Shown here: in pieces, positions 1 to 60,954 of the stretch | How the letters are laid out: every line of letters begins with the position of its first letter | Numbering within the stretch: position 1 is the first letter of the stretch | DNA from: Acidilobaceae archaeon | GTDB lineage: Archaea; Thermoproteota; Thermoprotei_A; Sulfolobales; Acidilobaceae | NCBI GenBank assembly: GCA_027082825.1 | Contig: JALWTO010000029.1 | Span: forward strand, 1-60,954 | Direction: 5' to 3' | DNA: 60,954 nucleotides | Program-made: the position numbers and the translations under genes | Notes under the pieces: generated by a model | Told to the model about the DNA's origin: nothing | Database searches by the model: none | Seen by the model: only the letters and a program-made list of their open reading frames with translations

Positions 1-766
1 CCTTAGAGTATATTGTTGCTGGTATGTATCTTGTAACTGTTAGTGGTGCACCCTTTGGAGGCAATATTTCAACTGTGATCATACCATAGGGCCCAACACA
101 ACCCTTGAATAAGAATGTTGGCTTTGTTGAATTTGTTGCATTAAACTTAAATGGTAGATAAACTATTAACCATGCCTTCTCTCCAGCAGTTAATAGCTTT
201 AGGTTGCCGTCATAGTCATTTGCATAAATAACAGCCTTTGCACTCTGATTTATCCAATAGGTAGTATTTGAAGTACTATTTTCCGAAAGAGCATTGGTAA
301 TCGACAGATTCATGAGACTACCAAGGTTGTTGGTATTAAGTGGATTAACATTACTGGCATTAAGCAAGCCTCCATATACATAACTCTTTCCTCCTGGAAG
401 CCTTATGATAACTGTAACGTTTGTATGGCTCAGATCAACGCTATTCCATCCTGGTGCAACTCTCAGTGGTATGGCAACAGAGGAGATATCATTGCAAGAG
501 TAAGTGTTGTTTGCAAAAAGCCATTCTGAACCATTATAATAGTATAGTGCAAGGCTTCCATTAGTATATCCTATCACATCTCCATCTACCTCTAAGGCTG
601 TCGACGCTTGAGCTAATCCTTTGCTCATGGCCTCCTTGCTCTTTTGGCTTGCAGTCATACCCATGTTTAACGCAACGAATGCTACTGCTGCAGCAACGAT
701 CACGAATGCTATCAATATTATTGCAGCCTCAATACCTACAATACCCCTTCTTCTCTTATGCATCAT
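1..766 (-). CDS. archaellin (FlaB/ArlB type), copy 1, C-terminus cut by window edge
   Basis: Major filament subunit of the archaellum, secreted and assembled outside the cell. The minus-strand frame starts at an ATG at 766 (a second ATG follows at 763) behind the purine-rich run GGGGGGAAG, and stays open to base 1, about 255 codons. The N-terminus is a class III signal peptide: KRRRG followed by the hydrophobic IVGIEAAIILIAF segment, with processing by prepilin peptidase expected after the glycine. The mature part is unusually rich in N-X-S/T sequons (about ten, several in residues 65-90 and 140-215), which fits N-glycosylated archaellins. It holds two cysteines in variable segments. Long stretches are identical in DNA to the neighbouring copy. 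The stop codon lies outside the window. The family call is firm; which filament it belongs to is inferred from the N-terminal helix. Confidence 0.88.
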   Translation of the reverse strand, partial: MMHKRRRGIVGIEAAIILIAFVIVAAAVAFVALNMGMTASQKSKEAMSKGLAQASTALEVDGDVIGYTNGSLALYYYNGSEWLFANNTYSCNDISSVAIPLRVAPGWNSVDLSHTNVTVIIRLPGGKSYVYGGLLNASNVNPLNTNNLGSLMNLSITNALSENSTSNTTYWINQSAKAVIYANDYDGNLKLLTAGEKAWLIVYLPFKFNATNSTKPTFLFKGCVGPYGMITVEILPPKGAPLTVTRYIPATIYSK

Positions 767-782
767 ACTTCCCCCCTTTTAG

Positions 783-1421
783 CTAGCCTAGATCAATAGC
801 TCCTATCTGATATATTGTTGCTGGTATGTATCTTGTAACTGTTAGTGGTGCACCCTTTGGAGGCAATATTTCAACTGTGATCATACCATAGGGCCCAACA
901 TAATAATCATTGTCTGGTAAGTAAACAGTTAGCCATGCCTTCTCTCCAACGGTAAGTAGATCAGGATTTCCATCGTAGTCTGTAACATTTATCACGGCAA
1001 CTGGATTACCAGGATTTGGATTTTTAGCCAAAATCGATGTTATATTTTCTCCGCTCAGTTTTTTAATATTACTGGCATTAAGCAAGCCTGTGAATGTGTA
1101 ACTCTTTCCTCCTGGAAGCCTTATGATAACTGTAACGTTTGTATGGCTCAGATCAACGCTATTCCATCCTGGTGCAACTCTCAGTGGTATGGCAACAGAG
1201 GAGATATTCTGTGCATCAGGACTATATCCTATCACATCTCCATCTACCTCTAAGGCTGTCGACGCTTGAGCTAATCCTTTGCTCATGGCCTCCTTGCTCT
1301 TTTGGCTTGCAGTCATACCCATGTTTAACGCAACGAATGCTACTGCTGCAGCAACGATCACGAATGCTATCAATATTATTGCAGCCTCAATACCTACAAT
1401 ACCCCTTCTTCTCTTATGCAT
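783..1421 (-). CDS. archaellin (FlaB/ArlB type), copy 2
   Basis: Second archaellin, 212 residues, 16 bp upstream of copy 1 in the same orientation. I start it at the ATG at 1421 rather than the in-frame ATG at 1448, because AGGTGA lies just ahead of 1421 and the protein then begins MHKRRRG like copy 1. The class III signal peptide and the hydrophobic helix of roughly 25 residues are identical to copy 1 in DNA. The central part is shorter: copy 1 carries extra segments of about 14 and 35 codons. Sequons remain at NIS, NVT, NAS, NIT and NVT. The C-terminus ends in AIDLG. Co-transcription with copy 1 is likely from the spacing. Known family; exact filament role inferred. Confidence 0.9.
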   Translation of the reverse strand: MHKRRRGIVGIEAAIILIAFVIVAAAVAFVALNMGMTASQKSKEAMSKGLAQASTALEVDGDVIGYSPDAQNISSVAIPLRVAPGWNSVDLSHTNVTVIIRLPGGKSYTFTGLLNASNIKKLSGENITSILAKNPNPGNPVAVINVTDYDGNPDLLTVGEKAWLTVYLPDNDYYVGPYGMITVEILPPKGAPLTVTRYIPATIYQIGAIDLG

Positions 1422-1553
1422 ACTTTCACCTACCTTTGTTTTTGTCATGGTGTTATAATGTACATGAAAGCTTGATAACCCCTTGTAATGAAAGGCTTTT
1501 GTTTTTCCGTTCTAGAATCTTGGATTGTCCATTTTGTTTAATCAATATCTTAC

Positions 1554-1569
1554 CAAAAATTTATATATT
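1554..1569 (-). promoter_or_regulatory. candidate TATA/BRE element upstream of the archaellins
   Basis: Read on the minus strand this is CAATATATAAATTTTT, a good crenarchaeal box A. It lies about 130 bp upstream of the ATG at 1421, so it would leave a long leader. The element is nearly symmetrical and could also fire on the plus strand toward the structured block at 1662-1750. A weaker TTATAA lies near 1452-1458, closer to the gene. Assignment is tentative. Confidence 0.35.
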
Positions 1570-1661
1570 GAAAGAAAATAAGTCTTTAAGTCCCTTGATG
1601 TCTTCAAGACTTTATTCTTTTCAACAATCTTATTTCTTCTCTCAGACATAGTTATACCACA

Positions 1662-1750
1662 GAGGGTCCATGTGGCCTGTTTCCCCCGAAGTTAGGGGGA
1701 TGCTCTTAGCCTCAGGGCAGTGATGAGGGGCCAAAGCTCCGAAGACCCTC
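1662..1750. ncRNA. candidate structured RNA, unknown class
   Basis: An 89-bp block of about 60 percent GC stands out in AT-rich surroundings. It is closed by a 7-bp perfect helix (GAGGGTC at 1662-1668 with GACCCTC at 1744-1750). Inside is a 5-bp helix (TGGCC at 1673-1677 with GGCCA at 1729-1733) and a hairpin with a CCCCC/GGGGG stem (1683-1687 with 1695-1699). On the plus strand a box-C-like GTGATGA (1720-1726) is followed by a CCGA, which could form a kink-turn resembling an L7Ae site. I see no ACA tail, tRNA, SRP or RNase P signature. The strand is not settled: it also directly follows, and touches, the stop codon of the minus-strand nucleotidylyltransferase gene, so it may be a 3' UTR element. 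Confidence 0.5.
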
Positions 1751-2894
1751 ACTCAATTATCTCTCCAGGCTTCACAATACTGAATGGTCTTAGTGCAGTT
1801 TTAGGCCCTATAATACCGCCTAACCTTGGAGGCCTTCTGGTAAACTTTACATAAGACTTTAGTCTTTCTGGTATATTTTCAGGTTTTCCAACTTCGACAA
1901 GTACATAAGGGCCTATTTTCGCATCCTCTCCAACAACGCTGTTTGATATTAGGCTGCACTCTCCTACGGTTGCCCTATCCATGATCACAGATTTCTCAAC
2001 CTTTGCCCTATCCATGATCACAGCATCATCATTAACTATACTGGAGATAAGTATCGAGTTTCTTCCAACAATAGAGTTCTTGCCTATATAGGCGGGTCCC
2101 TCAATTATTGCCCCGCTTTTTATTATTGCTCCCTTCTCTATAAGGACATTACCCTCTATGATCACATCTCTGGAAATGAAGGCTCCCATTTCTATTCTAG
2201 AAGGGATTAGCTTGCTTACAATGTTGATAGATTCTAATATGTCCCAAGGATATCCTATCTCTGTCCACTCCCCATGCCATACTGTAGCTCCAAGAAGGCC
2301 TTTGGATGCAAGAGAACTAAGTACCTCATAATAATTCTTATTGGCAAGATCCTCAAGAACATCTATATTACCAACAAGGATCCCTCCAAATACATATCCA
2401 CCAAATCTTCTGTCTTCAGAAAATGGAGGCTTAAATGTCTCAACTCTTGAACCCCTTAGCTTAATGAAGCCATAGGTCTCGAGACCAGAAATCACGGGAA
2501 CTGCTGAGACTACAGCTGGATATCCACTGCTTGAATAGAACTCTAGCACTGATCTTGCCATTCCTTTTGGTGCAGAGAGAAATCCAACAAATGAAAAGAT
2601 AATTTCAGAGTGTTTGGATTCTTTGACCTTTTTAAGGGCTATATTAAAAGCCGACTCTAAAGATCCTTCAGTTTCTTGCTCAACAATATATACATTTTCT
2701 AAGGCCCAAGGCATGCCTTTGCTCCAGTTTGGAGGAACAACAATGACTATCTCGTTAACTCCAGCATTTTTTAGTTCATCAAGGGAATACTCTAACAAGA
2801 GCTTCCCAGCTAACCTCAAGAAGGCTTTGGGTTTTCCCTTAGATAGAGGACTTAGTCTCTCTCCCGGTCCTCCAGCTAAAACAACTCCTATCAT
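1749..2894 (-). CDS. sugar-1-phosphate nucleotidylyltransferase with left-handed beta-helix domain (GlmU-like)
   Basis: Makes NDP-sugars, here most likely UDP-GlcNAc. Residues 1-230 are a nucleotidyltransferase domain that opens with the signature LAGGPGERLSPLSKGKPKAF, including the nucleotide-binding glycine loop and catalytic lysine region. From about residue 235 a left-handed beta-helix of hexapeptide repeats begins (for example IEKGAIIKSGAIIEGPAYIG). In archaeal relatives this C-terminal domain acetylates glucosamine-1-phosphate, so the protein may be bifunctional. At 381 residues it is near the usual length. It lies 11 bp downstream of glmS in the same orientation, which supports a GlcN-1-P/UDP-GlcNAc role over a glucose or mannose enzyme. 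Substrate is inferred from context. Confidence 0.85.
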   Translation of the reverse strand: MIGVVLAGGPGERLSPLSKGKPKAFLRLAGKLLLEYSLDELKNAGVNEIVIVVPPNWSKGMPWALENVYIVEQETEGSLESAFNIALKKVKESKHSEIIFSFVGFLSAPKGMARSVLEFYSSSGYPAVVSAVPVISGLETYGFIKLRGSRVETFKPPFSEDRRFGGYVFGGILVGNIDVLEDLANKNYYEVLSSLASKGLLGATVWHGEWTEIGYPWDILESINIVSKLIPSRIEMGAFISRDVIIEGNVLIEKGAIIKSGAIIEGPAYIGKNSIVGRNSILISSIVNDDAVIMDRAKVEKSVIMDRATVGECSLISNSVVGEDAKIGPYVLVEVGKPENIPERLKSYVKFTRRPPRLGGIIGPKTALRPFSIVKPGEIIE

Positions 2895-2905
2895 TAGAGG
2901 TCCCT

Positions 2906-4762
2906 CTACTCCACAGTCACTGTTTTTGCTAGGTTCCTAGGTTTATCTGGATTATATCCTTTGGCTACTGATATATAGTATGAAAGTAGCTGAAAGAAGG
3001 GAATGAATATAAATGGTTCTAAAACATCGTTTTTATTTATTGAATTAAGGTCAATTGTCCTTATCCTCTCATTATCGGGAATATCAAGCTCCGTATCTGA
3101 GGGCTTAAGAATCCATACATTAGCCTCTCTTGCAGCCATCTCAATGGCATTACCGACAATCTCTGGTGAGTCATTTGTAGCTATAATGAAAACTGGAAAG
3201 TCTTTTTCAACAAGGGCTATTGGTCCATGTTTACTCTCTCCTGCAGGATAGGCCTCGGCATGAAGATACGAAATCTCCTTTATCTTTAGTGCTGCCTCTT
3301 TTGCAATGTAATGTCCTAGGCCTCTTCCTAATACATAGAGGCTACCTTTATAGTTGTTCATGAGTTTTGCTATGTATTTGGCTAGAGGGTCGCTTATCTC
3401 TATAGATTCTTGAATGTAACTATCAGCCCTGCTTAAGATCTCGCTAAGCCTTTTGTAATTTTCTTTGCTCAATAATCCCAAACCTCTTCCTACCTCTATT
3501 ACAAGGAGCTCTAATGCCAATACCTGCGAGGTATAGGTTTTTGTTGCAGCAACTCCTATCTCAGGTCCGGCCCTTATGTAAAGGGTCATGTCTGACTCTC
3601 TGTCAAGAGCACTTCCTACTACATTGGTTAGGGTAATGATTTTTGCACCCTTTCTCTTGAAGGTTCTAACAGCTTCTAGAGTGTCGAAGGTTTCTCCGCT
3701 CTGGCTTATAGCTAAGACAATGTCTCCATCGTTTATAGCGGATTCCAATACTTTAAACTCACTTGATATGAGAGGTATGGCCATCTTCTTTGTTAACTTT
3801 GACATAAAATATGTGAAGATAAGTCCAGCATGATAACTCGTTCCAGCCCCAACAACTATTATTCTCTTTGATGAGGTAAAAACTTCTGCAACTTTCTTAA
3901 GAGAGGGATCCTCGGCTAGGCCATTATAGGTATCAGACAATGCTTGAGGTTGTTCATATATTTCCTTTATCATAAAGTGAGGATAACCACCTTTTGATGC
4001 AAGCTCAGGGCTCCATTCTATAAGTTTTATTCTGTTTTTTAACGCTTCAGCATCAATCTTATAGAAGGATCCTTCACTTCCAAATCTATAAATGGAAACC
4101 TCATCTGGCTCTATATAACCAAATTCTCCGTCATTGAGCATTATAAATTTCCTTGTGATATCTAGGAGAGCTGGTATATCACTTGCTATTGCGGAGCCTC
4201 CGTCAAACATACCAAGTATTAGCGGGCTTTTCATTTTTGCAAAATATATCCTTTTGGGCTCATTTTTGTAAAGTATTGCTAGGGCATAGCTTCCCTCCAA
4301 TTTTTTCAACGCTTCTACCATAGACTCAAGAAGACTCTTACCATGCCTTAGACCATCCTCTATTATATGGGCTATAAGCTCTGTATCAGTTTCACTCAGT
4401 AATCTATGTTCCTTTTCCAAATAATCTCTAAGGCTGGCATAATTTCTTATTACACCATTATGAACAAGAGCTATCTCATCCCTACAATCTGTATGGGGAT
4501 GAGCGTTGCTATCGGTTGGAGGACCATGAGTGGCCCATCTTGTATGGCCTATCGCAGTTCTCCCCCTGAGCTCATCCAGACCTAATCTTTTTCTGACATT
4601 GGCTAGATCTCCTGCACCCTTCCTGACAACAAGCCTTCTATTGTCTGTTATCACAGCAATGCCAACACTATCGTAGCCTCTATATTCAAGCATTGCAAGG
4701 CCTTTCAAAACATCTTTAACTGAATCACCAGTCTTTTTTGTTAACCCTATTATGCCGCACAA
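2906..4762 (-). CDS. glmS: glutamine--fructose-6-phosphate aminotransferase (isomerizing)
   Basis: Converts fructose-6-phosphate and glutamine to glucosamine-6-phosphate in the cytoplasm, the entry step to UDP-GlcNAc. The 618-residue protein has the class II glutaminase domain first, with the catalytic Cys2 in MCGIIGL, and HTRWATHG near residue 95. Two SIS sugar-isomerase domains follow, with SQSGETFDT in the first. The C-terminal LAKTVTVE is the conserved GlmS end. The start is a TTG at 4762 with GGGAGTG about eight bases ahead. It is the first gene of a two-gene unit with the GlmU-like enzyme. GlcNAc produced here would feed the glycan locus between 24 and 35 kb (inference). Confidence 0.96.
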   Translation of the reverse strand: MCGIIGLTKKTGDSVKDVLKGLAMLEYRGYDSVGIAVITDNRRLVVRKGAGDLANVRKRLGLDELRGRTAIGHTRWATHGPPTDSNAHPHTDCRDEIALVHNGVIRNYASLRDYLEKEHRLLSETDTELIAHIIEDGLRHGKSLLESMVEALKKLEGSYALAILYKNEPKRIYFAKMKSPLILGMFDGGSAIASDIPALLDITRKFIMLNDGEFGYIEPDEVSIYRFGSEGSFYKIDAEALKNRIKLIEWSPELASKGGYPHFMIKEIYEQPQALSDTYNGLAEDPSLKKVAEVFTSSKRIIVVGAGTSYHAGLIFTYFMSKLTKKMAIPLISSEFKVLESAINDGDIVLAISQSGETFDTLEAVRTFKRKGAKIITLTNVVGSALDRESDMTLYIRAGPEIGVAATKTYTSQVLALELLVIEVGRGLGLLSKENYKRLSEILSRADSYIQESIEISDPLAKYIAKLMNNYKGSLYVLGRGLGHYIAKEAALKIKEISYLHAEAYPAGESKHGPIALVEKDFPVFIIATNDSPEIVGNAIEMAAREANVWILKPSDTELDIPDNERIRTIDLNSINKNDVLEPFIFIPFFQLLSYYISVAKGYNPDKPRNLAKTVTVE

Positions 4763-5215
4763 GGTTTCGCACTCCCTTTTTAGCTTGTATTCAGAAAGGT
4801 TATAGGAATGTTTTTCAGTTTATATTTTAGGGATGAGGAAACCACGGGACAGAGCACATTGCTATGAAGAAACCTGTCTCAACTGACATAATTTATGTAA
4901 AAATTATTTGAAGTATCTTCTGGAGGATAGAAACTTGGTTAAGGCCGTTTTGGATCTTTTATGACTATGAGATATACTAATGATGTGTATATGCTTGGCC
5001 TCATTTTCGCAAATATATCCTTTTGGGCTCATTATCTCTTTAGGATTATGCTATGGTGTCTGTTTCATAGATAATCCTGGTTCCAGTAGCTTGTTATCAG
5101 TTTTAAGTCATTAAGAACAATGAGGAAGACTATCTTCAAGTCTATATAAATAATTTATTCCATTATTCTTAGTCACGGCATTCTTTTACATACTTTGTTC
5201 TATTATAGCTGAATG
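4763..5215. other. gene-free stretch with a copied glmS fragment
   Basis: No credible gene lies in these 453 bases; the longest reading is about 42 codons. It contains the short glmS-derived copy at 5001-5033 and adjoins the captured 3' end of the membrane-protein gene at 5245-5333. The promoter of glmS must lie at its left end, but I see no strong TATA box there. The stretch looks like decayed or patched DNA rather than a regulatory region. Confidence 0.6.
5001..5033 (-). repeat. 33-nt near-copy of an internal glmS segment
   Basis: These bases match 4231-4264 inside glmS in the same orientation with one substitution and one deleted A (32 of 34 positions). The source encodes EPKRIYFAKMK of GlmS. 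The flanks show no further similarity, so it is an isolated fragment and not a decayed gene copy. Confidence 0.75.
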
Positions 5216-5767
5216 TTATTTCTTCATCATATTTTTCATGGAAAAATTCCAAGGATCCTTCTTCCCCTCCTCGCCTCTGCTGGAGATAAGTTCAGGAGCT
5301 TGATACATAAGCAGGATATCCGAGAGGTTTGAAAGGATCCTTGTCTGAATTACAGAGAGCCAGAAACCTAATGTGACTACAGTTAGTATGCTATCCTTTG
5401 CTCTCACTCTTCTATCGGCAACAATTCTTAATGATAATAATGCTCCTAGAACTACAGGGTAAAGAGCTATAGATATAGCTGAGACAAGAACATCCTTCAG
5501 GCCAACACTTCCTCCCTCTTTTATGAGGTTCCAAGAAAGTCTTGCCAACAGAAGGATCCTTAGTTCAATGAGAGCGCCTATTAGATATAGTGCAATAAAT
5601 ATAGAAGCCAGTACTCTTCCTTCAAAAGGTGTGAGTCTATATTTTAAAACAATGAATATAAGCCATGCCGTAACTGAGGCCGACATTAATAGAGGGGGTA
5701 GCCATGAATGCGAATTCTTTACAACCTCTCCAGTTTTCCACATTCTCTCTGTAACACTCATGTCCAT
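5216..5767 (-). CDS. small integral membrane protein with a captured C-terminus
   Basis: No family recognised. Four hydrophobic helices are visible at about residues 23-41, 50-76, 91-116 and 124-144. The ORF opens with an ATG at 5767, but GAGGT lies about seven bases before a second ATG at 5761, a better start. The gene follows the MBL nuclease by 14 bp, so they are probably co-transcribed. Residues from about 146 to 175 are read from the reverse complement of sequence found at the end of the FdhE-like gene at 21 kb, so the polar tail (QAPELISSRGEEG and on) is unlikely to be original. The natural protein probably ended near residue 145 or continued into lost sequence. A membrane location is clear; function is unknown. 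Confidence 0.6.
   Translation of the reverse strand: MDMSVTERMWKTGEVVKNSHSWLPPLLMSASVTAWLIFIVLKYRLTPFEGRVLASIFIALYLIGALIELRILLLARLSWNLIKEGGSVGLKDVLVSAISIALYPVVLGALLSLRIVADRRVRAKDSILTVVTLGFWLSVIQTRILSNLSDILLMYQAPELISSRGEEGKKDPWNFSMKNMMKK
5245..5333 (+). repeat. 89-bp copy of the 3' end of the FdhE-like gene, in opposite coding sense
   Basis: The plus strand here matches the sense strand of 21005-21093 (minus strand there) at 87 of 89 positions, including the TGA stop of the FdhE-like gene. Here it lies inside, and antisense to, the 3' end of the membrane-protein gene. Similarity stops sharply on both sides. Confidence 0.9.
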
Positions 5768-5781
5768 TACCTCACGGTTTC

Positions 5782-6756
5782 CTAAGGCTCTACAACAGCC
5801 TCTATGCCAAGTCTTCTCTGTATATACTTGGCTGTAAGATATGCATCTCTACCTCTATAACCATCTACAATTACTTTTTTGGGTCTTGCCTCCATTATAT
5901 ATTCTATAACTTCCTTAAATGTTGCATGATCACTGAAAGAAACGTTAAATACGTTTTCTGAAAGCTGGACCACAACATCTCTAAACTCCCTGCCAGTAAG
6001 CTTTATATGAGTTCCAGATCTCTTTCTAAAAGTCTTAAACAAAGAAGACCTAGTGAAAACTATTGCGGGCTCATCTTTGACGAACTCAGAGAGAGGCAAG
6101 AGATTTCCAACATTGATCCCATAAAATTTTGATGCAACCTTCATTAGCTTTATCGTAAGTGAGTCAGCAACAAAAGTGTCTTTGATCCCTCTCGCTCTCA
6201 ATTCGACCATAATTTCTTGAAGTTTCCCATTAAAACCATAGATCCATACAGGTCCCCTGCTCTTTCTATCCTCAATTATCCTTACAAGGCTATTGACTGC
6301 TTCCCAATCGGTCCACTTTCTATCTCTAAGAGGGCTGCCATACGTTGCATCTATAACAAGTACATCAAGGTTTTTCATAGGAGTTGTTCCAGGCATCTTG
6401 AAGTCCCCAGTATAACCGACTCTAAATTCTTTTCCTTCAATAAGAACCTGAGCACTACCAGCTATGTGTCTTGCCTTAAGGAGGGTTAAGGTTTCTTTGT
6501 CAACAGTTACAGACTTTTTGTATTTCAATGGAAGCCTTTTCTCCTTAGGGATTTTATATCCTAGGATCTCAAGCATGTCTAAGGTAGTTGGAGTAGCTAT
6601 TATGTACAAACTTCTCTTTAAATTATAACTGAGTCCAGTAAGATGGTCTTGATGTATATGTGTGACCACTCTTATTAGTCTTTCTGCAGGTCCATCAACA
6701 ACAACGTTATAACCTAAGAGTATTCCTCCTTTGGAATTTATTTTAGCCTCAATCAT
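5782..6756 (-). CDS. metallo-beta-lactamase-fold nuclease-like protein
   Basis: A two-metal hydrolase of the archaeal MBL-fold exonuclease type related to RNA/DNA processing enzymes. Residues 33-38 give the zinc motif H-x-H-x-D-H (THIHQDHL). Further ligands lie in the ARHIAGSAQ segment, in TGDFKMPGT, and in FSDHATF near residue 275. These match the beta-CASP/SNM1-like layout, although at 324 residues it lacks a large insert. The start at 6756 has GAGGT about nine bases upstream. It heads a unit with the small membrane-protein gene. Whether it acts on RNA or DNA cannot be told from sequence. No signal peptide, so cytoplasmic. Confidence 0.78.
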   Translation of the reverse strand: MIEAKINSKGGILLGYNVVVDGPAERLIRVVTHIHQDHLTGLSYNLKRSLYIIATPTTLDMLEILGYKIPKEKRLPLKYKKSVTVDKETLTLLKARHIAGSAQVLIEGKEFRVGYTGDFKMPGTTPMKNLDVLVIDATYGSPLRDRKWTDWEAVNSLVRIIEDRKSRGPVWIYGFNGKLQEIMVELRARGIKDTFVADSLTIKLMKVASKFYGINVGNLLPLSEFVKDEPAIVFTRSSLFKTFRKRSGTHIKLTGREFRDVVVQLSENVFNVSFSDHATFKEVIEYIMEARPKKVIVDGYRGRDAYLTAKYIQRRLGIEAVVEP

Positions 6757-6849
6757 CTTGTTGATTACCTCTCATAACATTCTTTCGGTCTTTTCTTTTC
6801 AGACTCCAGACATTCAAAAAGAAACTTAGCACATTTACAGCTTTTTCCT

Positions 6850-7548
6850 TCATGTCCTCCAATAAAAGTTCTTGCTATATCTGTACCTAAAAGCTATAAA
6901 AGAGAATATTGCAGCAAGCAAAATTCCTAGAGTAGAATAAAGCATTATCTTTTTTAAGTTTCTTGAAACAAGAGGAGAACCACATACGAGTCCACTTGCC
7001 GAGGATAGCATTGCCTTCCCCCCTATATTGCCGCTAAAGATCATGTATGCAGGCAGATAACTTCCTTTAGGCATAAGAATACTTATGTTCTCTCCATCTA
7101 GATGATATTCACTTTTAAAATAGGCTATGCACTTCATCATAGAGCTGGTGCTTTCTGAATAATAAGGAATTACCAGCTTATTGGACAAAGGAGATCCTTT
7201 CTCTGAACTGAATTCTATTGCTTCCCTTAGTATATAAAGAAACTGCTCCAGTTGAGGTTTTATTATGTCATAAAGTCCTGAAATAGACGGAGATATGTAA
7301 TTTACATTTAGCCTAAGCCTAAGTTTACTACCTTCACCATAATATACTATTAAAGTAGCATAGGCTTCCCATTTTACTGTTCCAGCACCATAAATTTTAG
7401 ATGTTCCACTTAGTGAAACGGTATATGTAACTTCTGTTGAACCCTGAGCATAGGCAAACCTAGTGCCTCCACTGGCCAATAACAGAATTAGAAGGAACAA
7501 GATAAAGAGCCTTTTTTTATTCTCTTTTATGCTAAAGGTTATTACCAA
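6850..7548 (-). CDS. secreted or membrane-anchored protein of unknown function
   Basis: No family recognised. Residues 12-35 form a signal sequence with positive residues before it and an AYAQ junction that looks like a cleavage site. The next 160 residues are beta-rich and polar, with a sequon (NIS). A single transmembrane helix near residues 200-220 is followed by a basic tail, so the folded part should lie outside the cell with a C-terminal anchor. The start is a TTG at 7548, 17 bp after the stop of the pyrophosphatase gene, with AGGT eight bases ahead, so the two genes are probably one transcript. The link to pyrophosphatase may be incidental. Confidence 0.62.
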   Translation of the reverse strand: MVITFSIKENKKRLFILFLLILLLASGGTRFAYAQGSTEVTYTVSLSGTSKIYGAGTVKWEAYATLIVYYGEGSKLRLRLNVNYISPSISGLYDIIKPQLEQFLYILREAIEFSSEKGSPLSNKLVIPYYSESTSSMMKCIAYFKSEYHLDGENISILMPKGSYLPAYMIFSGNIGGKAMLSSASGLVCGSPLVSRNLKKIMLYSTLGILLAAIFSFIAFRYRYSKNFYWRT

Positions 7549-7565
7549 TTTGCACTTTACCTGCC

Positions 7566-8099
7566 TTACTCCTTTGCTCTATACCTCTCTATGGCATTAA
7601 TTATTCTCTTTTTTGCTTCCTCGGCTCCTTTCCATCCAGTAACTTTCACCCACTTTTCAGGTTCTAACTCCTTGTAATGTTCAAAGAAGTGTCTTATCTT
7701 ATTCTTAAGATCATCTGGTATAGAGTTCACGTCATTCCAGTTCTTATAGTAAGGATCAAGCTTTGGCTTAGGAACTGCAATAATCTTTGAGTCAGGTCCA
7801 TTCTCATCTTCCATTTCGAGAAGCCCTATAGGAACGACCTCTATAAGTGAGCCTGGAACAACTGATTCACGGCTTATCACCATAACGTCAACTGGATCTC
7901 CGTCCTCTTCCAGAGTTCCTGGTACAAATCCATAGTTGAATGGATATACCATGCTTGTATAGAGAAATCTATCAACCTCTATTATACAGGCCTTTTTGTT
8001 GAACTCATATTTAACCGAGCTGCCCATTGGTATCTCAATTATTGCATTTATGACATTGGGCGCATCTTTTCCAGGACCAACCTTTTCTAAACAAGCCAT
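7566..8099 (-). CDS. ppa: inorganic pyrophosphatase, family I
   Basis: Hydrolyses pyrophosphate to two phosphates in the cytoplasm and pulls forward nucleotide-dependent biosyntheses. The 177-residue length is typical. The signature [12 protein letters not shown] carries the metal-binding aspartates, preceded by the conserved [11 protein letters not shown] segment, and [14 protein letters not shown]-type elements follow near the C-terminus. The ATG at 8099 has GGTGAT ahead. It is transcribed away from rpl7ae across a 93-bp divergent region. Confidence 0.96.
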
Positions 8100-8131
8100 A
8101 TTATCACCAAAAGAAACTGATGTCAGCTAGG

Positions 8132-8139
8132 TTTATAAA
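8132..8139 (+). promoter_or_regulatory. TATA box for rpl7ae
   Basis: TTTATAAA in the ppa/rpl7ae divergent gap. A start site about 26 bases downstream (near 8163) would leave a 30-base leader carrying the GGGGAGGAGGATGA ribosome-binding region before the ATG at 8193. Confidence 0.65.
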
Positions 8140-8192
8140 GCATGGGTTATCTCTTACAACCTGCGACGACCCTATGGGGAGGAGGATGAAAC

Positions 8193-8576
8193 ATGTCTAA
8201 GCCATTTTATGTGAGGTTTGAGGTTCCTGAAGATCTTGCGGATAAAGCGTATGAGGCAGTAAGAAAGGCCAGAGAAACTGGAAAAGTAAAGAAGGGAACA
8301 AATGAGACAACTAAAGCATGTGAAAGGGGACAGGCTAAATTAGTAGTAATAGCTGAAGATGTAGATCCTCCAGAGATAGTTGCTCATCTACCTCTGCTAT
8401 GTGATGAAAAGAAAATACCCTATGTCTATGTTCCAAGCAAGAAAAAGCTTGGAGAGGCTGCAGGGATAGAAGTACAGGCTGCTAGTGCTGCAATCTTAGA
8501 TCCCGGTGAGGCCTCAAGTTTGATAAACGAAATTGCAGAAAAAGTTAAGGAGTTAAGAGCAAAAGCAGGCATCTAA
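8193..8576 (+). CDS. rpl7ae: large-subunit ribosomal protein L7Ae
   Basis: Kink-turn-binding protein that is part of the 50S subunit and, in archaea, of box C/D and H/ACA particles and RNase P. The 127-residue protein shows the L7Ae core, including [20 protein letters not shown] and the [11 protein letters not shown] loop that touches RNA, then [19 protein letters not shown] strong purine-rich ribosome-binding sequence precedes the ATG. It stands alone on a transcript, with a T-rich end before rps13. Confidence 0.97.
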
Positions 8577-8597
8577 AGATCTTTTTATTTTTCTTAA
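8577..8597 (+). terminator. T-rich terminator after rpl7ae
   Basis: Directly after the stop codon lies a T-rich run (CTTTTTATTTTTCTT) of the type that ends archaeal transcripts. It separates rpl7ae from the rps13 operon. Confidence 0.5.
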
Positions 8598-8662
8598 AAG
8601 CTAAAAAGGAAAGCCTTCTTAAGGGCCCTCAGTTTCATAACCCAAAGGGGTGGAGCTAGAGC

Positions 8663-9118
8663 TTGTCAGAGGAAACTTCATTTAAGTACATAGTGAGAAT
8701 CGCCGGTACGGACATAGATGGAAAGCTGAAACTGCCTTTTGGTTTGGCCAAAATCAAAGGCATCGGTATAATTACAGCTTTTGCTATACTAAGATTTTTG
8801 GGGATAAACGAAAATAAACTTGTTGGTTATCTAACTGAGGACGAAATAAAGAAACTTGAGGATGCTGTTACGGACATAAGAAAGCTTGGTTTACCTTCAT
8901 GGCTATATAACAGAAGAAGAGACTATGAAAGTGGAGAGGATCTCCACTATATTGGTGCCGATCTAATATTTGCTGCAAGAAGAGACATAGAGAGGGAAAT
9001 AAAAATGGGAAGCTGGAGAGGTGTTAGACATAAACTAGGTCTGAAGGTTAGGGGGCAGAGAACTAGGACTACTGGAAGACTTGGAATGACCGTAGGTGTT
9101 AGAAAGAAACAGAGGTGA
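8663..9118 (+). CDS. rps13: small-subunit ribosomal protein S13
   Basis: Binds the head of the 30S subunit and contacts tRNA. The 151-residue protein has the family helix-two-turn-helix region (FGLAKIKGIGIITAFAI) and the basic C-terminal VRGQRTRTTGRLG segment. The start is a TTG at 8663 with GGGGTGGAGC about eight bases ahead. It opens the S13-S4-S11-RpoD-L18e-L13-S9-RpoN-S2 cluster, an arrangement typical of archaea. Confidence 0.97.
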   Translation: MSEETSFKYIVRIAGTDIDGKLKLPFGLAKIKGIGIITAFAILRFLGINENKLVGYLTEDEIKKLEDAVTDIRKLGLPSWLYNRRRDYESGEDLHYIGADLIFAARRDIEREIKMGSWRGVRHKLGLKVRGQRTRTTGRLGMTVGVRKKQR

Positions 9119-9124
9119 TAGTTA

Positions 9125-9643
9125 ATGGGAGACCCAATGAAGTCTAGAAAGAAGTGGGAAGGACCAAAACACCCTTGGGGGAAAGAAAGGCTTCTTAGAG
9201 AAATAGAACTTGTAGGACGCTATGGACTTAAGAACAAAAAAGAGCTATGGATTGCCTCCTCGCTTGCTAGGAAACTCAGACACCAAGCCAGAAGTCTTCT
9301 AGGGTTACTACCAGAGGTTAGAGCAGAAAGAGAACAAACTCTATTGAAAAGGCTTTATAGACTAGGTCTTGTTGGTGAAAATGCAAGTTTGGATGATGTG
9401 TTAGGCCTCACAGCTGAGCATATACTTGAAAGAAGGCTTCAGACAATAGTTTACAAGAAAGGTCTTGCCAGGACAATCCATCAGGCTAGGCAGCTCATAG
9501 TTCATGGACACATAGCAATAGGGGGTAGAAGAATAACATCACCAGGCCATCTTGTAGCAAGAGAAGAAGAGAATTTAATAGAGTATGCTCCCGGAAGTCC
9601 GTTTAAGGAGAAAGCAGAGAAAGAAACTTCAGAAACAGGGTGA
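9125..9643 (+). CDS. rps4: small-subunit ribosomal protein S4
   Basis: Primary 16S rRNA-binding protein that nucleates 30S assembly. The 172-residue protein starts with [18 protein letters not shown], the archaeal/eukaryotic S4 (S9e) N-terminus. An S4 RNA-binding domain is visible at about residues 105-155 ([20 protein letters not shown] then [11 protein letters not shown]). The ATG at 9125 lies 6 bp after rps13 with GAGGTGATAG ahead. An ATG at 9137 is an alternative start. Confidence 0.97.
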
Positions 9644-9649
9644 TGATTA

Positions 9650-10051
9650 TTGGCAATGTTCCAGAGAGAGCTGAAGTGGGGAGTTGTTCACATATATAGT
9701 AGTTTTAATAACACTATAGTCCATATAACTGATCTTACTGGTGCTGAGACCGTCGCTAGAATTACAGGAGGTATGGTTGTTAGGGCAGACAGAGAAAAGC
9801 CTAGTCCCTATGCTGCCATGATGGCAGCAAGCAGAGCAGCTCAGAGAGCCATGGAAAGAGGTGTAGTCGCTGTTCACATAAAGGTTAGAGCACCTGGAGG
9901 TCATGGACCAAAAACACCAGGTCCTGGGGCACAGGCAGCTATCAGGGCCATAGCTAGGGCTGGATTTATCATTGGAAGGATAGAGGACGTAACTCCGATA
10001 CCACATGATACTACCAGAAGGCCTGGTGGCAGAAGAGGAAGAAGAGTCTGA
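9650..10051 (+). CDS. rps11: small-subunit ribosomal protein S11
   Basis: Component of the 30S platform near the mRNA exit. The 133 residues match the family from [20 protein letters not shown] to [16 protein letters not shown] and the basic tail [11 protein letters not shown]. The start is a TTG at 9650 with GGTGATG ahead; the ATG at 9656 is possible but less well spaced. It lies 6 bp after rps4. Confidence 0.97.
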
Positions 10052-10070
10052 TGTTCTGAGGGATGAATTA

Positions 10071-10910
10071 ATGGCAAAAAAGATTTCTATAATAAAACTT
10101 GATGATAGGAACATAAAAATGGTTGTTGATGGATTTCCAGTGGCATTTGTGAATTCTGTTAGAAGAGCTGTTCTATCAGATGTCCCAACATTGGCTATTG
10201 ATTTTGCATTTTTCTATGATAACACATCAAGTGTTTATGACGAAATAATTGCGCATAGACTAGGACTTACAGTTCTCAAAAGTGATGATGCCATAAAGAA
10301 GTACAAAAGTCCCGAAGAGTGTTCAGACGCCGATGAGACTGATACTTCCTGTTATGTTGAGATAATAATAAGGAAGGAGATCAGCGAGGATTCAGAGAAA
10401 GGAGAGTATGTCAAGGCATCTGATATGGAAATTCCAGATCCTAATGTAAGTCCAGCATATCCAGAAACTCCAATAGTTTACTTGGCTCCGGGCCAGAGAG
10501 TACATATCGTTGCTTATGCAAGGCTTGGAAGAGGAAGAGAACATGGAAAGTGGAGTCCAGCATCAGTCTCTGTCCTCAGAAATGTTCCTGTACTTTCAAT
10601 AGTGAATAAGGGTAAGATAGATGAGAATTGTGTTAAGTGTCTTGAGGCATATCCTGAGGTTCTGAAGTCTGTCAGAAGAAGTAGAAGTAAGTCAATCGAG
10701 CTTTCTAATCTAGAAAAGACAGGTGGTCTAAGATATTGTATTGAAAATGTTTGTAAGGATGCTCTGAGGTTAGAGTATTCAGAAAACAAGTTTATATTAG
10801 AGGTTGAAGGCACTGGAGCCCTTAGGCCAGAGAGTATAGTTTATGAGGCGTTGAAGGCACTAGAGCTCAGGGCTAAGGTACTAAAAGAGGTGGGGGTGTC
10901 AAGAAAGTGA
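10071..10910 (+). CDS. rpoD: DNA-directed RNA polymerase subunit D (RpoD/Rpo3)
   Basis: The alpha-like subunit that pairs with subunit L to start RNA polymerase assembly. I place the start at the ATG at 10071 (MAKKISIIKL), with GAGGGATGA ahead, because a longer reading from 10005 overlaps rps11. The dimerisation motif (VAFVNSVRRAVLSDVPTLAI) is near residue 25. A third domain holds four cysteines at about 187, 190, 223 and 228 (CVKC and CIENVC), the layout of RpoD proteins that bind a [4Fe-4S] cluster. The length of 279 residues fits the cluster-bearing form. The gene overlaps rpl18e by 4 bp. Confidence 0.96.
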   Translation: MAKKISIIKLDDRNIKMVVDGFPVAFVNSVRRAVLSDVPTLAIDFAFFYDNTSSVYDEIIAHRLGLTVLKSDDAIKKYKSPEECSDADETDTSCYVEIIIRKEISEDSEKGEYVKASDMEIPDPNVSPAYPETPIVYLAPGQRVHIVAYARLGRGREHGKWSPASVSVLRNVPVLSIVNKGKIDENCVKCLEAYPEVLKSVRRSRSKSIELSNLEKTGGLRYCIENVCKDALRLEYSENKFILEVEGTGALRPESIVYEALKALELRAKVLKEVGVSRK

Positions 10911-11269
10911 AAAGGACAGGACCAACTAACTATCTTGTCATTAGGTTAGCAAGGGAGCTAAAAAAAGCTGGTAACCAAAACAATGCCAAGATCTGGCATA
11001 AGGTATCTAAGCTCATATTAGAGCCTAGAAGAAAGAGAATCGAAGTCAATTTAAGTAAAATAAATAGATATTCAGAGGAAGGAGACACAATACTAGTTCC
11101 GGGTAAGGTGTTGGCAGCTGGGAACTTGAGCAAGCCTGTAGTTGTAGCAGCTCTTTCATTCTCAAAGATGGCAATACTTAAGATAAAGGCCGCTGGAGGT
11201 GAAGCAATTACTCTGGAGCAACTCTTGAAGAAGAATCCTAAGGGTAGCAAGGTGAAAATAATAGCTTGA
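10907..11269 (+). CDS. rpl18e: large-subunit ribosomal protein L18e
   Basis: Archaeal/eukaryotic large-subunit protein of the L15/L18e fold. The 120 residues include KRTGPTNYLVIRLARELKKA at the start and TILVPGKVLAAGNLSKPV in the middle. The start is a GTG at 10907, overlapping the rpoD stop, so translation is coupled. AGGTGGGGGTG ahead provides the ribosome-binding site. Confidence 0.96.
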   Translation: MKRTGPTNYLVIRLARELKKAGNQNNAKIWHKVSKLILEPRRKRIEVNLSKINRYSEEGDTILVPGKVLAAGNLSKPVVVAALSFSKMAILKIKAAGGEAITLEQLLKKNPKGSKVKIIA

Positions 11270-11280
11270 GGTGAAGCAAT

Positions 11281-11742
11281 GTGACAGAAGACAATAAAGG
11301 TAAACTTATAATTATAGATGGTTCTGGTCATATACTTGGTAGGCTTGCCAGTTTTATTGCCAAGAAGCTGCTTGATGGTAACAAAGTTGTTGTTCTTAAT
11401 GTTGAGAAAGTCGTTGTAAGTGGCGATCCCACAAAGGTTGTTCAGTTCTATAAAAGAACTGTCCTAGGAGTTAAATCTCATTATAGTCATAGATTAAGAC
11501 CAAAAAGACCTAGGAGTCCTATAAGACTCTTTAAGGTGACCGTATGGGGGATGTTGCCTAAAAATAACAAAAAAGGAAGAGAGGCACTAAAAAGACTTAG
11601 GGTGTATGTAGGAGCTCCGAAAGAATTTATCAACTCAGAAGCAATAAAAGTTCCAGAGGCATCTGCCTCTAGACTTGGTAGGTCATCTGTTACATTGGAG
11701 AGAATAGCCAAGGAGCTTGGCTGGAGAGGTGTTGTAACTTGA
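11281..11742 (+). CDS. rpl13: large-subunit ribosomal protein L13
   Basis: Early-assembling 50S protein. The 153 residues carry the family features: IIDGSGHILGRLASFIAKKL at the N-terminus and the YKRTVLGVKSHYSHRLRPKR segment, then WGMLPKNNKKGREALKRLRVY. A GTG start follows GAGGTGA by six bases. Its stop overlaps the rps9 start by 4 bp. Confidence 0.97.
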   Translation: MTEDNKGKLIIIDGSGHILGRLASFIAKKLLDGNKVVVLNVEKVVVSGDPTKVVQFYKRTVLGVKSHYSHRLRPKRPRSPIRLFKVTVWGMLPKNNKKGREALKRLRVYVGAPKEFINSEAIKVPEASASRLGRSSVTLERIAKELGWRGVVT

Positions 11743-12194
11743 GTCTTTCAGGTAGAATAGTAATAGCAACTGGTAAGAGAAAAACCGCTATAGCTAGGGC
11801 TTTAATAAAGCCTGGAAAGGGCAGGGTCAGAGTAAATAATATACCTATAGAGCTTTACCCTATAGAGATGGTCAGAATAAAAATGATGGAACCTATCCTT
11901 CTTGCTGGCGAGAAAGTAAGAAACTTAATTGATATAAGTGTTAATGTCCACGGAGGAGGTATAATGTCTCAAGCAGATGCTACAAGGATGGCTATAGCAA
12001 GAGGGTTAATAGCATTCTTTAACTGCGGCAGCGAAAGTGGGGATTGTAAGAAAATGAAATCTATAGCTGAAAAACTGGAGAATGTGTTCATTGAATATGA
12101 CAAGACTATGTTAACAGGAGACCCTAGAAGAACAGAACCAGAGAAGTACATGAGATATAGTGCAAGAAGAAGATGGCAGAAGTCATATAGGTGA
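11739..12194 (+). CDS. rps9: small-subunit ribosomal protein S9
   Basis: 30S head protein whose C-terminal tail reaches the P-site tRNA. The 151-residue protein has ATGKRKTAIARALIKPGKGR at the start and ends in RYSARRRWQKSYR, the conserved basic tail. The TTG start overlaps the rpl13 stop, so the two are translationally coupled. Confidence 0.97.
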   Translation: MSLSGRIVIATGKRKTAIARALIKPGKGRVRVNNIPIELYPIEMVRIKMMEPILLAGEKVRNLIDISVNVHGGGIMSQADATRMAIARGLIAFFNCGSESGDCKKMKSIAEKLENVFIEYDKTMLTGDPRRTEPEKYMRYSARRRWQKSYR

Positions 12195-12201
12195 TCAGAA
12201 A

Positions 12202-12438
12202 ATGTTGCCACCTGTCAGATGCTTTACTTGCGGTGCGCCCCTAGGTCATTTGTGGGAGGAGTTCCAGAGAAGAGTGAAAGATGGCGAAGATCCAACAAAG
12301 GTCCTTGATGATCTTGGTGTAAAAAGGTATTGTTGCAGAAGGACATTGCTCACAACAATAACATATATGGAAGAGATAAGTATGTACCACGCATTAAGAG
12401 TCAGAAGGTTTAGGGCTATGGGAGGTGCAAGGACATGA
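12202..12438 (+). CDS. rpoN: DNA-directed RNA polymerase subunit N (Rpo10)
   Basis: Small zinc-binding RNA polymerase subunit that joins the D/L assembly platform. I start at the ATG at 12202, with AGGTGAT ahead, giving 78 residues; a longer reading from 12160 overlaps rps9. The zinc ligands are visible: CFTCG near the N-terminus and the adjacent CC pair in [19 protein letters not shown] is also conserved. It overlaps rps2 by 4 bp. Confidence 0.96.
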
Positions 12439-13058
12439 GCCAGATCTCTAAAGGAGAGCTTTTGGTCCCCTTAGAAGTCTATAGAAAAGCTGGCGTTATG
12501 TTTGGCACACAGATATGCACAAAATACATGAGAAAGTTCACATATAAAATTCTCCCTGAGGGATACTATCTACTTGATATAAACAAGACTGATGAAAGAT
12601 TGAGAGTAGCCTCGAGGTTCCTGGCTTCATTTGATCCAGAGAAGATAGCTGTAACTGCTGTGAGACTTTATGCACAAAAGCCAGCAGCCATGATGTGCAA
12701 ATATATAGGATGCAAAACCATTACTGGAAGAATAATTCCTGGTATCTTTACAAATCCTCATTTAGAACACTATATAGAACCTGATGTCATTCTAGTTAGT
12801 GATCCTAGAACCGACAAGCAGGCTCTCATAGAAGCCTCAAAGATAGGTGTTCCTGTAGTTGCACTTGCTGATACTGACAATAAGATAGAATATATAGACC
12901 TTGTAATACCAGCTAATAACAAAGGTAGAAGAAGTCTTGCATTACTCTTCTGGATCCTGACAAGAGAGGTATTAAGAAATAGGGGTATTTTAGGTCCAGC
13001 CGAGGATCTAGATGTAAGTTATGAAACTTTCATGTCTGGAAGAGTTAGAAGAAGGTAG
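12435..13058 (+). CDS. rps2: small-subunit ribosomal protein S2
   Basis: 30S protein at the body/head junction. The 207 residues match archaeal S2, with [10 protein letters not shown]-like ([20 protein letters not shown]), [10 protein letters not shown] and [19 protein letters not shown]. In many archaea rpoK and enolase lie between rpoN and this gene; here rpoN runs directly into it with a 4-bp overlap. It ends the cluster and converges with the AOR gene 15 bp away. Confidence 0.96.
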
Positions 13059-13073
13059 AGACAAAAAAATTAT

Positions 13074-14936
13074 TTATATTATATGGAGAAACTCATCAAG
13101 GTTAAGTCTCTTTAACGTCTCCTCGGTTGGTATACCGTTCTTCCATCCTCTGATCTCATAGTATTTCGGAAGATAAGTTTCAAGAGCCTCCTTAGCCCTT
13201 TTACCCTTGGCAGGACCATCGGATAAGGGTTCTTCAAGAAGTCTCTTTGGTAAATAGTCTTTATATCCATGGCCTTCTCTTACAGCGAAGAGCCTTTCTA
13301 GGTTATATATCCTCTCTCCTACCTTGAGCAATTCCTCCTTAGTTATATTGTCCCAGCCAGTAACAGACTTTACAATACCGACATAGTCATCTATATCGGT
13401 AGCAAATGTATTAAACTTACAGACAACTAAAGAGTCTATAACAGAGAAGTAATCCTGCTGATATTTTACTAAATCAACCTTTTCCATGTCTATTGCCAAA
13501 GGATCCGTCTTTTTAGGAACTCCCAAAACATCAAAGCTTACAGCATAAGATCTCAGGTGACAGCCTCCTCTGTTAGCCGTAGCATAGGCTAATGCCATGC
13601 TATTAATTGCTCTAGGATCGTAAGCTGGTAGCTCTAAACCTCTTATGTGTATTGCTGAGTCTGGTGAACCAAATTCCTCGGCAAGTTTGGCTGCACCTTC
13701 AGTTGCAATATCTCCTATACCATGCCTATACGCCATTCTCCAAACCAGTTGCATCATAGCATCCATATTACCCCATGTAGGCTCTATATCTTCAAGAAGG
13801 TTAAGGAGCCTCATTGCTTTATCCTTAGGCAACTCACCTTTCTTAGCCTTCTCATAAAGCTCCATAAGGGTTGACATTACGTTTCCAAGGCTTATTGTGT
13901 CAAAGCCTAGATCGTTAGCCAGATAATTCAGTTTTATTATAGACTCTAAGTTTCCGTTAAAGAGATTAGAGCCAAAGGCCCATATGGTCTCATACTCTGG
14001 TCCCTCGGACCTTGGTGTCATATAAGGGCCAGTATGAACTGCCGAAACTCTAGCACATTGAATAGAACAACCCCAACAACCCTTATTTGTCAGCAGATAT
14101 TTTTCAGCAAGATATTCTCCGCTTATCTCAAACGCTTTCTCATAAGTTCCCATAGTCCAGTTCTTGGTGGGAAGGCCTCCAACAGAGTTAACAATGTTAA
14201 CTAGAACAGCAGTTCCAAATTTACCTAAAGATTCACTTATTGGATGTTCAACTATTTTCTTTGTTAGTTTCTTGGATTCATCTAAGAATCCCTTCATATT
14301 AGATATAGGGACCTTTCTTTTACCTTTTACAAATATGGCCTTCAACTTTTTATAGCCTAAAACTGAGGCAAGACCTGTCCTTGCTGCTGCCCTGTATTTG
14401 TCATTAATTATTGCTGCTATCTTTGATAGATTTTCTCCAGCAGGACCTATGCTTAATATGCTACCTATAAACTCATTTAGAGTATTCATCTCCTCTCTAA
14501 TGTACTTCTCTGTATGAACAGCTCCTTTGCCCCAGAGCTTCTTTGCAGGATAGAATTGGACTTCCCCATCAATGATACTTATCCATACTGGCTCATCACT
14601 ATTATCCTCTATAACCAAACCGTCATAGCCTGAAAATCTGAGCCAGGGGCCAAACTGCCCTCCTGAATTTGACTCACCCAAAATTCCTGTCAATGGACTT
14701 TTTCCTATGACATGGTATCTTCCAGTCTGAAAGGCTCCCGTACCAGTTAGAGGCCCTGTCAGTATGAATATTTTATTGTCCCTGCTCAAGGGGTTTATTT
14801 TTGGAGGTATTTCCTTGAGTGCTAAGTAAGCGCCTAAACCCCTTCCTCCCAGATACTTTCTTAAGATATTGTCCTTTATGGTCTCTTCTCTAGCCTTCCA
14901 TGAAGAGAGGTTTATCCTAAGGAGCTTGAATTCCAA
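13074..14936 (-). CDS. aor: aldehyde ferredoxin oxidoreductase (tungsten family)
   Basis: Oxidises aldehydes to carboxylic acids and reduces ferredoxin; tungsten-bispyranopterin enzyme of the cytoplasm. The 620-residue protein is full length. The N-terminal domain holds KYLGGRGLGAYL and GPLTGTGAFQTGRY. Cluster ligands are visible as C287-x2-C290-x3-C294 (CWGCSIQC) and a distal cysteine near 506 (VVCKFNTF). EGPEYETIWAFG and AYDPRAINSMALAYAT are family signatures. The start is a TTG at 14936 with AGGTGG ahead. It is the third gene of a unit with an alcohol dehydrogenase and an SCP2 protein. The aldehyde substrate is unknown. Confidence 0.95.
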   Translation of the reverse strand: MEFKLLRINLSSWKAREETIKDNILRKYLGGRGLGAYLALKEIPPKINPLSRDNKIFILTGPLTGTGAFQTGRYHVIGKSPLTGILGESNSGGQFGPWLRFSGYDGLVIEDNSDEPVWISIIDGEVQFYPAKKLWGKGAVHTEKYIREEMNTLNEFIGSILSIGPAGENLSKIAAIINDKYRAAARTGLASVLGYKKLKAIFVKGKRKVPISNMKGFLDESKKLTKKIVEHPISESLGKFGTAVLVNIVNSVGGLPTKNWTMGTYEKAFEISGEYLAEKYLLTNKGCWGCSIQCARVSAVHTGPYMTPRSEGPEYETIWAFGSNLFNGNLESIIKLNYLANDLGFDTISLGNVMSTLMELYEKAKKGELPKDKAMRLLNLLEDIEPTWGNMDAMMQLVWRMAYRHGIGDIATEGAAKLAEEFGSPDSAIHIRGLELPAYDPRAINSMALAYATANRGGCHLRSYAVSFDVLGVPKKTDPLAIDMEKVDLVKYQQDYFSVIDSLVVCKFNTFATDIDDYVGIVKSVTGWDNITKEELLKVGERIYNLERLFAVREGHGYKDYLPKRLLEEPLSDGPAKGKRAKEALETYLPKYYEIRGWKNGIPTEETLKRLNLDEFLHII

Positions 14937-15011
14937 GGATTTACCACCTGTATCAATTAATTATATCTCTATACTGAGTAATAAGATTTAGCATCTCTTG
15001 AATTAGAATAA

Positions 15012-15431
15012 TTACTTTAGTCCAACTCTCTGAGCAGCTCTCACCATCTCAAGTGCTGCAACTGGATATCTCATTATTGAACTTACACTCCCTTTTTCTA
15101 GTGCTAGCTTTCTCCTGACGATTGCTGAAACAGGGTTTATCTTTCCTTGAATTACATTAAGCCAGTCATCAAATGTTGCGGTTAATACAAATGGGGCGTC
15201 TGCCTTTGATGAGTCATCAAACCACTTAACTCCTCTACAAGTTCCGTTGTTGAGATCGACTAAGAAGCCTGGAGAACCACTAGAAAACTGTGATTTGAGC
15301 TCCTTAGGAAGATCCTTAACCTTGAAAAGTATTGGCCAGATCCATCCTCTTGCAGAATTCCTATATGTCTCTGATTTATTCAACTCCTCACAGAATTTCT
15401 CAGCCCACTCCTTACTTGGAAACTTAGGCAT
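15012..15431 (-). CDS. SCP2 sterol-carrier-domain protein
   Basis: A single SCP2 domain of about 139 residues: KEWAEKFCEELNKSETY at the start and FVLTATFDDWLNVIQGKINP in the core, then SIMRYPVAALEMVRAAQRVG. Such domains have a hydrophobic pocket that binds lipid-like ligands. The longer reading from 15455 is possible, but GGAGGT precedes the ATG at 15431, so I start there. The gene lies between the alcohol dehydrogenase and aldehyde oxidoreductase genes in one unit, which suggests a role with a hydrophobic aldehyde or acyl substrate (inference). No signal peptide. Confidence 0.8.
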   Translation of the reverse strand: MPKFPSKEWAEKFCEELNKSETYRNSARGWIWPILFKVKDLPKELKSQFSSGSPGFLVDLNNGTCRGVKWFDDSSKADAPFVLTATFDDWLNVIQGKINPVSAIVRRKLALEKGSVSSIMRYPVAALEMVRAAQRVGLK

Positions 15432-15504
15432 AACATCCGCACACCTCCAAAACATTATTTGTTTTAAAAATATTTAGTACTTTTGTGGGACTCAATAAAT
15501 AATT

Positions 15505-16674
15505 TCAATAAATAGACTCTAATAAAGACTCCAGCTCTTCAGGCGTTGGAATTCTCGGATTAAAAGCCAAAGTAGGATCATGCAGAGCCTCTTCTGCAAC
15601 AAATTTCTTTACCTTGTCAAATTTGTTTTTCTCAATTTCCATACCTCTAAGCCTTTGTGGGAAGTCTATTTTGGAATAGAATAACCTTATATGCTCACTA
15701 AGCTTTTCCTTCTTCTCCAACTTTAGGGTTAGCTCGAGGAAATCCTTAATATAATCATATTTTTCTTTGGCCCTAGAATCATTGTAGTTGAAATCTATGA
15801 CATATGGAAGAAGTAGGCCGACGGCTGTTCCATGATGTAACCCGAGCATAGCTCCAAGAGGATGGCCTAATGCATGGGCTAGTCCTAGTCCTGAGTTTGA
15901 AAAAGCCATTCCAGCCATTGTCGCAGCTATATGGAGGTTGGCTCTAGCCTCTAGGTTGCTAGGATCCTTTAGGACAATAGGAAGATACCTGAGCACTCCT
16001 TCAACAACCTTCAGTGAAAGAGCGTCTGTAAAGGGATTAGAGTTCGTTGAAACAAAGGATTCAATTGCATGAGTCATGGCATCAAGAGCTGTGCCAATAG
16101 TAAGAGTTTTAGGCATGCCAGCAGGTATTTTTGGATCCAGAATCACTATATATGGTACCAGCTCTGAATTAGCAACATCTATCTTGATCTTTCTCTTATT
16201 TTCATCTTTTGTAAGAACCATTGCATAACTTGCATCACTTCCAGTGCCACTAGTTGTTGGAATGGCTATGATTATAGGTCTTCTAAACTCCATTCCTATA
16301 GGGTTGAAAGGTGCAATATCCTCAACATCCAAATCCGGTCTTAAAGATTTCACTACTCCTGCTTTAGCAGAATCTATAACACTTCCTCCTCCAACTGCTA
16401 TAACTACATCAGCTCCTACTTGTTTTATAACTTTAGCTACCTTGTCTCCTATATCTATTGGAGGTTCAGGCTCTACATCATCGAAAACTTGATAACTTGT
16501 TGAGCTTACAGCATCTGTTATTTTCCTAAAGAAATCCATTCCCCTTATTACCTTGTCTGTTACAATAACCATTTTCTTTATGTTCAAGATATTTATCAGC
16601 TGTTGGAGTACAGATTCCACTGGTTCGTCATAAAAGATTCTTCTAGGAATAGAGATTTCTGTCAAGACAAGCAC
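15505..16674 (-). CDS. iron-containing alcohol dehydrogenase
   Basis: NAD(P)-dependent oxidoreductase of the Fe-ADH family, interconverting alcohols and aldehydes or ketones. The 389-residue protein has the nucleotide-binding VIAVGGGSVIDSAKA near residue 93 and TTSGTGSDAS near 140. Metal ligands lie in TALDAMTHAIE, in LGLAHALGHPLGA and in GLHHGTA. The reading starts with a GTG at 16674; GAGGTG overlaps that codon and sits six bases before a TTG at 16665, which is the likelier start. A TATA box lies just upstream. It is first in the unit with SCP2 and AOR, so alcohol-aldehyde-acid interconversion is plausible. Confidence 0.9.
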   Translation of the reverse strand: MLVLTEISIPRRIFYDEPVESVLQQLINILNIKKMVIVTDKVIRGMDFFRKITDAVSSTSYQVFDDVEPEPPIDIGDKVAKVIKQVGADVVIAVGGGSVIDSAKAGVVKSLRPDLDVEDIAPFNPIGMEFRRPIIIAIPTTSGTGSDASYAMVLTKDENKRKIKIDVANSELVPYIVILDPKIPAGMPKTLTIGTALDAMTHAIESFVSTNSNPFTDALSLKVVEGVLRYLPIVLKDPSNLEARANLHIAATMAGMAFSNSGLGLAHALGHPLGAMLGLHHGTAVGLLLPYVIDFNYNDSRAKEKYDYIKDFLELTLKLEKKEKLSEHIRLFYSKIDFPQRLRGMEIEKNKFDKVKKFVAEEALHDPTLAFNPRIPTPEELESLLESIY

Positions 16675-16700
16675 CTCAGAAAGATTATATGAAATTTCGC

Positions 16701-16709
16701 ATATATAAA
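16701..16709 (-). promoter_or_regulatory. TATA box for the ADH-SCP2-AOR operon
   Basis: On the minus strand TTTATATAT, about 35 bases upstream of the likely TTG start at 16665. The spacing puts the transcription start near 16678, leaving a very short leader. Confidence 0.6.
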
Positions 16710-16793
16710 TGCATCATTAAGGATATAGAGTAGCAACGTTCATATCTATTTTCTTGTCTCTTAACGTCTGTTCGTTATTAAAATTCTATAGAA

Positions 16794-17684
16794 TCAAACC
16801 AGTGCATTTATTATAAGTCCAATCAGTAGAAGAAGACCAAAGTTTTGAAGAAACTTCGCCGTCCTTGGATCAGCATCTGGAGGAGATTCTTTCTCAAACA
16901 TCTTATAGAGAGAGCGTGCCTGAGGAAGCACTGCGAACGTTACCAAAGACTCAAAGGGGAGGATCCTTAGAGGTATGTAAATAGTGACAAGAATGTATGA
17001 TGAAATTATAAGGAGTTTATAAATGATCACGGCCCTGTTTCTTCCTAGACGTACAGCAAGGGTATAAGCTCCGTTTTTTCTGTCAACGTCTATATCTCTT
17101 ATGTTATTGGCCAAGAGAACTGCTGAGACTAATATTCCTAAAGGTATCGAAGCTATAACAGGCTTCCAACTTAATGTTCCGCTAGCAACATAATAAGCAC
17201 CTAAGGTCATTAAAGGCCCCCATGTAAAAAATGTTCCCAGTTCTCCCAAACCTTTGTATTTGTACTTAACTGGAGGGCCAGTGTAGAAAAATGCAAGAAG
17301 GGCACCAAGAGCACCTAATAATATTGCCCAAGGTCTTCCAGTAACTCCTATATAGACTCCCAGAGCTAGTCCTATGAGAGCTGATATGTTAGCCAAGTTC
17401 ATTACCTGAGATTGGGTCATGAATCCTGAGACTAATGGATGTGGTCTGTAAATGGCTGTTCCGGCATCAGGACTATCAAATCCATATTTATAGTCATAAT
17501 AGTCGTTCCAAACATTTACAGCAGCATGTAGAAAAATGACTCCGACTATGGCCATGATTGAAAGTAACCAAGAGACCTTCAAACCATTAAACATAGCCAA
17601 CAAAATTCCATAGGACATTATTATGGTTGTCATTAAAAAGCTCCATGGTCTTGTAGCAATAAAGATCTCCTTCATACTAGGCAT
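16794..17684 (-). CDS. UbiA-family prenyltransferase (MenA-like)
   Basis: Integral membrane enzyme that joins a polyprenyl diphosphate to an acceptor ring or alcohol. The first aspartate motif N60-D61-x2-D64 lies in NVWNDYYDYKYG, and the second in NNIRDIDVDRKNG near residues 193-204, followed by YTLAVRLGRNRA as in MenA. Eight or nine hydrophobic helices are visible in 296 residues. MenA-type proteins make demethylmenaquinone, which would suit the respiratory complex encoded later, but other archaeal UbiA enzymes work on membrane lipids. The ATG at 17684 has GGGGTG ahead. Confidence 0.83.
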   Translation of the reverse strand: MPSMKEIFIATRPWSFLMTTIIMSYGILLAMFNGLKVSWLLSIMAIVGVIFLHAAVNVWNDYYDYKYGFDSPDAGTAIYRPHPLVSGFMTQSQVMNLANISALIGLALGVYIGVTGRPWAILLGALGALLAFFYTGPPVKYKYKGLGELGTFFTWGPLMTLGAYYVASGTLSWKPVIASIPLGILVSAVLLANNIRDIDVDRKNGAYTLAVRLGRNRAVIIYKLLIISSYILVTIYIPLRILPFESLVTFAVLPQARSLYKMFEKESPPDADPRTAKFLQNFGLLLLIGLIINALV

Positions 17685-17743
17685 AATACACCCCTGATAG
17701 GTGGTGTAAATTTAAGGGTTTAAATAGGCTTTGCTTAATTTTA

Positions 17744-18553
17744 TTAAGAAAATGAAGTCTTTAATCTTCTTTCAACAATAGAAGAATATCTCTCCAAGGA
17801 CTCCAAGCCTGTCTTGCTTATCTTTGTATTAAGATCAATCCTAAGAGGAGTGATTGAAACACACCCTTCTACATAAACAGCATAAACATCCGAGCCCTTT
17901 TCAGGATTTATTGGAAGTGGATGAAGCCAGTAATAAGGCCTCCCTCTTGTGTCTAACCTCATCTCAAAGGCAGGTCTCCACCTTCTTCTAGCTGCCCTAG
18001 TTATCCTGACGCATGGTTTTAATGTATCTGATGACGGAAAGTTCACTGATATAAAATCCACATTCTCTGGCATACCACCTTCAATAATCAGCTTTGCCAG
18101 TGTGCCAGCAACTGTCTTGACAGCTCTCGCAATCTTATTGCTCTTGAATTCCTCCCAAAGTCTTACATCGGCTGAGAATGCTAGTGCAGGGATATCCATT
18201 AAGGCTGCTTCCATTGCAACAGCTATTGTACCACTATATACTATATGCTGAATTGTTAAGTTTTCACCAACGTTGACTCCTGAAACAACTAAGTCTGGCT
18301 GGAATCCATGGGCTGCAATTGCCAGATGGAGCCCATCAACAGGAGATCCATCAATAACATTTACCTCATATTCTTCAAAGCTTATTTTGTCTAGTCTAAG
18401 AGGTTTGTTAAATGAGACACTATGGCCTACAGCACTTCTAGGCCATAATGTCGAATAAATTCTTACTTCTCCAAGACTTTTTACGGATTCGTAGAGAAGA
18501 TAAAGACCTTTGGAAAGATAGCTATCATCATTAGTTACCAGTATTTTTGCCAA
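17744..18553 (-). CDS. surE: 5'-nucleotidase SurE
   Basis: Metal-dependent phosphatase acting on nucleoside monophosphates. The 269 residues start with ILVTNDDS carrying the metal-binding aspartate pair. The usual glycine after TNDD is a serine here. The family core follows: VDGSPVDGLHLA, DLVVSGVNVGENL and YSGTIAVAMEAAL. The start is a TTG at 18553 with GGGTGGG ahead. It is divergent from the UPF0200 gene; TATA-like sequences for both directions lie in the 142-bp gap. Confidence 0.93.
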   Translation of the reverse strand: MAKILVTNDDSYLSKGLYLLYESVKSLGEVRIYSTLWPRSAVGHSVSFNKPLRLDKISFEEYEVNVIDGSPVDGLHLAIAAHGFQPDLVVSGVNVGENLTIQHIVYSGTIAVAMEAALMDIPALAFSADVRLWEEFKSNKIARAVKTVAGTLAKLIIEGGMPENVDFISVNFPSSDTLKPCVRITRAARRRWRPAFEMRLDTRGRPYYWLHPLPINPEKGSDVYAVYVEGCVSITPLRIDLNTKISKTGLESLERYSSIVERRLKTSFS

Positions 18554-18695
18554 ATACCCACCCTATCTTTAATAGGAGAGGAGAAACTGTTATATTTATC
18601 CATATCGCTTATAATAAATCATTGCTTAATGATATTGATACTAAGGACAATACTTAATATACAGTTCTAACAAGTTGACATTTTAGGGTAGCAAG

Positions 18696-19286
18696 GTGAA
18701 TAGATTAATTCTTGCTATTACAGGGATGCCTGGTTCTGGAAAGACTACAGTATCCTCTATTTTGACTAAGGCTCTTAGCTGTCCCATAATTTTTATGGGA
18801 AGCGTAGTAAGGGATGAAGTGAAGAGACGAGGGCTCCCCCTAGAGTCTGAAATAATTGAAAAAGTTGCCAAAGAACTTAGAAAAGAGAAAGGGCCGAATG
18901 CTGTAGCACTAATGGTATTGGACAAGGTAAACACTCTGTTCAGCTCTGGTGAAAAATGTGTTACCGTAGATGGTGTTAGGTCTATTGACGAAGTTAAAAT
19001 TTTTTCGAGAATTGGAAATGTTTGCATAATTGGTGTTCATGCCTGTCCTTCAAAAAGACTTGAAAGACTTCTTTTCAGAGGTAGAAAGGGGGATGTGAGG
19101 GATGAAAAAGAGTTCACTATAAGAGATAAATATAATCTCGACTTGGGCATAGGTAATGTTATAGCTCTCTCCGATTTCATGATAGTTAATGAGGCCAGCC
19201 TTGCAGAGTTGGAAGAGAAGGTTAAGAAGCTTGCAGGTGAGTTGTTAAATGGAGCATGGAGAAGTTGTGGTAGAGGTAGAGGTTAG
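18696..19286 (+). CDS. UPF0200 P-loop kinase-like protein
   Basis: An adenylate-kinase/dephospho-CoA-kinase-like P-loop protein of the archaeal UPF0200 family; the substrate is not established. The Walker A loop GMPGSGKT is at residues 10-17. VTVDGVRSIDEVKIF gives the second strand region and RGRKGDVRDEKEF the lid with basic residues. The start is a GTG at 18696. It overlaps the UPF0201 gene by 38 bp. The two families are fused in some archaea, so they probably act together. Confidence 0.85.
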   Translation: MNRLILAITGMPGSGKTTVSSILTKALSCPIIFMGSVVRDEVKRRGLPLESEIIEKVAKELRKEKGPNAVALMVLDKVNTLFSSGEKCVTVDGVRSIDEVKIFSRIGNVCIIGVHACPSKRLERLLFRGRKGDVRDEKEFTIRDKYNLDLGIGNVIALSDFMIVNEASLAELEEKVKKLAGELLNGAWRSCGRGRG

Positions 19287-19689
19287 ACCTACAGAAGACC
19301 CCCAGAAGATCGAGACCGTTATAAGAACGTTCTTTAAACCTGATATTATTGATTGGGAGGAGATAGGAAACTCAAAAATCTTAATAGCCAAGTCAAGGTC
19401 ATTAAAGTCTTTAGAAAGGTTCCACAGGCTTCTGAGAATACAAAGGATTCTCGATGCGGCAAGAAATGTCTTCAAAAGGATGTCAAGAAATGGTGTTTTG
19501 ACATTTTACCTTCATAAACAGGCTCTGGCCGTCGGTAAGATAAGTTTCGTTAGTGGGGACCAAGAGTCTCCTTTAGGAGCGGTTAAAGTTACGATAAGAT
19601 ATAGCGACATCCACGAAGTTATAGACTGGTTGTCACCCCCTACACAGCGTGGAAGGCCTATCTGGGAAAAAGGGGTTCCTAAAGAATGA
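19249..19689 (+). CDS. UPF0201 family protein
   Basis: Conserved archaeal family without an assigned reaction. The 146-residue protein has VEVEVRPTEDPQKIETVIR at the start, RFHRLLRIQRILDAARNV in the middle and FYLHKQALAVGKISF, then DIHEVIDWLSPPT near the C-terminus, all family features. The ATG at 19249 has GGTGA ahead and lies inside the end of the UPF0200 frame. The overlap implies coupled translation. Confidence 0.85.
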   Translation: MEHGEVVVEVEVRPTEDPQKIETVIRTFFKPDIIDWEEIGNSKILIAKSRSLKSLERFHRLLRIQRILDAARNVFKRMSRNGVLTFYLHKQALAVGKISFVSGDQESPLGAVKVTIRYSDIHEVIDWLSPPTQRGRPIWEKGVPKE

Positions 19690-19715
19690 GGTGATATAGG
19701 TCGAGAAGAAAGGTT

Positions 19716-20864
19716 TTGGTATTCTTCATAATAGGATTTGTTTCATTATTTGCTGATATGACCTATGAAGGTGCCAGATCTGTAATAGGCCCGTATATGG
19801 AAATACTTGGAGCTTCGGCACTGGCCGTTAGCTTAGTAGCTCTTGGGGAGTTCATCGGATATCTCATGAGACTTGTTTCAGGCCTTGTTGTAGGGAAGCT
19901 CAGGTCCTCAAAGGTTCTTTGGGGGCTTACTATTGGTGGTTATATAATTAATTTGACGGTAGTTCCTCTTCTTGCTATTGCTGGAAAATGGCAGGCTGCT
20001 CTAATTCTTATTATATTGGAGAGAAGTGGAAAGGGTCTTCGAACACCAGCAAGAGATGTTGTCCTTGCTGAGACATCTGATGAGATGGGTATGGGGAAAG
20101 GCTTCGGCATACATGAACTTTTAGATCAAATAGGTGCAATAGCTGGTCCTCTGATAGTTTCGTTTTTTATAGAGGCTCATGGATATAAGACTGCCTTTGA
20201 GATTCTAGCGGTTCCTGCTGTGATATCCATAAGCCTAATAATTAGCGCTTCTATGCTTTATCCACATGTAAAAAGCGTTGAAAAGAAGCTTAAAAAAGGG
20301 AAAATATTAAGCTTTAGATTTGTCTTAACTATGCTAGCAATATCGTTATTGTCTATAGGCTTTCTTCACTGGAGTATAATATCTTATTACATTGAGGATC
20401 TTAGATTAGTTTCAGATTATATGATTCCTCTTCTTTATGCAATAGCTATGGGAACCGATGCTATCATAGCAATTCCTTTAGGAATTCTTTATGATAAATA
20501 CGGAGTTAGGTCATTAGTTGTGGGGCCCTTCCTTGCAGCTTCAATACCTCTGTTGCTTGCACTTAGAGGCTATCCTTGTCTTATAGCTGTTGCTTCTCTT
20601 TGGGGAATTGTCATGAGTGTCTACGAGACTGTAATAAAGGCATTGGTTGCAGATTCAGTAGAACCAGAGAACAGAGCTTATGCTTTTGGAATCTACAACT
20701 TCATCTTTGGAATCTCTTGGATGGCAGGAAACATAATGGCTGGGATCCTTTATACCAAGAGCTTATTCCCAATAAAACTAATAATGCCAATCATAGCACT
20801 CATATCACTCTTGCCCCTAGCAATTGTGGTTATCAATGACATAAACCAAAGGACAAAGAATTAG
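19716..20864 (+). CDS. major facilitator superfamily transporter
   Basis: Integral membrane transporter, 382 residues with 11-12 hydrophobic helices. The first helix begins at once with FFIIGFVSLFADMTYEGARS, a pattern seen in a prokaryotic MFS group annotated as drug or metabolite efflux. The loop between helices 2 and 3 holds VVGKLRSSKVLWG, and EKSGKGLR-type residues (ERSGKGLRTPARD) follow helix 4. The only usable start is a TTG at 19716, since an in-frame stop lies 27 bases upstream. It follows UPF0201 by 26 bp. The substrate is unknown. Confidence 0.82.
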   Translation: MVFFIIGFVSLFADMTYEGARSVIGPYMEILGASALAVSLVALGEFIGYLMRLVSGLVVGKLRSSKVLWGLTIGGYIINLTVVPLLAIAGKWQAALILIILERSGKGLRTPARDVVLAETSDEMGMGKGFGIHELLDQIGAIAGPLIVSFFIEAHGYKTAFEILAVPAVISISLIISASMLYPHVKSVEKKLKKGKILSFRFVLTMLAISLLSIGFLHWSIISYYIEDLRLVSDYMIPLLYAIAMGTDAIIAIPLGILYDKYGVRSLVVGPFLAASIPLLLALRGYPCLIAVASLWGIVMSVYETVIKALVADSVEPENRAYAFGIYNFIFGISWMAGNIMAGILYTKSLFPIKLIMPIIALISLLPLAIVVINDINQRTKN

Positions 20865-20890
20865 ACTTTTCTTTTTATACTTATTTTTGC
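20865..20890 (+). terminator. T-rich terminator after the MFS gene
   Basis: Three T-runs (CTTTT, CTTTTTAT, TTATTTTTGC) follow the stop codon directly. The rest of the 140-bp gap to the convergent FdhE-like gene shows no convincing feature. Confidence 0.45.
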
Positions 20891-21004
20891 ATAGGCTCTG
20901 AGATTATGATGAAGCCTATTGCTGATCGAAAGCTAAAGTAGGCAGAAGGGCAGTTTCTGAATATTCAAGGAGATGGTCTAATTAATGTTGTGCCAGAATA
21001 GGAG

Positions 21005-21093
21005 TTCAAACTTCTCGGATATCCTGCTTATGTATCAAGCTCCTGAACTTATCTCCAGCAGAGGCGAGGAGGGGAAGAAGGATTCTTGGAATT
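21005..21093 (-). repeat. source copy of the 89-bp fragment shared with 5245-5333
   Basis: Encodes the C-terminal end of the FdhE-like protein including its stop codon. Two mismatches in 89 positions against 5245-5333. This copy is read in a natural-looking sense (RIPRILLPLLASAGDKFRSL), so it is the likelier source. Confidence 0.88.
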
Positions 21094-21755
21094 CTTATAA
21101 CCAGGTCTGGATCTAATATTATCTTAGCCTTAAATCCACAATCTTGACAGACAAAGAGTCCAACCTTCATCTCCTTGTCTGTAAATACTCCTAAAGAAAC
21201 AGGATTCTCACTACCACACTTTGGACATACTAGTTTATTCCTAGAGATTATCCATGTATATCCACAGAAGGGACATATCATTCTATAACTTCCATCGGGC
21301 CACTTGACAATAATATCACTTTCATTTCCACAAATAGGACACTTGTAATCCCTTATCTCTCTCACTCCATGTATCTCTTCATGAGCTCTGGCATATGTTC
21401 TGGCTATGGCCTGGATTATAAGTATAATTATCCTTGTTCCATTAGTATCTGATCTTCCAGCAAGCAGATTATTAAAAGCCTCTTCAGGTTTTTCGACGTT
21501 ATTTCTTATCTTCAACTCATCAGCGAACTTATAGTAAAATTCTTTAACAACCTTTTCAGAAACTTCTGAGGCCAGGTCCTCAGGTTTAAGGTCTTTTCTA
21601 ACAGCCTCTTTTGCCTTAGGAAACAATTCTCTTATAATTTTAAGTTGATTCTTCTCAATAGTAACAGCTTTTTCAAAAGGGATATCCAACTTTAACATTC
21701 TTCTTATTCTATTTAGACCATCTTTAAAGTCGTCAAGTTCATTAGTATGGTCCAA
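21006..21755 (-). CDS. FdhE-like zinc-ribbon protein
   Basis: The 249-residue protein ends in four CxxC pairs at residues 139/142, 161/164, 177/180 and 203/206. The pattern C-x2-C-x3-W then a basic residue before the next CxxC, and a final CQDCG followed by a hydrophobic KIIL strand, resembles FdhE, an accessory protein of formate dehydrogenase maturation. The N-terminal 135 residues are helical and lack a signal peptide. No formate dehydrogenase gene is in the window. It is divergent from the permease fusion 49 bp away. Its last 29 codons are present as an 89-bp copy at 5245-5333. The family call is by pattern and moderate. Confidence 0.62.
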   Translation of the reverse strand: MDHTNELDDFKDGLNRIRRMLKLDIPFEKAVTIEKNQLKIIRELFPKAKEAVRKDLKPEDLASEVSEKVVKEFYYKFADELKIRNNVEKPEEAFNNLLAGRSDTNGTRIIILIIQAIARTYARAHEEIHGVREIRDYKCPICGNESDIIVKWPDGSYRMICPFCGYTWIISRNKLVCPKCGSENPVSLGVFTDKEMKVGLFVCQDCGFKAKIILDPDLVIRIPRILLPLLASAGDKFRSLIHKQDIREV

Positions 21756-21804
21756 TATCAGAGCCCAAAACGGTTAGGGAGCAAAAGAACTATTATCTAT
21801 TTAT

Positions 21805-23481
21805 ATGGATACGTTCTCATATTCTCTAGCCAGGAGAATAGACAGAGGCACAACGACATTGAACAAGAGAAGGATAGGATTTCTTGAAGCCTTTACTATA
21901 GGAGTAGGTGGGATGATAGGTGGTGGAATATTTGCGGTATTAGGACTCAGCGTTTCATTGACTAGATATGCGGCTCCTCTAGCCTTCCTGATCTCAGGTC
22001 TTGTGGCTTTATTGACTGGATATAGTTATGCAAAGCTCTCAACAAGATATCCAAGCAGAGGAGGTACCATAGAGTTCTTAGTGAAGGCTTTTGGAACCGG
22101 CATACTGGCTGGTGGACTAAACATTCTACTCTTCATAAGCTATACAGTAATGATAGCTCTTTATGCATTTGCTTTTGGTCATTATACAGCAGCAGGCTTT
22201 GGGTTAAATGAGCATTTGGCTCAATTTTTTTCGCTCTTGGTGATAATAGTTTTTGTTGTTGTTAATGCATTTGGAGCCTTTGTAAGTGGTAAGGTTGAAG
22301 ATATGCTGGTTATGGTCAAGCTTGGAATATTGATTTTGGTTGCAGGCACAGGGTTTCTTTTTGTGAAATTTTTGAGGCTATCTCCATCAAACTGGCCTGG
22401 TATGGGAGATATAATTGCTGGAGGAATGATAATATTTTTGGCATATGAGGGTTTTGAGTTAATATCAAACGCTGCTCAGGATGTTTATGATCACAGGGTC
22501 ATACCGAAGGCTCTTTATGCTTCAATATTGACAACTCTCTCGGTTTACATTTTAATAGCCATAGTTACAGTTGGGGTATTACCTTTAAGTGAGGTTATAA
22601 AGGCAAAGGACTATGCGCTTGCAATAGTCGCTAAACCTGCATTAGGCAACATAGGTTTTTGGTTAGTTGTAATAGGGGCATTGCTCTCAACCTCAAGTGC
22701 AATAAATGCCACACTTTATGGTACTGCAGGCATAACATATTTGATATCAAAAATGGGCTATTTACCAAAGGAACTAGGAAAGCATCTCTGGAAAGAGGCA
22801 ACCGAGGGCTTAATAATTATAGCAATAATATCCTCAATTTTTGTGCTGAAAGCACCTCTAGAGATAATTTCGGCTGCTGGGAGTGCGGGCTTTCTAACAA
22901 TATTTATGGCGGTAAATGTCTCTGCCTTCAGGCTTAGGAATGAGATAAAGGCAAATGGGGTCATAACTATTGTTGCGACAGTACTTTCAGCAATTGCATT
23001 AATCTTTCTGCTTTACAATCAAATAGTCACAACACCTATTGGTGTATTAACGTTCCTTGTGTTGTTTTTATCAAGCTTTCTCGTAGAATATCTTATAAGA
23101 AGGATTAGCGGAAGGGAGTTAAGACATCACGTGGATGAGAGGCTTGAAAATAGAGAAGGGCTTCTAAGGGGTTGGAAGGAGTGGTTACCCACTATAATTA
23201 AGGAGTTAGAGGCTTCACTTAAAAAGGCAGAAATATACCTTATAGGGAGCTATGCTAGAGGAGAGTTAGGTCATGACATAGATTTGTTAATTGTTGAGAA
23301 GGGCAGTAGAAGAAACATCAAGGAGATCTTGGATGTATTGGAAGATATATTAAGAAGAAAGGGTCTATATGTTTCACATCCCCTTCACATACATTATATA
23401 GAAGAGAAGGACTTGAAGGAATATAAGAGAAGGAGCAAAAAATTGGTGAAACTTACATCAGATAGGAGGAACAATTTATAG
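21805..23481 (+). CDS. APC-family amino-acid permease fused to a nucleotidyltransferase domain
   Basis: Residues 25-430 form a 12-helix APC transporter: the helix-1 motif GVGGMIGGGIFAVLG at 33-47 marks the substrate and sodium/proton site. After a short linker, residues 465-558 form a cytoplasmic minimal nucleotidyltransferase domain with the signature IGSYARGELGHDIDLLIVEKG: G481-S482 and the metal aspartates D491 and D493. A serine usual before DID is a histidine. The third position falls in HIHYIEE, similar to archaeal MNT proteins with a histidine-containing strand. The reading frame is continuous, with no stop between the parts. The ATG at 21805 lies just after TATTTATATGG, so the mRNA may be nearly leaderless. 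Substrate and any modified target are unknown. Confidence 0.88.
   Translation: MDTFSYSLARRIDRGTTTLNKRRIGFLEAFTIGVGGMIGGGIFAVLGLSVSLTRYAAPLAFLISGLVALLTGYSYAKLSTRYPSRGGTIEFLVKAFGTGILAGGLNILLFISYTVMIALYAFAFGHYTAAGFGLNEHLAQFFSLLVIIVFVVVNAFGAFVSGKVEDMLVMVKLGILILVAGTGFLFVKFLRLSPSNWPGMGDIIAGGMIIFLAYEGFELISNAAQDVYDHRVIPKALYASILTTLSVYILIAIVTVGVLPLSEVIKAKDYALAIVAKPALGNIGFWLVVIGALLSTSSAINATLYGTAGITYLISKMGYLPKELGKHLWKEATEGLIIIAIISSIFVLKAPLEIISAAGSAGFLTIFMAVNVSAFRLRNEIKANGVITIVATVLSAIALIFLLYNQIVTTPIGVLTFLVLFLSSFLVEYLIRRISGRELRHHVDERLENREGLLRGWKEWLPTIIKELEASLKKAEIYLIGSYARGELGHDIDLLIVEKGSRRNIKEILDVLEDILRRKGLYVSHPLHIHYIEEKDLKEYKRRSKKLVKLTSDRRNNL
23474..23481 (+). promoter_or_regulatory. TATA box for tRNA-Gly
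   Basis: ATTTATAG about 30 bases ahead of the tRNA 5' end, overlapping the last codons of the permease fusion gene. The spacing suits transcription starting a few bases before the mature tRNA. Confidence 0.6.
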
Positions 23482-23509
23482 ATCCTTTCTCTAATTCTCT
23501 TTTTGGAGG

Positions 23510-23588
23510 GCGGCGGTCGTCTAGCCTGGACTAGGACGCCGGCCTGCCAAGCCGGAGGTCCCGGGTTCAAATCCCGGCCGCCGCACCA
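23510..23588 (+). tRNA. tRNA-Gly (GCC anticodon)
   Basis: A complete cloverleaf can be drawn: acceptor GCGGCGG with CCGCCGC, D stem GTCT with GGAC, anticodon stem CCGGC with GCCGG around the loop CTGCCAA (anticodon GCC), variable loop AGGTC, T stem CCGGG with CCCGG and loop TTCAAAT. Discriminator A is followed by an encoded CCA (23586-23588). No intron. It sits at the left border of the glycan locus, a common integration target, but I found no second copy of its 3' end in the window. Confidence 0.97.
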
Positions 23589-24479
23589 CGCCAACATTAT
23601 GGAGAGGTCGTTCTTACTTATCAGTTCTTCTACCAGGGGGTATTCTCACAGATATTGTATCATACATCTCGGTTATATGCTCGGCAAAGCCTGCTTCTCT
23701 ACTTGGAACACATCCATTTTGTTCCTAGAGGATTACGCTCTAGGAACTTCTACCTCAATCATAAGGACTTAGGCATTCTATGAACCCATAGGTGATTCAT
23801 ATTGAGACCTCCCTTTAACCTTCGTTTCAACAGGTTATAGATGTATTTATGTTCCTTTAAAACTCAGGAGAAACCAACAATATTAACTAGGGGACATCAG
23901 ACTTTGGCCCTCATGAGGATCGTACAACATGGGCTGGAACAACTTTTTTTGTTATCTATATACATGGTTCATAGAGGTCAATGGACATCAGTGATACCAT
24001 CTCCATAAAAGCTTAAATAATTTTTTAAATAGTTTCTATTCTCTGAGCTTTTGAGAAACTTTTGTTTGATGTAGTATTTTAAGGGGAGTTAGGTATAAAT
24101 TAGATTATGCTTAGATATTGTGAGTTCTAGATATTATCAGGTTTAGTCATCGCAGAAACCTTCCAGACAAGAGGAAAACTTAATAGTGTAGTTAAGAGGC
24201 TTTGGGGTCCCTGGATAGATCTGGGTTAGAATGTATTGTTAATGATTGAGATAGGTTAAAAAGCTCAAGGGAGCTATTAGAGAGCACGAAGCAATAAGCT
24301 ATGGTTTAGTACATAAGATATCAACCTTAGCATCTAGAGATGGGTATATGAAAAATGTTTGGAATAGGCTCTGCGATTGAGAACAAAAGTCCTACGAGAA
24401 GGGCACATCCCTAGGTAGGTATAACGGCATGCAAATATCTAGACTAAACCGTAAAACACTAAAAACGTGGTGAACAGAA
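23589..24479. other. 891-bp gene-free stretch between tRNA-Gly and the glycan locus
   Basis: No credible gene. Short readings exist, such as about 36 codons ending near 24380 (EHEAISYGLVHKIS and on) and a 32-codon reading from 23912, but neither resembles a family I know. A perfect hairpin lies at 23721-23747. The stretch may be the remains of inserted genes. Confidence 0.55.
23721..23747. repeat. perfect 10-bp inverted repeat with 7-base loop
   Basis: GTTCCTAGAG, loop GATTACG, then CTCTAGGAAC. It lies 133 bp after tRNA-Gly in gene-free DNA, with TTTT before it. It could be a transcript end, a protein site, or a hairpin left from a decayed insertion sequence; nothing else nearby decides between these. 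Confidence 0.65.
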
Positions 24480-25268
24480 ATGAGGGTTCTTCATATTTGG
24501 AACACTGCTGGTGTAGCGAGTATTATGGCTAGGTACCAGAAGAGGCTACTGGGATGGAATACTTGGGTTGTCATGAGAAAGGTATTCGATAGGTTTGGAC
24601 TAACTACATATGGTGAGGTAATTGATGCTGGTGCTAAAATGTTTACGGCTAGAGCATTGTGGATGGCTAGGAAGTTCGATATCATACATGTTCATACCTT
24701 TGATAAAATTGTACCTTTACTGAAGATGCTCTATCCTAGGAAAAAGGTAATTCTGCATTACCACGGTACTGACATAAGGAATAGATGGAGAGAGAAGGAG
24801 AGATATTGGAGGAGATCTGATATTGTTCTAGTCTCAACGTTCGATCTATTGAGTGGTGCACCGAGTCACGTAATTTATCTGCCCAATCCCGTAGATATGG
24901 AGCTATTTAGACCTATGCCTGAGCTTAGGAGACAGAGGACAGCATTGCATATCATTAAGCGTGAACAGGACGAAGATATAGACTGGGTTAGGAAAGTTGC
25001 AAGAAAGTTAGATCTAGAGCTCACAGTTATTGATCGCATTAAGAATCCAATTCCTCATTCAGACTTACCGAAGGTGCTTAACAAGTTTGAATATTATATT
25101 GATCAGAACTATATTCCCGCACTCTCTAAAACAGCTCTTGAAGCTCTTGCATGTAAGCTTAAGGTAGTCAGGTGGGATGAGAAGATAATAGAAGGTTTGC
25201 CGGAGGAGCACAACCCAGAAAATGTTGTTCTAGAATTGAAGAAGATAATCGAGTCACTTCTATGGTAA
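24480..25268 (+). CDS. glycosyltransferase, compact GT4-like
   Basis: Probably transfers a sugar from a nucleotide donor onto a lipid-linked glycan in the cytoplasm. The N-terminal half shows KFDIIHVHTFDKIVPLL and VILHYHGTDIR, typical of GT4 enzymes. The linker YLPNPVDMELFRP is the conserved domain-crossing segment. The C-terminal half has LSKTALEALACKLKVV, which resembles the donor-binding E-x7-E region in shortened form. At 262 residues it is shorter than the usual 350, so the second Rossmann domain is reduced. The ATG at 24480 has GGTG ahead. A hairpin terminator follows. It converges on the sulfatase-family gene. Confidence 0.75.
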   Translation: MRVLHIWNTAGVASIMARYQKRLLGWNTWVVMRKVFDRFGLTTYGEVIDAGAKMFTARALWMARKFDIIHVHTFDKIVPLLKMLYPRKKVILHYHGTDIRNRWREKERYWRRSDIVLVSTFDLLSGAPSHVIYLPNPVDMELFRPMPELRRQRTALHIIKREQDEDIDWVRKVARKLDLELTVIDRIKNPIPHSDLPKVLNKFEYYIDQNYIPALSKTALEALACKLKVVRWDEKIIEGLPEEHNPENVVLELKKIIESLLW

Positions 25269-25294
25269 CCCTTGGATGAGTGGTATGGAATCAG

Positions 25295-25319
25295 ACCTGA
25301 AACAAATAACCCTTCAGGT
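25295..25319 (+). terminator. hairpin terminator after the GT gene
   Basis: ACCTGAA and TTCAGGT form a 7-bp stem with an 11-base loop, followed by AATTTTGTTC. It lies 26 bp after the stop codon. Confidence 0.45.
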
Positions 25320-25416
25320 AATTTTGTTCAATTCTCCTTAAGGCAACAGATATGACTAGCATAGGTGCAAAGCATGAAGTATAAAATAACTTAAGCGAGC
25401 TTCAGCGCAGAAAAAA

Positions 25417-26790
25417 CTATGCCATGGAATGATTGTAAAAATTTCTAATTTTAACTTTTCTAAGTAGAGATCCTTTCTGAAGGAACCTAACTACTTCTTT
25501 CTTCATTCTAGCTAAGACTTCTTCGTCGGGTTTATCATGAGCAAAAGACTTTATTTCTGTGAACTCCCATTTATTTACATTAAAAATAGCCTTGTAGGTT
25601 TTATAATAAATGGCTACACGATAGTTATCATAAAGGCGCTGGATGTTTCTCCATTCATCAGGTTCAAGATAAGATCTTATAGTGGCGGTGTGAATACCAT
25701 AGGACTCAGCGAATGCCATCTTCTTATAGAGTGAAGGTAATTTCCTAGGCTCACCTCTTAGGATCAACTTCACAAGTCTCTTTAAGTCCACAAGACTTAG
25801 CCATTTCTCATCAATCTCGTTAACAGGGTCTACTGGCTCAAAGCTTTCTGGATATCTTATGAGAAGCGGTACTAGGAGTAGCTCGTCATAAAGAAACGTT
25901 CCATGGCCTATTTTTCCATATTCACCAAGCATCTGGCCGTGGTCACTTGTCACAATGAAGAGGGTCTTAGACAAAACATTCTTTGCCTCAAGATTCTCAA
26001 TTAGCTTCAAGATCTTCTCTGTCACATATCTGACCTGTCTTACATATCCTGTTTTCCACACTGATAACGTTTCATAGTCTAAAGAGTTACCTCTTAGACT
26101 ATCAATCGTCATCAAGGCGGCATTTTCACTAGGAGTATAAGGTTCATGTACCTCCATCAGGTTAGCAAAAACAAACTTTGGATTTCCATTATTATGACCG
26201 GTAAGTATTTCCTCAAGCTTTCTAAGTAGTACAGAAGCACCTTTATTATATGGATAGCGTTTAACCTTAAAGGAATAAATGCGTAGCATCTTATCAATAA
26301 GGAGTTTAATGGCAGTTGTTATATGACCTTTCTTAGTTATATGTAATAATAGTCTAAGGCGAGAGACTTCATAGCCCAATTTTCGTCTAGTAAATTTAAC
26401 TAGATCTACCTCCTTAGGACTGAGGAGATTGAACGGTAATGGAAAATGTTCTATTACTCTGTCAAACCCCTTAAGTCCATATCTCGGGTGAACAAGAGGG
26501 TTTGCGGTAAGCAAGTAAAGTTTTGAACATTCTTTTTTAAGCATTTTATTTAATAGGTTCTCTCCACGAAACATAACATATGGCATCTTTATGTCTGAGG
26601 TTTCATGTGCACCATGAGTTATAGGATATAGACCTGTAAATATTGAGGCATGAGTAGGGATAGTCCAGGGAGATGGGGCTATGACATTGGCATATGAGAC
26701 AAAGTTGTATTTCTTTAGTGTCGTTTCAAGATTATTGGCATAATCTTTTCTTAATGTATCAACAACTATGATTACAATGTTGAACCTCAA
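25417..26790 (-). CDS. sulfatase/alkaline-phosphatase superfamily enzyme with Thr nucleophile
   Basis: A metal-dependent hydrolase or phospho-group transferase. Metal ligands are visible at D11-T12 (VIIVVDTLRKD) and in TSDHGQMLGEYGKIGHG. Where sulfatases have the formylglycine motif C-x-P-S-R, this protein has T43-x-P45-T46-H47 (APSPWTIPTHASIFTG), so it cannot make formylglycine and Thr43 is the likely nucleophile, as in phosphonate monoesterase and phosphoethanolamine transferase relatives. There is no signal peptide or membrane segment, so it should act inside the cell. A TTG start at 26790 has GTGGTG ahead. In a glycan locus a role in adding or removing phospho or sulfo groups on sugars is plausible (inference). 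Confidence 0.8.
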   Translation of the reverse strand: MRFNIVIIVVDTLRKDYANNLETTLKKYNFVSYANVIAPSPWTIPTHASIFTGLYPITHGAHETSDIKMPYVMFRGENLLNKMLKKECSKLYLLTANPLVHPRYGLKGFDRVIEHFPLPFNLLSPKEVDLVKFTRRKLGYEVSRLRLLLHITKKGHITTAIKLLIDKMLRIYSFKVKRYPYNKGASVLLRKLEEILTGHNNGNPKFVFANLMEVHEPYTPSENAALMTIDSLRGNSLDYETLSVWKTGYVRQVRYVTEKILKLIENLEAKNVLSKTLFIVTSDHGQMLGEYGKIGHGTFLYDELLLVPLLIRYPESFEPVDPVNEIDEKWLSLVDLKRLVKLILRGEPRKLPSLYKKMAFAESYGIHTATIRSYLEPDEWRNIQRLYDNYRVAIYYKTYKAIFNVNKWEFTEIKSFAHDKPDEEVLARMKKEVVRFLQKGSLLRKVKIRNFYNHSMA

Positions 26791-27600
26791 GGTTTAGACA
26801 CCACTATATTATTAGCAGGATAAAGGGAGCATATAAAGTTGCTATTCTAATTAATCTCATTATCTTTTAGTCAGATATAACGAAGTTCGCTTTAGATTCT
26901 TATTATCTGTTACAAGGGATCTGGATATTTCGACGATGGTCTTTTATCTGTAGTCTTAGGCTTCTCTCCTGGCCTAGAAGGCTAGTGAAGAGATCATTAA
27001 CAAGGAATAGAGGCATCTTCTAGGTGTACTTATGCCCTCCGTGCAGTATATTCCTTGATGGCAATATGGCCTAAAGCTCTTGCTTAAAAGAGCTATAGAA
27101 ATTCTTAAGTGTCAAATAACGCCTGTGACAGTATCTTTTCGTTAAGGAGTTATAAGGCTTTAGAAGTTTTCTAATCTTTAATGTTAAATTTCTCATACCT
27201 CTTCGGTTGTAAAGACTTGTGATCATAAAAATATACTGTTGTTGCATTTATAAGACTATATTAAGATATTTCTTATTAAATTATGTTGTATGATAATGAT
27301 TTATTATGGATCAAGATTCGTATTTCAAAAGGCATCTAAATTACTAAAATATTGACAGAGAAACTTGGCTGTTTTATCTGACATGTCATATCTGCTGTTC
27401 TGTTTTTGCAAATATTGCATGTGCTCTTATCATCCTTTAGTTTTCTGTTTAATATTTAGAATATTTTATATTATGATATCTTATTTTTATAGAGAGATTT
27501 ATTATTTTACTCTAATTGAAATAATCTTGTTTTTATTAAAATCAGGAGAGATTAAGGACAACTATGAAAGAATATTAGGGCCACATAATTTTTGAGAGAC
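26791..27600. other. 810-bp gene-free stretch inside the glycan locus
   Basis: No gene I can support; it is AT-rich, especially from 27150 on. A 7-bp hairpin (AGCTCTT/AAGAGCT) lies at 27075-27094. It must hold the promoter of the sulfatase-family gene at its left end. Its length is unusual next to gaps of a few bases elsewhere in the window. Confidence 0.55.
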
Positions 27601-28974
27601 TTATTGGTTTATAGAATAATAGAGTTTAGGGGAATTTCCCAGAAGCCAGTAATCAAATCCTAGCTTTAAGGCTTTTTCAGGTTTGATCATGTTTCTTGCA
27701 TCAACTATTATCTTTGTTCTAACATCTTCAGATATTCTTTCCAGATCTAGTTCCTGAAATTCTTTATGATCAGTTACAATTACGATAGCATCTATATCTT
27801 TATAATCATTTTTCCACTTTAGGTTTAATTCTTCAACATCACTAGGATCATAATAAGGATCATATACAAACACATTGGCTTCCCAATTATCCTTTAGTTC
27901 CTTTGCTATGTCTAATGCTGGGCTAAGATAATGTCCCTTTGTGTTTCCTCTAAAGGCTAAGCCCAATACTAATATGTTAGAACCTTTAACGCTTCTGCCC
28001 CTATGATTTAGTGCTTTAACAACAAGCTCTACAACACGATGAGGCATGTTATTGTTTATTTCTCTGGCCAGCCTAATAAGTTCTAGTTTTGTTCTCTTAG
28101 CAGTATTTATTAAAAACCATGGGTATACTGGAATGCAGTGTCCTCCTACACCTGCTCCCGGTTTATGAATGTGACTGTAAGGTTGCGTGTTTGCTGCATT
28201 AATGATCTCATATACGTCTAGTTCCTGTTCTTCAGCCCAAAGAGCCAGTTGGTTGGCTAAAGCTATATTTACATCTCTATAAACACCCTCAAAAACCTTG
28301 ACCGCTTCGGCAGTCTTTATGTTACTAACAGCTATTACTCCCTTTTTGTTAATAGTTTCATAAAGCCCGACTACTGCCTCCAAAGTTTTTGGGCTATCTG
28401 CCCCCACGATTTTGGGATATTCACTTGTAATGTCCCTAATTATTCTTCCAACCATAGTCCTCTCAGGTGCATGTGCTAATCCATATTCTCCAAGTTTTAT
28501 CTCACTTTTATCAAATATGGAAGCTAGGCTCTCAGTTGTTCCAGGGGGTAACGTAGTTTCAGTAATTATAATGTCTCCTCTTTCAAGTCCTTCTGTAATT
28601 TTTTTAGCTACATCTAACAAAGGATCCATTTTTATATTTCCATCTTTATCTGCTACAACAGGTACAACTATTATCATAACATCAGATCTCTTGGCGGCCT
28701 CTATTCCATTAGTAGTAGCCTCTAACCTTTTTGTTCTGAATCCTTTTTCAATTAGTCCAGAAAGGCCTGGTTCATCTTCATATGGATTAATTCCCTTATT
28801 TATCTTATCAACAGTATCATCTTTTATATCAACACCTATAACATGAGCTCCATGATAGCTGAATATTGCTGCCAGAGGTAATCCTATTCTCCCAAGCCCA
28901 TACACTGCTATAGTTACCTTACCATTCTCTATGACTTCTTTAACCTTCTTTCTGCTTAAACCTAATATCTTCAA
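27601..28974 (-). CDS. UDP-N-acetylhexosamine 6-dehydrogenase (WbpA/WecC type)
   Basis: Oxidises C6 of a UDP-HexNAc to the uronic acid with two NAD+. The N-terminal Rossmann domain shows VYGLGRIGLPLAAIFSYHGA with the dinucleotide glycines near residues 26-31. HAPERTMVGRIIRDI is the family signature before the central domain. The catalytic cysteine lies in GAGVGGHCIPVYPWFL near residue 280, and the C-terminal domain begins near 320. The start is a TTG at 28974 with GGTGAG ahead. It is the last of four genes read together. Whether its substrate is UDP-GlcNAc or UDP-ManNAc cannot be decided from sequence; the neighbours favour the UDP-GlcNAc route. Confidence 0.87.
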   Translation of the reverse strand: MKILGLSRKKVKEVIENGKVTIAVYGLGRIGLPLAAIFSYHGAHVIGVDIKDDTVDKINKGINPYEDEPGLSGLIEKGFRTKRLEATTNGIEAAKRSDVMIIVVPVVADKDGNIKMDPLLDVAKKITEGLERGDIIITETTLPPGTTESLASIFDKSEIKLGEYGLAHAPERTMVGRIIRDITSEYPKIVGADSPKTLEAVVGLYETINKKGVIAVSNIKTAEAVKVFEGVYRDVNIALANQLALWAEEQELDVYEIINAANTQPYSHIHKPGAGVGGHCIPVYPWFLINTAKRTKLELIRLAREINNNMPHRVVELVVKALNHRGRSVKGSNILVLGLAFRGNTKGHYLSPALDIAKELKDNWEANVFVYDPYYDPSDVEELNLKWKNDYKDIDAIVIVTDHKEFQELDLERISEDVRTKIIVDARNMIKPEKALKLGFDYWLLGNSPKLYYSINQ

Positions 28975-28980
28975 TCATAC

Positions 28981-29940
28981 TCACCACATAATACGAACTA
29001 TGGTTTTTTTCCTGTAGCTTTCTACTGCCGCTATAGCAGCTTTCAGAACTCTTAATCCGTCATCTCCAGTAACTCTGGGTTTTTCTATTCCTAGGACACA
29101 ATTTATAAAATGAATGAGTTCTAACCTTAAGGGCTCCTCTTTTTGTATTCTAGTCTCTTTGATATACCTATCATTATAGATTATAAGATTTTGATTGATG
29201 TAATCTAGTTGCGCTATACCTTTCGTTCCAACTACATTGAGCGTTCTTGTTTTATATGGCGTAAGCCTATTTGTCTCAATAACTCCGTCTATCTCATCGT
29301 TGAAGTTCAACAGTATTATAGCATAATCCTCAGCTTTAGAGATCTGTTTTATATTCTTTGCTCTTGAGTAAACTTCCGTCGGAAATTTATTAATGAGATA
29401 TGACATAATATCTATATCATGAACGGCTAGATCTATTATTACACCAACATCTTTCACTCTCTGGCCAAATGGACCTACCCTCTTTGCACTCATGGTTATT
29501 ATATCTCCTAGCTCTCTATCCTCTACAATTTCTTTTAATGTGTTGACTGCAGGGTTAAACCTCTCTATATGACCTACTAATAGAATAAGATTATTTTTTC
29601 TGGCGATTTCCACAATATCTTTGGCTTTTTTCAGAGTATCTGCTATAGGTTTTTCTACTAGAATATGAACATTATTTTTAAGAAAGAAAAACGCGATATC
29701 TCTATGTAGGCTTGTTGGTACAGCTATGCTTACTGCGTCTATATTAAGCTTCAACAGATCTCTAGGATCAGTAAAAGCCTTTACCTTAAACCTTTCTGCA
29801 ACCTTCCTAACTCTTTCTTTATCTATATCAACAACCCCAACGAATTTAACTAAGCCTTGTCTTGAAAGTTCATAATATACCCGTGCATGATTATAACCCA
29901 TATTACCTACTCCTACAACTCCAACACGTATGGACTTCAA
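28981..29940 (-). CDS. Gfo/Idh/MocA oxidoreductase (WbpB-like 3-dehydrogenase)
   Basis: NAD-dependent oxidoreductase; in WbpB-type pathways it oxidises C3 of UDP-GlcNAc uronic acid. GVVGVGNMGYNHARVYYEL gives the Rossmann motif near residue 8. The catalytic lysine lies in HILVEKPIADTL near residue 97, and a histidine in VIIDLAVHDIDIMSY near 175. The 319-residue length is typical. Its TTG start overlaps the stop of the aminotransferase gene by 4 bp, so the two proteins are made together, matching their proposed consecutive steps. Confidence 0.86.
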   Translation of the reverse strand: MKSIRVGVVGVGNMGYNHARVYYELSRQGLVKFVGVVDIDKERVRKVAERFKVKAFTDPRDLLKLNIDAVSIAVPTSLHRDIAFFFLKNNVHILVEKPIADTLKKAKDIVEIARKNNLILLVGHIERFNPAVNTLKEIVEDRELGDIITMSAKRVGPFGQRVKDVGVIIDLAVHDIDIMSYLINKFPTEVYSRAKNIKQISKAEDYAIILLNFNDEIDGVIETNRLTPYKTRTLNVVGTKGIAQLDYINQNLIIYNDRYIKETRIQKEEPLRLELIHFINCVLGIEKPRVTGDDGLRVLKAAIAAVESYRKKTIVRIMW

Positions 29941-31055
29941 CTCAGGATCTCCCTCAAGGAGTTAATTATGTAGTTTATATCCTCAGAAGAAAGGGCTGGA
30001 TGAACTGGGAGACTAAGCACACTTTTTGTAGCTGTTTCTGCATTAGGACATTCAAACTTGTCAAGACCTAGCTTTGCATAGAGAGGTTGCTTGTGTATAG
30101 GTATTGGGTAGTGAATAGCAGTCATTATCCCCCTTTCATTAAGCCTTTTTGCAAGATCGTCTCGAGATATTGAAGCTTCTTCTGTAACTCTTATAACATA
30201 TTGATGGTAGACATGTTTGGCTCTTGGATCCTCATAGGGAGGAATTATACCTTTTATTTTCTTAATTCCCTCGGTTAGCTTTCTGGCATTACTATGCCGT
30301 ATTTCATTGAGTTTATCCAACTTTCTTAACTGAGCCCTTCCTATAGCAGCAGCTATATTTGTCATCCTATAATTATACCCTAGCTCTACATGATAGTACT
30401 TTCTTTCTTGGCCATGGTTTCTTATTAGCTTGGCTTTCCTCGCTATATTATTATCATCTGTAACAACCATTCCTCCCTCTCCCGTAGTCATATTTTTTGT
30501 TGGATAGAAGCTGAAGATGGCTACATTTCCAAAGCTACCTACTTTTTTACCTAAAAATTCTGAGCCATGAGCTTGTGCTGCATCTTCTATAAGGAAAAGT
30601 CTATGATCTTCAGCTATTTCCTTGAATGCTTTCATATCTGCTGGTTGTCCAAAAAGATGCACAACAATTATTGCTTTGGTTCTCGGGGTTATCTTTTCAA
30701 TAACTTTGTCTGGATCTAAATTAAAAGTCTTTAAATCTATGTCTGCAAAGACAGGTCTAGCCTTTTGATAAAGTATTGCATTGGCAGTAGCGATGAAGCT
30801 GAAAGGAGTTGTTATTATTTCATCTCCCTCCTTTATGCCTAATGCCTTCAACGCTGTATCAAGGGCAACCGTTCCGTTAGCTACTGCGGCAGCATGCTTT
30901 ACACCAATATATTCAGCGAACTCCTTTTCGAATAATTCTACTTCTTCTCCATGGGCTAACATTCCAGATTTTAGAACTCTTATTACTGCATCTATTTCAT
31001 CATCTTCTATGGAAGGCCTGGCTATAGGTATATATCTTCCATTATTTCTGCTCAA
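29937..31055 (-). CDS. DegT/DnrJ/EryC1 sugar aminotransferase (WbpE-like)
   Basis: PLP enzyme that aminates a keto-sugar nucleotide, here probably at C3. IPIARPSIEDDEIDAVIRVL opens the protein. The family signature EEDAAQAHGSEF-type segment (LIEDAAQAHGSEFLGKKVG) holds the aspartate that binds the PLP ring nitrogen, and the Schiff-base lysine lies in FSFYPTKNMTTGEGG near residue 185. The 372-residue length is usual. The TTG start at 31055 has GAGGTG ahead. It overlaps the oxidoreductase gene by 4 bp and lies 3 bp after the acetyltransferase gene. Confidence 0.9.
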   Translation of the reverse strand: MSRNNGRYIPIARPSIEDDEIDAVIRVLKSGMLAHGEEVELFEKEFAEYIGVKHAAAVANGTVALDTALKALGIKEGDEIITTPFSFIATANAILYQKARPVFADIDLKTFNLDPDKVIEKITPRTKAIIVVHLFGQPADMKAFKEIAEDHRLFLIEDAAQAHGSEFLGKKVGSFGNVAIFSFYPTKNMTTGEGGMVVTDDNNIARKAKLIRNHGQERKYYHVELGYNYRMTNIAAAIGRAQLRKLDKLNEIRHSNARKLTEGIKKIKGIIPPYEDPRAKHVYHQYVIRVTEEASISRDDLAKRLNERGIMTAIHYPIPIHKQPLYAKLGLDKFECPNAETATKSVLSLPVHPALSSEDINYIINSLREILS

Positions 31056-31058
31056 AGC

Positions 31059-31691
31059 CTAGCACCTCTTCCTAGACTCTAACAGGTATCTTTCATAATG
31101 TTTTCTGGGAATAAAGACTTCTCTACCGCAGTGTTTACATTTAAATACAATTCCATCCTCAGTTTCCTTTACAATTTTCTTAAGAGGCCTTCCGCAATAA
31201 CATACAAAGCCTACAAGCCTAGCGGGATTTCCTACAACCAGGCTATGAGGAGGAACGTCCTTTGTCACAACCGCACCTGCACCAACCATGGCATATTCTC
31301 CGATGGTTACACCACAAACAATGGTGGCATTGGCTCCTATGCTTGCACCTCTTTTAACAATGGTAGGAATTACCTTCCAATCTTTATTGTAGCTCCTAGG
31401 ATATAGGTCGTTAGTAAAAGTAGCGTGAGGTCCTAGGAAAACATCGTCTTCTATTTTTACGCCCCTATAAATACTTACAAAATTTTGGATTTTAACATTG
31501 TTTCCTATTTCAACATCGACATCAATATAAACACCTTTACCTATATTACAATTTTCTCCTATGCGAGCCCCGCTACGAACATGAACAAAATGCCATATTC
31601 GTGTACCTTTACCTATAACAGCACCATCTTCAACGATTGCTGTAGGATGGATGAAATATTCTTTTCCTTTGTGGATTCTTGGCAAAGCCAA
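31059..31691 (-). CDS. left-handed beta-helix N-acetyltransferase (WbpD-like) with zinc ribbon
   Basis: Acetyl-CoA-dependent transferase expected to acetylate the 3-amino group of the sugar nucleotide. Hexapeptide repeats fill residues 15-160 (for example [21 protein letters not shown] and the end [20 protein letters not shown]). The C-terminal 45 residues add a zinc ribbon: CYCG and CKHCG, with no assigned role. The start is a TTG at 31691; no ribosome-binding site stands out, and the gene is first in its transcript, so the mRNA may have almost no leader. Its order with the aminotransferase, oxidoreductase and dehydrogenase genes matches the diacetamido uronic acid route. Confidence 0.86.
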
Positions 31692-31784
31692 AGGATATCG
31701 CCATATGATCTCTTGAGGAACAGAATTATTAAGCTAACTATTAAATACATCTTTTTTTACGTTTAGCAACGGAATATAAGTCTG

Positions 31785-31796
31785 TTATTTAAATAA
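31785..31796. promoter_or_regulatory. perfect 12-bp AT palindrome in the divergent promoter region
   Basis: TTATTTAAATAA lies between the divergent acetyltransferase and Alg14-Alg13-like genes, about 42 bp before the ATG at 31838. It could be the box A of the plus-strand gene or both genes, or a regulator site. AT content makes chance occurrence fairly likely. Confidence 0.35.
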
Positions 31797-31837
31797 TATC
31801 CTTTGAAACTAATTTAAATGGTTTTGGTGGTACTATT

Positions 31838-32821
31838 ATGAAAAATGGCAGAACTATTGTTATTACGGCAGCTGGAGGAGGTCATACAGGTAGAGCATTA
31901 GCCTTAGGAACTATTCTTAAGAGAAAAGAGCCTAGCATAGAAATATACTTTGTTATATCTCGTAATGATATATGGAGTAGATCTAAGATAAAAGGACTTG
32001 GAAAGATGATCGAAATTAGTAAGGTGAGAACTGTTAATGAAAATGTTCTTAGAGCCATAGCTAAATTTCCGCGAAGTTTCATTGAAGCAGTAAATTATAT
32101 GCCTAAAGATATTTGTATTTTTGTAAGTATGGGAGCCTCAATAAGTGTTCCAGCAGCTTTTGCGGCTAAGTTATTGGGTGCAAAGATATATAACGTCGAA
32201 ACACTTGTAAGATTTACTAAACCAAGCCTTACTGCTAAGGTTCTTAGTCCTATTAGTAATGAGATAGTTCTGCATTGGGGTGAACAGATAAATATTCATC
32301 CCAAGGGAATAGTTTATGGCCCAATATACTCAGAACCTCGTTATGAACCTAGAGATGATGGCTATATTTTTGTTACCGTAGGAACCCATGGTTATCCAGA
32401 ACTTCTTTTAGCAATATCAAAATTGAATTCAGATAATGTTGTTGTGCAGACTGGTCCTTTTCAGACAAGCTATTTAAAAGCAAAACATAAAAATTGGATA
32501 GTTTTCGATTTCGATCCCAATTTTGATAGATGGCTTGCTAGAGCACATATAGTTATTAGTCATTTTGGTGACACGGCCGTCGAAGCTGCACTAACTTATA
32601 GAAAACCAGTAATTATTGTGTATAATCCTGCTTGGAAAACAGCTGCTGGTCTCCAAGATGCTGTTTTTCTGGCAAAAAATCTCAATGCTATATTGTTTAA
32701 AAAACCTCCTGAAAAAGAAAAACTAGAAAGAGCTCTTCGAGAGGCCGAAAATTTACAGCCACCTTATTATCTTAATGGAGCTAAAAAGCTTGCAGACAAT
32801 ATACTTAGTTATTGTTACTAG
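31838..32821 (+). CDS. Alg14-Alg13-type fused N-acetylglucosaminyltransferase (Agl24-like)
   Basis: Probably transfers GlcNAc onto a polyprenol-linked GlcNAc on the cytoplasmic face of the membrane, the second step of N-glycan assembly. Residues 1-165 resemble Alg14, with the conserved GGGH at 13-16 (TAAGGGHTGRAL). Residues 175-327 resemble Alg13, with YIFVTVGTHGYPELL and HIVISHFGDTAVEAALTYRKP. In eukaryotes these are two proteins; archaeal Agl24 of Sulfolobus is a known relative. The 327-residue length fits a fusion of both. GGTGG precedes the ATG. It is divergent from the sugar-nucleotide operon. Donor and acceptor are inferred. Confidence 0.8.
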   Translation: MKNGRTIVITAAGGGHTGRALALGTILKRKEPSIEIYFVISRNDIWSRSKIKGLGKMIEISKVRTVNENVLRAIAKFPRSFIEAVNYMPKDICIFVSMGASISVPAAFAAKLLGAKIYNVETLVRFTKPSLTAKVLSPISNEIVLHWGEQINIHPKGIVYGPIYSEPRYEPRDDGYIFVTVGTHGYPELLLAISKLNSDNVVVQTGPFQTSYLKAKHKNWIVFDFDPNFDRWLARAHIVISHFGDTAVEAALTYRKPVIIVYNPAWKTAAGLQDAVFLAKNLNAILFKKPPEKEKLERALREAENLQPPYYLNGAKKLADNILSYCY

Positions 32822-32949
32822 ATTCTAATAAGAAATATAATTCATGAAAGGTTAACGATAATTTCCTTTAAATCAACTAATAAAGCTAAGTAAATATATT
32901 AGACTCAAGTAAAACCCTATAACGATAGAGATAAATTAGTGCAGTTGAG

Positions 32950-34008
32950 ATGACAACCATCAGGGAGTATTTATTGAAAAAAAGTGTGACGATAGCTGTA
33001 TTTTCATATGAACTCTGGAGGCATCCTCGTGCTATAAAAATAGCAAAAACCCTTACAAAGCAAGGCTTCAAAATAAAACTTTGGGGTTCAAGAAAACCAA
33101 TCAAAAAAGGCCCAAGACTTATAAGAGGCTTTCTAAATTATATATTTGCTATGTTTGAGGTTATGGCTATTAAAGCAAATATATTATGGATCGAGAATGT
33201 ACCAGATATTATTTTTTTGTTTCTTTTTCTTTTAAAAGGAGATAAAAAAATAATATATGACAGAAGAAGTCCTTGGGCAAAAGAGGTAAAGGCGGAGTTT
33301 AAGAGTAATATATTATATAAGATCTCAGAGGTGGTTGAAAGATATATAATTAAAAAAGCCAGTAAGATTGTCGTTGCTTCCTCTCCTATGCGTCTAGAAT
33401 ATCCTTCTTTGAAAGATGCTGTAGTAATACCTAACTTTCCAGAAAAAACCTTTACAAAGAATGATAATAAGGAAAATATAGAATCTATAGAGGGAAAGAA
33501 GATCTTTCTGTATGTAGGTAAGATAAGTATTGTGGAGGGGGCAGCAATACTTATTGATGTTGCAAAGAAATTATGCAATAGGTATAATAATGTCGCCGAA
33601 CTTTGGATTGTAGGTGATGGACCAGTAGGAACCTTTGTGAATAGTATCGCAAAAAAATGCAGAAATATAAAATTTTTTGGGTGGGTAAAGAGAGAATATG
33701 TACCAAGATATATAAAATTGGCGGATTACGGATTAGTTCCTAGAAATAAAAATATGTTGAGTGTCTTTTTTAATCATGAGGGAATACATAAGATAGGAGA
33801 ATATATATCTTATAAAAAACCTGTTATGGCTTGTGGTGTGGCACCTTCGCCATACTATCTTAATGTAAATCCTTCAGATTGTTCAAAAGTCATAGAAGAG
33901 CTTATAAAAGGTAATGTTAAAGTAAAAGAACCGCCAAATATCCCTTCGTGGGAAGAATATTCTGAGAAAAAAGTAGCAGAGATAATTAATGAGATTTTTA
34001 AAATGTAG
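32950..34008 (+). CDS. glycosyltransferase family 4
   Basis: GT-B glycosyltransferase, 352 residues. The N-terminal domain starts with VTIAVFSYELWRHPRAIKIA and has a membrane-touching hydrophobic helix near residues 85-105 (IIFLFLFLLKG). The C-terminal domain shows IFLYVGKISIVEGAAILID, LWIVGDGPVG and FFGWVKREYVPRYIKLADYG, typical of GT4. The donor-site region is HKIGEYISYKKPVMACG. Codon use is more A-rich than in the housekeeping genes, as in its neighbour. The start at 32950 is one option; no strong ribosome-binding sequence is visible. It converges on the epimerase gene. Confidence 0.82.
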   Translation: MTTIREYLLKKSVTIAVFSYELWRHPRAIKIAKTLTKQGFKIKLWGSRKPIKKGPRLIRGFLNYIFAMFEVMAIKANILWIENVPDIIFLFLFLLKGDKKIIYDRRSPWAKEVKAEFKSNILYKISEVVERYIIKKASKIVVASSPMRLEYPSLKDAVVIPNFPEKTFTKNDNKENIESIEGKKIFLYVGKISIVEGAAILIDVAKKLCNRYNNVAELWIVGDGPVGTFVNSIAKKCRNIKFFGWVKREYVPRYIKLADYGLVPRNKNMLSVFFNHEGIHKIGEYISYKKPVMACGVAPSPYYLNVNPSDCSKVIEELIKGNVKVKEPPNIPSWEEYSEKKVAEIINEIFKM

Positions 34009-34032
34009 TAATATTATTTATATGTTTAGTTT

Positions 34033-35115
34033 TTATACATCATTATCAAGATCTTTTATTATATCTATTATTTTCTCTCCAGCTTTTCCATTGCCCAACA
34101 AGCCTGTGACATAGTGATCTGGTTCAAAATTCTTTACGGCATCAACTACTTTTTCTGGATTAGCATCAACAAGCTTCACCCAACCATATTCGACAAGCTC
34201 TATCCACTCAGTTCTGTCTCTAAGCACTATGCTTGGAACCCTAAGCAAGTACGCTTCTCTCTGAACACCACCAGAATCTGTTATCACTTTGTATGAGTGT
34301 TTAACTAGCTTTATAAAATCTATATATCCCAGTGGTTTTATTATTTTTATATTTTTGGATGAAGAAAGAAGTTTGTAAAAACCAAATTTTTTTAGAGCGC
34401 TTCGAGTTCTGGGATGCAATGGAAGAACAATCATGCATTCTATTTTGGTTAATGCTTTTACAATATTTAGTAAACGAGCTGGATCATCAGTATTTTCTGC
34501 TCTATGTACAGTTGCAACCAAATAATTTTTATTCTCTAAACCAAGCCTAGCGAGTATATCCGATTTCCTTTCTATTGTGGATAGCCATCTTTTGAGAACA
34601 TCTACATGAACATCTCCGGTCAAAAAGATTTTTCCATAGACATTCTCTTTCTTAAGATTTTCTATAGCGTTTCTTGTTGGGGCAAATAATAAATATGACA
34701 CATGGTCAGTTATTTTTCTATTAATTTCTTCTATCATGTTTGGATCATATGATCTTAGACCAGCTTCAACGTGAGCTACCTTTAGCCTAGCTTCAACAGC
34801 AGCTAGTGCGCCTCCTAAAGCGGAGTTCGTGTCTCCATACACAAGCACAATATCAGGCTTTTCTTTTATCAATACTTTTTCCAACCGTTTTATCATTTCA
34901 CCTATTTGATAGCCATAGGAACCGCTTCCGACCCCAAGATAGTAATCTGGTTCCTGTATGTTTAGGTGCTCAAAAAATACTTTAGATAGCTCATAATCAT
35001 AGTGTTGACCCGTGTGGATTACTATATGTTCGAATTTTTTTGAAAGAATGTCATTAACTGAGGCAAGCTTAATGAAATTAGGCCTTGCACCAACTACTGA
35101 AACTATTTTTTTCAT
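34033..35115 (-). CDS. UDP-N-acetylglucosamine 2-epimerase family (WecB/WbpI)
   Basis: Inverts C2 of UDP-GlcNAc or of its 2,3-diacetamido uronic derivative. The 360-residue protein has VVGARPNFIKLASVNDIL at the start, IHTGQHYDYELSKVFFEHL, VYGDTNSALGGALAA and HVEAGLRSYDPNMIEEINR, all family signatures with the catalytic acidic and histidine residues. TDSGGVQREAYLLRVPSIVLR near the C-terminus binds the UDP group. With the four-gene operon it completes a WbpA-B-E-D-I set giving UDP-ManNAc(3NAc)A; alternatively it supplies UDP-ManNAc to the dehydrogenase. It lies alone on the minus strand. Confidence 0.92.
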   Translation of the reverse strand: MKKIVSVVGARPNFIKLASVNDILSKKFEHIVIHTGQHYDYELSKVFFEHLNIQEPDYYLGVGSGSYGYQIGEMIKRLEKVLIKEKPDIVLVYGDTNSALGGALAAVEARLKVAHVEAGLRSYDPNMIEEINRKITDHVSYLLFAPTRNAIENLKKENVYGKIFLTGDVHVDVLKRWLSTIERKSDILARLGLENKNYLVATVHRAENTDDPARLLNIVKALTKIECMIVLPLHPRTRSALKKFGFYKLLSSSKNIKIIKPLGYIDFIKLVKHSYKVITDSGGVQREAYLLRVPSIVLRDRTEWIELVEYGWVKLVDANPEKVVDAVKNFEPDHYVTGLLGNGKAGEKIIDIIKDLDNDV

Positions 35116-35296
35116 TTGCCTGGTTCCCCATGTTTAAAACTCTAACTTTTACTTTAATATAAGATCTTTTTTCTGTTTTGATATTAACGTAGGTCTCTTT
35201 GCTATATTTCTACTACCTTCTTTATAATAAAATTATTATATGAAGTATCCTTCTATACCAGGGAATTTGGTGCGGCTTATGAACTCGGAGGCAGTG

Positions 35297-36460
35297 ATGC
35301 AGAGGAAAAAGCTGAGCCTCCGAGCTATAGTCGAGATAAACAATGGCATGCTTTTTGCAAATGTTGGAGATATAGCTGAAACGTTCATAACAGCATTTTA
35401 TGTTCCCTATCTGATGGCCTATCGTGTGATAACGGATCTTTTACCAGGTCTTGCGTCCTTGAGAGGAGGACTTATGAGCAGCATGGCTGCAAGGATATCC
35501 ACATCTCTCTACTTAGGTTCTCTCAAGGCCAAAGCCAAAGATATTGCCTCTAGGGAGCTTCCAAGGGTTCTCCCCCTTTCCCTTCTCATGAGCATTTACA
35601 TTCTTCTCCTTGTTTATCCAGGGACAAGTTTTGGATTTTGGAAGGGACTTGCAATATCTCTCTTGGCATCGATAATAGCCTTCTCTGTTCTTTTTTCGTT
35701 TACAACGTTTTTCTCGATATTTGGATTTAAGAAAGGGATAAACTTGGATAATATAATGGCTCCAGTTATAACTGTTGCAGGAGACATAATAACGATACCC
35801 TCTTTAGTCTACTCTACCCTTTTAATTTATAGGCTGAGGCATGGAGTTGAGGGAGTTACAAGCCTAACTTTATTGTGGATAAGCCTTACGTTTCTTTTCT
35901 ATGCAATGAGGTTGAAGAAGGGTTCAAGGGTGATTTTTGAGAGCATTCCGGCTCTAATTCTTTTAGGGATCCTTGAGGCTGGGGCTGGAAGGGCATTAAC
36001 CCTCTCCGTAAGAATGTTAAAGGCCGCTGGTGTGCTTCAGGGTCTTCCAAGTTTTTTGGAGGATACAGGGGCAATAGCCTCTGTTACAGCATCTAGAATG
36101 TCAACAGATATTCATTTATATGGGAGAAAATACGTTAGGGCTTCGTTACCAATTTACCTTGTCGAGGCACTTCTAGGCTCAATTCTTGGTTATGTCGTTC
36201 TCTCCATGATTGTCGTTTTTGCTGGAAGGGCTACTAACATTAGTGAGAACATCCTTTTGGTCACCTCAATAATATTAATTGGAGGGATAATAGAGACCAT
36301 CATTGGAAGCCTTCTTGCTTATCTCGTCACCATTGGGAGCTATAAGTTTGGCTTTGATCCAGATAATGTAAGCATTCCAATACTTACTTCAACGATGGAC
36401 TTTATGGGAACCTTAATTCTTGCCTATCTCTCGATCTTTCTCTATAGATTAATTCTCTAA
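35297..36460 (+). CDS. MgtE/SLC41-like divalent cation transporter, two domains
   Basis: Integral membrane protein with two MgtE-type halves. Each half has a gate-lining motif: LPGLASLRGGLMSSMAARIS then NIMAPVITVAGDIITIPSLV in the first, and FLEDTGAIASVTASRMSTDI then NVSIPILTSTMDFMGTLILA in the second. The cytoplasmic N-domain and CBS regulatory pair of bacterial MgtE are missing, as in SLC41 and many archaeal relatives. I place the start at the ATG at 35297 behind GGAGG; a reading from 35240 exists, but the TATA at 35221-35230 would put the transcript start after it. Mg2+ is the likely cargo. Confidence 0.8.
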   Translation: MQRKKLSLRAIVEINNGMLFANVGDIAETFITAFYVPYLMAYRVITDLLPGLASLRGGLMSSMAARISTSLYLGSLKAKAKDIASRELPRVLPLSLLMSIYILLLVYPGTSFGFWKGLAISLLASIIAFSVLFSFTTFFSIFGFKKGINLDNIMAPVITVAGDIITIPSLVYSTLLIYRLRHGVEGVTSLTLLWISLTFLFYAMRLKKGSRVIFESIPALILLGILEAGAGRALTLSVRMLKAAGVLQGLPSFLEDTGAIASVTASRMSTDIHLYGRKYVRASLPIYLVEALLGSILGYVVLSMIVVFAGRATNISENILLVTSIILIGGIIETIIGSLLAYLVTIGSYKFGFDPDNVSIPILTSTMDFMGTLILAYLSIFLYRLIL

Positions 36461-36490
36461 GGTCAGAATAGGTAATTTGGGCGAAAAAGC

Positions 36491-37534
36491 TTGACAAAGG
36501 CTTTAGGTGGAATGATTCCTTGTCCTTCAGAAGAGGCTAGGAGGGTTCTTTATGAGAAGGCCTATGTAAATCTGGGAGATATAGAAAGTTATCCTGAGCT
36601 CAAAAAAGCATGGAACATTGTTTTGGAGTTCTCATCAAAATACTCTTTAGGGCATCGCTACCCAGGTATAATAACTAGTGGGGCTACGGAGTCTAACATC
36701 TTGGCAGTTTATCTGGCTAAACTCTCTGGTTCGAGGAGAGTGCTCTCATTTAAGACAGCACACTACTCTATTGAGAAGGCTGTAAGACTCTTAGGTTTGA
36801 AACATGTTAAACTTCCTGTTATAAACGGCTATGAGCCTGACTTATCGTCCTTAGAAAGCAAGGTTAAGGAAGGGGATCTTATAGTTGCAACTCTAGGCAA
36901 CACATTCACAGGATATCTTGATCCAGTTAATGAAATTAGCAAGGTTGCAAGTGAGGCCAATGCATTTCTTCATGTAGACGCTGCCTTTGCAGGTTCTCTC
37001 CTTTCATTCCTAGAGAGGAGACCTCTTGCTCAACTGGATAAGGTTGTCAGAACTCTAGCATTAGATGTCCACAAAATACCCGAAGCGCCAATAGGTGTCG
37101 GAGTTCTTTTGGCCTATTCTAAAGAGTACTTGGAAAATGCATGGTTTAAGGCGCCCTACATACCATCAGGGAGGCAGGTTGGTCTTCTTGGTACAAGGGC
37201 TGGTGCTCCTCTCCTTGCAGCTAAGGTGATTGTTGAGAAGTTAATGAATGAAAATAATATGAAGAAGCTCTATGAGAGGCTAATGGATGCTACTAAGAAA
37301 GTTTATGAAGAGCTTGTTGAAAAGGGGCCTTATGATTCTCCCCATGAACCTCAGGTACCGATATTATGTCTTTGTCATGATGGTTTAAATGCAATATTAA
37401 AGAGACTTAAGGATAAAGGCTATAGAGCCTATACCTGCAGGCCTTTATTCAATGGAATAAGGCTTGCTGTGATGCCTCACATTTTAGATGAAATAGATGA
37501 AATAGTAAATTTGTTGAAAGAAGTAGCACCTTAA
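36491..37534 (+). CDS. PLP-dependent group II decarboxylase (MfnA-like)
   Basis: Decarboxylates an amino acid. Archaeal relatives act on tyrosine (methanofuran) or aspartate (beta-alanine for CoA); without methanogenesis genes here, aspartate is the likelier substrate. Motifs: IITSGATESNILAVYLAKL (phosphate loop), TAHYSIEKA, FLHVDAAFAGSL with the PLP-binding aspartate, and LDVHKIPEAPIGVGVLL with the Schiff-base lysine near residue 198. The 347-residue length is usual. It starts at a TTG at 36491; the ATG at 36512 is possible but GGTGG is too close to it. It follows the transporter gene by 30 bp. Confidence 0.86.
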   Translation: MTKALGGMIPCPSEEARRVLYEKAYVNLGDIESYPELKKAWNIVLEFSSKYSLGHRYPGIITSGATESNILAVYLAKLSGSRRVLSFKTAHYSIEKAVRLLGLKHVKLPVINGYEPDLSSLESKVKEGDLIVATLGNTFTGYLDPVNEISKVASEANAFLHVDAAFAGSLLSFLERRPLAQLDKVVRTLALDVHKIPEAPIGVGVLLAYSKEYLENAWFKAPYIPSGRQVGLLGTRAGAPLLAAKVIVEKLMNENNMKKLYERLMDATKKVYEELVEKGPYDSPHEPQVPILCLCHDGLNAILKRLKDKGYRAYTCRPLFNGIRLAVMPHILDEIDEIVNLLKEVAP

Positions 37535-37579
37535 ACGTTATATTAATGAAGAACTTTTATTTAAATATCGAGGTAGCGA

Positions 37580-38524
37580 TTGTTGAGGAGGAACAGAACA
37601 GTTCTTGTAATAGCGGCTATGTTAGTTTTTGTAATATTTTTTATGTCAATTGGAATTTCAGCAACAAGAACGAGCAAACAAAAATTAGTTAGAAGTAGTA
37701 AGAATAATTTAACCGATATTAACTATAACGTTCTAAATAAAAGTCTTCTCATTAAGTTTTATGAGTCACAGTTTATAAAAGAGGCTGGGTTGCTGAGAGC
37801 GGCAGTCACTGCGCCATCTGAGAATATATCAATCTACATCTCAAATGATAATTTCCTTGCGGTAAGAGCATTAGAGGTCTTGGACCTCTATAACCTATCT
37901 TTAATCATAAATAAGACCTTAAAGGAGGTGTATCCTGGTTACATTAATTGTAGGTTAGGAGTGCTTTTCGGGAAACCAATGCCATCTAAGGTTTATGGAA
38001 CGGATATCATAACTTTTGGCCAGGTATATTCAAAGGAGTTCAGATCATGTTTTATAATAAAAACTGACATGTGTAATCATTCTAAGATAATGAATGACTG
38101 GTATAACTATTCGGATCTGATCGTTTACAGAGCATTAAACTACACGATAAGCTGTAACTTGAGAAAGACAATGGACCTCTTCGTGAAATTGATCAGTATG
38201 TGGGACGGTTATGGTTTTGAGGATCAGGTATATAAAAATACTAGTCTTTACCAGGTGTATAAGTGTGCACTCTTCATATACCTTTACAGAACACTTAGGG
38301 CAGCAGGCGTTAAGTCTGTTGGAAAATATAACAATATTGCAGAAGAATGTCTTTTTGTAATCAAAGAAGCACAGGATAATGTGACAGGAGGCATTCATAC
38401 TGATTACAAGGTTGTAAATGGAAAAATAATCTTTCCCTCGGATGTCAACGTTGAAACTACGAGCTTTGTGGTTCTTGCATTATATTCAAATTATCCAATA
38501 AGCTTGGGTAAAAGATGTAGATAA
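37580..38524 (+). CDS. membrane-anchored secreted protein, alpha/alpha-toroid-like
   Basis: No precise family. Residues 8-28 form a signal anchor (VLVIAAMLVFVIFFMSIGIS) preceded by RRNR, so the rest should lie outside the cell. At least nine N-X-S/T sequons (such as NLT, NIS, NKT, NYT, NTS, NVT) suggest glycosylation. The C-terminal NVETTSFVVLALYSNY with an earlier GGIHTDY resembles the repeat helices of alpha/alpha-toroid enzymes such as terpene-cyclase-like folds, although no catalytic residues can be assigned. Seven cysteines may form disulfides. The start is a TTG at 37580 behind GAGGT. It converges on the complex I operon with a 32-bp gap. Confidence 0.6.
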   Translation: MLRRNRTVLVIAAMLVFVIFFMSIGISATRTSKQKLVRSSKNNLTDINYNVLNKSLLIKFYESQFIKEAGLLRAAVTAPSENISIYISNDNFLAVRALEVLDLYNLSLIINKTLKEVYPGYINCRLGVLFGKPMPSKVYGTDIITFGQVYSKEFRSCFIIKTDMCNHSKIMNDWYNYSDLIVYRALNYTISCNLRKTMDLFVKLISMWDGYGFEDQVYKNTSLYQVYKCALFIYLYRTLRAAGVKSVGKYNNIAEECLFVIKEAQDNVTGGIHTDYKVVNGKIIFPSDVNVETTSFVVLALYSNYPISLGKRCR

Positions 38525-38556
38525 ATTAGTAAAATGGATAAAAAAGAAATTTAAAG

Positions 38557-39951
38557 TTAGGGACTTATAGCGTGAAGTATTAAAGGTGCTACAACACCAA
38601 ATATTATTGTTATTACAGCTCCTGTAACTAAAGCTGCTTCAACTCCTGGGGATATTTCAGGGGTCCTTTCCGTCTCAGCGTTACGAGATAAGATGTCTCT
38701 CACAGCAAGTGCATAATATGCTGCACTTATTCCACTGTTTATGAGTGCTATGAGCACTAATGGCACTGAATACTTAACTGCAGCTAAGAACATGTAGAGC
38801 TTGCCCCAGAAACCTAGGAATGGTGGTACTCCTAAAAGACTGAAGAGAAGTATTGTTGCAGAGATCGCTGCGATTGGGCTTGCCTTGACAAGTCCTTTAA
38901 GTCCTTTGAATTCACTTGTTAGTGAGAAGAGTGGGGTTTTGCTCATAGAATATGCTATTGCGTGAATGGCTATAGCACCCATGGCTAGTGAGGCTATCTT
39001 AGGGTTCATTGGAGCAAAGTAGGCTAATGCAGCTAGTGCAGTAAAGATATAGCCTATATGAGCAATACTGCTATAGGACAATAAGAGCTGTAGTTTTCTT
39101 GTTGTCAATGCTGCTATATTTCCATAGATCATAGTTACTATTGCCAGGGCTGAGAGGAAGAGTGCCACTTTACTCGATATATCCATGTTTACTGAAATTA
39201 CGTAAACTAGTCTTGTTATTGCAGCAATGAATGCTAACTTTACGACACCTGCGACCAATGACACTACCTTTCCATCGGCCTTTCCATAAACGCTGGGAAG
39301 CCACCAATGGAATGGAACTACTCCAAGTTTAAAGCCTAGGGCAGCTATGACAGCAGCTATTGCGATGGCTGAGATGCCCGAGGCTGTATATGGTTTATAA
39401 TAGAAGCCCTGCATTCCTATTCCTGTATGAAGTGCAACCCAGAATGCTAAAAATATAGTTGCAATTGCTCCCATCATTATGTACCTTACTGAGGCAGCCT
39501 TGCTGTCAGGATCTGGAGGTAATGCTATGATTATGTAACTTGCTACTGAAACGAGTAGCCATGAGGCAAGGAGTACTAATGCATCAGCTGCCCCTGCTAG
39601 GTAGAAGAGACCGAAGAGAATTAATGAGAACAAGCTATAGTATGCTGGGTGTGTTGGCCAATCTGTGGCTAGCTCTCCCATAGCGAGCAAAGTTATTGCT
39701 GCTGCAATTGCAGCAGCAAAGGTCAGTCCAGCTGTGAACTTATCATGAATAACAAGGCCATGATAAAATACTATGGGTTCCTTGGTTGCTGCCCCAACAA
39801 AGAGGGCTCCATAGCTTATTATAGCAATGGCTACAGCTATACCTGCTAATAACGTTGTTATATTCTTTTTCTTTGTTGGAATAACAGGGATTATGAGAGA
39901 TATTGCAAGTATTGTGTAAAGTGTTCCTTCGACAAAGGCTTCTAAGGTCAT
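38557..39951 (-). CDS. nuoN: complex I-type subunit N (antiporter-like)
   Basis: Antiporter-like membrane subunit of a complex I, part of proton or sodium pumping. About 466 residues with some 14 hydrophobic helices. The pump residues lie in VAGVVKLAFIAAITRLV and in HIGYIFTALAALAYF, and PLFSLTSEFKGLKGLVK is family-typical. I place the start at the ATG at 39951 with GAGGTG six bases ahead; a GTG at 39969 would overlap the preceding gene. It is the last gene of the operon. Confidence 0.93.
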   Translation of the reverse strand: MTLEAFVEGTLYTILAISLIIPVIPTKKKNITTLLAGIAVAIAIISYGALFVGAATKEPIVFYHGLVIHDKFTAGLTFAAAIAAAITLLAMGELATDWPTHPAYYSLFSLILFGLFYLAGAADALVLLASWLLVSVASYIIIALPPDPDSKAASVRYIMMGAIATIFLAFWVALHTGIGMQGFYYKPYTASGISAIAIAAVIAALGFKLGVVPFHWWLPSVYGKADGKVVSLVAGVVKLAFIAAITRLVYVISVNMDISSKVALFLSALAIVTMIYGNIAALTTRKLQLLLSYSSIAHIGYIFTALAALAYFAPMNPKIASLAMGAIAIHAIAYSMSKTPLFSLTSEFKGLKGLVKASPIAAISATILLFSLLGVPPFLGFWGKLYMFLAAVKYSVPLVLIALINSGISAAYYALAVRDILSRNAETERTPEISPGVEAALVTGAVITIIFGVVAPLILHAISP

Positions 39952-39956
39952 TGCCA

Positions 39957-41987
39957 TCACCTCAGCCACTCAAGCACAAATAGTAGAAGTCCTAGTGCGG
40001 TCAAGATTAGATACATGGCGTTGTAGTACTCTGGCCTTCCACGATGCAATGCTCTTATTGCTAGACTTGCCACACCTGCAAACACAACAAGGCCTATGTG
40101 GTAGAACCAGTCTATGCCGAAATCGACAGCCCAGAGCATGTATGAGACTCCTATGAAACCAACTACAAACAGCAGGTATATTATTGAGTTTATATACCAT
40201 CTGTCGAAGAGGAAGTTGAATGTTATTCTGGCAGCAACGCTCTTCTTTATTAGCTCTCTGAAGTTGACATGCCATGCTAGGTATAGAGCCGCAACAATGC
40301 CTATTGTGGATAGTGCTCCTCCAAGAACCATTGCCACATGTGAGGTCAGATGGATCGCTAGGCTTGCGGGGGAACCTAATGACAAAGTCAGCTCACTAGC
40401 CCTCGAAAGTACTCTACCCATATACTTCCAGGCTAATCCAAATGTTAGAGCTGCTAATGCAAGTATTGTATAGGGAACTAACATGAGCGGAGGTGCTTCA
40501 TGAGGTTTATGTTCAGAAGGTTCATAGGGATGCATATGGAAGACTCTTATTATCAACCTTGTTGTATATGCAGCCGTCAGAATGGCTGTGACAGCACCAA
40601 GTATGTAAACCCATGTAAGCCCGGCATCTTCAGCTGCCTTAAGGGTTAGTTCCTTTGAGAAGAACCCGCTTAATGGGGGTATTCCTGCGAGGCTGAGCCC
40701 AGCAAGCCATATAGATATTGCTGTTATCTTCATATATTTTGCATAGTCTCCCATTTTATCTATGAACCTGCTATGGGCAACATGAAGGGCCCATCCTGAT
40801 ATCAGGAAGAGTGCAGCCTTGAATATAGCATGGCTCATTAAGTGTGCTAATGAGGCAGCTATACCCGAGGCAAACAGGTATTTATTCGCCTCTGCAATTA
40901 TTGCCCCAGCTGCTCCTGCTGCTAAGAACATATAGCCTATCTGGCTTGCCGTTGAGAAGGCTAGAATCAATTTGAACTCGTTAGAGACAAGGGCCATTGT
41001 TGCAAGGATAAAGGCTGTGACAGCACCAATTCCAGCTACTATAAGGAAATACTCTCTGGTCTGGAGTATTGCCAGGTGACTTCCTGAGAGCAACGCTCCT
41101 GTAAATATTATTGGGGCAAATCTCAGCACAAAGTATATTCCTGCTTTAACCATTGTTGCCGCATGTATTAGTGCAGAGACTGGGGTTGGGCCAGTCATTG
41201 CTGTCACTAACCACTCGTGGAATGGGAACTGGGCACTTTTTGCAAATGCCCCTAGAGTCAGAAGGATGAGGACTAAGGTGAGCATACCTTTGGCGGCAAG
41301 GGCCCCAGACCATCCTCCGGCAGCACTTGCTATTCCTCTTATTGACAACGTTCCTGTTAGATGATAGATAACAGCCATGCCGATGAGCATTCCTATATCT
41401 CCAAACCTAGTGAACATTATTGCTCTTAAGCCACTATGGCTAGGCTCAAAGTACATTGGCAATCCTAAGGCCTTTCTCCCAGGAACACCAACCCAGTATT
41501 CCTCCTCATCTGTATACCAATGTCCTATAAGTGCATAGCTTGCTAGGCCAGTACCCTCCCAGCCTATAAAGAGCATTAAGAGATTCTCAGCGCTAACTAC
41601 AAGGAGCATGCTTCCTACGAAGAATGAGAAGAAGAAGAAGTATCTTGGATAGCCCCAGTCGCCTTTCATGTATTCAATACTGTAGACTCCAATAAGAAAG
41701 CTTAGCCATGAAACCAGCATTGTCATTATTGCAGAGAGACCATCAATATATGTTGAGACATTAACGTTTATCCAAGGTATCCAGTGATGAACATCCAACA
41801 CAGGCTTTCCGGATTCTAGTACATGAACTCCCACAATCGTTGCTAAGAGTGCTGCTATGAATAGTGATGTTGCTGTTGTTATTGAATAAGGTAACTCTTT
41901 CTTAACTCCAGATATGTAAAGTATCGCCATCAATATAGCTCCAAAGTACGGGAAAAGCCATATCAAACTGGCTAAGAAAGGCTCCAC
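39957..41987 (-). CDS. nuoL: complex I-type subunit L (antiporter-like)
   Basis: Largest antiporter-like subunit, 676 residues, with the long C-terminal lateral helix expected in this subunit. Signatures: LLMLFIGWEGTGLASYALIG, FPFHEWLVTAMTGPTPVSAL and LIHAATMVKAGIYFVLRFAP with the conserved histidine and lysine. IPPLSGFFSKELTL is also typical. It lies 6 bp after nuoM. Confidence 0.95.
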   Translation of the reverse strand: MEPFLASLIWLFPYFGAILMAILYISGVKKELPYSITTATSLFIAALLATIVGVHVLESGKPVLDVHHWIPWINVNVSTYIDGLSAIMTMLVSWLSFLIGVYSIEYMKGDWGYPRYFFFFSFFVGSMLLVVSAENLLMLFIGWEGTGLASYALIGHWYTDEEEYWVGVPGRKALGLPMYFEPSHSGLRAIMFTRFGDIGMLIGMAVIYHLTGTLSIRGIASAAGGWSGALAAKGMLTLVLILLTLGAFAKSAQFPFHEWLVTAMTGPTPVSALIHAATMVKAGIYFVLRFAPIIFTGALLSGSHLAILQTREYFLIVAGIGAVTAFILATMALVSNEFKLILAFSTASQIGYMFLAAGAAGAIIAEANKYLFASGIAASLAHLMSHAIFKAALFLISGWALHVAHSRFIDKMGDYAKYMKITAISIWLAGLSLAGIPPLSGFFSKELTLKAAEDAGLTWVYILGAVTAILTAAYTTRLIIRVFHMHPYEPSEHKPHEAPPLMLVPYTILALAALTFGLAWKYMGRVLSRASELTLSLGSPASLAIHLTSHVAMVLGGALSTIGIVAALYLAWHVNFRELIKKSVAARITFNFLFDRWYINSIIYLLFVVGFIGVSYMLWAVDFGIDWFYHIGLVVFAGVASLAIRALHRGRPEYYNAMYLILTALGLLLFVLEWLR

Positions 41988-41993
41988 TCACAA

Positions 41994-43538
41994 TCACCCC
42001 CCAAGAGACATGAGCTTGTATGTGGCTGCCTTGAGGTCTCCTATGATGGGTCCGCTAGCAAAGAATACAATGAGTCCAATGGCCACAACTAGAAGTATTG
42101 TTATCAGGAGGATACTTCTCATCTCTTTCTTCTCGATCTTACTTCTAAGCTGCCCATAGAAGATTTTTCTCATTGTAACGAAGGAGTATGCTGCAGAGAC
42201 ACTCAAAGCGAGTAGGAACGCCACAGATATTAAAAGTAATTGGCCATAGCTTGATGAATATACCTTAGTTGTTCCCAATATTACAAGCCACTCACTCCAA
42301 AGGCCAGGAGATGGAGGCATTCCAACTAGGTTCATGAATCCGAAGAGAGCAGCAGCAGCTGTCAGAGGATAAAGTTTTGCCATCCCTCCCATCTTTCTGA
42401 TATCTCTGAGTCCATGAAGTTCTGTTATGAAGAGTCCTGCAGTCATGAAGAGAATGGCCTTGCCTATGGCATGAACTAGGTAATGCAACATAGCACCAGC
42501 AATTCCAAGGGCCGTCATTGATGAGATTCCAAGCAAGAGATATCCCATCTGGCTCACGCTAGAGTATGCTAGGAATCTCTTGAAGTCTGTTTGTCTTAGT
42601 GCGACTAGTCCTCCATAGACTATTGTTAAGAATGCCCAAAAGACCAGGTAGTTTCTCCATCCAATTATTACATCAGGAAATGCTGGAACAAGTATCCTTG
42701 CCATGGCATATCCTGCTAGGCCTATTAAGTTTGGAGACAAAAGGGCCGAGACTGGTGTAGGGGCTTCTGCATGTGCATAGGGCAACCACATATGCACTCC
42801 AAATACTGCCATCTTGATCATAAGACCTAGCATCATCAGGAATGCGACAAACTTCGCTGTTGTGCCTAGGATACCTTCAATGTTACCCAAAGGCTTTAGC
42901 TGAGGAACTAACATATAGTCAAAGGTACCTGTCTTAATACCATAATATAAAATGCCAGTTAAGAAGAGAACAGCTCCAATGTGTGTCCAAATAAAGTAGA
43001 GCATGCTTATTCTCTTTCTGTCCCCATAACCCCAATAGGCTATGAGAAGGTAAGATGGTATTAAAGTCAATTCTAGAAATATGTAGAATTCAACAAGATT
43101 TGTGGAAAGAGCTAAACCTAGCATCGCAGCTGAGAAAGTATTGTAGAGGAAGTAATAAGCTCCCATTCCAGGAACTTTTTCTCCTTCACGTCTCATCTCT
43201 TCAATTCTAGTTCTCATATACTTTATGCTGTATACAGCAACTATAGATGTTACTATGGAAACTCCAGCAACTACTGGAGCGGAAAGACCATCAACAGCAA
43301 GGGCCACTATTCCTCTATTGCCTAGATGCAGGTACCAGGGATCCAGTACTCCCTGGCTAACTGCTCCAACTGCGTAGAGCACTATTAGTGCAATACCGGG
43401 TATTGCTAATGTGAGTGCTGAAAGAACTGCTACAACTTTAATTGCCTTCTTGTTCTCAACTTCACCAAGCCATGCACCTAAGCCTACTATTACTGGAAGC
43501 CAGACCGATATCCACCATAGAGGAAATCCTAGCTCCAT
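41994..43538 (-). CDS. nuoM: complex I-type subunit M (antiporter-like)
   Basis: Antiporter-like membrane subunit, 514 residues from the ATG at 43538, which has GGGTG about eight bases ahead; a GTG at 43547 is the upstream option. Signatures: LVEFYIFLELTLIPSYLLIA with the pump glutamate, HMWLPYAHAEAPTPVSALL, and FLAYSSVSQMGYLLLGISS. Fourteen helices are visible. It is the fourth gene from the end of the operon after nuoK. Confidence 0.95.
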   Translation of the reverse strand: MELGFPLWWISVWLPVIVGLGAWLGEVENKKAIKVVAVLSALTLAIPGIALIVLYAVGAVSQGVLDPWYLHLGNRGIVALAVDGLSAPVVAGVSIVTSIVAVYSIKYMRTRIEEMRREGEKVPGMGAYYFLYNTFSAAMLGLALSTNLVEFYIFLELTLIPSYLLIAYWGYGDRKRISMLYFIWTHIGAVLFLTGILYYGIKTGTFDYMLVPQLKPLGNIEGILGTTAKFVAFLMMLGLMIKMAVFGVHMWLPYAHAEAPTPVSALLSPNLIGLAGYAMARILVPAFPDVIIGWRNYLVFWAFLTIVYGGLVALRQTDFKRFLAYSSVSQMGYLLLGISSMTALGIAGAMLHYLVHAIGKAILFMTAGLFITELHGLRDIRKMGGMAKLYPLTAAAALFGFMNLVGMPPSPGLWSEWLVILGTTKVYSSSYGQLLLISVAFLLALSVSAAYSFVTMRKIFYGQLRSKIEKKEMRSILLITILLVVAIGLIVFFASGPIIGDLKAATYKLMSLGG

Positions 43539-43539
43539 T

Positions 43540-43851
43540 TTATACACCCTCTTCCTCCATGGAGCTTGAATCTAACGTCTTGGCGGCTCTGTAGAATGAA
43601 ACTATTACAGCAACGATGACTATCACCTCTCCGGAAACAACACTAACAATTACAATGCCTGCAAGTGTATCAAGGACAGCTATTTGGGAGAGGAACGTAA
43701 CTATTGCTAAAAAGATTCCATTAAAGAGCACTTCAATTGAAAGAAGTGTCCTGACTAAGTTTCTGCTTGTAGCTATTCCATATGTTCCTATTGCAGCGAC
43801 AATAAATGCTATCCCATAGGCTGTCTCGGAAGTCATAAGATTCAGGTTCAT
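43540..43851 (-). CDS. nuoK: complex I-type subunit K
   Basis: Small three-helix membrane subunit of 103 residues. The conserved glutamates lie in SIEVLFNGIFLAIVTF and in VVSVVSGEVIVIVAVIVS. GAGGTG lies seven bases before the ATG, and the start overlaps the nuoJ stop by 4 bp. Confidence 0.93.
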   Translation of the reverse strand: MNLNLMTSETAYGIAFIVAAIGTYGIATSRNLVRTLLSIEVLFNGIFLAIVTFLSQIAVLDTLAGIVIVSVVSGEVIVIVAVIVSFYRAAKTLDSSSMEEEGV

Positions 43852-44342
43852 TGTCTCTCACCTCTTCTTGCAATGGAGATAGCCTCAACTAGGGTGGCTG
43901 CAAGTGCAACAAAGAGCACACCAAGAACAACGAGATATCTTGATAACAAAATCGAGGAGACTGTGGAGAGGGAATGAGGTCCAGGTTTCTGGTACGTTTT
44001 TACTAGATCGACAGCAACTGCTGAAGCGGCAAGTCCTAATCCAAAAAGTGTGGCGACAAAGGATCCTCTGAACTCCTCTCTAGTTTCAGTCTCTGTCGTT
44101 CCAATCATTGATACTGACAGAATTATGAACATGACAGCAGCACCGACATAGACAGTAATAACAAAAGCGGCGATTACTGGGAATCCCAAAAGACCAATGA
44201 TTGCAGCATTCAGTATGCCGACAAAAGATAGAGCAATGCTAGAATAGACTAAATCCTTTAGCCTGGTTACGGCTATTGCAGCAATTATCATGAATAGACC
44301 AGCAAATCCTATTATATAAGGTGTGTAATTTCCAATGTTCAT
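43848..44342 (-). CDS. nuoJ: complex I-type subunit J
   Basis: Five-helix membrane subunit next to K. The 164 residues start with a helix at 10-27, and AFVITVYVGAAVMFIILSVS carries the pi-bulge tyrosine region typical of subunit J. GGAGGGTG precedes the ATG. Its ends overlap nuoI and nuoK by 4 bp each. Confidence 0.9.
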   Translation of the reverse strand: MNIGNYTPYIIGFAGLFMIIAAIAVTRLKDLVYSSIALSFVGILNAAIIGLLGFPVIAAFVITVYVGAAVMFIILSVSMIGTTETETREEFRGSFVATLFGLGLAASAVAVDLVKTYQKPGPHSLSTVSSILLSRYLVVLGVLFVALAATLVEAISIARRGERQ

Positions 44343-44893
44343 TGTTTTTCACCCTCCTTTATTCTGACCTTGACAAGACCTCTCTCAGGATCAAAGATAT
44401 ACTTCACTGGAACTGCGCCTTCAGCTGCTGTAGGACTCACTGGCTCTTTTTGGAAACTTTCAACATATTGTATCATATCGGCCAAATTGAAATAAACAAC
44501 ATCATGAACAGGGACATGATAAAGAGCCTCAGTAGGACATATATCGACACAAAAACCACAGTATACACAACGTTGATGGTTTATTGTTGGGTATTTGACT
44601 ATTTTCTTCTTTTCAGGGTTCTTGGGGTTTGGAACCTCGAACTTCACCATCTTCATTGCTCCTGTAGGGCAAACTCTTGCACAAGACTCACATCCTATAC
44701 ATTTATTTTTAATAAGAACAATGAAGCCTCTATATCTCTTGTCAAGGACTATGTATTCCCTAGGATACATTAATGTAAATCTGTTTGGTTCAAAGAAATA
44801 TTTAAGCCCAAGCACTAAGGCAGAAGCGTTCTTACCTATTGAACTCAGAACCCCTATCTTTGGGGTTTTCTTATGAACGAACTTTGCAGGCAT
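44339..44893 (-). CDS. nuoI: complex I-type subunit I (2 x [4Fe-4S] ferredoxin)
   Basis: Electron-carrying subunit between the input and the N2 cluster. Two complete cluster motifs are visible: CIGCESCARVCPTG and CVYCGFCVDICPTE. Also conserved is FEPNRFTLMYPREYI. I start at the ATG at 44893 with GAGGTG ahead; a GTG at 44902 is the upstream option. With no NuoE, F or G, the electron donor must dock here, and a ferredoxin is the usual inference. Confidence 0.95.
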   Translation of the reverse strand: MPAKFVHKKTPKIGVLSSIGKNASALVLGLKYFFEPNRFTLMYPREYIVLDKRYRGFIVLIKNKCIGCESCARVCPTGAMKMVKFEVPNPKNPEKKKIVKYPTINHQRCVYCGFCVDICPTEALYHVPVHDVVYFNLADMIQYVESFQKEPVSPTAAEGAVPVKYIFDPERGLVKVRIKEGEKQ

Positions 44894-44905
44894 CACTTTC
44901 ACCTC

Positions 44906-45985
44906 TTACAATAGATATCCTTCAAGTATTCCAAGTCCAAAACCAGCGATAGCTAGGGCGAAGACGTATTTCCAGCTGATGTGCAATGCTTGATCTATTC
45001 TATATCTTCCATAGACTGCTCTTAGGAAGCTCATTAAAGCCATAACCACTACTGCTTTTGCAGAAACTATGAGACTTGGTACCAGATAGCCTGCAATATA
45101 TCCTGCATTTGGAGGAGGTATATAGGGTCTCCAACCACCTAGAAATGCCAATACTATCAGAACTGACATAGCCCATCTCTTTATGTATGCAGTACCCATG
45201 TTTACACCATACATCAAGCCACTATACTCTGTGAAAGGTCCAGCAACAATCTCGTTTTCAGCATCTGATATCTCAAATGGAAACGCAGATGTAGATATAA
45301 GGGTTGCAATGAATGCTGCTAGAAGAGCAATAGGGTTGATGAGACCAAGCCATTTTCCTCCTCCTTGGAAGTTAACTATGTTTGTGAAGTCAAAGGAGTG
45401 AACCGTTGCAACAACAGAGAATATCCCTATGATTGCAGAGAGCTCATAGGCTGTTATTAAGAAGGACTCTCTCATGCTGCCTATAGTCGAGAACCTGTTG
45501 TTAGAAGCCCAGCCCATGGCAACAATAAATATTGGTGAGAGCGTTGTAAGAGCAGCTGCAATAAGGACACTATATCTCATTGCGGACAAGGTCAAAGGCC
45601 ATGTCCACTTTACTGGAGAAACTGGTATGACTGCTAAGGGAAGCAGTGAAAGTAGAAGAGCGAAGAACGGAGAGGTGATAAAGGGAATTATATCTGCTGT
45701 CCTAGGTATTATTATTTCCTGGAACGAATATCTTATTAGATCAGCGAAGAGCTGTAAGTATCCGGCAAGTTTTGGACTTACTTCCAAGGGGCCATATCTC
45801 ATCTGAACTCTTGCAGCAGCCTTTCTCTCAAACCAAATTATAGATATAACAACGACAAGTGCGGCAACAAGTCCTGGGATTATAACAAATTGATATATTG
45901 GAGGCCAAAATATTAACTTAACTATACCCCAAAAGACTGTAGATATCACGTCCCTGGTTAGGGTCCAGATTGAGATATAAGCCAT
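44906..45985 (-). CDS. nuoH: complex I-type subunit H
   Basis: Membrane subunit that forms the quinone chamber with B and D. Eight to nine helices in 359 residues. Signatures: IWFERKAAARVQMRYGPLE, LFADLIRYSFQEIIIP and AFPFEISDAENEIVAGPFTE, the conserved acidic loops. I start at the ATG at 45985 with GGGGAGGTG six bases ahead. Confidence 0.95.
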   Translation of the reverse strand: MAYISIWTLTRDVISTVFWGIVKLIFWPPIYQFVIIPGLVAALVVVISIIWFERKAAARVQMRYGPLEVSPKLAGYLQLFADLIRYSFQEIIIPRTADIIPFITSPFFALLLSLLPLAVIPVSPVKWTWPLTLSAMRYSVLIAAALTTLSPIFIVAMGWASNNRFSTIGSMRESFLITAYELSAIIGIFSVVATVHSFDFTNIVNFQGGGKWLGLINPIALLAAFIATLISTSAFPFEISDAENEIVAGPFTEYSGLMYGVNMGTAYIKRWAMSVLIVLAFLGGWRPYIPPPNAGYIAGYLVPSLIVSAKAVVVMALMSFLRAVYGRYRIDQALHISWKYVFALAIAGFGLGILEGYLL

Positions 45986-46003
45986 GAAGATCACCTCCCC
46001 AAT

Positions 46004-47263
46004 TTATCTATCTGCTTCTGGAGGGAAGTAGTCAAAACTTCCATAGATTGCTGGAAGATCGGCCACTCTATGGCCTGGGATTGCATACTTGAACATGATT
46101 GCGTTTCTGTATGATGGAGAAACTATCCTAACTCTGTAAGGCTTATCCTTCCCATCGCTTTCAATATAATAGGTTATTTCGCCTCTTCCTGCTTCAGTTC
46201 TGGCAAAAGCCCTTCCCTTTGGAACTCTAAGTATTGCGAATAGGGGCATAAGCTTGACTCTACCCTCGGCTTCAAACACTTTTTTATAGAGAGGAGGCAC
46301 TTTTGCCCAGAATCTATCATGCATTATTTGTTGTCCTTTTGTCTTATCTAGTTTGTCAGCAACTTGTTCCAGAATTCTAAGACTCTGCTTTATCTCTTCG
46401 ACCCTTACCCAAGCTCTGGCAAGAGAATCTCCTTCTTCAAAGACAGGTATTTCAAAGTCAAACTCATCATAAGCCTCGTAAGGTTCAACTGCCCTAACGT
46501 CATATTCAACCCCTGATGCTCTTAGGTTAGGGCCTACGAGTCCCAAATCTGTAGCAGCTCTCTTGGATACTATGCCTACACCTTCAAGCCTCTTCCTTAT
46601 AACCGGGTTGTCTAAGAACATCCTTCTATAGTCTTCAAGCCTCTTCCTTAAGTATCGTATGGCTTTCCTTAAATTATCTGTAAAGTTCTGGGGTGCATCT
46701 CTTCTCACACCACCAAATATTGGGTAAGTATGAGTTAGTCTTGCACCAGTAAGCTTCTCAGCTAATTCAACTAAGATCTCTCTATCACCAAATCCCCACA
46801 TGTACATTGTTGAGTGGCCTAGGAAAACTCCAAATATGCCAAAGCCATAAAGATGACTTGCAATTCTATTTATTTCACATAATGCAACTCTCAGGTATTT
46901 GGCTCTTTCAGGAGCTTCTAAACCTAAAAGCTTTTCAACAGCCTCCACATAGGGTAAAGTCGCATTACATGCATCTAATATTGCCATCCTTTCGACCAAA
47001 GGAATTATCTTGATATATGCTCTACCTTCAGAGAGTTTTTCCATGGTTCTGTGTACATAACCCAGATCAGGGTCAGCTTCAACAATTACATCTCCATCAA
47101 CTTTAATTATTATTCTCATATGTCCACTTCCAGGATGTTGGGGTCCTATATAGACTACAAACTTCTCCTTTCCAAGCTTCTTGATTTCCATTCCAGGGAG
47201 ATATCTGCTCTCTCCAATCTCCCAGGAGCTCATATTAAGCCTAGGAACTTCACTTGACTGCAT
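46004..47263 (-). CDS. nuoD: complex I-type subunit D (49-kDa)
   Basis: Soluble subunit that lines the quinone site. GPQHPGSGHMRIIIKVDGD is the family hallmark, followed by DLGYVHRTMEKLSEGR. It lacks the paired CxxC nickel ligands of the related hydrogenase large subunits, so this is a respiratory complex and not a hydrogenase. The ATG at 47263 has GGGGTG ahead; a GTG at 47275 is also in frame. About 419 residues. Confidence 0.95.
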   Translation of the reverse strand: MQSSEVPRLNMSSWEIGESRYLPGMEIKKLGKEKFVVYIGPQHPGSGHMRIIIKVDGDVIVEADPDLGYVHRTMEKLSEGRAYIKIIPLVERMAILDACNATLPYVEAVEKLLGLEAPERAKYLRVALCEINRIASHLYGFGIFGVFLGHSTMYMWGFGDREILVELAEKLTGARLTHTYPIFGGVRRDAPQNFTDNLRKAIRYLRKRLEDYRRMFLDNPVIRKRLEGVGIVSKRAATDLGLVGPNLRASGVEYDVRAVEPYEAYDEFDFEIPVFEEGDSLARAWVRVEEIKQSLRILEQVADKLDKTKGQQIMHDRFWAKVPPLYKKVFEAEGRVKLMPLFAILRVPKGRAFARTEAGRGEITYYIESDGKDKPYRVRIVSPSYRNAIMFKYAIPGHRVADLPAIYGSFDYFPPEADR

Positions 47264-47271
47264 ATCAATAA

Positions 47272-47808
47272 TCACCCCTTCTTTTCAGATACCTTGCTTG
47301 ATACATTCTCCTTCTTGGGGAGCTCTCTGTAAATGCCTTCCTCTTTAACAACAAAGTCCTTTCTCATGGGTTTCAACTCAGCTACAGGGGGTGCCAGGAG
47401 AATAGGCCTTAGATCTGGATGATCTTTAAAGATTATCCCAAAACCTTCATAGGCTTCTCTTTCCTGGAACTCTGCACTTAGCCAGATATCTGTTAGCGAT
47501 GGCACCAGAGGCTTATCTCGTGGAACTGTAGTGACTAGTTCAACTACATATTTGGCCAAATCTTTGTTCAGATAACTAGACACATGGTAACCTACTTCAA
47601 ATACTCCATCTTTCATTCTGTCAACAACAGTCACGCTTTTAACATGGTCAAATCCAATCTCCTTGAGTTTCTTTGCAGTCTCTCTAACCTTGTCTATATG
47701 GGTTTCAATAAGTATGAAGCCTTTATGGATTTCAACTTTGCTTATGAGATCTCCTAGGTTTTCCTTAAGTTTTTCTGAGAAGTTCTTTAACTGATCATTT
47801 GAGGACAT
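47272..47808 (-). CDS. nuoC: complex I-type subunit C (30-kDa)
   Basis: Peripheral subunit next to D. The conserved region is WLSAEFQEREAYEGFGIIFK with HPDLRPILL after it, the 30-kDa subunit signature. I start at the ATG at 47808, with GGTGGGG seven bases ahead, which removes the 22-bp overlap with nuoB that a longer reading (TTG at 47832) would give. The basic C-terminal tail (KKENVSSKVSEKKG) is not conserved in the family. Confidence 0.9.
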   Translation of the reverse strand: MSSNDQLKNFSEKLKENLGDLISKVEIHKGFILIETHIDKVRETAKKLKEIGFDHVKSVTVVDRMKDGVFEVGYHVSSYLNKDLAKYVVELVTTVPRDKPLVPSLTDIWLSAEFQEREAYEGFGIIFKDHPDLRPILLAPPVAELKPMRKDFVVKEEGIYRELPKKENVSSKVSEKKG

Positions 47809-47810
47809 GG

Positions 47811-48413
47811 CTAACCCCACCACCAAGAACAAGGATCTTCTTTTAGTTTAGGTGTTGGTTTCGATCGTGCCATTCCTCTCAATATAGTTTTGCTTGCTTC
47901 TCCTTTCTTGACAATCCTTTGCAACTCAACTATGGCTCTTGCTAATGCTTCAGGTCTTGGTGGACATCCAGGAACATAGACATCAACAGGTATTATTTTC
48001 CAGGGCCTAACAATATTATAGCTATTGTAGAACAAACCTCCATCAAGTGCACACGTTCCCATAGCTATGGCAAACTTGGGATGAGGCATCTGTTCCCAGC
48101 TCACCCTGAGTGCACATGCCATTTTCCTTGTGATGGTGCCTTCAATAACTATTAGGTTTGTCTGTCGAGGGCTGAGCCATGGAAGAGCTCCATATCTCTC
48201 TGCATCAAACCTAGGACCCCAGGTTGCAGCGAATTCACAACCACAACAGCTTGTGGTAAGGTCTATTGGCCATAGACTGAAGGTTGTTCCCCAGTCAATT
48301 ATCTTATCTAACTTAAGGCCTTTGATCAGAAGTTCTCTTGCCCTTTCTGCGCTCTCATCCAAGTTACCTACATAAACTTTCTTATTTCCATCAGAGTCAT
48401 CCAAAAACATCAC
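47811..48413 (-). CDS. nuoB: complex I-type subunit B (N2 cluster)
   Basis: Carries the terminal [4Fe-4S] cluster N2. The four ligands are visible: TTSCCGCEFAA (adjacent cysteine pair plus a further cysteine), MGTCALDGG and YVPGCPPRPEAL. About 200 residues. The start region reads GTG-ATG-TTT-TTG behind GGAGGTG, so the true start may be the TTG at 48404. Confidence 0.95.
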   Translation of the reverse strand: MMFLDDSDGNKKVYVGNLDESAERARELLIKGLKLDKIIDWGTTFSLWPIDLTTSCCGCEFAATWGPRFDAERYGALPWLSPRQTNLIVIEGTITRKMACALRVSWEQMPHPKFAIAMGTCALDGGLFYNSYNIVRPWKIIPVDVYVPGCPPRPEALARAIVELQRIVKKGEASKTILRGMARSKPTPKLKEDPCSWWWG

Positions 48414-48417
48414 CTCC

Positions 48418-48837
48418 TTAACTAAGGAACCACTTCTTCACATTCTTAGCTTCTCTAATAGCATAGTAGAGCAGAGGAGTGTAGACTGCTATGAATATAA
48501 GGTAAAGCTTTCCTAAGGCTCCTGAAAGACTCTTTGGAGCAGCAAGGGACAGAGCAAAGAGTACTACAGCAGGTTCGATGGCAAGAAAGATTATTAGATA
48601 CCCAAGGTACTGCATGGGAAGTCTTTTTCTTGGTGAGTCCCTCCTCCTAGGAGGATTACCAGCTTCATATCTTTCATATCTAAGCTTCTCAACCTCGATG
48701 ACATCAAGTTTTGGAGTAACTATGAGTCTAATGAAAAGGACTGTGCCTATCAGCAGTAGGAGTATTATTAGTGGTATGACGAACAGCGATGATAACTCCT
48801 TAATCAGAGGCTGGTACAGCGTCTCTAACATACTCAC
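48418..48837 (-). CDS. nuoA: complex I-type subunit A
   Basis: Three-helix membrane subunit of the quinone module; it opens the operon A-B-C-D-H-I-J-K-M-L-N. Helices are at about residues 17-36, 76-95 and 105-123. The loop YERYEAGNPPRRRDSPRKR replaces the usual YECG motif of bacterial NuoA. A GTG at 48837 and an ATG at 48831 are both possible starts. A TATA-like CTATAAAAAA lies about 80 bp upstream. Confidence 0.88.
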   Translation of the reverse strand: MSMLETLYQPLIKELSSLFVIPLIILLLLIGTVLFIRLIVTPKLDVIEVEKLRYERYEAGNPPRRRDSPRKRLPMQYLGYLIIFLAIEPAVVLFALSLAAPKSLSGALGKLYLIFIAVYTPLLYYAIREAKNVKKWFLS

Positions 48838-49020
48838 CGCCGTTGATAATTCTGGCTTGACTTTCGGTATTTAGCTTTGTTTGTTTAAACATAATGAACT
48901 AATGTAGTTTGTTTTTTATAGGAACTGATAACTCTATAGAAAAACTAACAGGAAAAATTTTTGCAAAAATAATTTATAAAATTAAATATAATTATTATTG
49001 TAGGAGAATAGTTCTAAAGG

Positions 49021-51216
49021 TTAAAGACCTATAAGGTCTTTAACTTCAGGAGGTCTCGGAGGTAGGCCTTTTCTATCTCTTATCTTCTTTATGAGATCCT
49101 GTAGCATAGAATCTGGTACAGGAGCCCATCTGCTAAACTCTGTTCCCCAGAAAGCTCTTCCAGCAGTTGCACTTCTCAGCTCCCCGGCAAGGTCAAATGA
49201 TTCGGCAACAGGCATTTCAGCTATAACCCTTGCTATCATACCAAGATTAAGAACCTCTAATATTTTTCCACGTCTTCTAGCAAGGACAGCGGCAATGTTA
49301 CTTACATACTCCATTGGTGTTCTAATGTCAAGTTTCTGAATTGGCTCGAGAAGTGTTGGCTTGGCTGTTAACATTCCTGCCCATATAGCGTTTCTTACAG
49401 CAGGATATATCTGACCAGGACCTCTATGGACAGGATCTTCATGAATAATTGCATCATGGAGAATAACCTTAACCCCCCTGACAGGCTCAGCAGCTAGGGG
49501 TCCTTCTCTCATTGCGATTCTAAATGCAGCCAATATGGTATCCTTAACTTCTCTGAGATGTTGAACTCCTGTTGTCTTGTCGACAAAAACATTTATGTTT
49601 TCATCGATTGACCATATTTTACGTGCCTCGTCGTATTCCCAACTTGCCTTGTCTCTTAACATCTTTGCTCTTTCCCTGAAGTCCTGTTCCTCATACACGT
49701 CACCCTTCTGTATCAGTTCTATGGTCTCTTCATTGAGAGGTTCGACACTTATGTAGAATTTGTTGTGTTTGTTAGGACTTTTGCCTTCAAAGACCTCACT
49801 TGGACCCCTAATTGCTTCTCTATAGACCACTATAGGCTGACTAGATTTTACTTCGATGCCATATTTCTCCTTCATCAGCGTGAGTGCTATTTCAAGATGA
49901 AGAGGACCCATTCCTGATAGTAGATATTCTCCTGTTTCCTCATTAATCTTTACTACAAGGTTTGGATCCTCTATACTCATCTTTCTGAGAGCATCAATCA
50001 TCTTTGGAAGTTCTTGAATAGACTTAGGCTCTACTGCTATAGTCACAACTGGTTCACTTATATACCTGAGCTGTTCAAATGGAGCAGATTCATTGACATA
50101 ATTAGGATCTATTAAAGTTTCTCCAGCCCTAACATCTTCAACGCCCATTATAGCTCCAATGTTTCCCGCGGGTATGGCCTTTGTAACCTCTCTGAAGGGT
50201 CCCATATAGAGACTTACTTGGAGGATCCTTGCCTTTTTGTTTCCCATGATTAAATACACATCCTTTCCTGATTCTAGAGTCCCTGAGAATACCCTACCAG
50301 TTGCAACAAGTCCTGCCTTTTCTACTCTGACATCATTAACATAGAAGACTAGAGGCCCGTTGGGATCAACGTTCATCATGGCCTTTCCTATATCGTTATC
50401 GGTATTTCCCTTCCAGATCTTAGGGATTCTATATCTCTGGGCCTCCTTAGGATTTGGGACAAACCTAACTACCATATCGAGTAGTGCCTCATGGAGTGGC
50501 ATGAGCTTTGCCAGTTCTGCAACCTTTTCCTTGCTCTCAGTCTTGTAGGCATCTATTATCTCCTTAAATGTTATACCCTTCTTCTTAACCATCGGGATAC
50601 TTATTCCCCATTTGTCCTTGGCACTGCCAAAGGCTATAGTACCTTCTGATGGATTTAACATCCATCTCTTCTTAAATTCTGGCTCTGCATAGAGGTCTAT
50701 AAGATTGTTGACACCTCTTATTATCTCTGCAAATCTATCTTGGATCTGCTGAGGTGAAAGCTTAAGTTCTTTGATGAGCCTGTCAACCTTGTTTATAAAC
50801 AAAAGAGGCCTAACCCTTTCCTCAAGTGCCTGTCTTATTACGGTCTCTGTTTGGGTCATAACACCCTCAACAGCATCAACCACGACTATGGCCCCATCAA
50901 GAACTCTAAGGCTTCTTGTCACCTTGCCAGAAAAGTCTACGTGGCCTGGTGTATCTATAAGGTTAATGACATAGGGTTTACCTTCGTATTCGTGGTAAAG
51001 GCTTATGTTTGCAGACTTGACAGTTATTCCTCTCTGTTTTTCCACAGAGAGATAGTCAAGAACCAAGGCTTCTCCAGCTATTCTGTGTGAAATTATTCCA
51101 GCGGCAGCTAACAAGGAGTCGCTTGTAGTAGTTTTTCCGTGGTCTACATGTGCTATTATTCCTATATTTCTTACCTGTTCTAGATTACTCATTATCTTCT
51201 CTATTTCAGACACCAT
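49021..51216 (-). CDS. fusA: translation elongation factor EF-2
   Basis: GTPase that moves tRNA and mRNA through the ribosome. I start at the ATG at 51216, giving 731 residues, the archaeal size; an open frame to 51336 adds 40 residues with no counterpart. The P-loop AHVDHGKT is at 22-29, [10 protein letters not shown] and INKVDRL complete the G domain, and [10 protein letters not shown] near residue 600 carries the histidine changed to diphthamide. It is a single-gene unit between nuoA and reverse gyrase. Confidence 0.97.
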
Positions 51217-51686
51217 TTTTACTCTTGCGCCCAATGTAACCCCCAACTCTTCGGAATAGTGTAGCCCTTTTAACGATTTAGAGGGGTTAAAGATCTTGGG
51301 TGGACGTAAATTTCCACCAATTAATGGGCATTTCATAGGAAGTGAAGTTTAGCTAACTCTTTAAGGACAATCTCAAGCAATATTTGTGATGTCATTAATC
51401 GATGCTTAGGATCCAAGGCAAACTAGGCTCTCCACATAAATTTCCAAGAGCTTTATATCTCTTCCAGTCACATGAAATGTTGGTCTCTTTTCTTTTCTCT
51501 CTTCTACTCTTACGGACATACTTATTCACCCAATCTTATATTAGATGTCGAGGGCTTATAAAATACAGCCATGAATACTTCTCGACAATAGACTAATATT
51601 GCTATTTCCCTAAAGTAAATAAATCTGTAGGTGAAAACTTTCACATTAGAGGGTAATACTGGGAATACAGTGGCGGTGCTTAACTC
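51217..51686. promoter_or_regulatory. divergent control region between EF-2 and reverse gyrase
   Basis: A 470-bp gap with divergent genes. For reverse gyrase, CTTATAAAATA at 51555-51565 is a clear TATA box, with a start expected near 51588 and a leader of about 100 bases. In that leader, 51631-51644 is the palindrome GTGAAA-AC-TTTCAC, 43 bp before the TTG start, placed to act as an operator. The left half continues the EF-2 reading frame upward for 40 codons but looks non-coding. Confidence 0.55.
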
Positions 51687-54600
51687 TTGTCTAGTAAGAG
51701 TAATTTTGAAAAAAGCTGGGGGAGGGGTTCATACAGATTAGCTTGTCCTAACTGTGGGGGGACAATAACAGAGGATAGATTGGTAAAAGGGCTTCCTTGC
51801 GAAAGATGTTTAGCTAATCCTCCAAAGAACCCTACAGTGAAGAATGTTTACATGGAGTTGAAAAGGGAAGGGAAATTAAAGGATCCTTATAAAAGGCTTT
51901 ATGAGCTTGAGAGGATGTTTAATGAATTCATTTCATTCTTTGAGGAGGCTGTAGGCTCAAAGCCATGGGGAGCTCAAAAAGCTTGGTTAAAAAGGCTTGT
52001 TAGAGGCGATAGTTTTTCCATAATAGCTCCTACTGGGGTTGGAAAGACAACTTTTGGTCTTGTGGCTGCTCTTTTCTATGCATGTAAAAATGAATTAAAG
52101 TCATATATAGTGTTACCAACAACTACATTAGTAGTTCAGGCTCTTGATAGAATTGAGATGTTTAGAGAGAGGTTGCCAAAAGTATGTTCTAATGTAAAGA
52201 TTATTGCTGTGCACTCTAAGATGGGAGTTAAGGCAAGAAGAGATGTTATAAATAGGATAAGCAATGGGGATTTTGATGTACTCATTTCAACATCAGCTTT
52301 TATGAGAAAGAGAGCAGATGAGCTTAAGAACATGAATTTTAAATTCGTCTTTGCAGATGATGTTGATGCAGTTCTCAGAAGCGGAAAAAGTGTAGATGCT
52401 ATATTGAAGGTTGTTGGTTTCTCCAATGATGATATAGAAGATGGTCTAGAACTTCTTAGGATTTTAAGAGAACAGGCATCCATAGTTTCATCGTTGCAGA
52501 GGGTTTCTGGAGAAAGGGCTGAGAAGTTAAGGAAAAGATTAATAGATCTTGAGCTTAAGGCCAGAAATTTAAGAAAAGAGATCTTTGAAAAAAGGAAAAG
52601 AGTAGCAAGGCTTGTAGTTAGTAGTGCTACTGGAAGGCCCAGAGGTCCTAGAGTGAGGCTCTTCAAAACCCTTCTAAACTTCGAGGCTGGAGGGAGAAGT
52701 GATATAGGACTTAGGAACGTCATAGATACCTATGTTAAGCCTAAGAGATCTATTGAAGAAGAGGTAATTGAGATTGTAAGAAAACTAGGAAAGGGAGTTC
52801 TTGTCTTTGTTCCAGTAGATAAGGGAGTAGAGGGTGCCGAGAATCTTGCAGAAAGGCTTAGGAAAGCGGGCATCTCTGCTGAGACATATCATGCAAAAAG
52901 ACCGATAAGGATCCTTGAGGATTTTTCTAAGGGTAATATACCCGTTCTTGTGGGGATCGCAAACTACTATGGAACCCTCGTGAGAGGAATAGATCTACCG
53001 AAGGTAGTTAAGTATGCTGTCTTTGCTGGTGTGCCCAGACATAAGTTTGGGATGGACATAGGAGAGCCACATCCTGCAAGGCTTCTAAGGTTACTTTCAT
53101 TGCTCAGCGAGATCGATGTCAAGGAAATAGCAGAAGAGGCAAAAGTGCATCTTGCGAACATGAGGAGATTGCTAAGGAGATTAAGTCCTGCTGCACTTCA
53201 GGTTATAGCTGGAAGGGTCTTAGAGGGTGAAGTTGAAGGACTTGGGTCTCCAGCTAGGGTTGTATGGGAAGCCTATAACTTTCTTAGAAATGCTCTTTCT
53301 GATAGAGAGGTTTGGGAGAGGCTCTCTAAAAGAGAGGATGTTGCCGTTATTGAAGATAAGGGTAGGCTTTATGTACTAATTCCTGATCCTGCCACCTACG
53401 TTCAGGCATCTGGAAGAACCAGCAGGCTGTATGCTGGAGGCATAACTAAAGGTCTCAGCATCGTTATTGTTGATGATGAGAGAGTTTTTAGAGGTCTCGT
53501 GGAAAGAGTCAGATGGATAACAGAAGCTAAATGGACTTCACTTGAAGAACTCGATCTAGGCAATTTGATAAAGGAAATAGAAGAGGACAGAAGAAAAGTG
53601 GGAATGATCCTTTCTGGCAGATTTGAGGAGAAGGATTTGGTTAAGACAGCTCTTCTCGTTGTTGAGTCACCAAACAAGGCTAGGACTATTGCAAACTTCT
53701 TTGGCCAACCAAGTATCAGAATACTTCCTGGAGGCTTAAGGGCTTATGAGGTTGCAACTGGTGATTACATTTTAACTATAGCAGCAAGTGGAGGTCATGT
53801 ATATGACCTTGTCGAAGATAAGATAAGGGATGTAGACATGCCAGAGAGTATGAGGCCTTATAGTAAGGGAAACGTTTTTGGAGTTCTTATACTTAATGAA
53901 AATGGAAAAAGCAGTTATCATCCTGTTTACACAAGTATCAAGAGATGTCTTGTCTGTGGCCATCAATTTACGTCAGATACGGATAGATGCCCAAGGTGTG
54001 GAAGTTCACTAATAAGGGACTCAAAAAATGTGGTTGATGATCTCAGGAGGCTTGCCTGGGAGGTTGATGTAGTTCTTATAGGTACCGACCCTGATACTGA
54101 GGGAGAGAAGATAGGTTGGGATATAGCCCTTTTGTTAAAACCATATTCAAGATCAATAATGAGGCTTGAGTTTCATGAAGTGACTAGAAGAGCCATAAGC
54201 GAAGCCTTAAGGAATTTAAGGGACTTTAACCAAAAACTCGTTGATGCTCAGATAGTCAGAAGAATAGAGGATCGATGGATAGGCTTTACGTTAAGTCCTT
54301 GGCTCTGGTGCGATTTCTGGCCGAATTACTACTGTAGGGGGGATGTTGTCAAGGTTGCTGGAAGGGATAGGGAGAGATGCGAGTCATCGAAATATTTCTA
54401 TAATCTCAGTGCTGGGAGAGTTCAGACGCCGACATTGGGCTGGATTGTAAAAAGAACTGAAGATGCTAGAGAAAAAGTCTATCTCTTTAGTCTTCAGATA
54501 GAGTCAGCAAGAATAACATTTAGAGAAGATGACGAGTCATTAATAGTTGATCCAAGCGGAATTAAGGACCTTAAAGAGCTTGCTGGAAAGAAAAGACAGG

Positions 54601-55787
54601 GAGAGTTTACAGTTAAGGTTAAAGTTGAAAGAATGGGAGAGAAAAGAGACATTCTGAATCCTTTACCTCCATATACTACTGATGATTTAATAGTTGATGC
54701 AAACAGATATCTGGGTCTTGGAGCTCCAGAGACTATGGCCTTAGCCCAGAACCTATTCGAATGGGGTTTGATAACATATCATAGAACAGACTCAACTAGG
54801 GTTAGTGAGAGAGGTATCCAGGTCGCCAAGGAGTGGCTTGAGCAGAAGTTTGGTAAAAAGGCAAGGGAATTATTCAGACCTAGAACATGGGGTAAGGGAG
54901 GAGCACATGAGGCTATAAGACCTGTAAGACCTCTTGATGCGGACACCATTTTGAGGCTCATCGAAGAAGGACTTTTGGAGATTCCAGGGGAGCTGACTAG
55001 AAGACATCTTAGACTTTATGATCTAATATTTAGAAGGTTCATGGCAAGTCAGATGAGTGGGGCTAGTGTCAATAAGGTGACATATAGGGTTATTATAGAA
55101 CCCTATAGCCAGAATCTAGTTGTTCTTGAGGTTAGGGACAGGATAATTAGTATAGGTTCAGGGCCTGGAAGGGCTCAAGAAGGTGATATAGAGGCAGGTT
55201 TTCTGAATGTGTGGAGTAGGTTTTTCTGGATAGAAGGGCCTTTGCCAGAGGGAGCCTTTGAGGCTAATATGGTGTTTAGGAGGATCAGCAAAACACCTCT
55301 TTATACTCAAGGAGAGATAGTCGGAGAAATGAAAAAGAAAGGTATAGGAAGGCCAAGCACTTACGCTAAGATAATAGACACTTTATTCAAGAGGGCATAT
55401 ATAACTAAAGTCAAGGTTGAGAGAAGGCAGGAAAGGGTTGTCGCAACTTCAAGAGGAAAAGCTGTGTATAAGTACTTGACTGAGTACCTGAAAGAGGCTG
55501 ATGAAGACATTTATGGAAGTCTTGCAGAAAGATTAAGAAGGATACCGACACTGATATCAGAGGAAAGGACAAGAATTCTTGAGGAAGCCATGGATGGCAT
55601 AGAGGAGGGTAGAAAGACTAGAGTTTCCGTGTTAAATGAGATATATGGTGAGGTAGCAGAGCTTGCATATGCTGTGATAGAGGCTATTGAGAATGTGACC
55701 AAGGAGAACCTAAAGCCTCATGAAAGAGAATTGGTCAGAAGGTTCGGAGAGTGCATAAAGAACTTTCTGAATAGAGGAGGTGCTTGA
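51687..55787 (+). CDS. rgy: reverse gyrase
   Basis: ATP-dependent topoisomerase that adds positive supercoils; the hallmark of hyperthermophiles. The 1366 residues hold, in order: an N-terminal zinc finger (C20, C23, C38, C41), a helicase-like half with the Walker A loop APTGVGKTT at 114-122 and FADDVDAV near 222, a second helicase domain to about 620, a TOPRIM domain from about 654 (LLVVESPNKARTI, with DPDTEGEKIGWD), a second zinc finger near 752-771 (CLVCG and CPRCG), and the catalytic Tyr1031 in LITYHRTDSTR. No intein. It is somewhat longer than common relatives, with extra helicase-side sequence. The start is a TTG at 51687. Its stop overlaps the next gene. Confidence 0.97.
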   Translation: MSSKSNFEKSWGRGSYRLACPNCGGTITEDRLVKGLPCERCLANPPKNPTVKNVYMELKREGKLKDPYKRLYELERMFNEFISFFEEAVGSKPWGAQKAWLKRLVRGDSFSIIAPTGVGKTTFGLVAALFYACKNELKSYIVLPTTTLVVQALDRIEMFRERLPKVCSNVKIIAVHSKMGVKARRDVINRISNGDFDVLISTSAFMRKRADELKNMNFKFVFADDVDAVLRSGKSVDAILKVVGFSNDDIEDGLELLRILREQASIVSSLQRVSGERAEKLRKRLIDLELKARNLRKEIFEKRKRVARLVVSSATGRPRGPRVRLFKTLLNFEAGGRSDIGLRNVIDTYVKPKRSIEEEVIEIVRKLGKGVLVFVPVDKGVEGAENLAERLRKAGISAETYHAKRPIRILEDFSKGNIPVLVGIANYYGTLVRGIDLPKVVKYAVFAGVPRHKFGMDIGEPHPARLLRLLSLLSEIDVKEIAEEAKVHLANMRRLLRRLSPAALQVIAGRVLEGEVEGLGSPARVVWEAYNFLRNALSDREVWERLSKREDVAVIEDKGRLYVLIPDPATYVQASGRTSRLYAGGITKGLSIVIVDDERVFRGLVERVRWITEAKWTSLEELDLGNLIKEIEEDRRKVGMILSGRFEEKDLVKTALLVVESPNKARTIANFFGQPSIRILPGGLRAYEVATGDYILTIAASGGHVYDLVEDKIRDVDMPESMRPYSKGNVFGVLILNENGKSSYHPVYTSIKRCLVCGHQFTSDTDRCPRCGSSLIRDSKNVVDDLRRLAWEVDVVLIGTDPDTEGEKIGWDIALLLKPYSRSIMRLEFHEVTRRAISEALRNLRDFNQKLVDAQIVRRIEDRWIGFTLSPWLWCDFWPNYYCRGDVVKVAGRDRERCESSKYFYNLSAGRVQTPTLGWIVKRTEDAREKVYLFSLQIESARITFREDDESLIVDPSGIKDLKELAGKKRQGEFTVKVKVERMGEKRDILNPLPPYTTDDLIVDANRYLGLGAPETMALAQNLFEWGLITYHRTDSTRVSERGIQVAKEWLEQKFGKKARELFRPRTWGKGGAHEAIRPVRPLDADTILRLIEEGLLEIPGELTRRHLRLYDLIFRRFMASQMSGASVNKVTYRVIIEPYSQNLVVLEVRDRIISIGSGPGRAQEGDIEAGFLNVWSRFFWIEGPLPEGAFEANMVFRRISKTPLYTQGEIVGEMKKKGIGRPSTYAKIIDTLFKRAYITKVKVERRQERVVATSRGKAVYKYLTEYLKEADEDIYGSLAERLRRIPTLISEERTRILEEAMDGIEEGRKTRVSVLNEIYGEVAELAYAVIEAIENVTKENLKPHERELVRRFGECIKNFLNRGGA

Positions 55788-55789
55788 GA

Positions 55790-56722
55790 GTGGATATAAG
55801 GCTTGCAATAGTGCATATGAGGTTAAGACTAGGTTATAGAAGGGTTAACATGAGAAAGCTTAACAAAGCCTTCATGGAGGCAAGAGATGTTAAGGGAGCC
55901 GAGATAATCTTAGTGCCAGCCTATCCTCTCTTAGGCCCAGTAATTGGTTATTATCCTGAGCAAAAGGCAAGACATTACATGAAGTCTTATGCTGAGAGGC
56001 TTGGTGGTCCTAAGGAGTCACACACAATATCTGTTCTCTCAAAGTTAGCTGGTAGTTATGGTGTTGAGGTCATAGGAGGACCTCTAATTGAGAGAGCAGG
56101 TCCTAGGCTTTATTTGACAGCGTTCCACATAGACAATAATGGCTTTCTCAAAGGAAAATATAGAAAGGTCATGGTTACAAAAGCTGAAAAAGATATGGGA
56201 ATAAGTTCTGGAAAGATGGCAACAGTCTTTCAGGCGGAGAGTGGACTTAAGATAGGTGTATTCATGGATGAGGATCTTTTCAGTCCAGAGGTGTTCAGAT
56301 ATATACAGTTTGAGGACCCTATGATAATTGTCGGAACAATGTTACCTTATGACTCTGATTATATAAAATCCGAAATGCTTAAGGGTTTTGAGAGTATAAA
56401 GACAATGAACCTAGACGCTGTTAAATCTCTTCTCTGGTCTAGAGCTCTTGAATCAGGGCTTCCGATAGTTCTTATTGGAGGGGCTGTTGAATCCCCAACT
56501 TTTGGAGTGGACGTCGCTTTTATGCCGTCTATAGTTACAGATCCTGAGATAGGAATAACTGACAGGTTAGTGAAGGGCTACGATGATCTTGAAGAAGTTT
56601 TCATTGTTGAGGTGGATCCAAAGATTAGTAGGGCAAGAAAATGTGAAGATTCATGTATGAACGTTTTCAAGAATCTGTGTTTAAAAGAGCTTAGAAGAAA
56701 AAGAGGATTGAGGAGAACTTAA
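55790..56722 (+). CDS. nitrilase-superfamily homologue lacking catalytic residues
   Basis: The carbon-nitrogen hydrolase fold is recognisable over 310 residues, but two of the three catalytic residues are missing. The glutamate position (usual FPEL) reads VPAY, and the cysteine position (usual ICYD) reads FMDED, giving aspartate at 162 (numbered from a TTG at 55784). Lys128 (YRK) is kept. A C-terminal tail holds three cysteines, [13 protein letters not shown]. So it is probably a binding or regulatory protein and not an amidase. The GTG at 55790 has GGAGGT eight bases ahead; the TTG at 55784 overlaps the reverse gyrase stop. Coupled translation with reverse gyrase is likely. Confidence 0.75.
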
Positions 56723-57663
56723 GCTACAGGTCCTATAACCTCCTTCCCAACGATTCTGTTTATCCTTTCTACTTCCTTATCTACAAGCTTCTGAATCTTC
56801 TCTATCTCCTCTTCAGTTAGGTGTCTGAATCTACCTTGGGGTTTGAGATACTCCTTGATGGGCTTTCTTCTTTTTACTGGATATGTCACTCTGAACTCTC
56901 CATGGTCTATTTCATAAAGAATCCACATACCTGTCTCGACAGCAAGTCTAGCAAGCTTTATACCGAGGGATGAGTCGAAACGCCATCCTGTGGTGCATGG
57001 TATCAGTATGTGGACAAAGGTTGGTCCCTCTTCTGTATAATCAAGACCTTTTTTGAACTTGTTTGCTAGATCTATTGGATAAGCAGGACTTGCGGTGGCC
57101 ACATAAGGAACTCTATGAGCAGCAACTATGGAATCTATATCCTTCTTAGGTCTCCACTCACCTCTCCAGACCTTTCCAGCTGGTGTCGTTGTAGTCCAAG
57201 CTCCATATGGAGTGGCACCACTTCTCTGGATTCCTGTGTTCATATAAGCCTCATTATCATAGAGGACATACATAACCTTATGGCCTCTTTCAAGCATTCC
57301 ACTTAATGCTTGGAATCCTATGTCTACAGTACCTCCATCACCGCCTATTGCTATGACCTTAATGTCCTTCTCAAGCACTCCCTTCTTTTTTAATATTTTC
57401 AGTGCAGCTTCAACTCCAGAGGCCACGGCACCAGCGTTCTCGAAAGCAACATGTATCCATGGATTCCTCCAGCTGGTGTAGGGGTATGGTGTCGATGAGA
57501 CCTCAAGGCATCCAGTGGCATTGACAAATATTGTATCCTTGCCAGCGATTTTTGTTAAAAGTCTCATCACCGGTCCTATTGTACAACCAGCACACAGTCT
57601 ATGTCCGCTTACAAACCTCTCCTCTCTGGGAAACTCAAAAAGACTCTTGTATAACTTGCTCAT
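56719..57663 (-). CDS. porB: 2-oxoacid:ferredoxin oxidoreductase beta subunit (PorB type)
   Basis: TPP-binding subunit of pyruvate or related 2-oxoacid:ferredoxin oxidoreductase. The TPP motif is [19 protein letters not shown] through [15 protein letters not shown]. Cluster cysteines include C22 and C25 ([11 protein letters not shown]), C50 and one near 210 ([12 protein letters not shown]). The 314-residue length fits the four-subunit archaeal enzyme. ATG at 57663 with GGGGTGAGA ahead; 4-bp overlap with the alpha gene. Confidence 0.93.
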
Positions 57664-58862
57664 GTTCTCACCCCATAGAAAATGGTTTTGTCAAATTTCT
57701 TTGTCCTGGATTCCCAGGCCAACTTGACTAGGTTTTCAAAGTCTGAGTCAATCATCCTTCTCTGTCCAATTCCAGCAACCACACTTGTCAGATTTAAGTT
57801 AAGGTCCTCTCTTGATATTAGCGAGGAAAACTCCATTGCCAGAGGTCCTTGTAGTGGCGCTCCATAGCTTATTGCTCTGTCTATAACTAAAATGGCATTA
57901 ACCTTATCGAGAATATTCTTAAAGTCCTCAACAGGGAAAGGCCTGTAAAGCCTTAACCTAAGAAGGCCTACTTTATAGCCTTTCTCCCACATCCTTGGTA
58001 AAATGGTCTTCAAAGTCGTTGCATAGCTTGTCTTTGCAACTATAAGTGCTTCTGCGTCATCACACATAAAGCATTCATAAATTCCATATCCTCTTCCAAA
58101 GGTCTTTTTAAACTCTTCATCTATTTCTCTTGCCTTAACCAGTGCTTTCTCCATGGCTATAACCTGTTGATACTTAATTTCATAGAACCAGTTTGGATCT
58201 GCAATGGGACCCATTGTAACGGGCTTGTCAGGATCTAACCTGTAGGAGAAAGGTCTCTTTGGAGCAAACTTCAAAACATCATCCCTCTCCTCGGTTATAA
58301 CAGGCTCTATTGTATGGCTCATGACATAGCCATCATATGAGACCATGACAGGCAGTAGTATCTCAGAATCCTCGGCAAGCTTGAATGCCTGTATTATTGT
58401 ATCATAAGCTTCCTGTGCGCTTGAGACGAAATATATTATCCAGCTTGAGTCTCTAGCATTCATAACATCGCTATGATCATTCCAGATGCTTATAGGAGCT
58501 GAGAGTGCTCTCATGGCAACACTCATAACTATTGGTGTTCTCATTCCACTGGCTATGTGTAAGATCTCATGCATAAGTGCAAGACCTTGGCTTGCTGTTG
58601 CTGTGAAAGTTCTTGCACCAGTTGCAGCAGCTCCTATGGCTGCTGAGAGTGCACTGTGTTCGCTCTCTACATGGATCATCTCAGCATCTAGTTCTCCATT
58701 TGCTATGAAGTCAGCTATTTTCTCAACAACAGTTGTCTGAGGGGTTATAGGGTAAGCGGAAACAACATCGACATCAAGATCTTTGGTCGCATATGCGATA
58801 GCAGAGTTAGTTGAGAGAGGTTTAGGTCTCTTAACCTCTTTAACTATCCCAAGCGATGCCAT
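57660..58862 (-). CDS. porA: 2-oxoacid:ferredoxin oxidoreductase alpha subunit (PorA type)
   Basis: Contributes the TPP pyrimidine side and dimer interface. [40 protein letters not shown] and [20 protein letters not shown] are family signatures, with the conserved glutamate. About 400 residues. I start at the ATG at 58862 with GAGGTG six bases ahead; a GTG at 58871 is the upstream option. Substrate (pyruvate or another 2-oxoacid) is not fixed by sequence; the gamma-delta-alpha-beta order suits pyruvate synthase. Confidence 0.93.
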
Positions 58863-58867
58863 AACCA

Positions 58868-59197
58868 TCACCTCTTCTTTTCATATTCAGGAACCATCTC
58901 TATCGCATTTACTGGGCATTCCTCTGCACAAATACCACAACCCTTGCAGTAATCATAATTTACTTTATAACTTATCTTGTATTTTCTTCCCTTTTTGTTT
59001 GTATACTCTTCTTCCACCTCGATTATAGCAGCATCAGGACAGTAGATCCAGCAGAGCCTACATCTGACGCACTTCTCTTGATCAATTACAGGCTTCAGTA
59101 CTCTCCAATCTCCAGTCTTATATTCAAGACTATTTCCAGGTTTAGTTATTATACCTCCTATGACTAGTTCAGAAGCCCCTGGAAGTTCTGAAGACAA
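58868..59197 (-). CDS. porD: 2-oxoacid:ferredoxin oxidoreductase delta subunit (2 x [4Fe-4S])
   Basis: Ferredoxin-like subunit of 109 residues that passes electrons from TPP to ferredoxin. Cluster motifs: CVRCRLCWIYCPDA and CKGCGICAEECPVN. The TTG start at 59197 has GGAGGTG ahead. It overlaps the alpha reading frame by 4 bp if the longer alpha start is used. Confidence 0.93.
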   Translation of the reverse strand: MSSELPGASELVIGGIITKPGNSLEYKTGDWRVLKPVIDQEKCVRCRLCWIYCPDAAIIEVEEEYTNKKGRKYKISYKVNYDYCKGCGICAEECPVNAIEMVPEYEKKR

Positions 59198-59221
59198 AAC
59201 ACATCACCTCCAAGCATAAGG

Positions 59222-59791
59222 TTACTCAAGATCTTCAACCTTTGTGGATTCATATGCATCTTTCACTGCAGATGCATTGGCCTCTCCTATTCTTCCTGGG
59301 AATCTTTCCTTGACTAGGTTCGTAACGGTGTCAAGCTTTACTATTCCAGTTGCCTTTATCAACGATCCAAGTATTGCAGTGTTCACTATTGGCACTCTAA
59401 GCCACTTAAGAGCTATTGATGTTGCATCAACAGTAGCAACCCTTAATCCTAACCCTTCCTTAAGCTTCAGCTTTTCGGCAAGGTCTTTAGGATCCTCTGG
59501 GGCATTTGCTACAACACAACCGTTTTCCTTAAGTCCCTCAACATAACTAGGGGTTATCAGGGAAGGATCTAATATTACGACTATATTAGGGCTCACTATA
59601 GGGGTCCTAGCCATTTCTGATTCATCGGTTATCCTTGTATAAGCCCTTACAGGAGCCCCCCTTCTCTCGGCACCAAACTCTGGAAATGCCAGGGCATTCT
59701 TTCCTTCAAGGATTGCTGCAGCAGCAACTATTTCGCTTGCGGTAACAGCACCTTGACCTCCTCTTCCATGCCATCTTATCTCTATTCTCAA
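59222..59791 (-). CDS. porG: 2-oxoacid:ferredoxin oxidoreductase gamma subunit (PorG type)
   Basis: Subunit involved in CoA-dependent steps. The 189 residues start with EIRWHGRGGQGAVTASEIVA, the gamma signature, and FPEFGAERRGAPVRAYTRI follows. It is first in the operon, with a TTG start at 59791 and a TATA box 60-70 bp upstream. Confidence 0.93.
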   Translation of the reverse strand: MRIEIRWHGRGGQGAVTASEIVAAAAILEGKNALAFPEFGAERRGAPVRAYTRITDESEMARTPIVSPNIVVILDPSLITPSYVEGLKENGCVVANAPEDPKDLAEKLKLKEGLGLRVATVDATSIALKWLRVPIVNTAILGSLIKATGIVKLDTVTNLVKERFPGRIGEANASAVKDAYESTKVEDLE

Positions 59792-59850
59792 GCTCTCAGC
59801 CTCGCCACACTCTTTTCAAGTCTAGCAGTAAGGGTTTATCAAAAATAACT

Positions 59851-59862
59851 TTATTTTATAAG
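59851..59862. promoter_or_regulatory. TATA element between the por operon and the 59.9-kb gene
   Basis: CTTATAAAATAA on the minus strand serves the por operon. Its complement, TTATTTTATAAG, could serve the plus-strand gene at 59898 from the same 90-bp gap. Confidence 0.5.
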
Positions 59863-59897
59863 AAAAACGTATTAGAGACTGTTTGGAGGAGGGGTTT

Positions 59898-60287
59898 TTG
59901 AGGGAGGCTAAGTTGGAGAAAATAGAGAAGGCTATCTCTGTCAAAGTGTCAAATCTTGAGGACCTAGTTAGACTTGCCTCAACTCTAGCCTCAAGGCTCA
60001 TAGTAATGCCTATATATAGGTTTAAGGATAGTGGGAAGGTGTTTTACTTTATTCAAGCCTCATATAAGGATTATTATAAACAATATGGGCTTCCAGTTCT
60101 TTATTATTATTCCAGATCTGAAACTGATGATGTAGATGATTCTAAGGCAAAGTATGTTGTTGCAAAAACTGACGAGACGGGGGAAAGGATTGAGATAACA
60201 GATAGGGTGAGACCTGGTTATACTGCAATACCTATTGTGAACCTTGCTAGAAAACCTGTATTTTTTGGTGAGGAGAAAGGTGCCTGA
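59898..60287 (+). CDS. small conserved-looking protein of unknown function
   Basis: No family recognised. About 129 residues, soluble, with a helix at the start (LEKIEKAISVKVSNLEDLV) and beta-rich sequence after it (VMPIYRFKDSGKVFYFIQA). It has no cysteines, signal peptide or membrane segment. The TTG at 59898 has GGAGGAGGGG ahead; a TTG at 59883 overlaps that ribosome-binding site. It is followed 2 bp later by the Nudix gene, so the two are co-transcribed and may be related in function. Confidence 0.7.
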   Translation: MREAKLEKIEKAISVKVSNLEDLVRLASTLASRLIVMPIYRFKDSGKVFYFIQASYKDYYKQYGLPVLYYYSRSETDDVDDSKAKYVVAKTDETGERIEITDRVRPGYTAIPIVNLARKPVFFGEEKGA

Positions 60288-60289
60288 TA

Positions 60290-60763
60290 ATGAGAAAAAG
60301 ATTCCCAATAATAACAAGGTCAAGGTGTATTGTAGTTGGCAATAAGGGAATCCTGGTTCAGAAAGATGATGAAGGTATATATGGCCTTCCAGGAGGAAGG
60401 CTTGAGTTTAACGAGACACTACCTCTATGTGTTGTAAGGGAGTTGAAGGAAGAGGCGGGGATAGATGTAATACCTCAAAGGATTGTTTACATAGTTGAGT
60501 ACAGGGGAGTTAAAAAAGGCAAGTATAAGCATGAGATCCTTTACTTTTTTAGATGTGATTACAAAGGGTATCTTAAACCTAAAAGCAGAACTTTGAGTTT
60601 TGGTTGGAGAGATCCTTCAGATCTTCCCAAAGAACATTTCTGGCCTGAACCATTGGCAGATGTCTTGGCAAAGGATTATCCCGACTTCAATAAGGTAAGG
60701 TTTATTGTATATATTGACGGAAAGCTTAGCTACCTGAACACATTTAAGGTGAAGTTTGAGTAA
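60290..60763 (+). CDS. Nudix hydrolase
   Basis: Hydrolyses a nucleoside diphosphate linked to another moiety. The Nudix box is complete: G36, E42, R50-E51, E54-E55 and G57 in GRLEFNETLPLCVVRELKEE. The 157-residue length is usual. The pattern after the box does not tell me the substrate (ADP-ribose, NDP-sugar or oxidised nucleotides are options). GGTG precedes the ATG by eight bases. Confidence 0.9.
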   Translation: MRKRFPIITRSRCIVVGNKGILVQKDDEGIYGLPGGRLEFNETLPLCVVRELKEEAGIDVIPQRIVYIVEYRGVKKGKYKHEILYFFRCDYKGYLKPKSRTLSFGWRDPSDLPKEHFWPEPLADVLAKDYPDFNKVRFIVYIDGKLSYLNTFKVKFE

Positions 60764-60801
60764 TACTTAAGTCCTACATTGGTGTTATTCTGTAAGGGCA
60801 C

Positions 60802-60808
60802 ATATAAA
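60802..60808 (+). promoter_or_regulatory. TATA box for the pilin-like gene
   Basis: ATATAAA in CACATATAAAAGCC, 49 bp before the TTG start at 60857. A start site near 60829 would leave about 28 bases of leader carrying GGGGTGAG. Confidence 0.55.
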
Positions 60809-60856
60809 AGCCTTACTCATAATTCTAGATTACGGAGCTATAGGGGTGAGTAGTTA

Positions 60857-60954
60857 TTGAGAAATAGAAGAGGGCTTTCACCTGTAGTATCAGTACTTTT
60901 GCTAATATTGATAGCGGTTGCAGCTGCAGTGATAATTTATTCATGGTTCAGTGG
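60857..60954 (+). CDS. pilin-like protein with class III signal peptide, cut by window edge
   Basis: Only the first 32 codons are in the window. They read RNRRG then LSPVVSVLLLILIAVAAA and YSWFSG: a short basic leader, a glycine for prepilin peptidase cleavage and one hydrophobic helix. The SPVVS start of the helix is typical of archaeal type IV pilins, different from the archaellin helix at the left edge. The TTG start has GGGGTGAG ahead. Function beyond a surface filament subunit cannot be given. Confidence 0.72.
   Translation, partial: MRNRRGLSPVVSVLLLILIAVAAAVIIYSWFS

Follow-up and report, generated by a model that had tools for sequence, protein, structure and literature searches.

Inverted copies of an overlap between two convergent genes flank an apparent 15.7-kb inversion in an Acidilobaceae archaeon

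Results

An inverted repeat links the 3′ ends of two distant genes

The window, by which we mean the whole stretch of 60,954 nucleotides analysed here, carries a membrane protein gene (mem) and an FdhE-like gene, and the 3′ end of each contains one arm of an inverted repeat.

5216..5767 (−): membrane protein gene mem, 183 aa; the last ~7-9 codons (5216 to ~5244) are junction sequence
5782..6756 (−): MBL, a metallo-beta-lactamase-fold gene, directly upstream of mem
21006..21755 (−): FdhE-like double zinc-ribbon gene, 249 aa, kept at full length with its stop inside arm B
5242..5333 (−): arm A, putative copy of the ancestral overlap of mem and the FdhE-like gene, which today codes for the membrane protein only
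21005..21096 (−): arm B, putative copy of the ancestral overlap, now coding only for the last FdhE-like residues and stop

The match had been described from the letters as 87 of 89 bases on opposite strands (5245-5333 and 21005-21093), with the FdhE-like stop codon included. It is real and slightly longer: positions 5242-5333 and 21005-21096 form an inverted repeat with 89 of 92 bases identical (E 3.8e-37 in a search within the window), the three mismatches lie at 5326/21012, 5254/21084 and 5244/21094, and the longest exact run common to the arms is 71 bp. The FdhE-like stop codon (21006-21008) does lie within the repeat, with one base between it and the repeat end. No further inverted repeat of at least 30 bp was found in the window, and a search of the organism's own metagenome-assembled genome (1.30 Mb in 56 contigs, 84% complete, 3.3% contaminated) gave no additional copy at E ≤ 1. 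The many-copy mobile repeat that the sequence-only reading had set against its own interpretation thus did not turn up, the genome holding only two copies.

The mem product, which owes the name of membrane protein to the sequence-only reading, has no Pfam match and no NCBIfam match above cut-off. The product of the other gene scores 15.6 bits against the curated FdhE model TIGR01562 (cut-off 187.65) and 15.6 against Pfam FdhE_central (cut-off 27), falling below both, and its best match among solved structures is no better than E 0.065. By its sequence, it is a double zinc-ribbon protein with weak resemblance to FdhE.

The repeat corresponds to a tail-to-tail overlap in relatives

Only one genome of the same genus, G001, was returned among the relatives searched. 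On its contig C185 (JALWOJ010000185.1), mem and the FdhE-like gene are adjacent and convergent, with a 48-bp overlap that lies over this same segment, and the 92-bp sequence occurs in that one place with no second copy in the genome. In an alignment of both arms with G001, the G001 sequence is continuous through the flanks of both copies: the high-coordinate side of arm A runs on into mem homology, while that of arm B runs on into FdhE-like homology. A comparison with relatives had been suggested to find those that lack the fragment; the close relative instead has it once, as the overlap of the two neighbours. In fact, the mem gene of G001 already has sequence homologous to most of the ~30 C-terminal residues that had been taken as new, and only the last ~7-9 residues are new in the window.

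The same arrangement extends beyond the genus. We could detect mem in 11 of the 59 other genomes searched, all from the same family; outside the genus its matches are weak (E 1e-7 to 0.007), and position and neighbour agree with them. The two genes are convergent in nine of the 11 (G001, G004, G006, G009, G010, G012, G020, G024 and G032; the mem ORF of G020 was identified by position and a separate homology match, not by blastp). Seven of these nine pairs overlap by 48-153 bp and two abut; in all nine the antisense codons are aligned in the same phase (phase 0) and MBL adjoins mem upstream, as in the window. Because the genes are convergent in nine of the 11 relatives with a detectable mem, always in the same antisense phase, the overlap is ancestral. 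The fragment is not antisense sequence turned into a new tail, as had been proposed, since it is read on both strands in relatives too. In the remaining two relatives (G005 and G025, of one genus; loci L094 and L093), mem and the FdhE-like gene lie in tandem on one strand, which implies one or more further rearrangements of the pair within the family.

In the window, the mem frame in copy B reads on to a stop at ~21114-21116, which suggests that the overlap in this lineage was ~111 bp before the event. From this frame, the earlier mem product would have ended ...GEEGKKDSWNSYNQVWI, while the present one, encoded through copy A, ends ...GEEGKKDPWNFSMKNMMKK. It appears that mem swapped about 7 terminal residues for about 9 that come from spacer sequence and not from the repeat. 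The FdhE-like reading frame is intact, with its whole length and stop retained.

The second copy is young relative to the split within the genus, because only 3 of 92 bases differ between the arms, whereas identity is ~71-80% with G001 and ~73% with contig C17 from the bin of this genome; the earlier view of a recent event on the ground of low divergence agrees with this. Comparison with G001 gives a direction to two of the three differences: each is a change in copy A, which no longer serves the FdhE-like frame. At the third, the FdhE-like frame encodes the same residue in either version. With three sites, the numbers are too small to test.

Gene order on both sides points to a single inversion

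The gene order around the arms was compared with C17 and with the G001 contigs.

5242..21096 (no strand): segment inverted in comparison with G001 and C17, with ~15.7 kb from arm to arm
2906..4762 (−): glmS-like gene (SIS and glutamine amidotransferase domains), next to MFS on its downstream side in C17
19716..20864 (+): MFS transporter gene, upstream neighbour of glmS in C17, now facing the FdhE-like gene

C17 aligns with the window from 15881 to 20809 and then from 4886 down to 8, so that it runs from MFS into glmS. The G001 contig C185 aligns with the window from 8500 down to 5242 and then from 21032 to 21283, and a further G001 contig, C41, spans the whole of window 8497-15543 and by synteny lies next to C185. 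Flipping the window segment between the arms restores MFS to glmS and the convergent mem/FdhE-like pair together, and the arms sit exactly at the two junctions. The C17 and G001 contigs each cross one breakpoint, the two ancestral junctions being observed on two assemblies (MFS to glmS on C17, mem/FdhE-like on C185), and both are consistent with a single inversion of ~5.2-21.1 kb. We attribute both junctions to one event because a single inversion explains both; the 15.7-kb inversion, as reconstructed from these alignments, would be the reason why mem and the FdhE-like gene now lie 16 kb apart. Neither arm has a blastn match anywhere in C17, its MFS-glmS spacer included. By these comparisons, the piece would be present once in the ancestral order, at only one of the two breakpoints, and as inverted copies at both derived breakpoints.

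The MFS-glmS adjacency is seen in C17 alone; the two genes are not adjacent in more distant relatives, and G001 has no match to MFS, to glmS or to the first 11 kb of C17. C17 (loci L035 and L036) probably belongs to another species of the genus that was binned with this genome, because the window left end and contig C39, which together match it along its length, do so mostly at only 65-78% identity. It may be a missing part of G001's species, since its first 11 kb have no match in G001. In composition, the C17 blocks have a GC content of 40.6 and 41.9% (39.2 and 40.7% in the window) and the G001 blocks 42.8 and 40.6% (40.4 and 38.8%), and all tetranucleotide correlations in this comparison are 0.85-0.93.

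The junction spacers contain short copies of other sequences

Between the arms and the outer genes, each junction contains a spacer with one short copied piece.

4887..5241 (no strand): junction A spacer, 355 bp, with no homologue in C17; it holds the glmS patch
5001..5033 (+): glmS patch in the junction A spacer, a copy of glmS coding sequence 4231-4264 in the same orientation
20865..21004 (no strand): junction B spacer, 140 bp, between the MFS stop and arm B
20898..20947 (+): 50-bp patch in the junction B spacer, a 92% copy of positions 30-79 of contig C52 of the same genome (contig end)

The MFS-glmS gap in C17 is ~150 bp, and its ~100 bp on the glmS side match the window up to 4886. The search for other short copies that the sequence-only reading had recommended was fruitful, since the 34-bp glmS copy (94% identity over 34 aligned columns) and the 50-bp C52 copy both lie at the junctions. 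The three short copies, namely the 92-bp arm and the glmS and C52 patches, are similar in identity (92-97%), which would be in keeping with one period of origin. The 50-bp piece could be an older two-copy element. It carries ATGATGA, a box-C-like motif, and from its sequence may be a small-RNA relative rather than junction filler; every match to RNA families at the junctions was below the gathering score.

The other spacer parts (4887-5000, 5034-5241, 20865-20897 and 20948-21004) gave only chance-level short matches in the organism's own genome. Against the 59 other genomes, the additional matches of the junction A spacer were glmS and one 20-bp stretch only, and part of the junction B spacer, searched against 35 other genomes, added only 18-19-bp matches.

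Several sources for the spacers were considered and set aside. A decayed mem remnant in junction B had been proposed from a protein-to-DNA match with seven stops, and was rejected: the spacer scored 33 against mem DNA (shuffle mean 33.3; 108 of 200 shuffles reached or exceeded this score) and 38 against the mem of G001 (49 of 200), and the match rests on the arm itself. A decayed FdhE-like remnant in junction A scored 53 with 20 of 200 shuffles at least as good, which is not significant, and 29 against G001 (95 of 200). For a larger glmS tandem duplication around the 34-bp patch, none of 200 shuffles was as good over the whole alignment; we do not claim the extension because the 34-bp core accounts for most of the score. 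The MFS tail and the C17 spacer did no better than shuffles as sources.

Other features of the window

A candidate box C/D sRNA lies upstream of glmS at 4829-4888 (+), in a stretch ~83% conserved in C17; it scores 14.7 bits against Rfam sR42, below the threshold of 38, and the C/D boxes were read by eye. In window 1-1448, at the contig end, two adjacent ORFs (1-766 and 783-1448) contain blocks that are repeated in tandem and nearly identical (199 bp at 100%, 145 bp at 94% and 93 bp at 99%); the ORFs are perhaps, as a guess, duplicated pilin- or flagellin-like genes. In the ORF at 21805-23481 (+), matches above cut-off show an amino acid permease domain (PF13520) ahead of a nucleotidyltransferase domain (PF01909), a fusion that looks uncommon. 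We interpret the multi-copy ~80-bp matches as tRNA genes; the copy in the window, the one that was scanned, is tRNA-Gly.

Discussion

We favour a one-step inversion at a staggered break, with fill-in and padded joins, as the probable origin of this structure. In the ancestor, mem and the FdhE-like gene would have been convergent, with 3′ ends overlapping by ~111 bp in codon-aligned antisense. Breaks would have occurred in the MFS-glmS spacer and, with staggered ends, within the mem/FdhE-like overlap, and the intervening 15.7-kb piece would have been rejoined in the opposite orientation. After fill-in of the stagger, each side would carry the overlap as a 92-bp copy, and padding of the joins would have brought in spacer that includes the short copies, 34 bp of glmS and 50 bp matching the C52 contig end. 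The FdhE-like gene would emerge whole, mem would lose its last ~7 residues and gain ~9 from the spacer, and each copy of the overlap would be freed of one of its two reading frames. The repeat, the overlap in relatives, the inverted order, both junctions and the patches can be read in the assemblies themselves; the one-step order of events and the filler mechanism are what we infer from them. A templated insertion during break repair had been suggested earlier, and its break-related origin of the second copy is retained here, while the recruitment of antisense sequence as a new tail is not.

The same end product is predicted by insertion followed by recombination between the repeats. In that case, a break in the MFS-glmS spacer would have been repaired by copying in a patchwork of 92 bp of the overlap, 34 bp of glmS and 50 bp of C52, and the inverted 92-bp copies would later have recombined and flipped the segment. 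Inverted repeats can recombine, the flip would restore the native mem tail exactly, and flipping the window back at the arms leaves a ~590-bp patchwork in the MFS-glmS spacer with three short copies alike in identity. This course of events needs two steps, its insert must happen to start one base past the FdhE-like stop, and a search of the 59 other genomes gave no relative that has the insert in the uninverted order; we regard it as possible but doubtful. It is unlikely that arms derived from template-switching patches in the MFS-glmS spacer are still recombining, with the 15.7-kb segment flipping in the living population; if they were, mem would alternate between two C-terminal tails.

An assembly artefact, either a join across the 92-bp repeat or a chimera of two species that would make the inversion unreal, is suggested by the fragmented, incomplete and partly contaminated metagenome assembly, which seems to include one or more contigs (C17 being one) of another species. 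However, had there been no rearrangement or insertion, the overlap should exist only once; both junctions also agree with one reciprocal inversion, and the arms differ at three sites. Their longest exact run, at 71 bp, is shorter than the larger k-mers and the read lengths in common use, and we hold an artefact to be quite improbable. There is very little room for an antisense FdhE-like fragment that was inserted into mem and made a new ~30-residue tail: the repeat and its orientation are as that account described them, but G001 has the same mem tail region in the same FdhE-like overlap, and convergent mem/FdhE-like pairs occur across the family. It is similarly hard to credit that the 92 bp are a mobile repeat, for which the existence of two copies is the sole support, while these two are the genome's only ones (E ≤ 1), both code at gene 3′ ends, and G001 has the sequence in a single place.

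Rearrangement junctions are known to hold templated insertions, that is, short copies of nearby or distant sequence. The 34 bp of glmS and 50 bp of C52 resemble these; the present case differs in that the 50-bp piece could be an older two-copy element and no source was found for most of the spacer.

The one-step inversion that we prefer also has relatives among known rearrangements. DNA duplication associated with inversion was reportedly described by Furuta in 2011 in Helicobacter pylori. A further report places it in Thermus tengchongensis (PMC8963470), and this and two other papers describe a segment that is single at one ancestral breakpoint and inverted at both derived breakpoints (PMC8963470, PMC4671568, PMC6933940). 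The window is alike in its single ancestral segment and its inverted copies at both breakpoints; it differs in that the organism is an archaeon, that what was duplicated is the 3′ overlap common to two convergent genes, and that both genes are kept, with none made or destroyed. For the two strains of PMC3119063, the paper reports that no inversion separates them. In Drosophila, staggered-break (isochromatid) inversions duplicate a fragment that is single in the non-inverted chromosome, according to PMC6861252; the duplicated fragment lies at both breakpoints of the inverted chromosome, as here, whereas that system is eukaryotic and its inversions are attributed there to non-homologous end joining. 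In the open-licence literature, covered partly by titles and the beginnings of abstracts, we found no description of an inversion that duplicates a convergent overlap. The rearrangement is of a known kind, and it is a good example in which two overlapping genes had their common coding end duplicated.

These observations call for caution in that short opposite-sense copies of gene ends may be inversion scars rather than newly created tails. Moreover, opposite-strand genes that share coding bases can separate without loss when a rearrangement duplicates the shared part. With each copy released from one frame, the pair is a natural test of the constraint that antisense overlap places on a protein.

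Follow-up and report, generated by a model that had tools for sequence, protein, structure and literature searches.

The window considered here is a stretch of 60,954 nucleotides from an Acidilobaceae archaeon (contig JALWTO010000029.1), and one of its open reading frames raises an unusual question: does a single polypeptide really join an amino-acid permease to a nucleotidyltransferase (NTase), and, if it does, what would such a domain do on a transporter? The original prediction described a complete 12-helix APC transporter that continues without a stop into a minimal NTase domain with both metal aspartates. Each part of that description holds for the window protein. The reading frame contains no internal stops, Pfam matches both domains, and an AlphaFold2 model of the entire protein (pLDDT 90.6, pTM 0.91) contains 12 transmembrane (TM) helices; both aspartates, D491 and D493, lie in the motif GSYARGELGHDIDLL of the C-terminal domain. 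The features of the gene are collected in Table 1.

The near-leaderless ATG start proposed for the gene is probably wrong. In both L003 and L004, which are sister species, a TTG codon follows immediately after a stop codon and aligns with the TTG at position 21859 of the window, and residues 1-20 are modeled with pLDDT <50, which applies to no other segment of the reading frame. Because of these two observations, TTG 21859 is probably the start codon, and the product is probably a protein of 540 aa with a short leader rather than one of 558 aa.

Table 1. Features of the permease-NTase fusion gene (window coordinates).
Feature	Position	Strand	Basis
Whole open reading frame, permease-NTase fusion	21805..23481	+	558 codons
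Probable start codon TTG, residue 19	21859..21861	+	Aligns with the forced TTG of L003/L004; pLDDT <50 in residues 1-20
APC/ApcT permease domain, residues 20-432, 12 TM helices in model	21862..23100	+	PF13520; ApcT profile and Foldseek matches
K172, equivalent to ApcT K158 (proton-coupling lysine, Na2 position)	22318..22320	+	Alignment; invariant
R378, in predicted cytosolic TM10-TM11 loop	22936..22938	+	DSSP of model; tracks the NTase active site
Junction between the domains, conserved: last part of TM12 plus two linker helices	23095..23217	+	Alignments, model
Minimal nucleotidyltransferase fold; strands 475-480, 492-498, 527-533; helices 505-518, 534-543	23218..23433	+	PF01909, 1ylq, AlphaFold2
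GS of G-loop, G481 and S482	23245..23250	+	G481 invariant in archaeal alignment A2
DxD metal motif, D491 and D493	23275..23283	+	Both D in every active-type member; invariant in A2
HPLHIH third-strand site, H525/H528/H530	23377..23394	+	528 is the third metal-ligand position; H530 nearly invariant

Distribution and Origin of the Fusion

Homologues were sought in related genomes, in 398 genomes of the phylum, in species-level genome contigs, and in the phyla of the bacterial and archaeal carriers. About 90-100 distinct homologues encode the same two-domain protein, full-length and in one frame. The carriers belong to the Thermoproteota (Desulfurococcales-type), Archaeoglobi, Aquificota (Hydrogenothermaceae and Desulfurobacteriaceae), Thermodesulfobacteriota, and Campylobacterota (Nitratiruptor-type), the finer groups being taken from record titles; we take these lineages to be thermophilic. 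Single records binned as WOR-3, Heimdallarchaeota, and Micrarchaeota also match the fusion and may be binning errors. Since the architecture recurs in this form, a chance or assembly join of two genes is excluded, and the conserved single-frame homologues likewise rule out a sequencing error or frameshift. The concern that relatives might always encode the two domains as separate genes, with an error at the junction in the window, falls away, because the homologues are fused; the proposed survey of other genomes for the same architecture gave a positive answer.

Two fused copies are damaged. One (L176, 3998-5581; G656:C1) carries an in-frame stop codon within its permease portion, with a second APC gene, of 750 aa, directly upstream; the other (L025, 865-2453; G020:C9) is split over several frames, through frameshifts or poor assembly.

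In a quick tree of the permease domain, with SH-aLRT values and no bootstrap as support, the fused proteins form a single clade of 107 rows, one of them a broken copy, with an SH-aLRT of 98; this clade arises from bare permeases, which indicates, at the level of sequence, that the fusion arose once from such permeases. Bare orthologues of ~420-520 aa and 40-48% identity are found in other genomes of the Archaeoglobi and Thermodesulfatator phyla, and no NTase of the fusion type was found near them among the bare loci that were fetched.

The Permease Domain

The permease domain matches Pfam AA_permease_2 (PF13520) over residues 24-410 with an E of 8e-34, above the cut-off, and its closest solved relative is ApcT, MJ0609 (profile E 4e-100; Foldseek match to 3gi9 with E 6e-25, TMt 0.91). 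The ApcT lysine Lys158 is cited for a proton-coupling role (PMC12764776), and its counterpart K172 does not vary among the fused proteins and the near bare permeases. Judged by alignment and model, the window permease has a LeuT-type fold and is a predicted ApcT-type, H+-coupled amino-acid transporter; it is related to the TIGR00909 (2A0306) subfamily but is not a member (180.6 bits vs. an NCBIfam cut-off of 556.8). It shares with ApcT (PDB 3gi9/3gia) the permease domain and the proton-site lysine, whereas ApcT has no C-terminal NTase and the TM6 sites differ (YEGFE vs. YMGFG). Residues E215, E218, and N222 are common to fused and near bare permeases, and E215 and E218, both in TM6, are invariant; because these residues are shared, the transport substrate was probably left unchanged by the fusion. 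At two loci, bare ApcT-like permeases, drawn from two different bare clades, are encoded in tandem (L147, 3968-6603; L148, 3962-6624) and possibly form a heteromer.

The two invariant glutamates hint at a charged substrate, and the NTase domain lies on the cytosolic side of the membrane. NTases of the PF01909 type include aminoglycoside NTases, which are among the matches of the PDB search that found the free-standing NTase AF0614. The domain might then nucleotidylate an imported amino acid or amine, in a manner resembling group translocation, but we consider this quite improbable: bare orthologues have the same transport-site residues without the domain, bacteria retain the transporter after losing the catalytic site (see below), and no pathway genes are conserved alongside the fusion.

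The Nucleotidyltransferase Domain in Archaea

The C-terminal domain, a minimal NTase of the Pol-beta superfamily, matches Pfam NTP_transf_2 (PF01909) over residues 463-519 (E 2.4e-8; 34.7 bits vs. a cut-off of 21) and AF0614 in the PDB (1ylq) with an E of 1e-7; in the AlphaFold2 model the NTase block has a pLDDT of about 83-94, with well-defined strands and helices. Homologues were sorted as active-type by G481, D491, and D493, which excluded a single archaeal-type sequence (L067). An alignment of 56 active-type archaeal domains (A2), with a mean column identity of 41%, has only four invariant columns, G481, D491, D493, and H530; the invariance of the first three is partly due to the sorting, in which H530 and position 528 played no part. 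Of the 74 active-type sequences, 39 have D at position 528, 35 have H, and none has any other residue; this position aligns with a glutamate of AF0614 at the third metal-ligand position. In the antitoxin MntA, D71 is the third aspartate ligand (PMC7641770), and by analogy position 528 is a putative third metal ligand. The archaeal pattern is consistent with selection on a functional metal/nucleotide site.

The spacing of the G-loop is GSX10DXD in 73 of the 74 active-type homologues; the window protein is the 74th and has GSX8DXD. Because of this short loop, and because residue 528 is a histidine rather than D or E, activity can be assumed with less certainty for the window copy itself than for its relatives. 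A disrupted metal site, the other concern attached to the original prediction, is absent from the window protein, in which the two metal aspartates are intact, but is the rule in a large bacterial clade, so that catalysis would be inessential to the architecture in general.

Loss of the Catalytic Site in Bacteria

The bacterial version comprises 31 degenerate sequences, assigned to bacteria from the record title in those cases that carry one, which form one clade (SH-aLRT 94) that adjoins Pyrolobus-type archaea and is nested among archaea; the fusion most likely passed from archaea to bacteria. L067 is a further degenerate sequence and lies outside this clade. Among the 32 degenerate members, D491 is present in none and D493 in four. 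L055, a sequence titled as a WOR-3 bacterium, falls among the archaea and its site is of the active type; for these reasons it is probably misbinned.

The fold has outlasted the site. Profiles of the bacterial (A3) and archaeal (A2) domains are homologous with a probability of 99.9 (E 1e-35), and an AlphaFold model of the Thermodesulfatator domain has MNT/NTase structures as its top matches (2rff, 7bxo, 8xeh, 8xeo, and 1no5, with 1ylq at rank 8), at a probability of 1.00 though an E of only 4e-3. Pfam is mostly blind to the bacterial version: at E <= 0.01, PF01909 is matched by all 56 archaeal members but by 6 of 30 bacterial ones. The domain also changes faster in bacteria, with a C-terminal identity of 0.50 vs. 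0.77 in archaea at a permease identity of 85-97%. Because it stays in frame, and because dN is well below dS (about 0.25 vs. 1.0-1.3) when close pairs whose sites are unsaturated are compared, the bacterial domain is retained as a protein without the metal site.

A domain that persists after losing its active site could serve the permease structurally. The residues R432, D444, L447, and E451 of the junction are nearly invariant in archaea and bacteria, in both groups the helices of the junction are conserved more strongly than any other part, and the presumed thermophily of the carriers would suit a module that stabilizes or oligomerizes the permease, perhaps at high temperature, its catalytic residues being an ancestral remnant. 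This explanation seems unlikely to us, since a remnant would not hold exactly the active-site residues invariant in archaeal domains that are ~30-40% identical.

Possible Coupling of the Site to the Permease

One permease residue follows the state of the NTase site. In a whole-protein comparison, R378 is present in 71 of the 72 active-type proteins readable at this position, in 1 of 32 degenerate ones, and in 3 of 15 near bare permeases; the exceptions are L067, a degenerate protein that retains R378, and L016, in which R378 is missing and the site is of the active type. On the branch where R378 changed, several further permease columns changed too, and the joint loss of R378 and the active site reflects very few independent events. 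R378 could contribute to the NTase site.

A stronger proposal is that the domain, together with R378, covalently links NMP to a cytosolic region of its own permease or of a neighboring protomer and so switches transport, the bacterial proteins forming a pseudoenzyme series. When active-type and degenerate members are compared, no tyrosine, serine, or threonine of the permease is lost along with the active site, apart from exchanges of S to T or T to S. Since no conserved hydroxyl residue disappears with the site, automodification of a fixed acceptor is weakened, and a self-nucleotidylating transporter is in our estimate rather doubtful.

Relation to MNT Antitoxins and Gene Neighborhood

The free-standing NTases closest to the fused domain adjoin genes for HEPN proteins (PF05168), and archaeal free-standing relatives have the same third strand as the fusion, hP-x-[ED]-x-H; on these sequence features, the donor of the domain was probably an archaeal MNT antitoxin. 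A tree of the NTase domain has too few columns to place the donor, and a single clade of fused domains is neither rejected nor established by it (p-AU 0.34). MNT antitoxins (MntA, 7bxo; Legionella pneumophila MNT, 8xeh/8xeo) and AF0614 (1ylq) share the NTase fold and the GS..DxD motif with the fusion. The fusion differs from them in being carried on a permease without a HEPN partner, in having D or H where they mostly have E or D, and, in the window copy, in the X8 rather than X10 loop.

This kinship could mean that the fused domain, tethered to the membrane, works like an antitoxin and targets a HEPN ribonuclease in trans, its nearest free-standing relatives being the MNT partners of PF05168 proteins. 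HEPN profiles, however, have no match in the window genome (G000, 84% complete) or in a sister genome (G003, 98%), and a third genome (G252) has one marginal match. No HEPN gene lies directly beside a fused gene in the loci that were fetched; a single-sequence search, limited in its reach, detected a HEPN-like gene in L071 only, ~3 kb from the fusion, where it is paired with an NTase of its own. With the site conserved in genomes that lack HEPN matches and no HEPN gene adjacent, we regard action in trans as highly improbable. The absence of HEPN matches from G000 and G003 makes the permease the obvious partner of the domain. One archaeal genome stands out in its HEPN content: G051, a contig of 1,843,267 bp, has 19 HEPN and 17 NTase matches, whereas related fusion carriers have none or one HEPN.

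No neighboring gene is conserved across the fusion-bearing lineages, and the neighborhood offers neither a substrate clue nor conserved pathway genes. It had been noted that the FdhE-like neighbor in the window gives no target, and the lack of conserved neighbors agrees with this. The gene in question (21006-21755, minus strand) is divergent from the fusion gene and encodes a zinc-ribbon protein with several CxxC pairs, whose FdhE match is weak (E 0.009, far below the cut-off). A tRNA-Gly (GCC) gene lies directly downstream of the fusion gene at 23510-23588.

A Proposed Regulatory Tail on a Transporter

The reading that we favor, with a probability of about 0.5, is that the domain is a cis-acting, nucleotide-dependent regulator of its own permease, probably catalytic in archaea and a pseudoenzyme in bacteria. 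The archaeal module, that of the window protein included, would bind Mg-NTP on the cytosolic side of the permease and control the attached transporter in cis, plausibly by nucleotidyl transfer, and R378 of the permease would possibly be situated at or near the NTase site. In bacteria the catalytic site would have decayed, the module staying on as a non-catalytic pseudo-NTase scaffold or as a ligand-binding regulator. The original suggestion of transport control by the NTase domain is plausible as far as regulation goes; its version with NMP placed on the permease is weakened as regards a fixed acceptor, as described above.

A permease with a cytosolic tail of regulatory type is already a known kind. 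Soluble tails of this type have a precedent among relatives of the fusion, because an APC paralogue in G748 (L211) carries two Usp stretches at its C-terminus; several other genomes of the Archaeoglobi phylum encode APC homologues of 740-770 aa that look like this APC-USP protein. The window protein itself has no match to Usp in Pfam. The two kinds of protein have in common an APC permease followed by a cytosolic alpha/beta domain after TM12, but the Usp fold is unrelated and longer (about 310 aa vs. about 110 aa), and the permeases are ~33% identical. KimA and other transporters of the APC superfamily are controlled by a nucleotide, c-di-AMP, through cytosolic domains. KimA shares with the fusion the concept of nucleotide control on an APC-fold transporter; it differs in belonging to another permease subfamily, in its c-di-AMP ligand, and in having no NTase.

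USP-type tails are thought to act as nucleotide sensors that gate transport. By the same logic, the NTase fold could bind ATP or another nucleotide, report energy or stress status, and gate the permease allosterically without any transfer. The Usp-tailed paralogues in the same genomes, the retention of the bacterial fold without a metal site, and the lack of an acceptor residue that covaries with the site all agree with a purely non-catalytic sensor, but DxD and H530 are strictly invariant in archaea, which seems beyond what ATP binding alone would need, and we regard this as a less likely alternative.

A fixed-phrase search of the open-access literature found no description of the NTase tail, its wide conservation, or its conversion to a pseudoenzyme. 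If the domain is active, the protein would be, as far as we found, the first membrane transporter to carry a nucleotidyltransferase within its own chain, and would illustrate how a toxin-antitoxin module came to be recruited to the control of nutrient uptake. The bacterial clade, with its dead site and kept fold, would be a natural experiment in the passage from enzyme domain to pseudoenzyme regulator. A cultured species with the fusion gene probably exists; Thermodesulfatator autotrophicus S606 (L087) carries the bacterial version, which makes the claim directly testable.

In the APC-USP locus of G748 (L211, 1590-4521; G748:C1:1448089-1451020), the permease gene is convergent with an MNT/HEPN pair and overlaps it by a few bases, so that the permease and a free-standing MNT are encoded next to each other.
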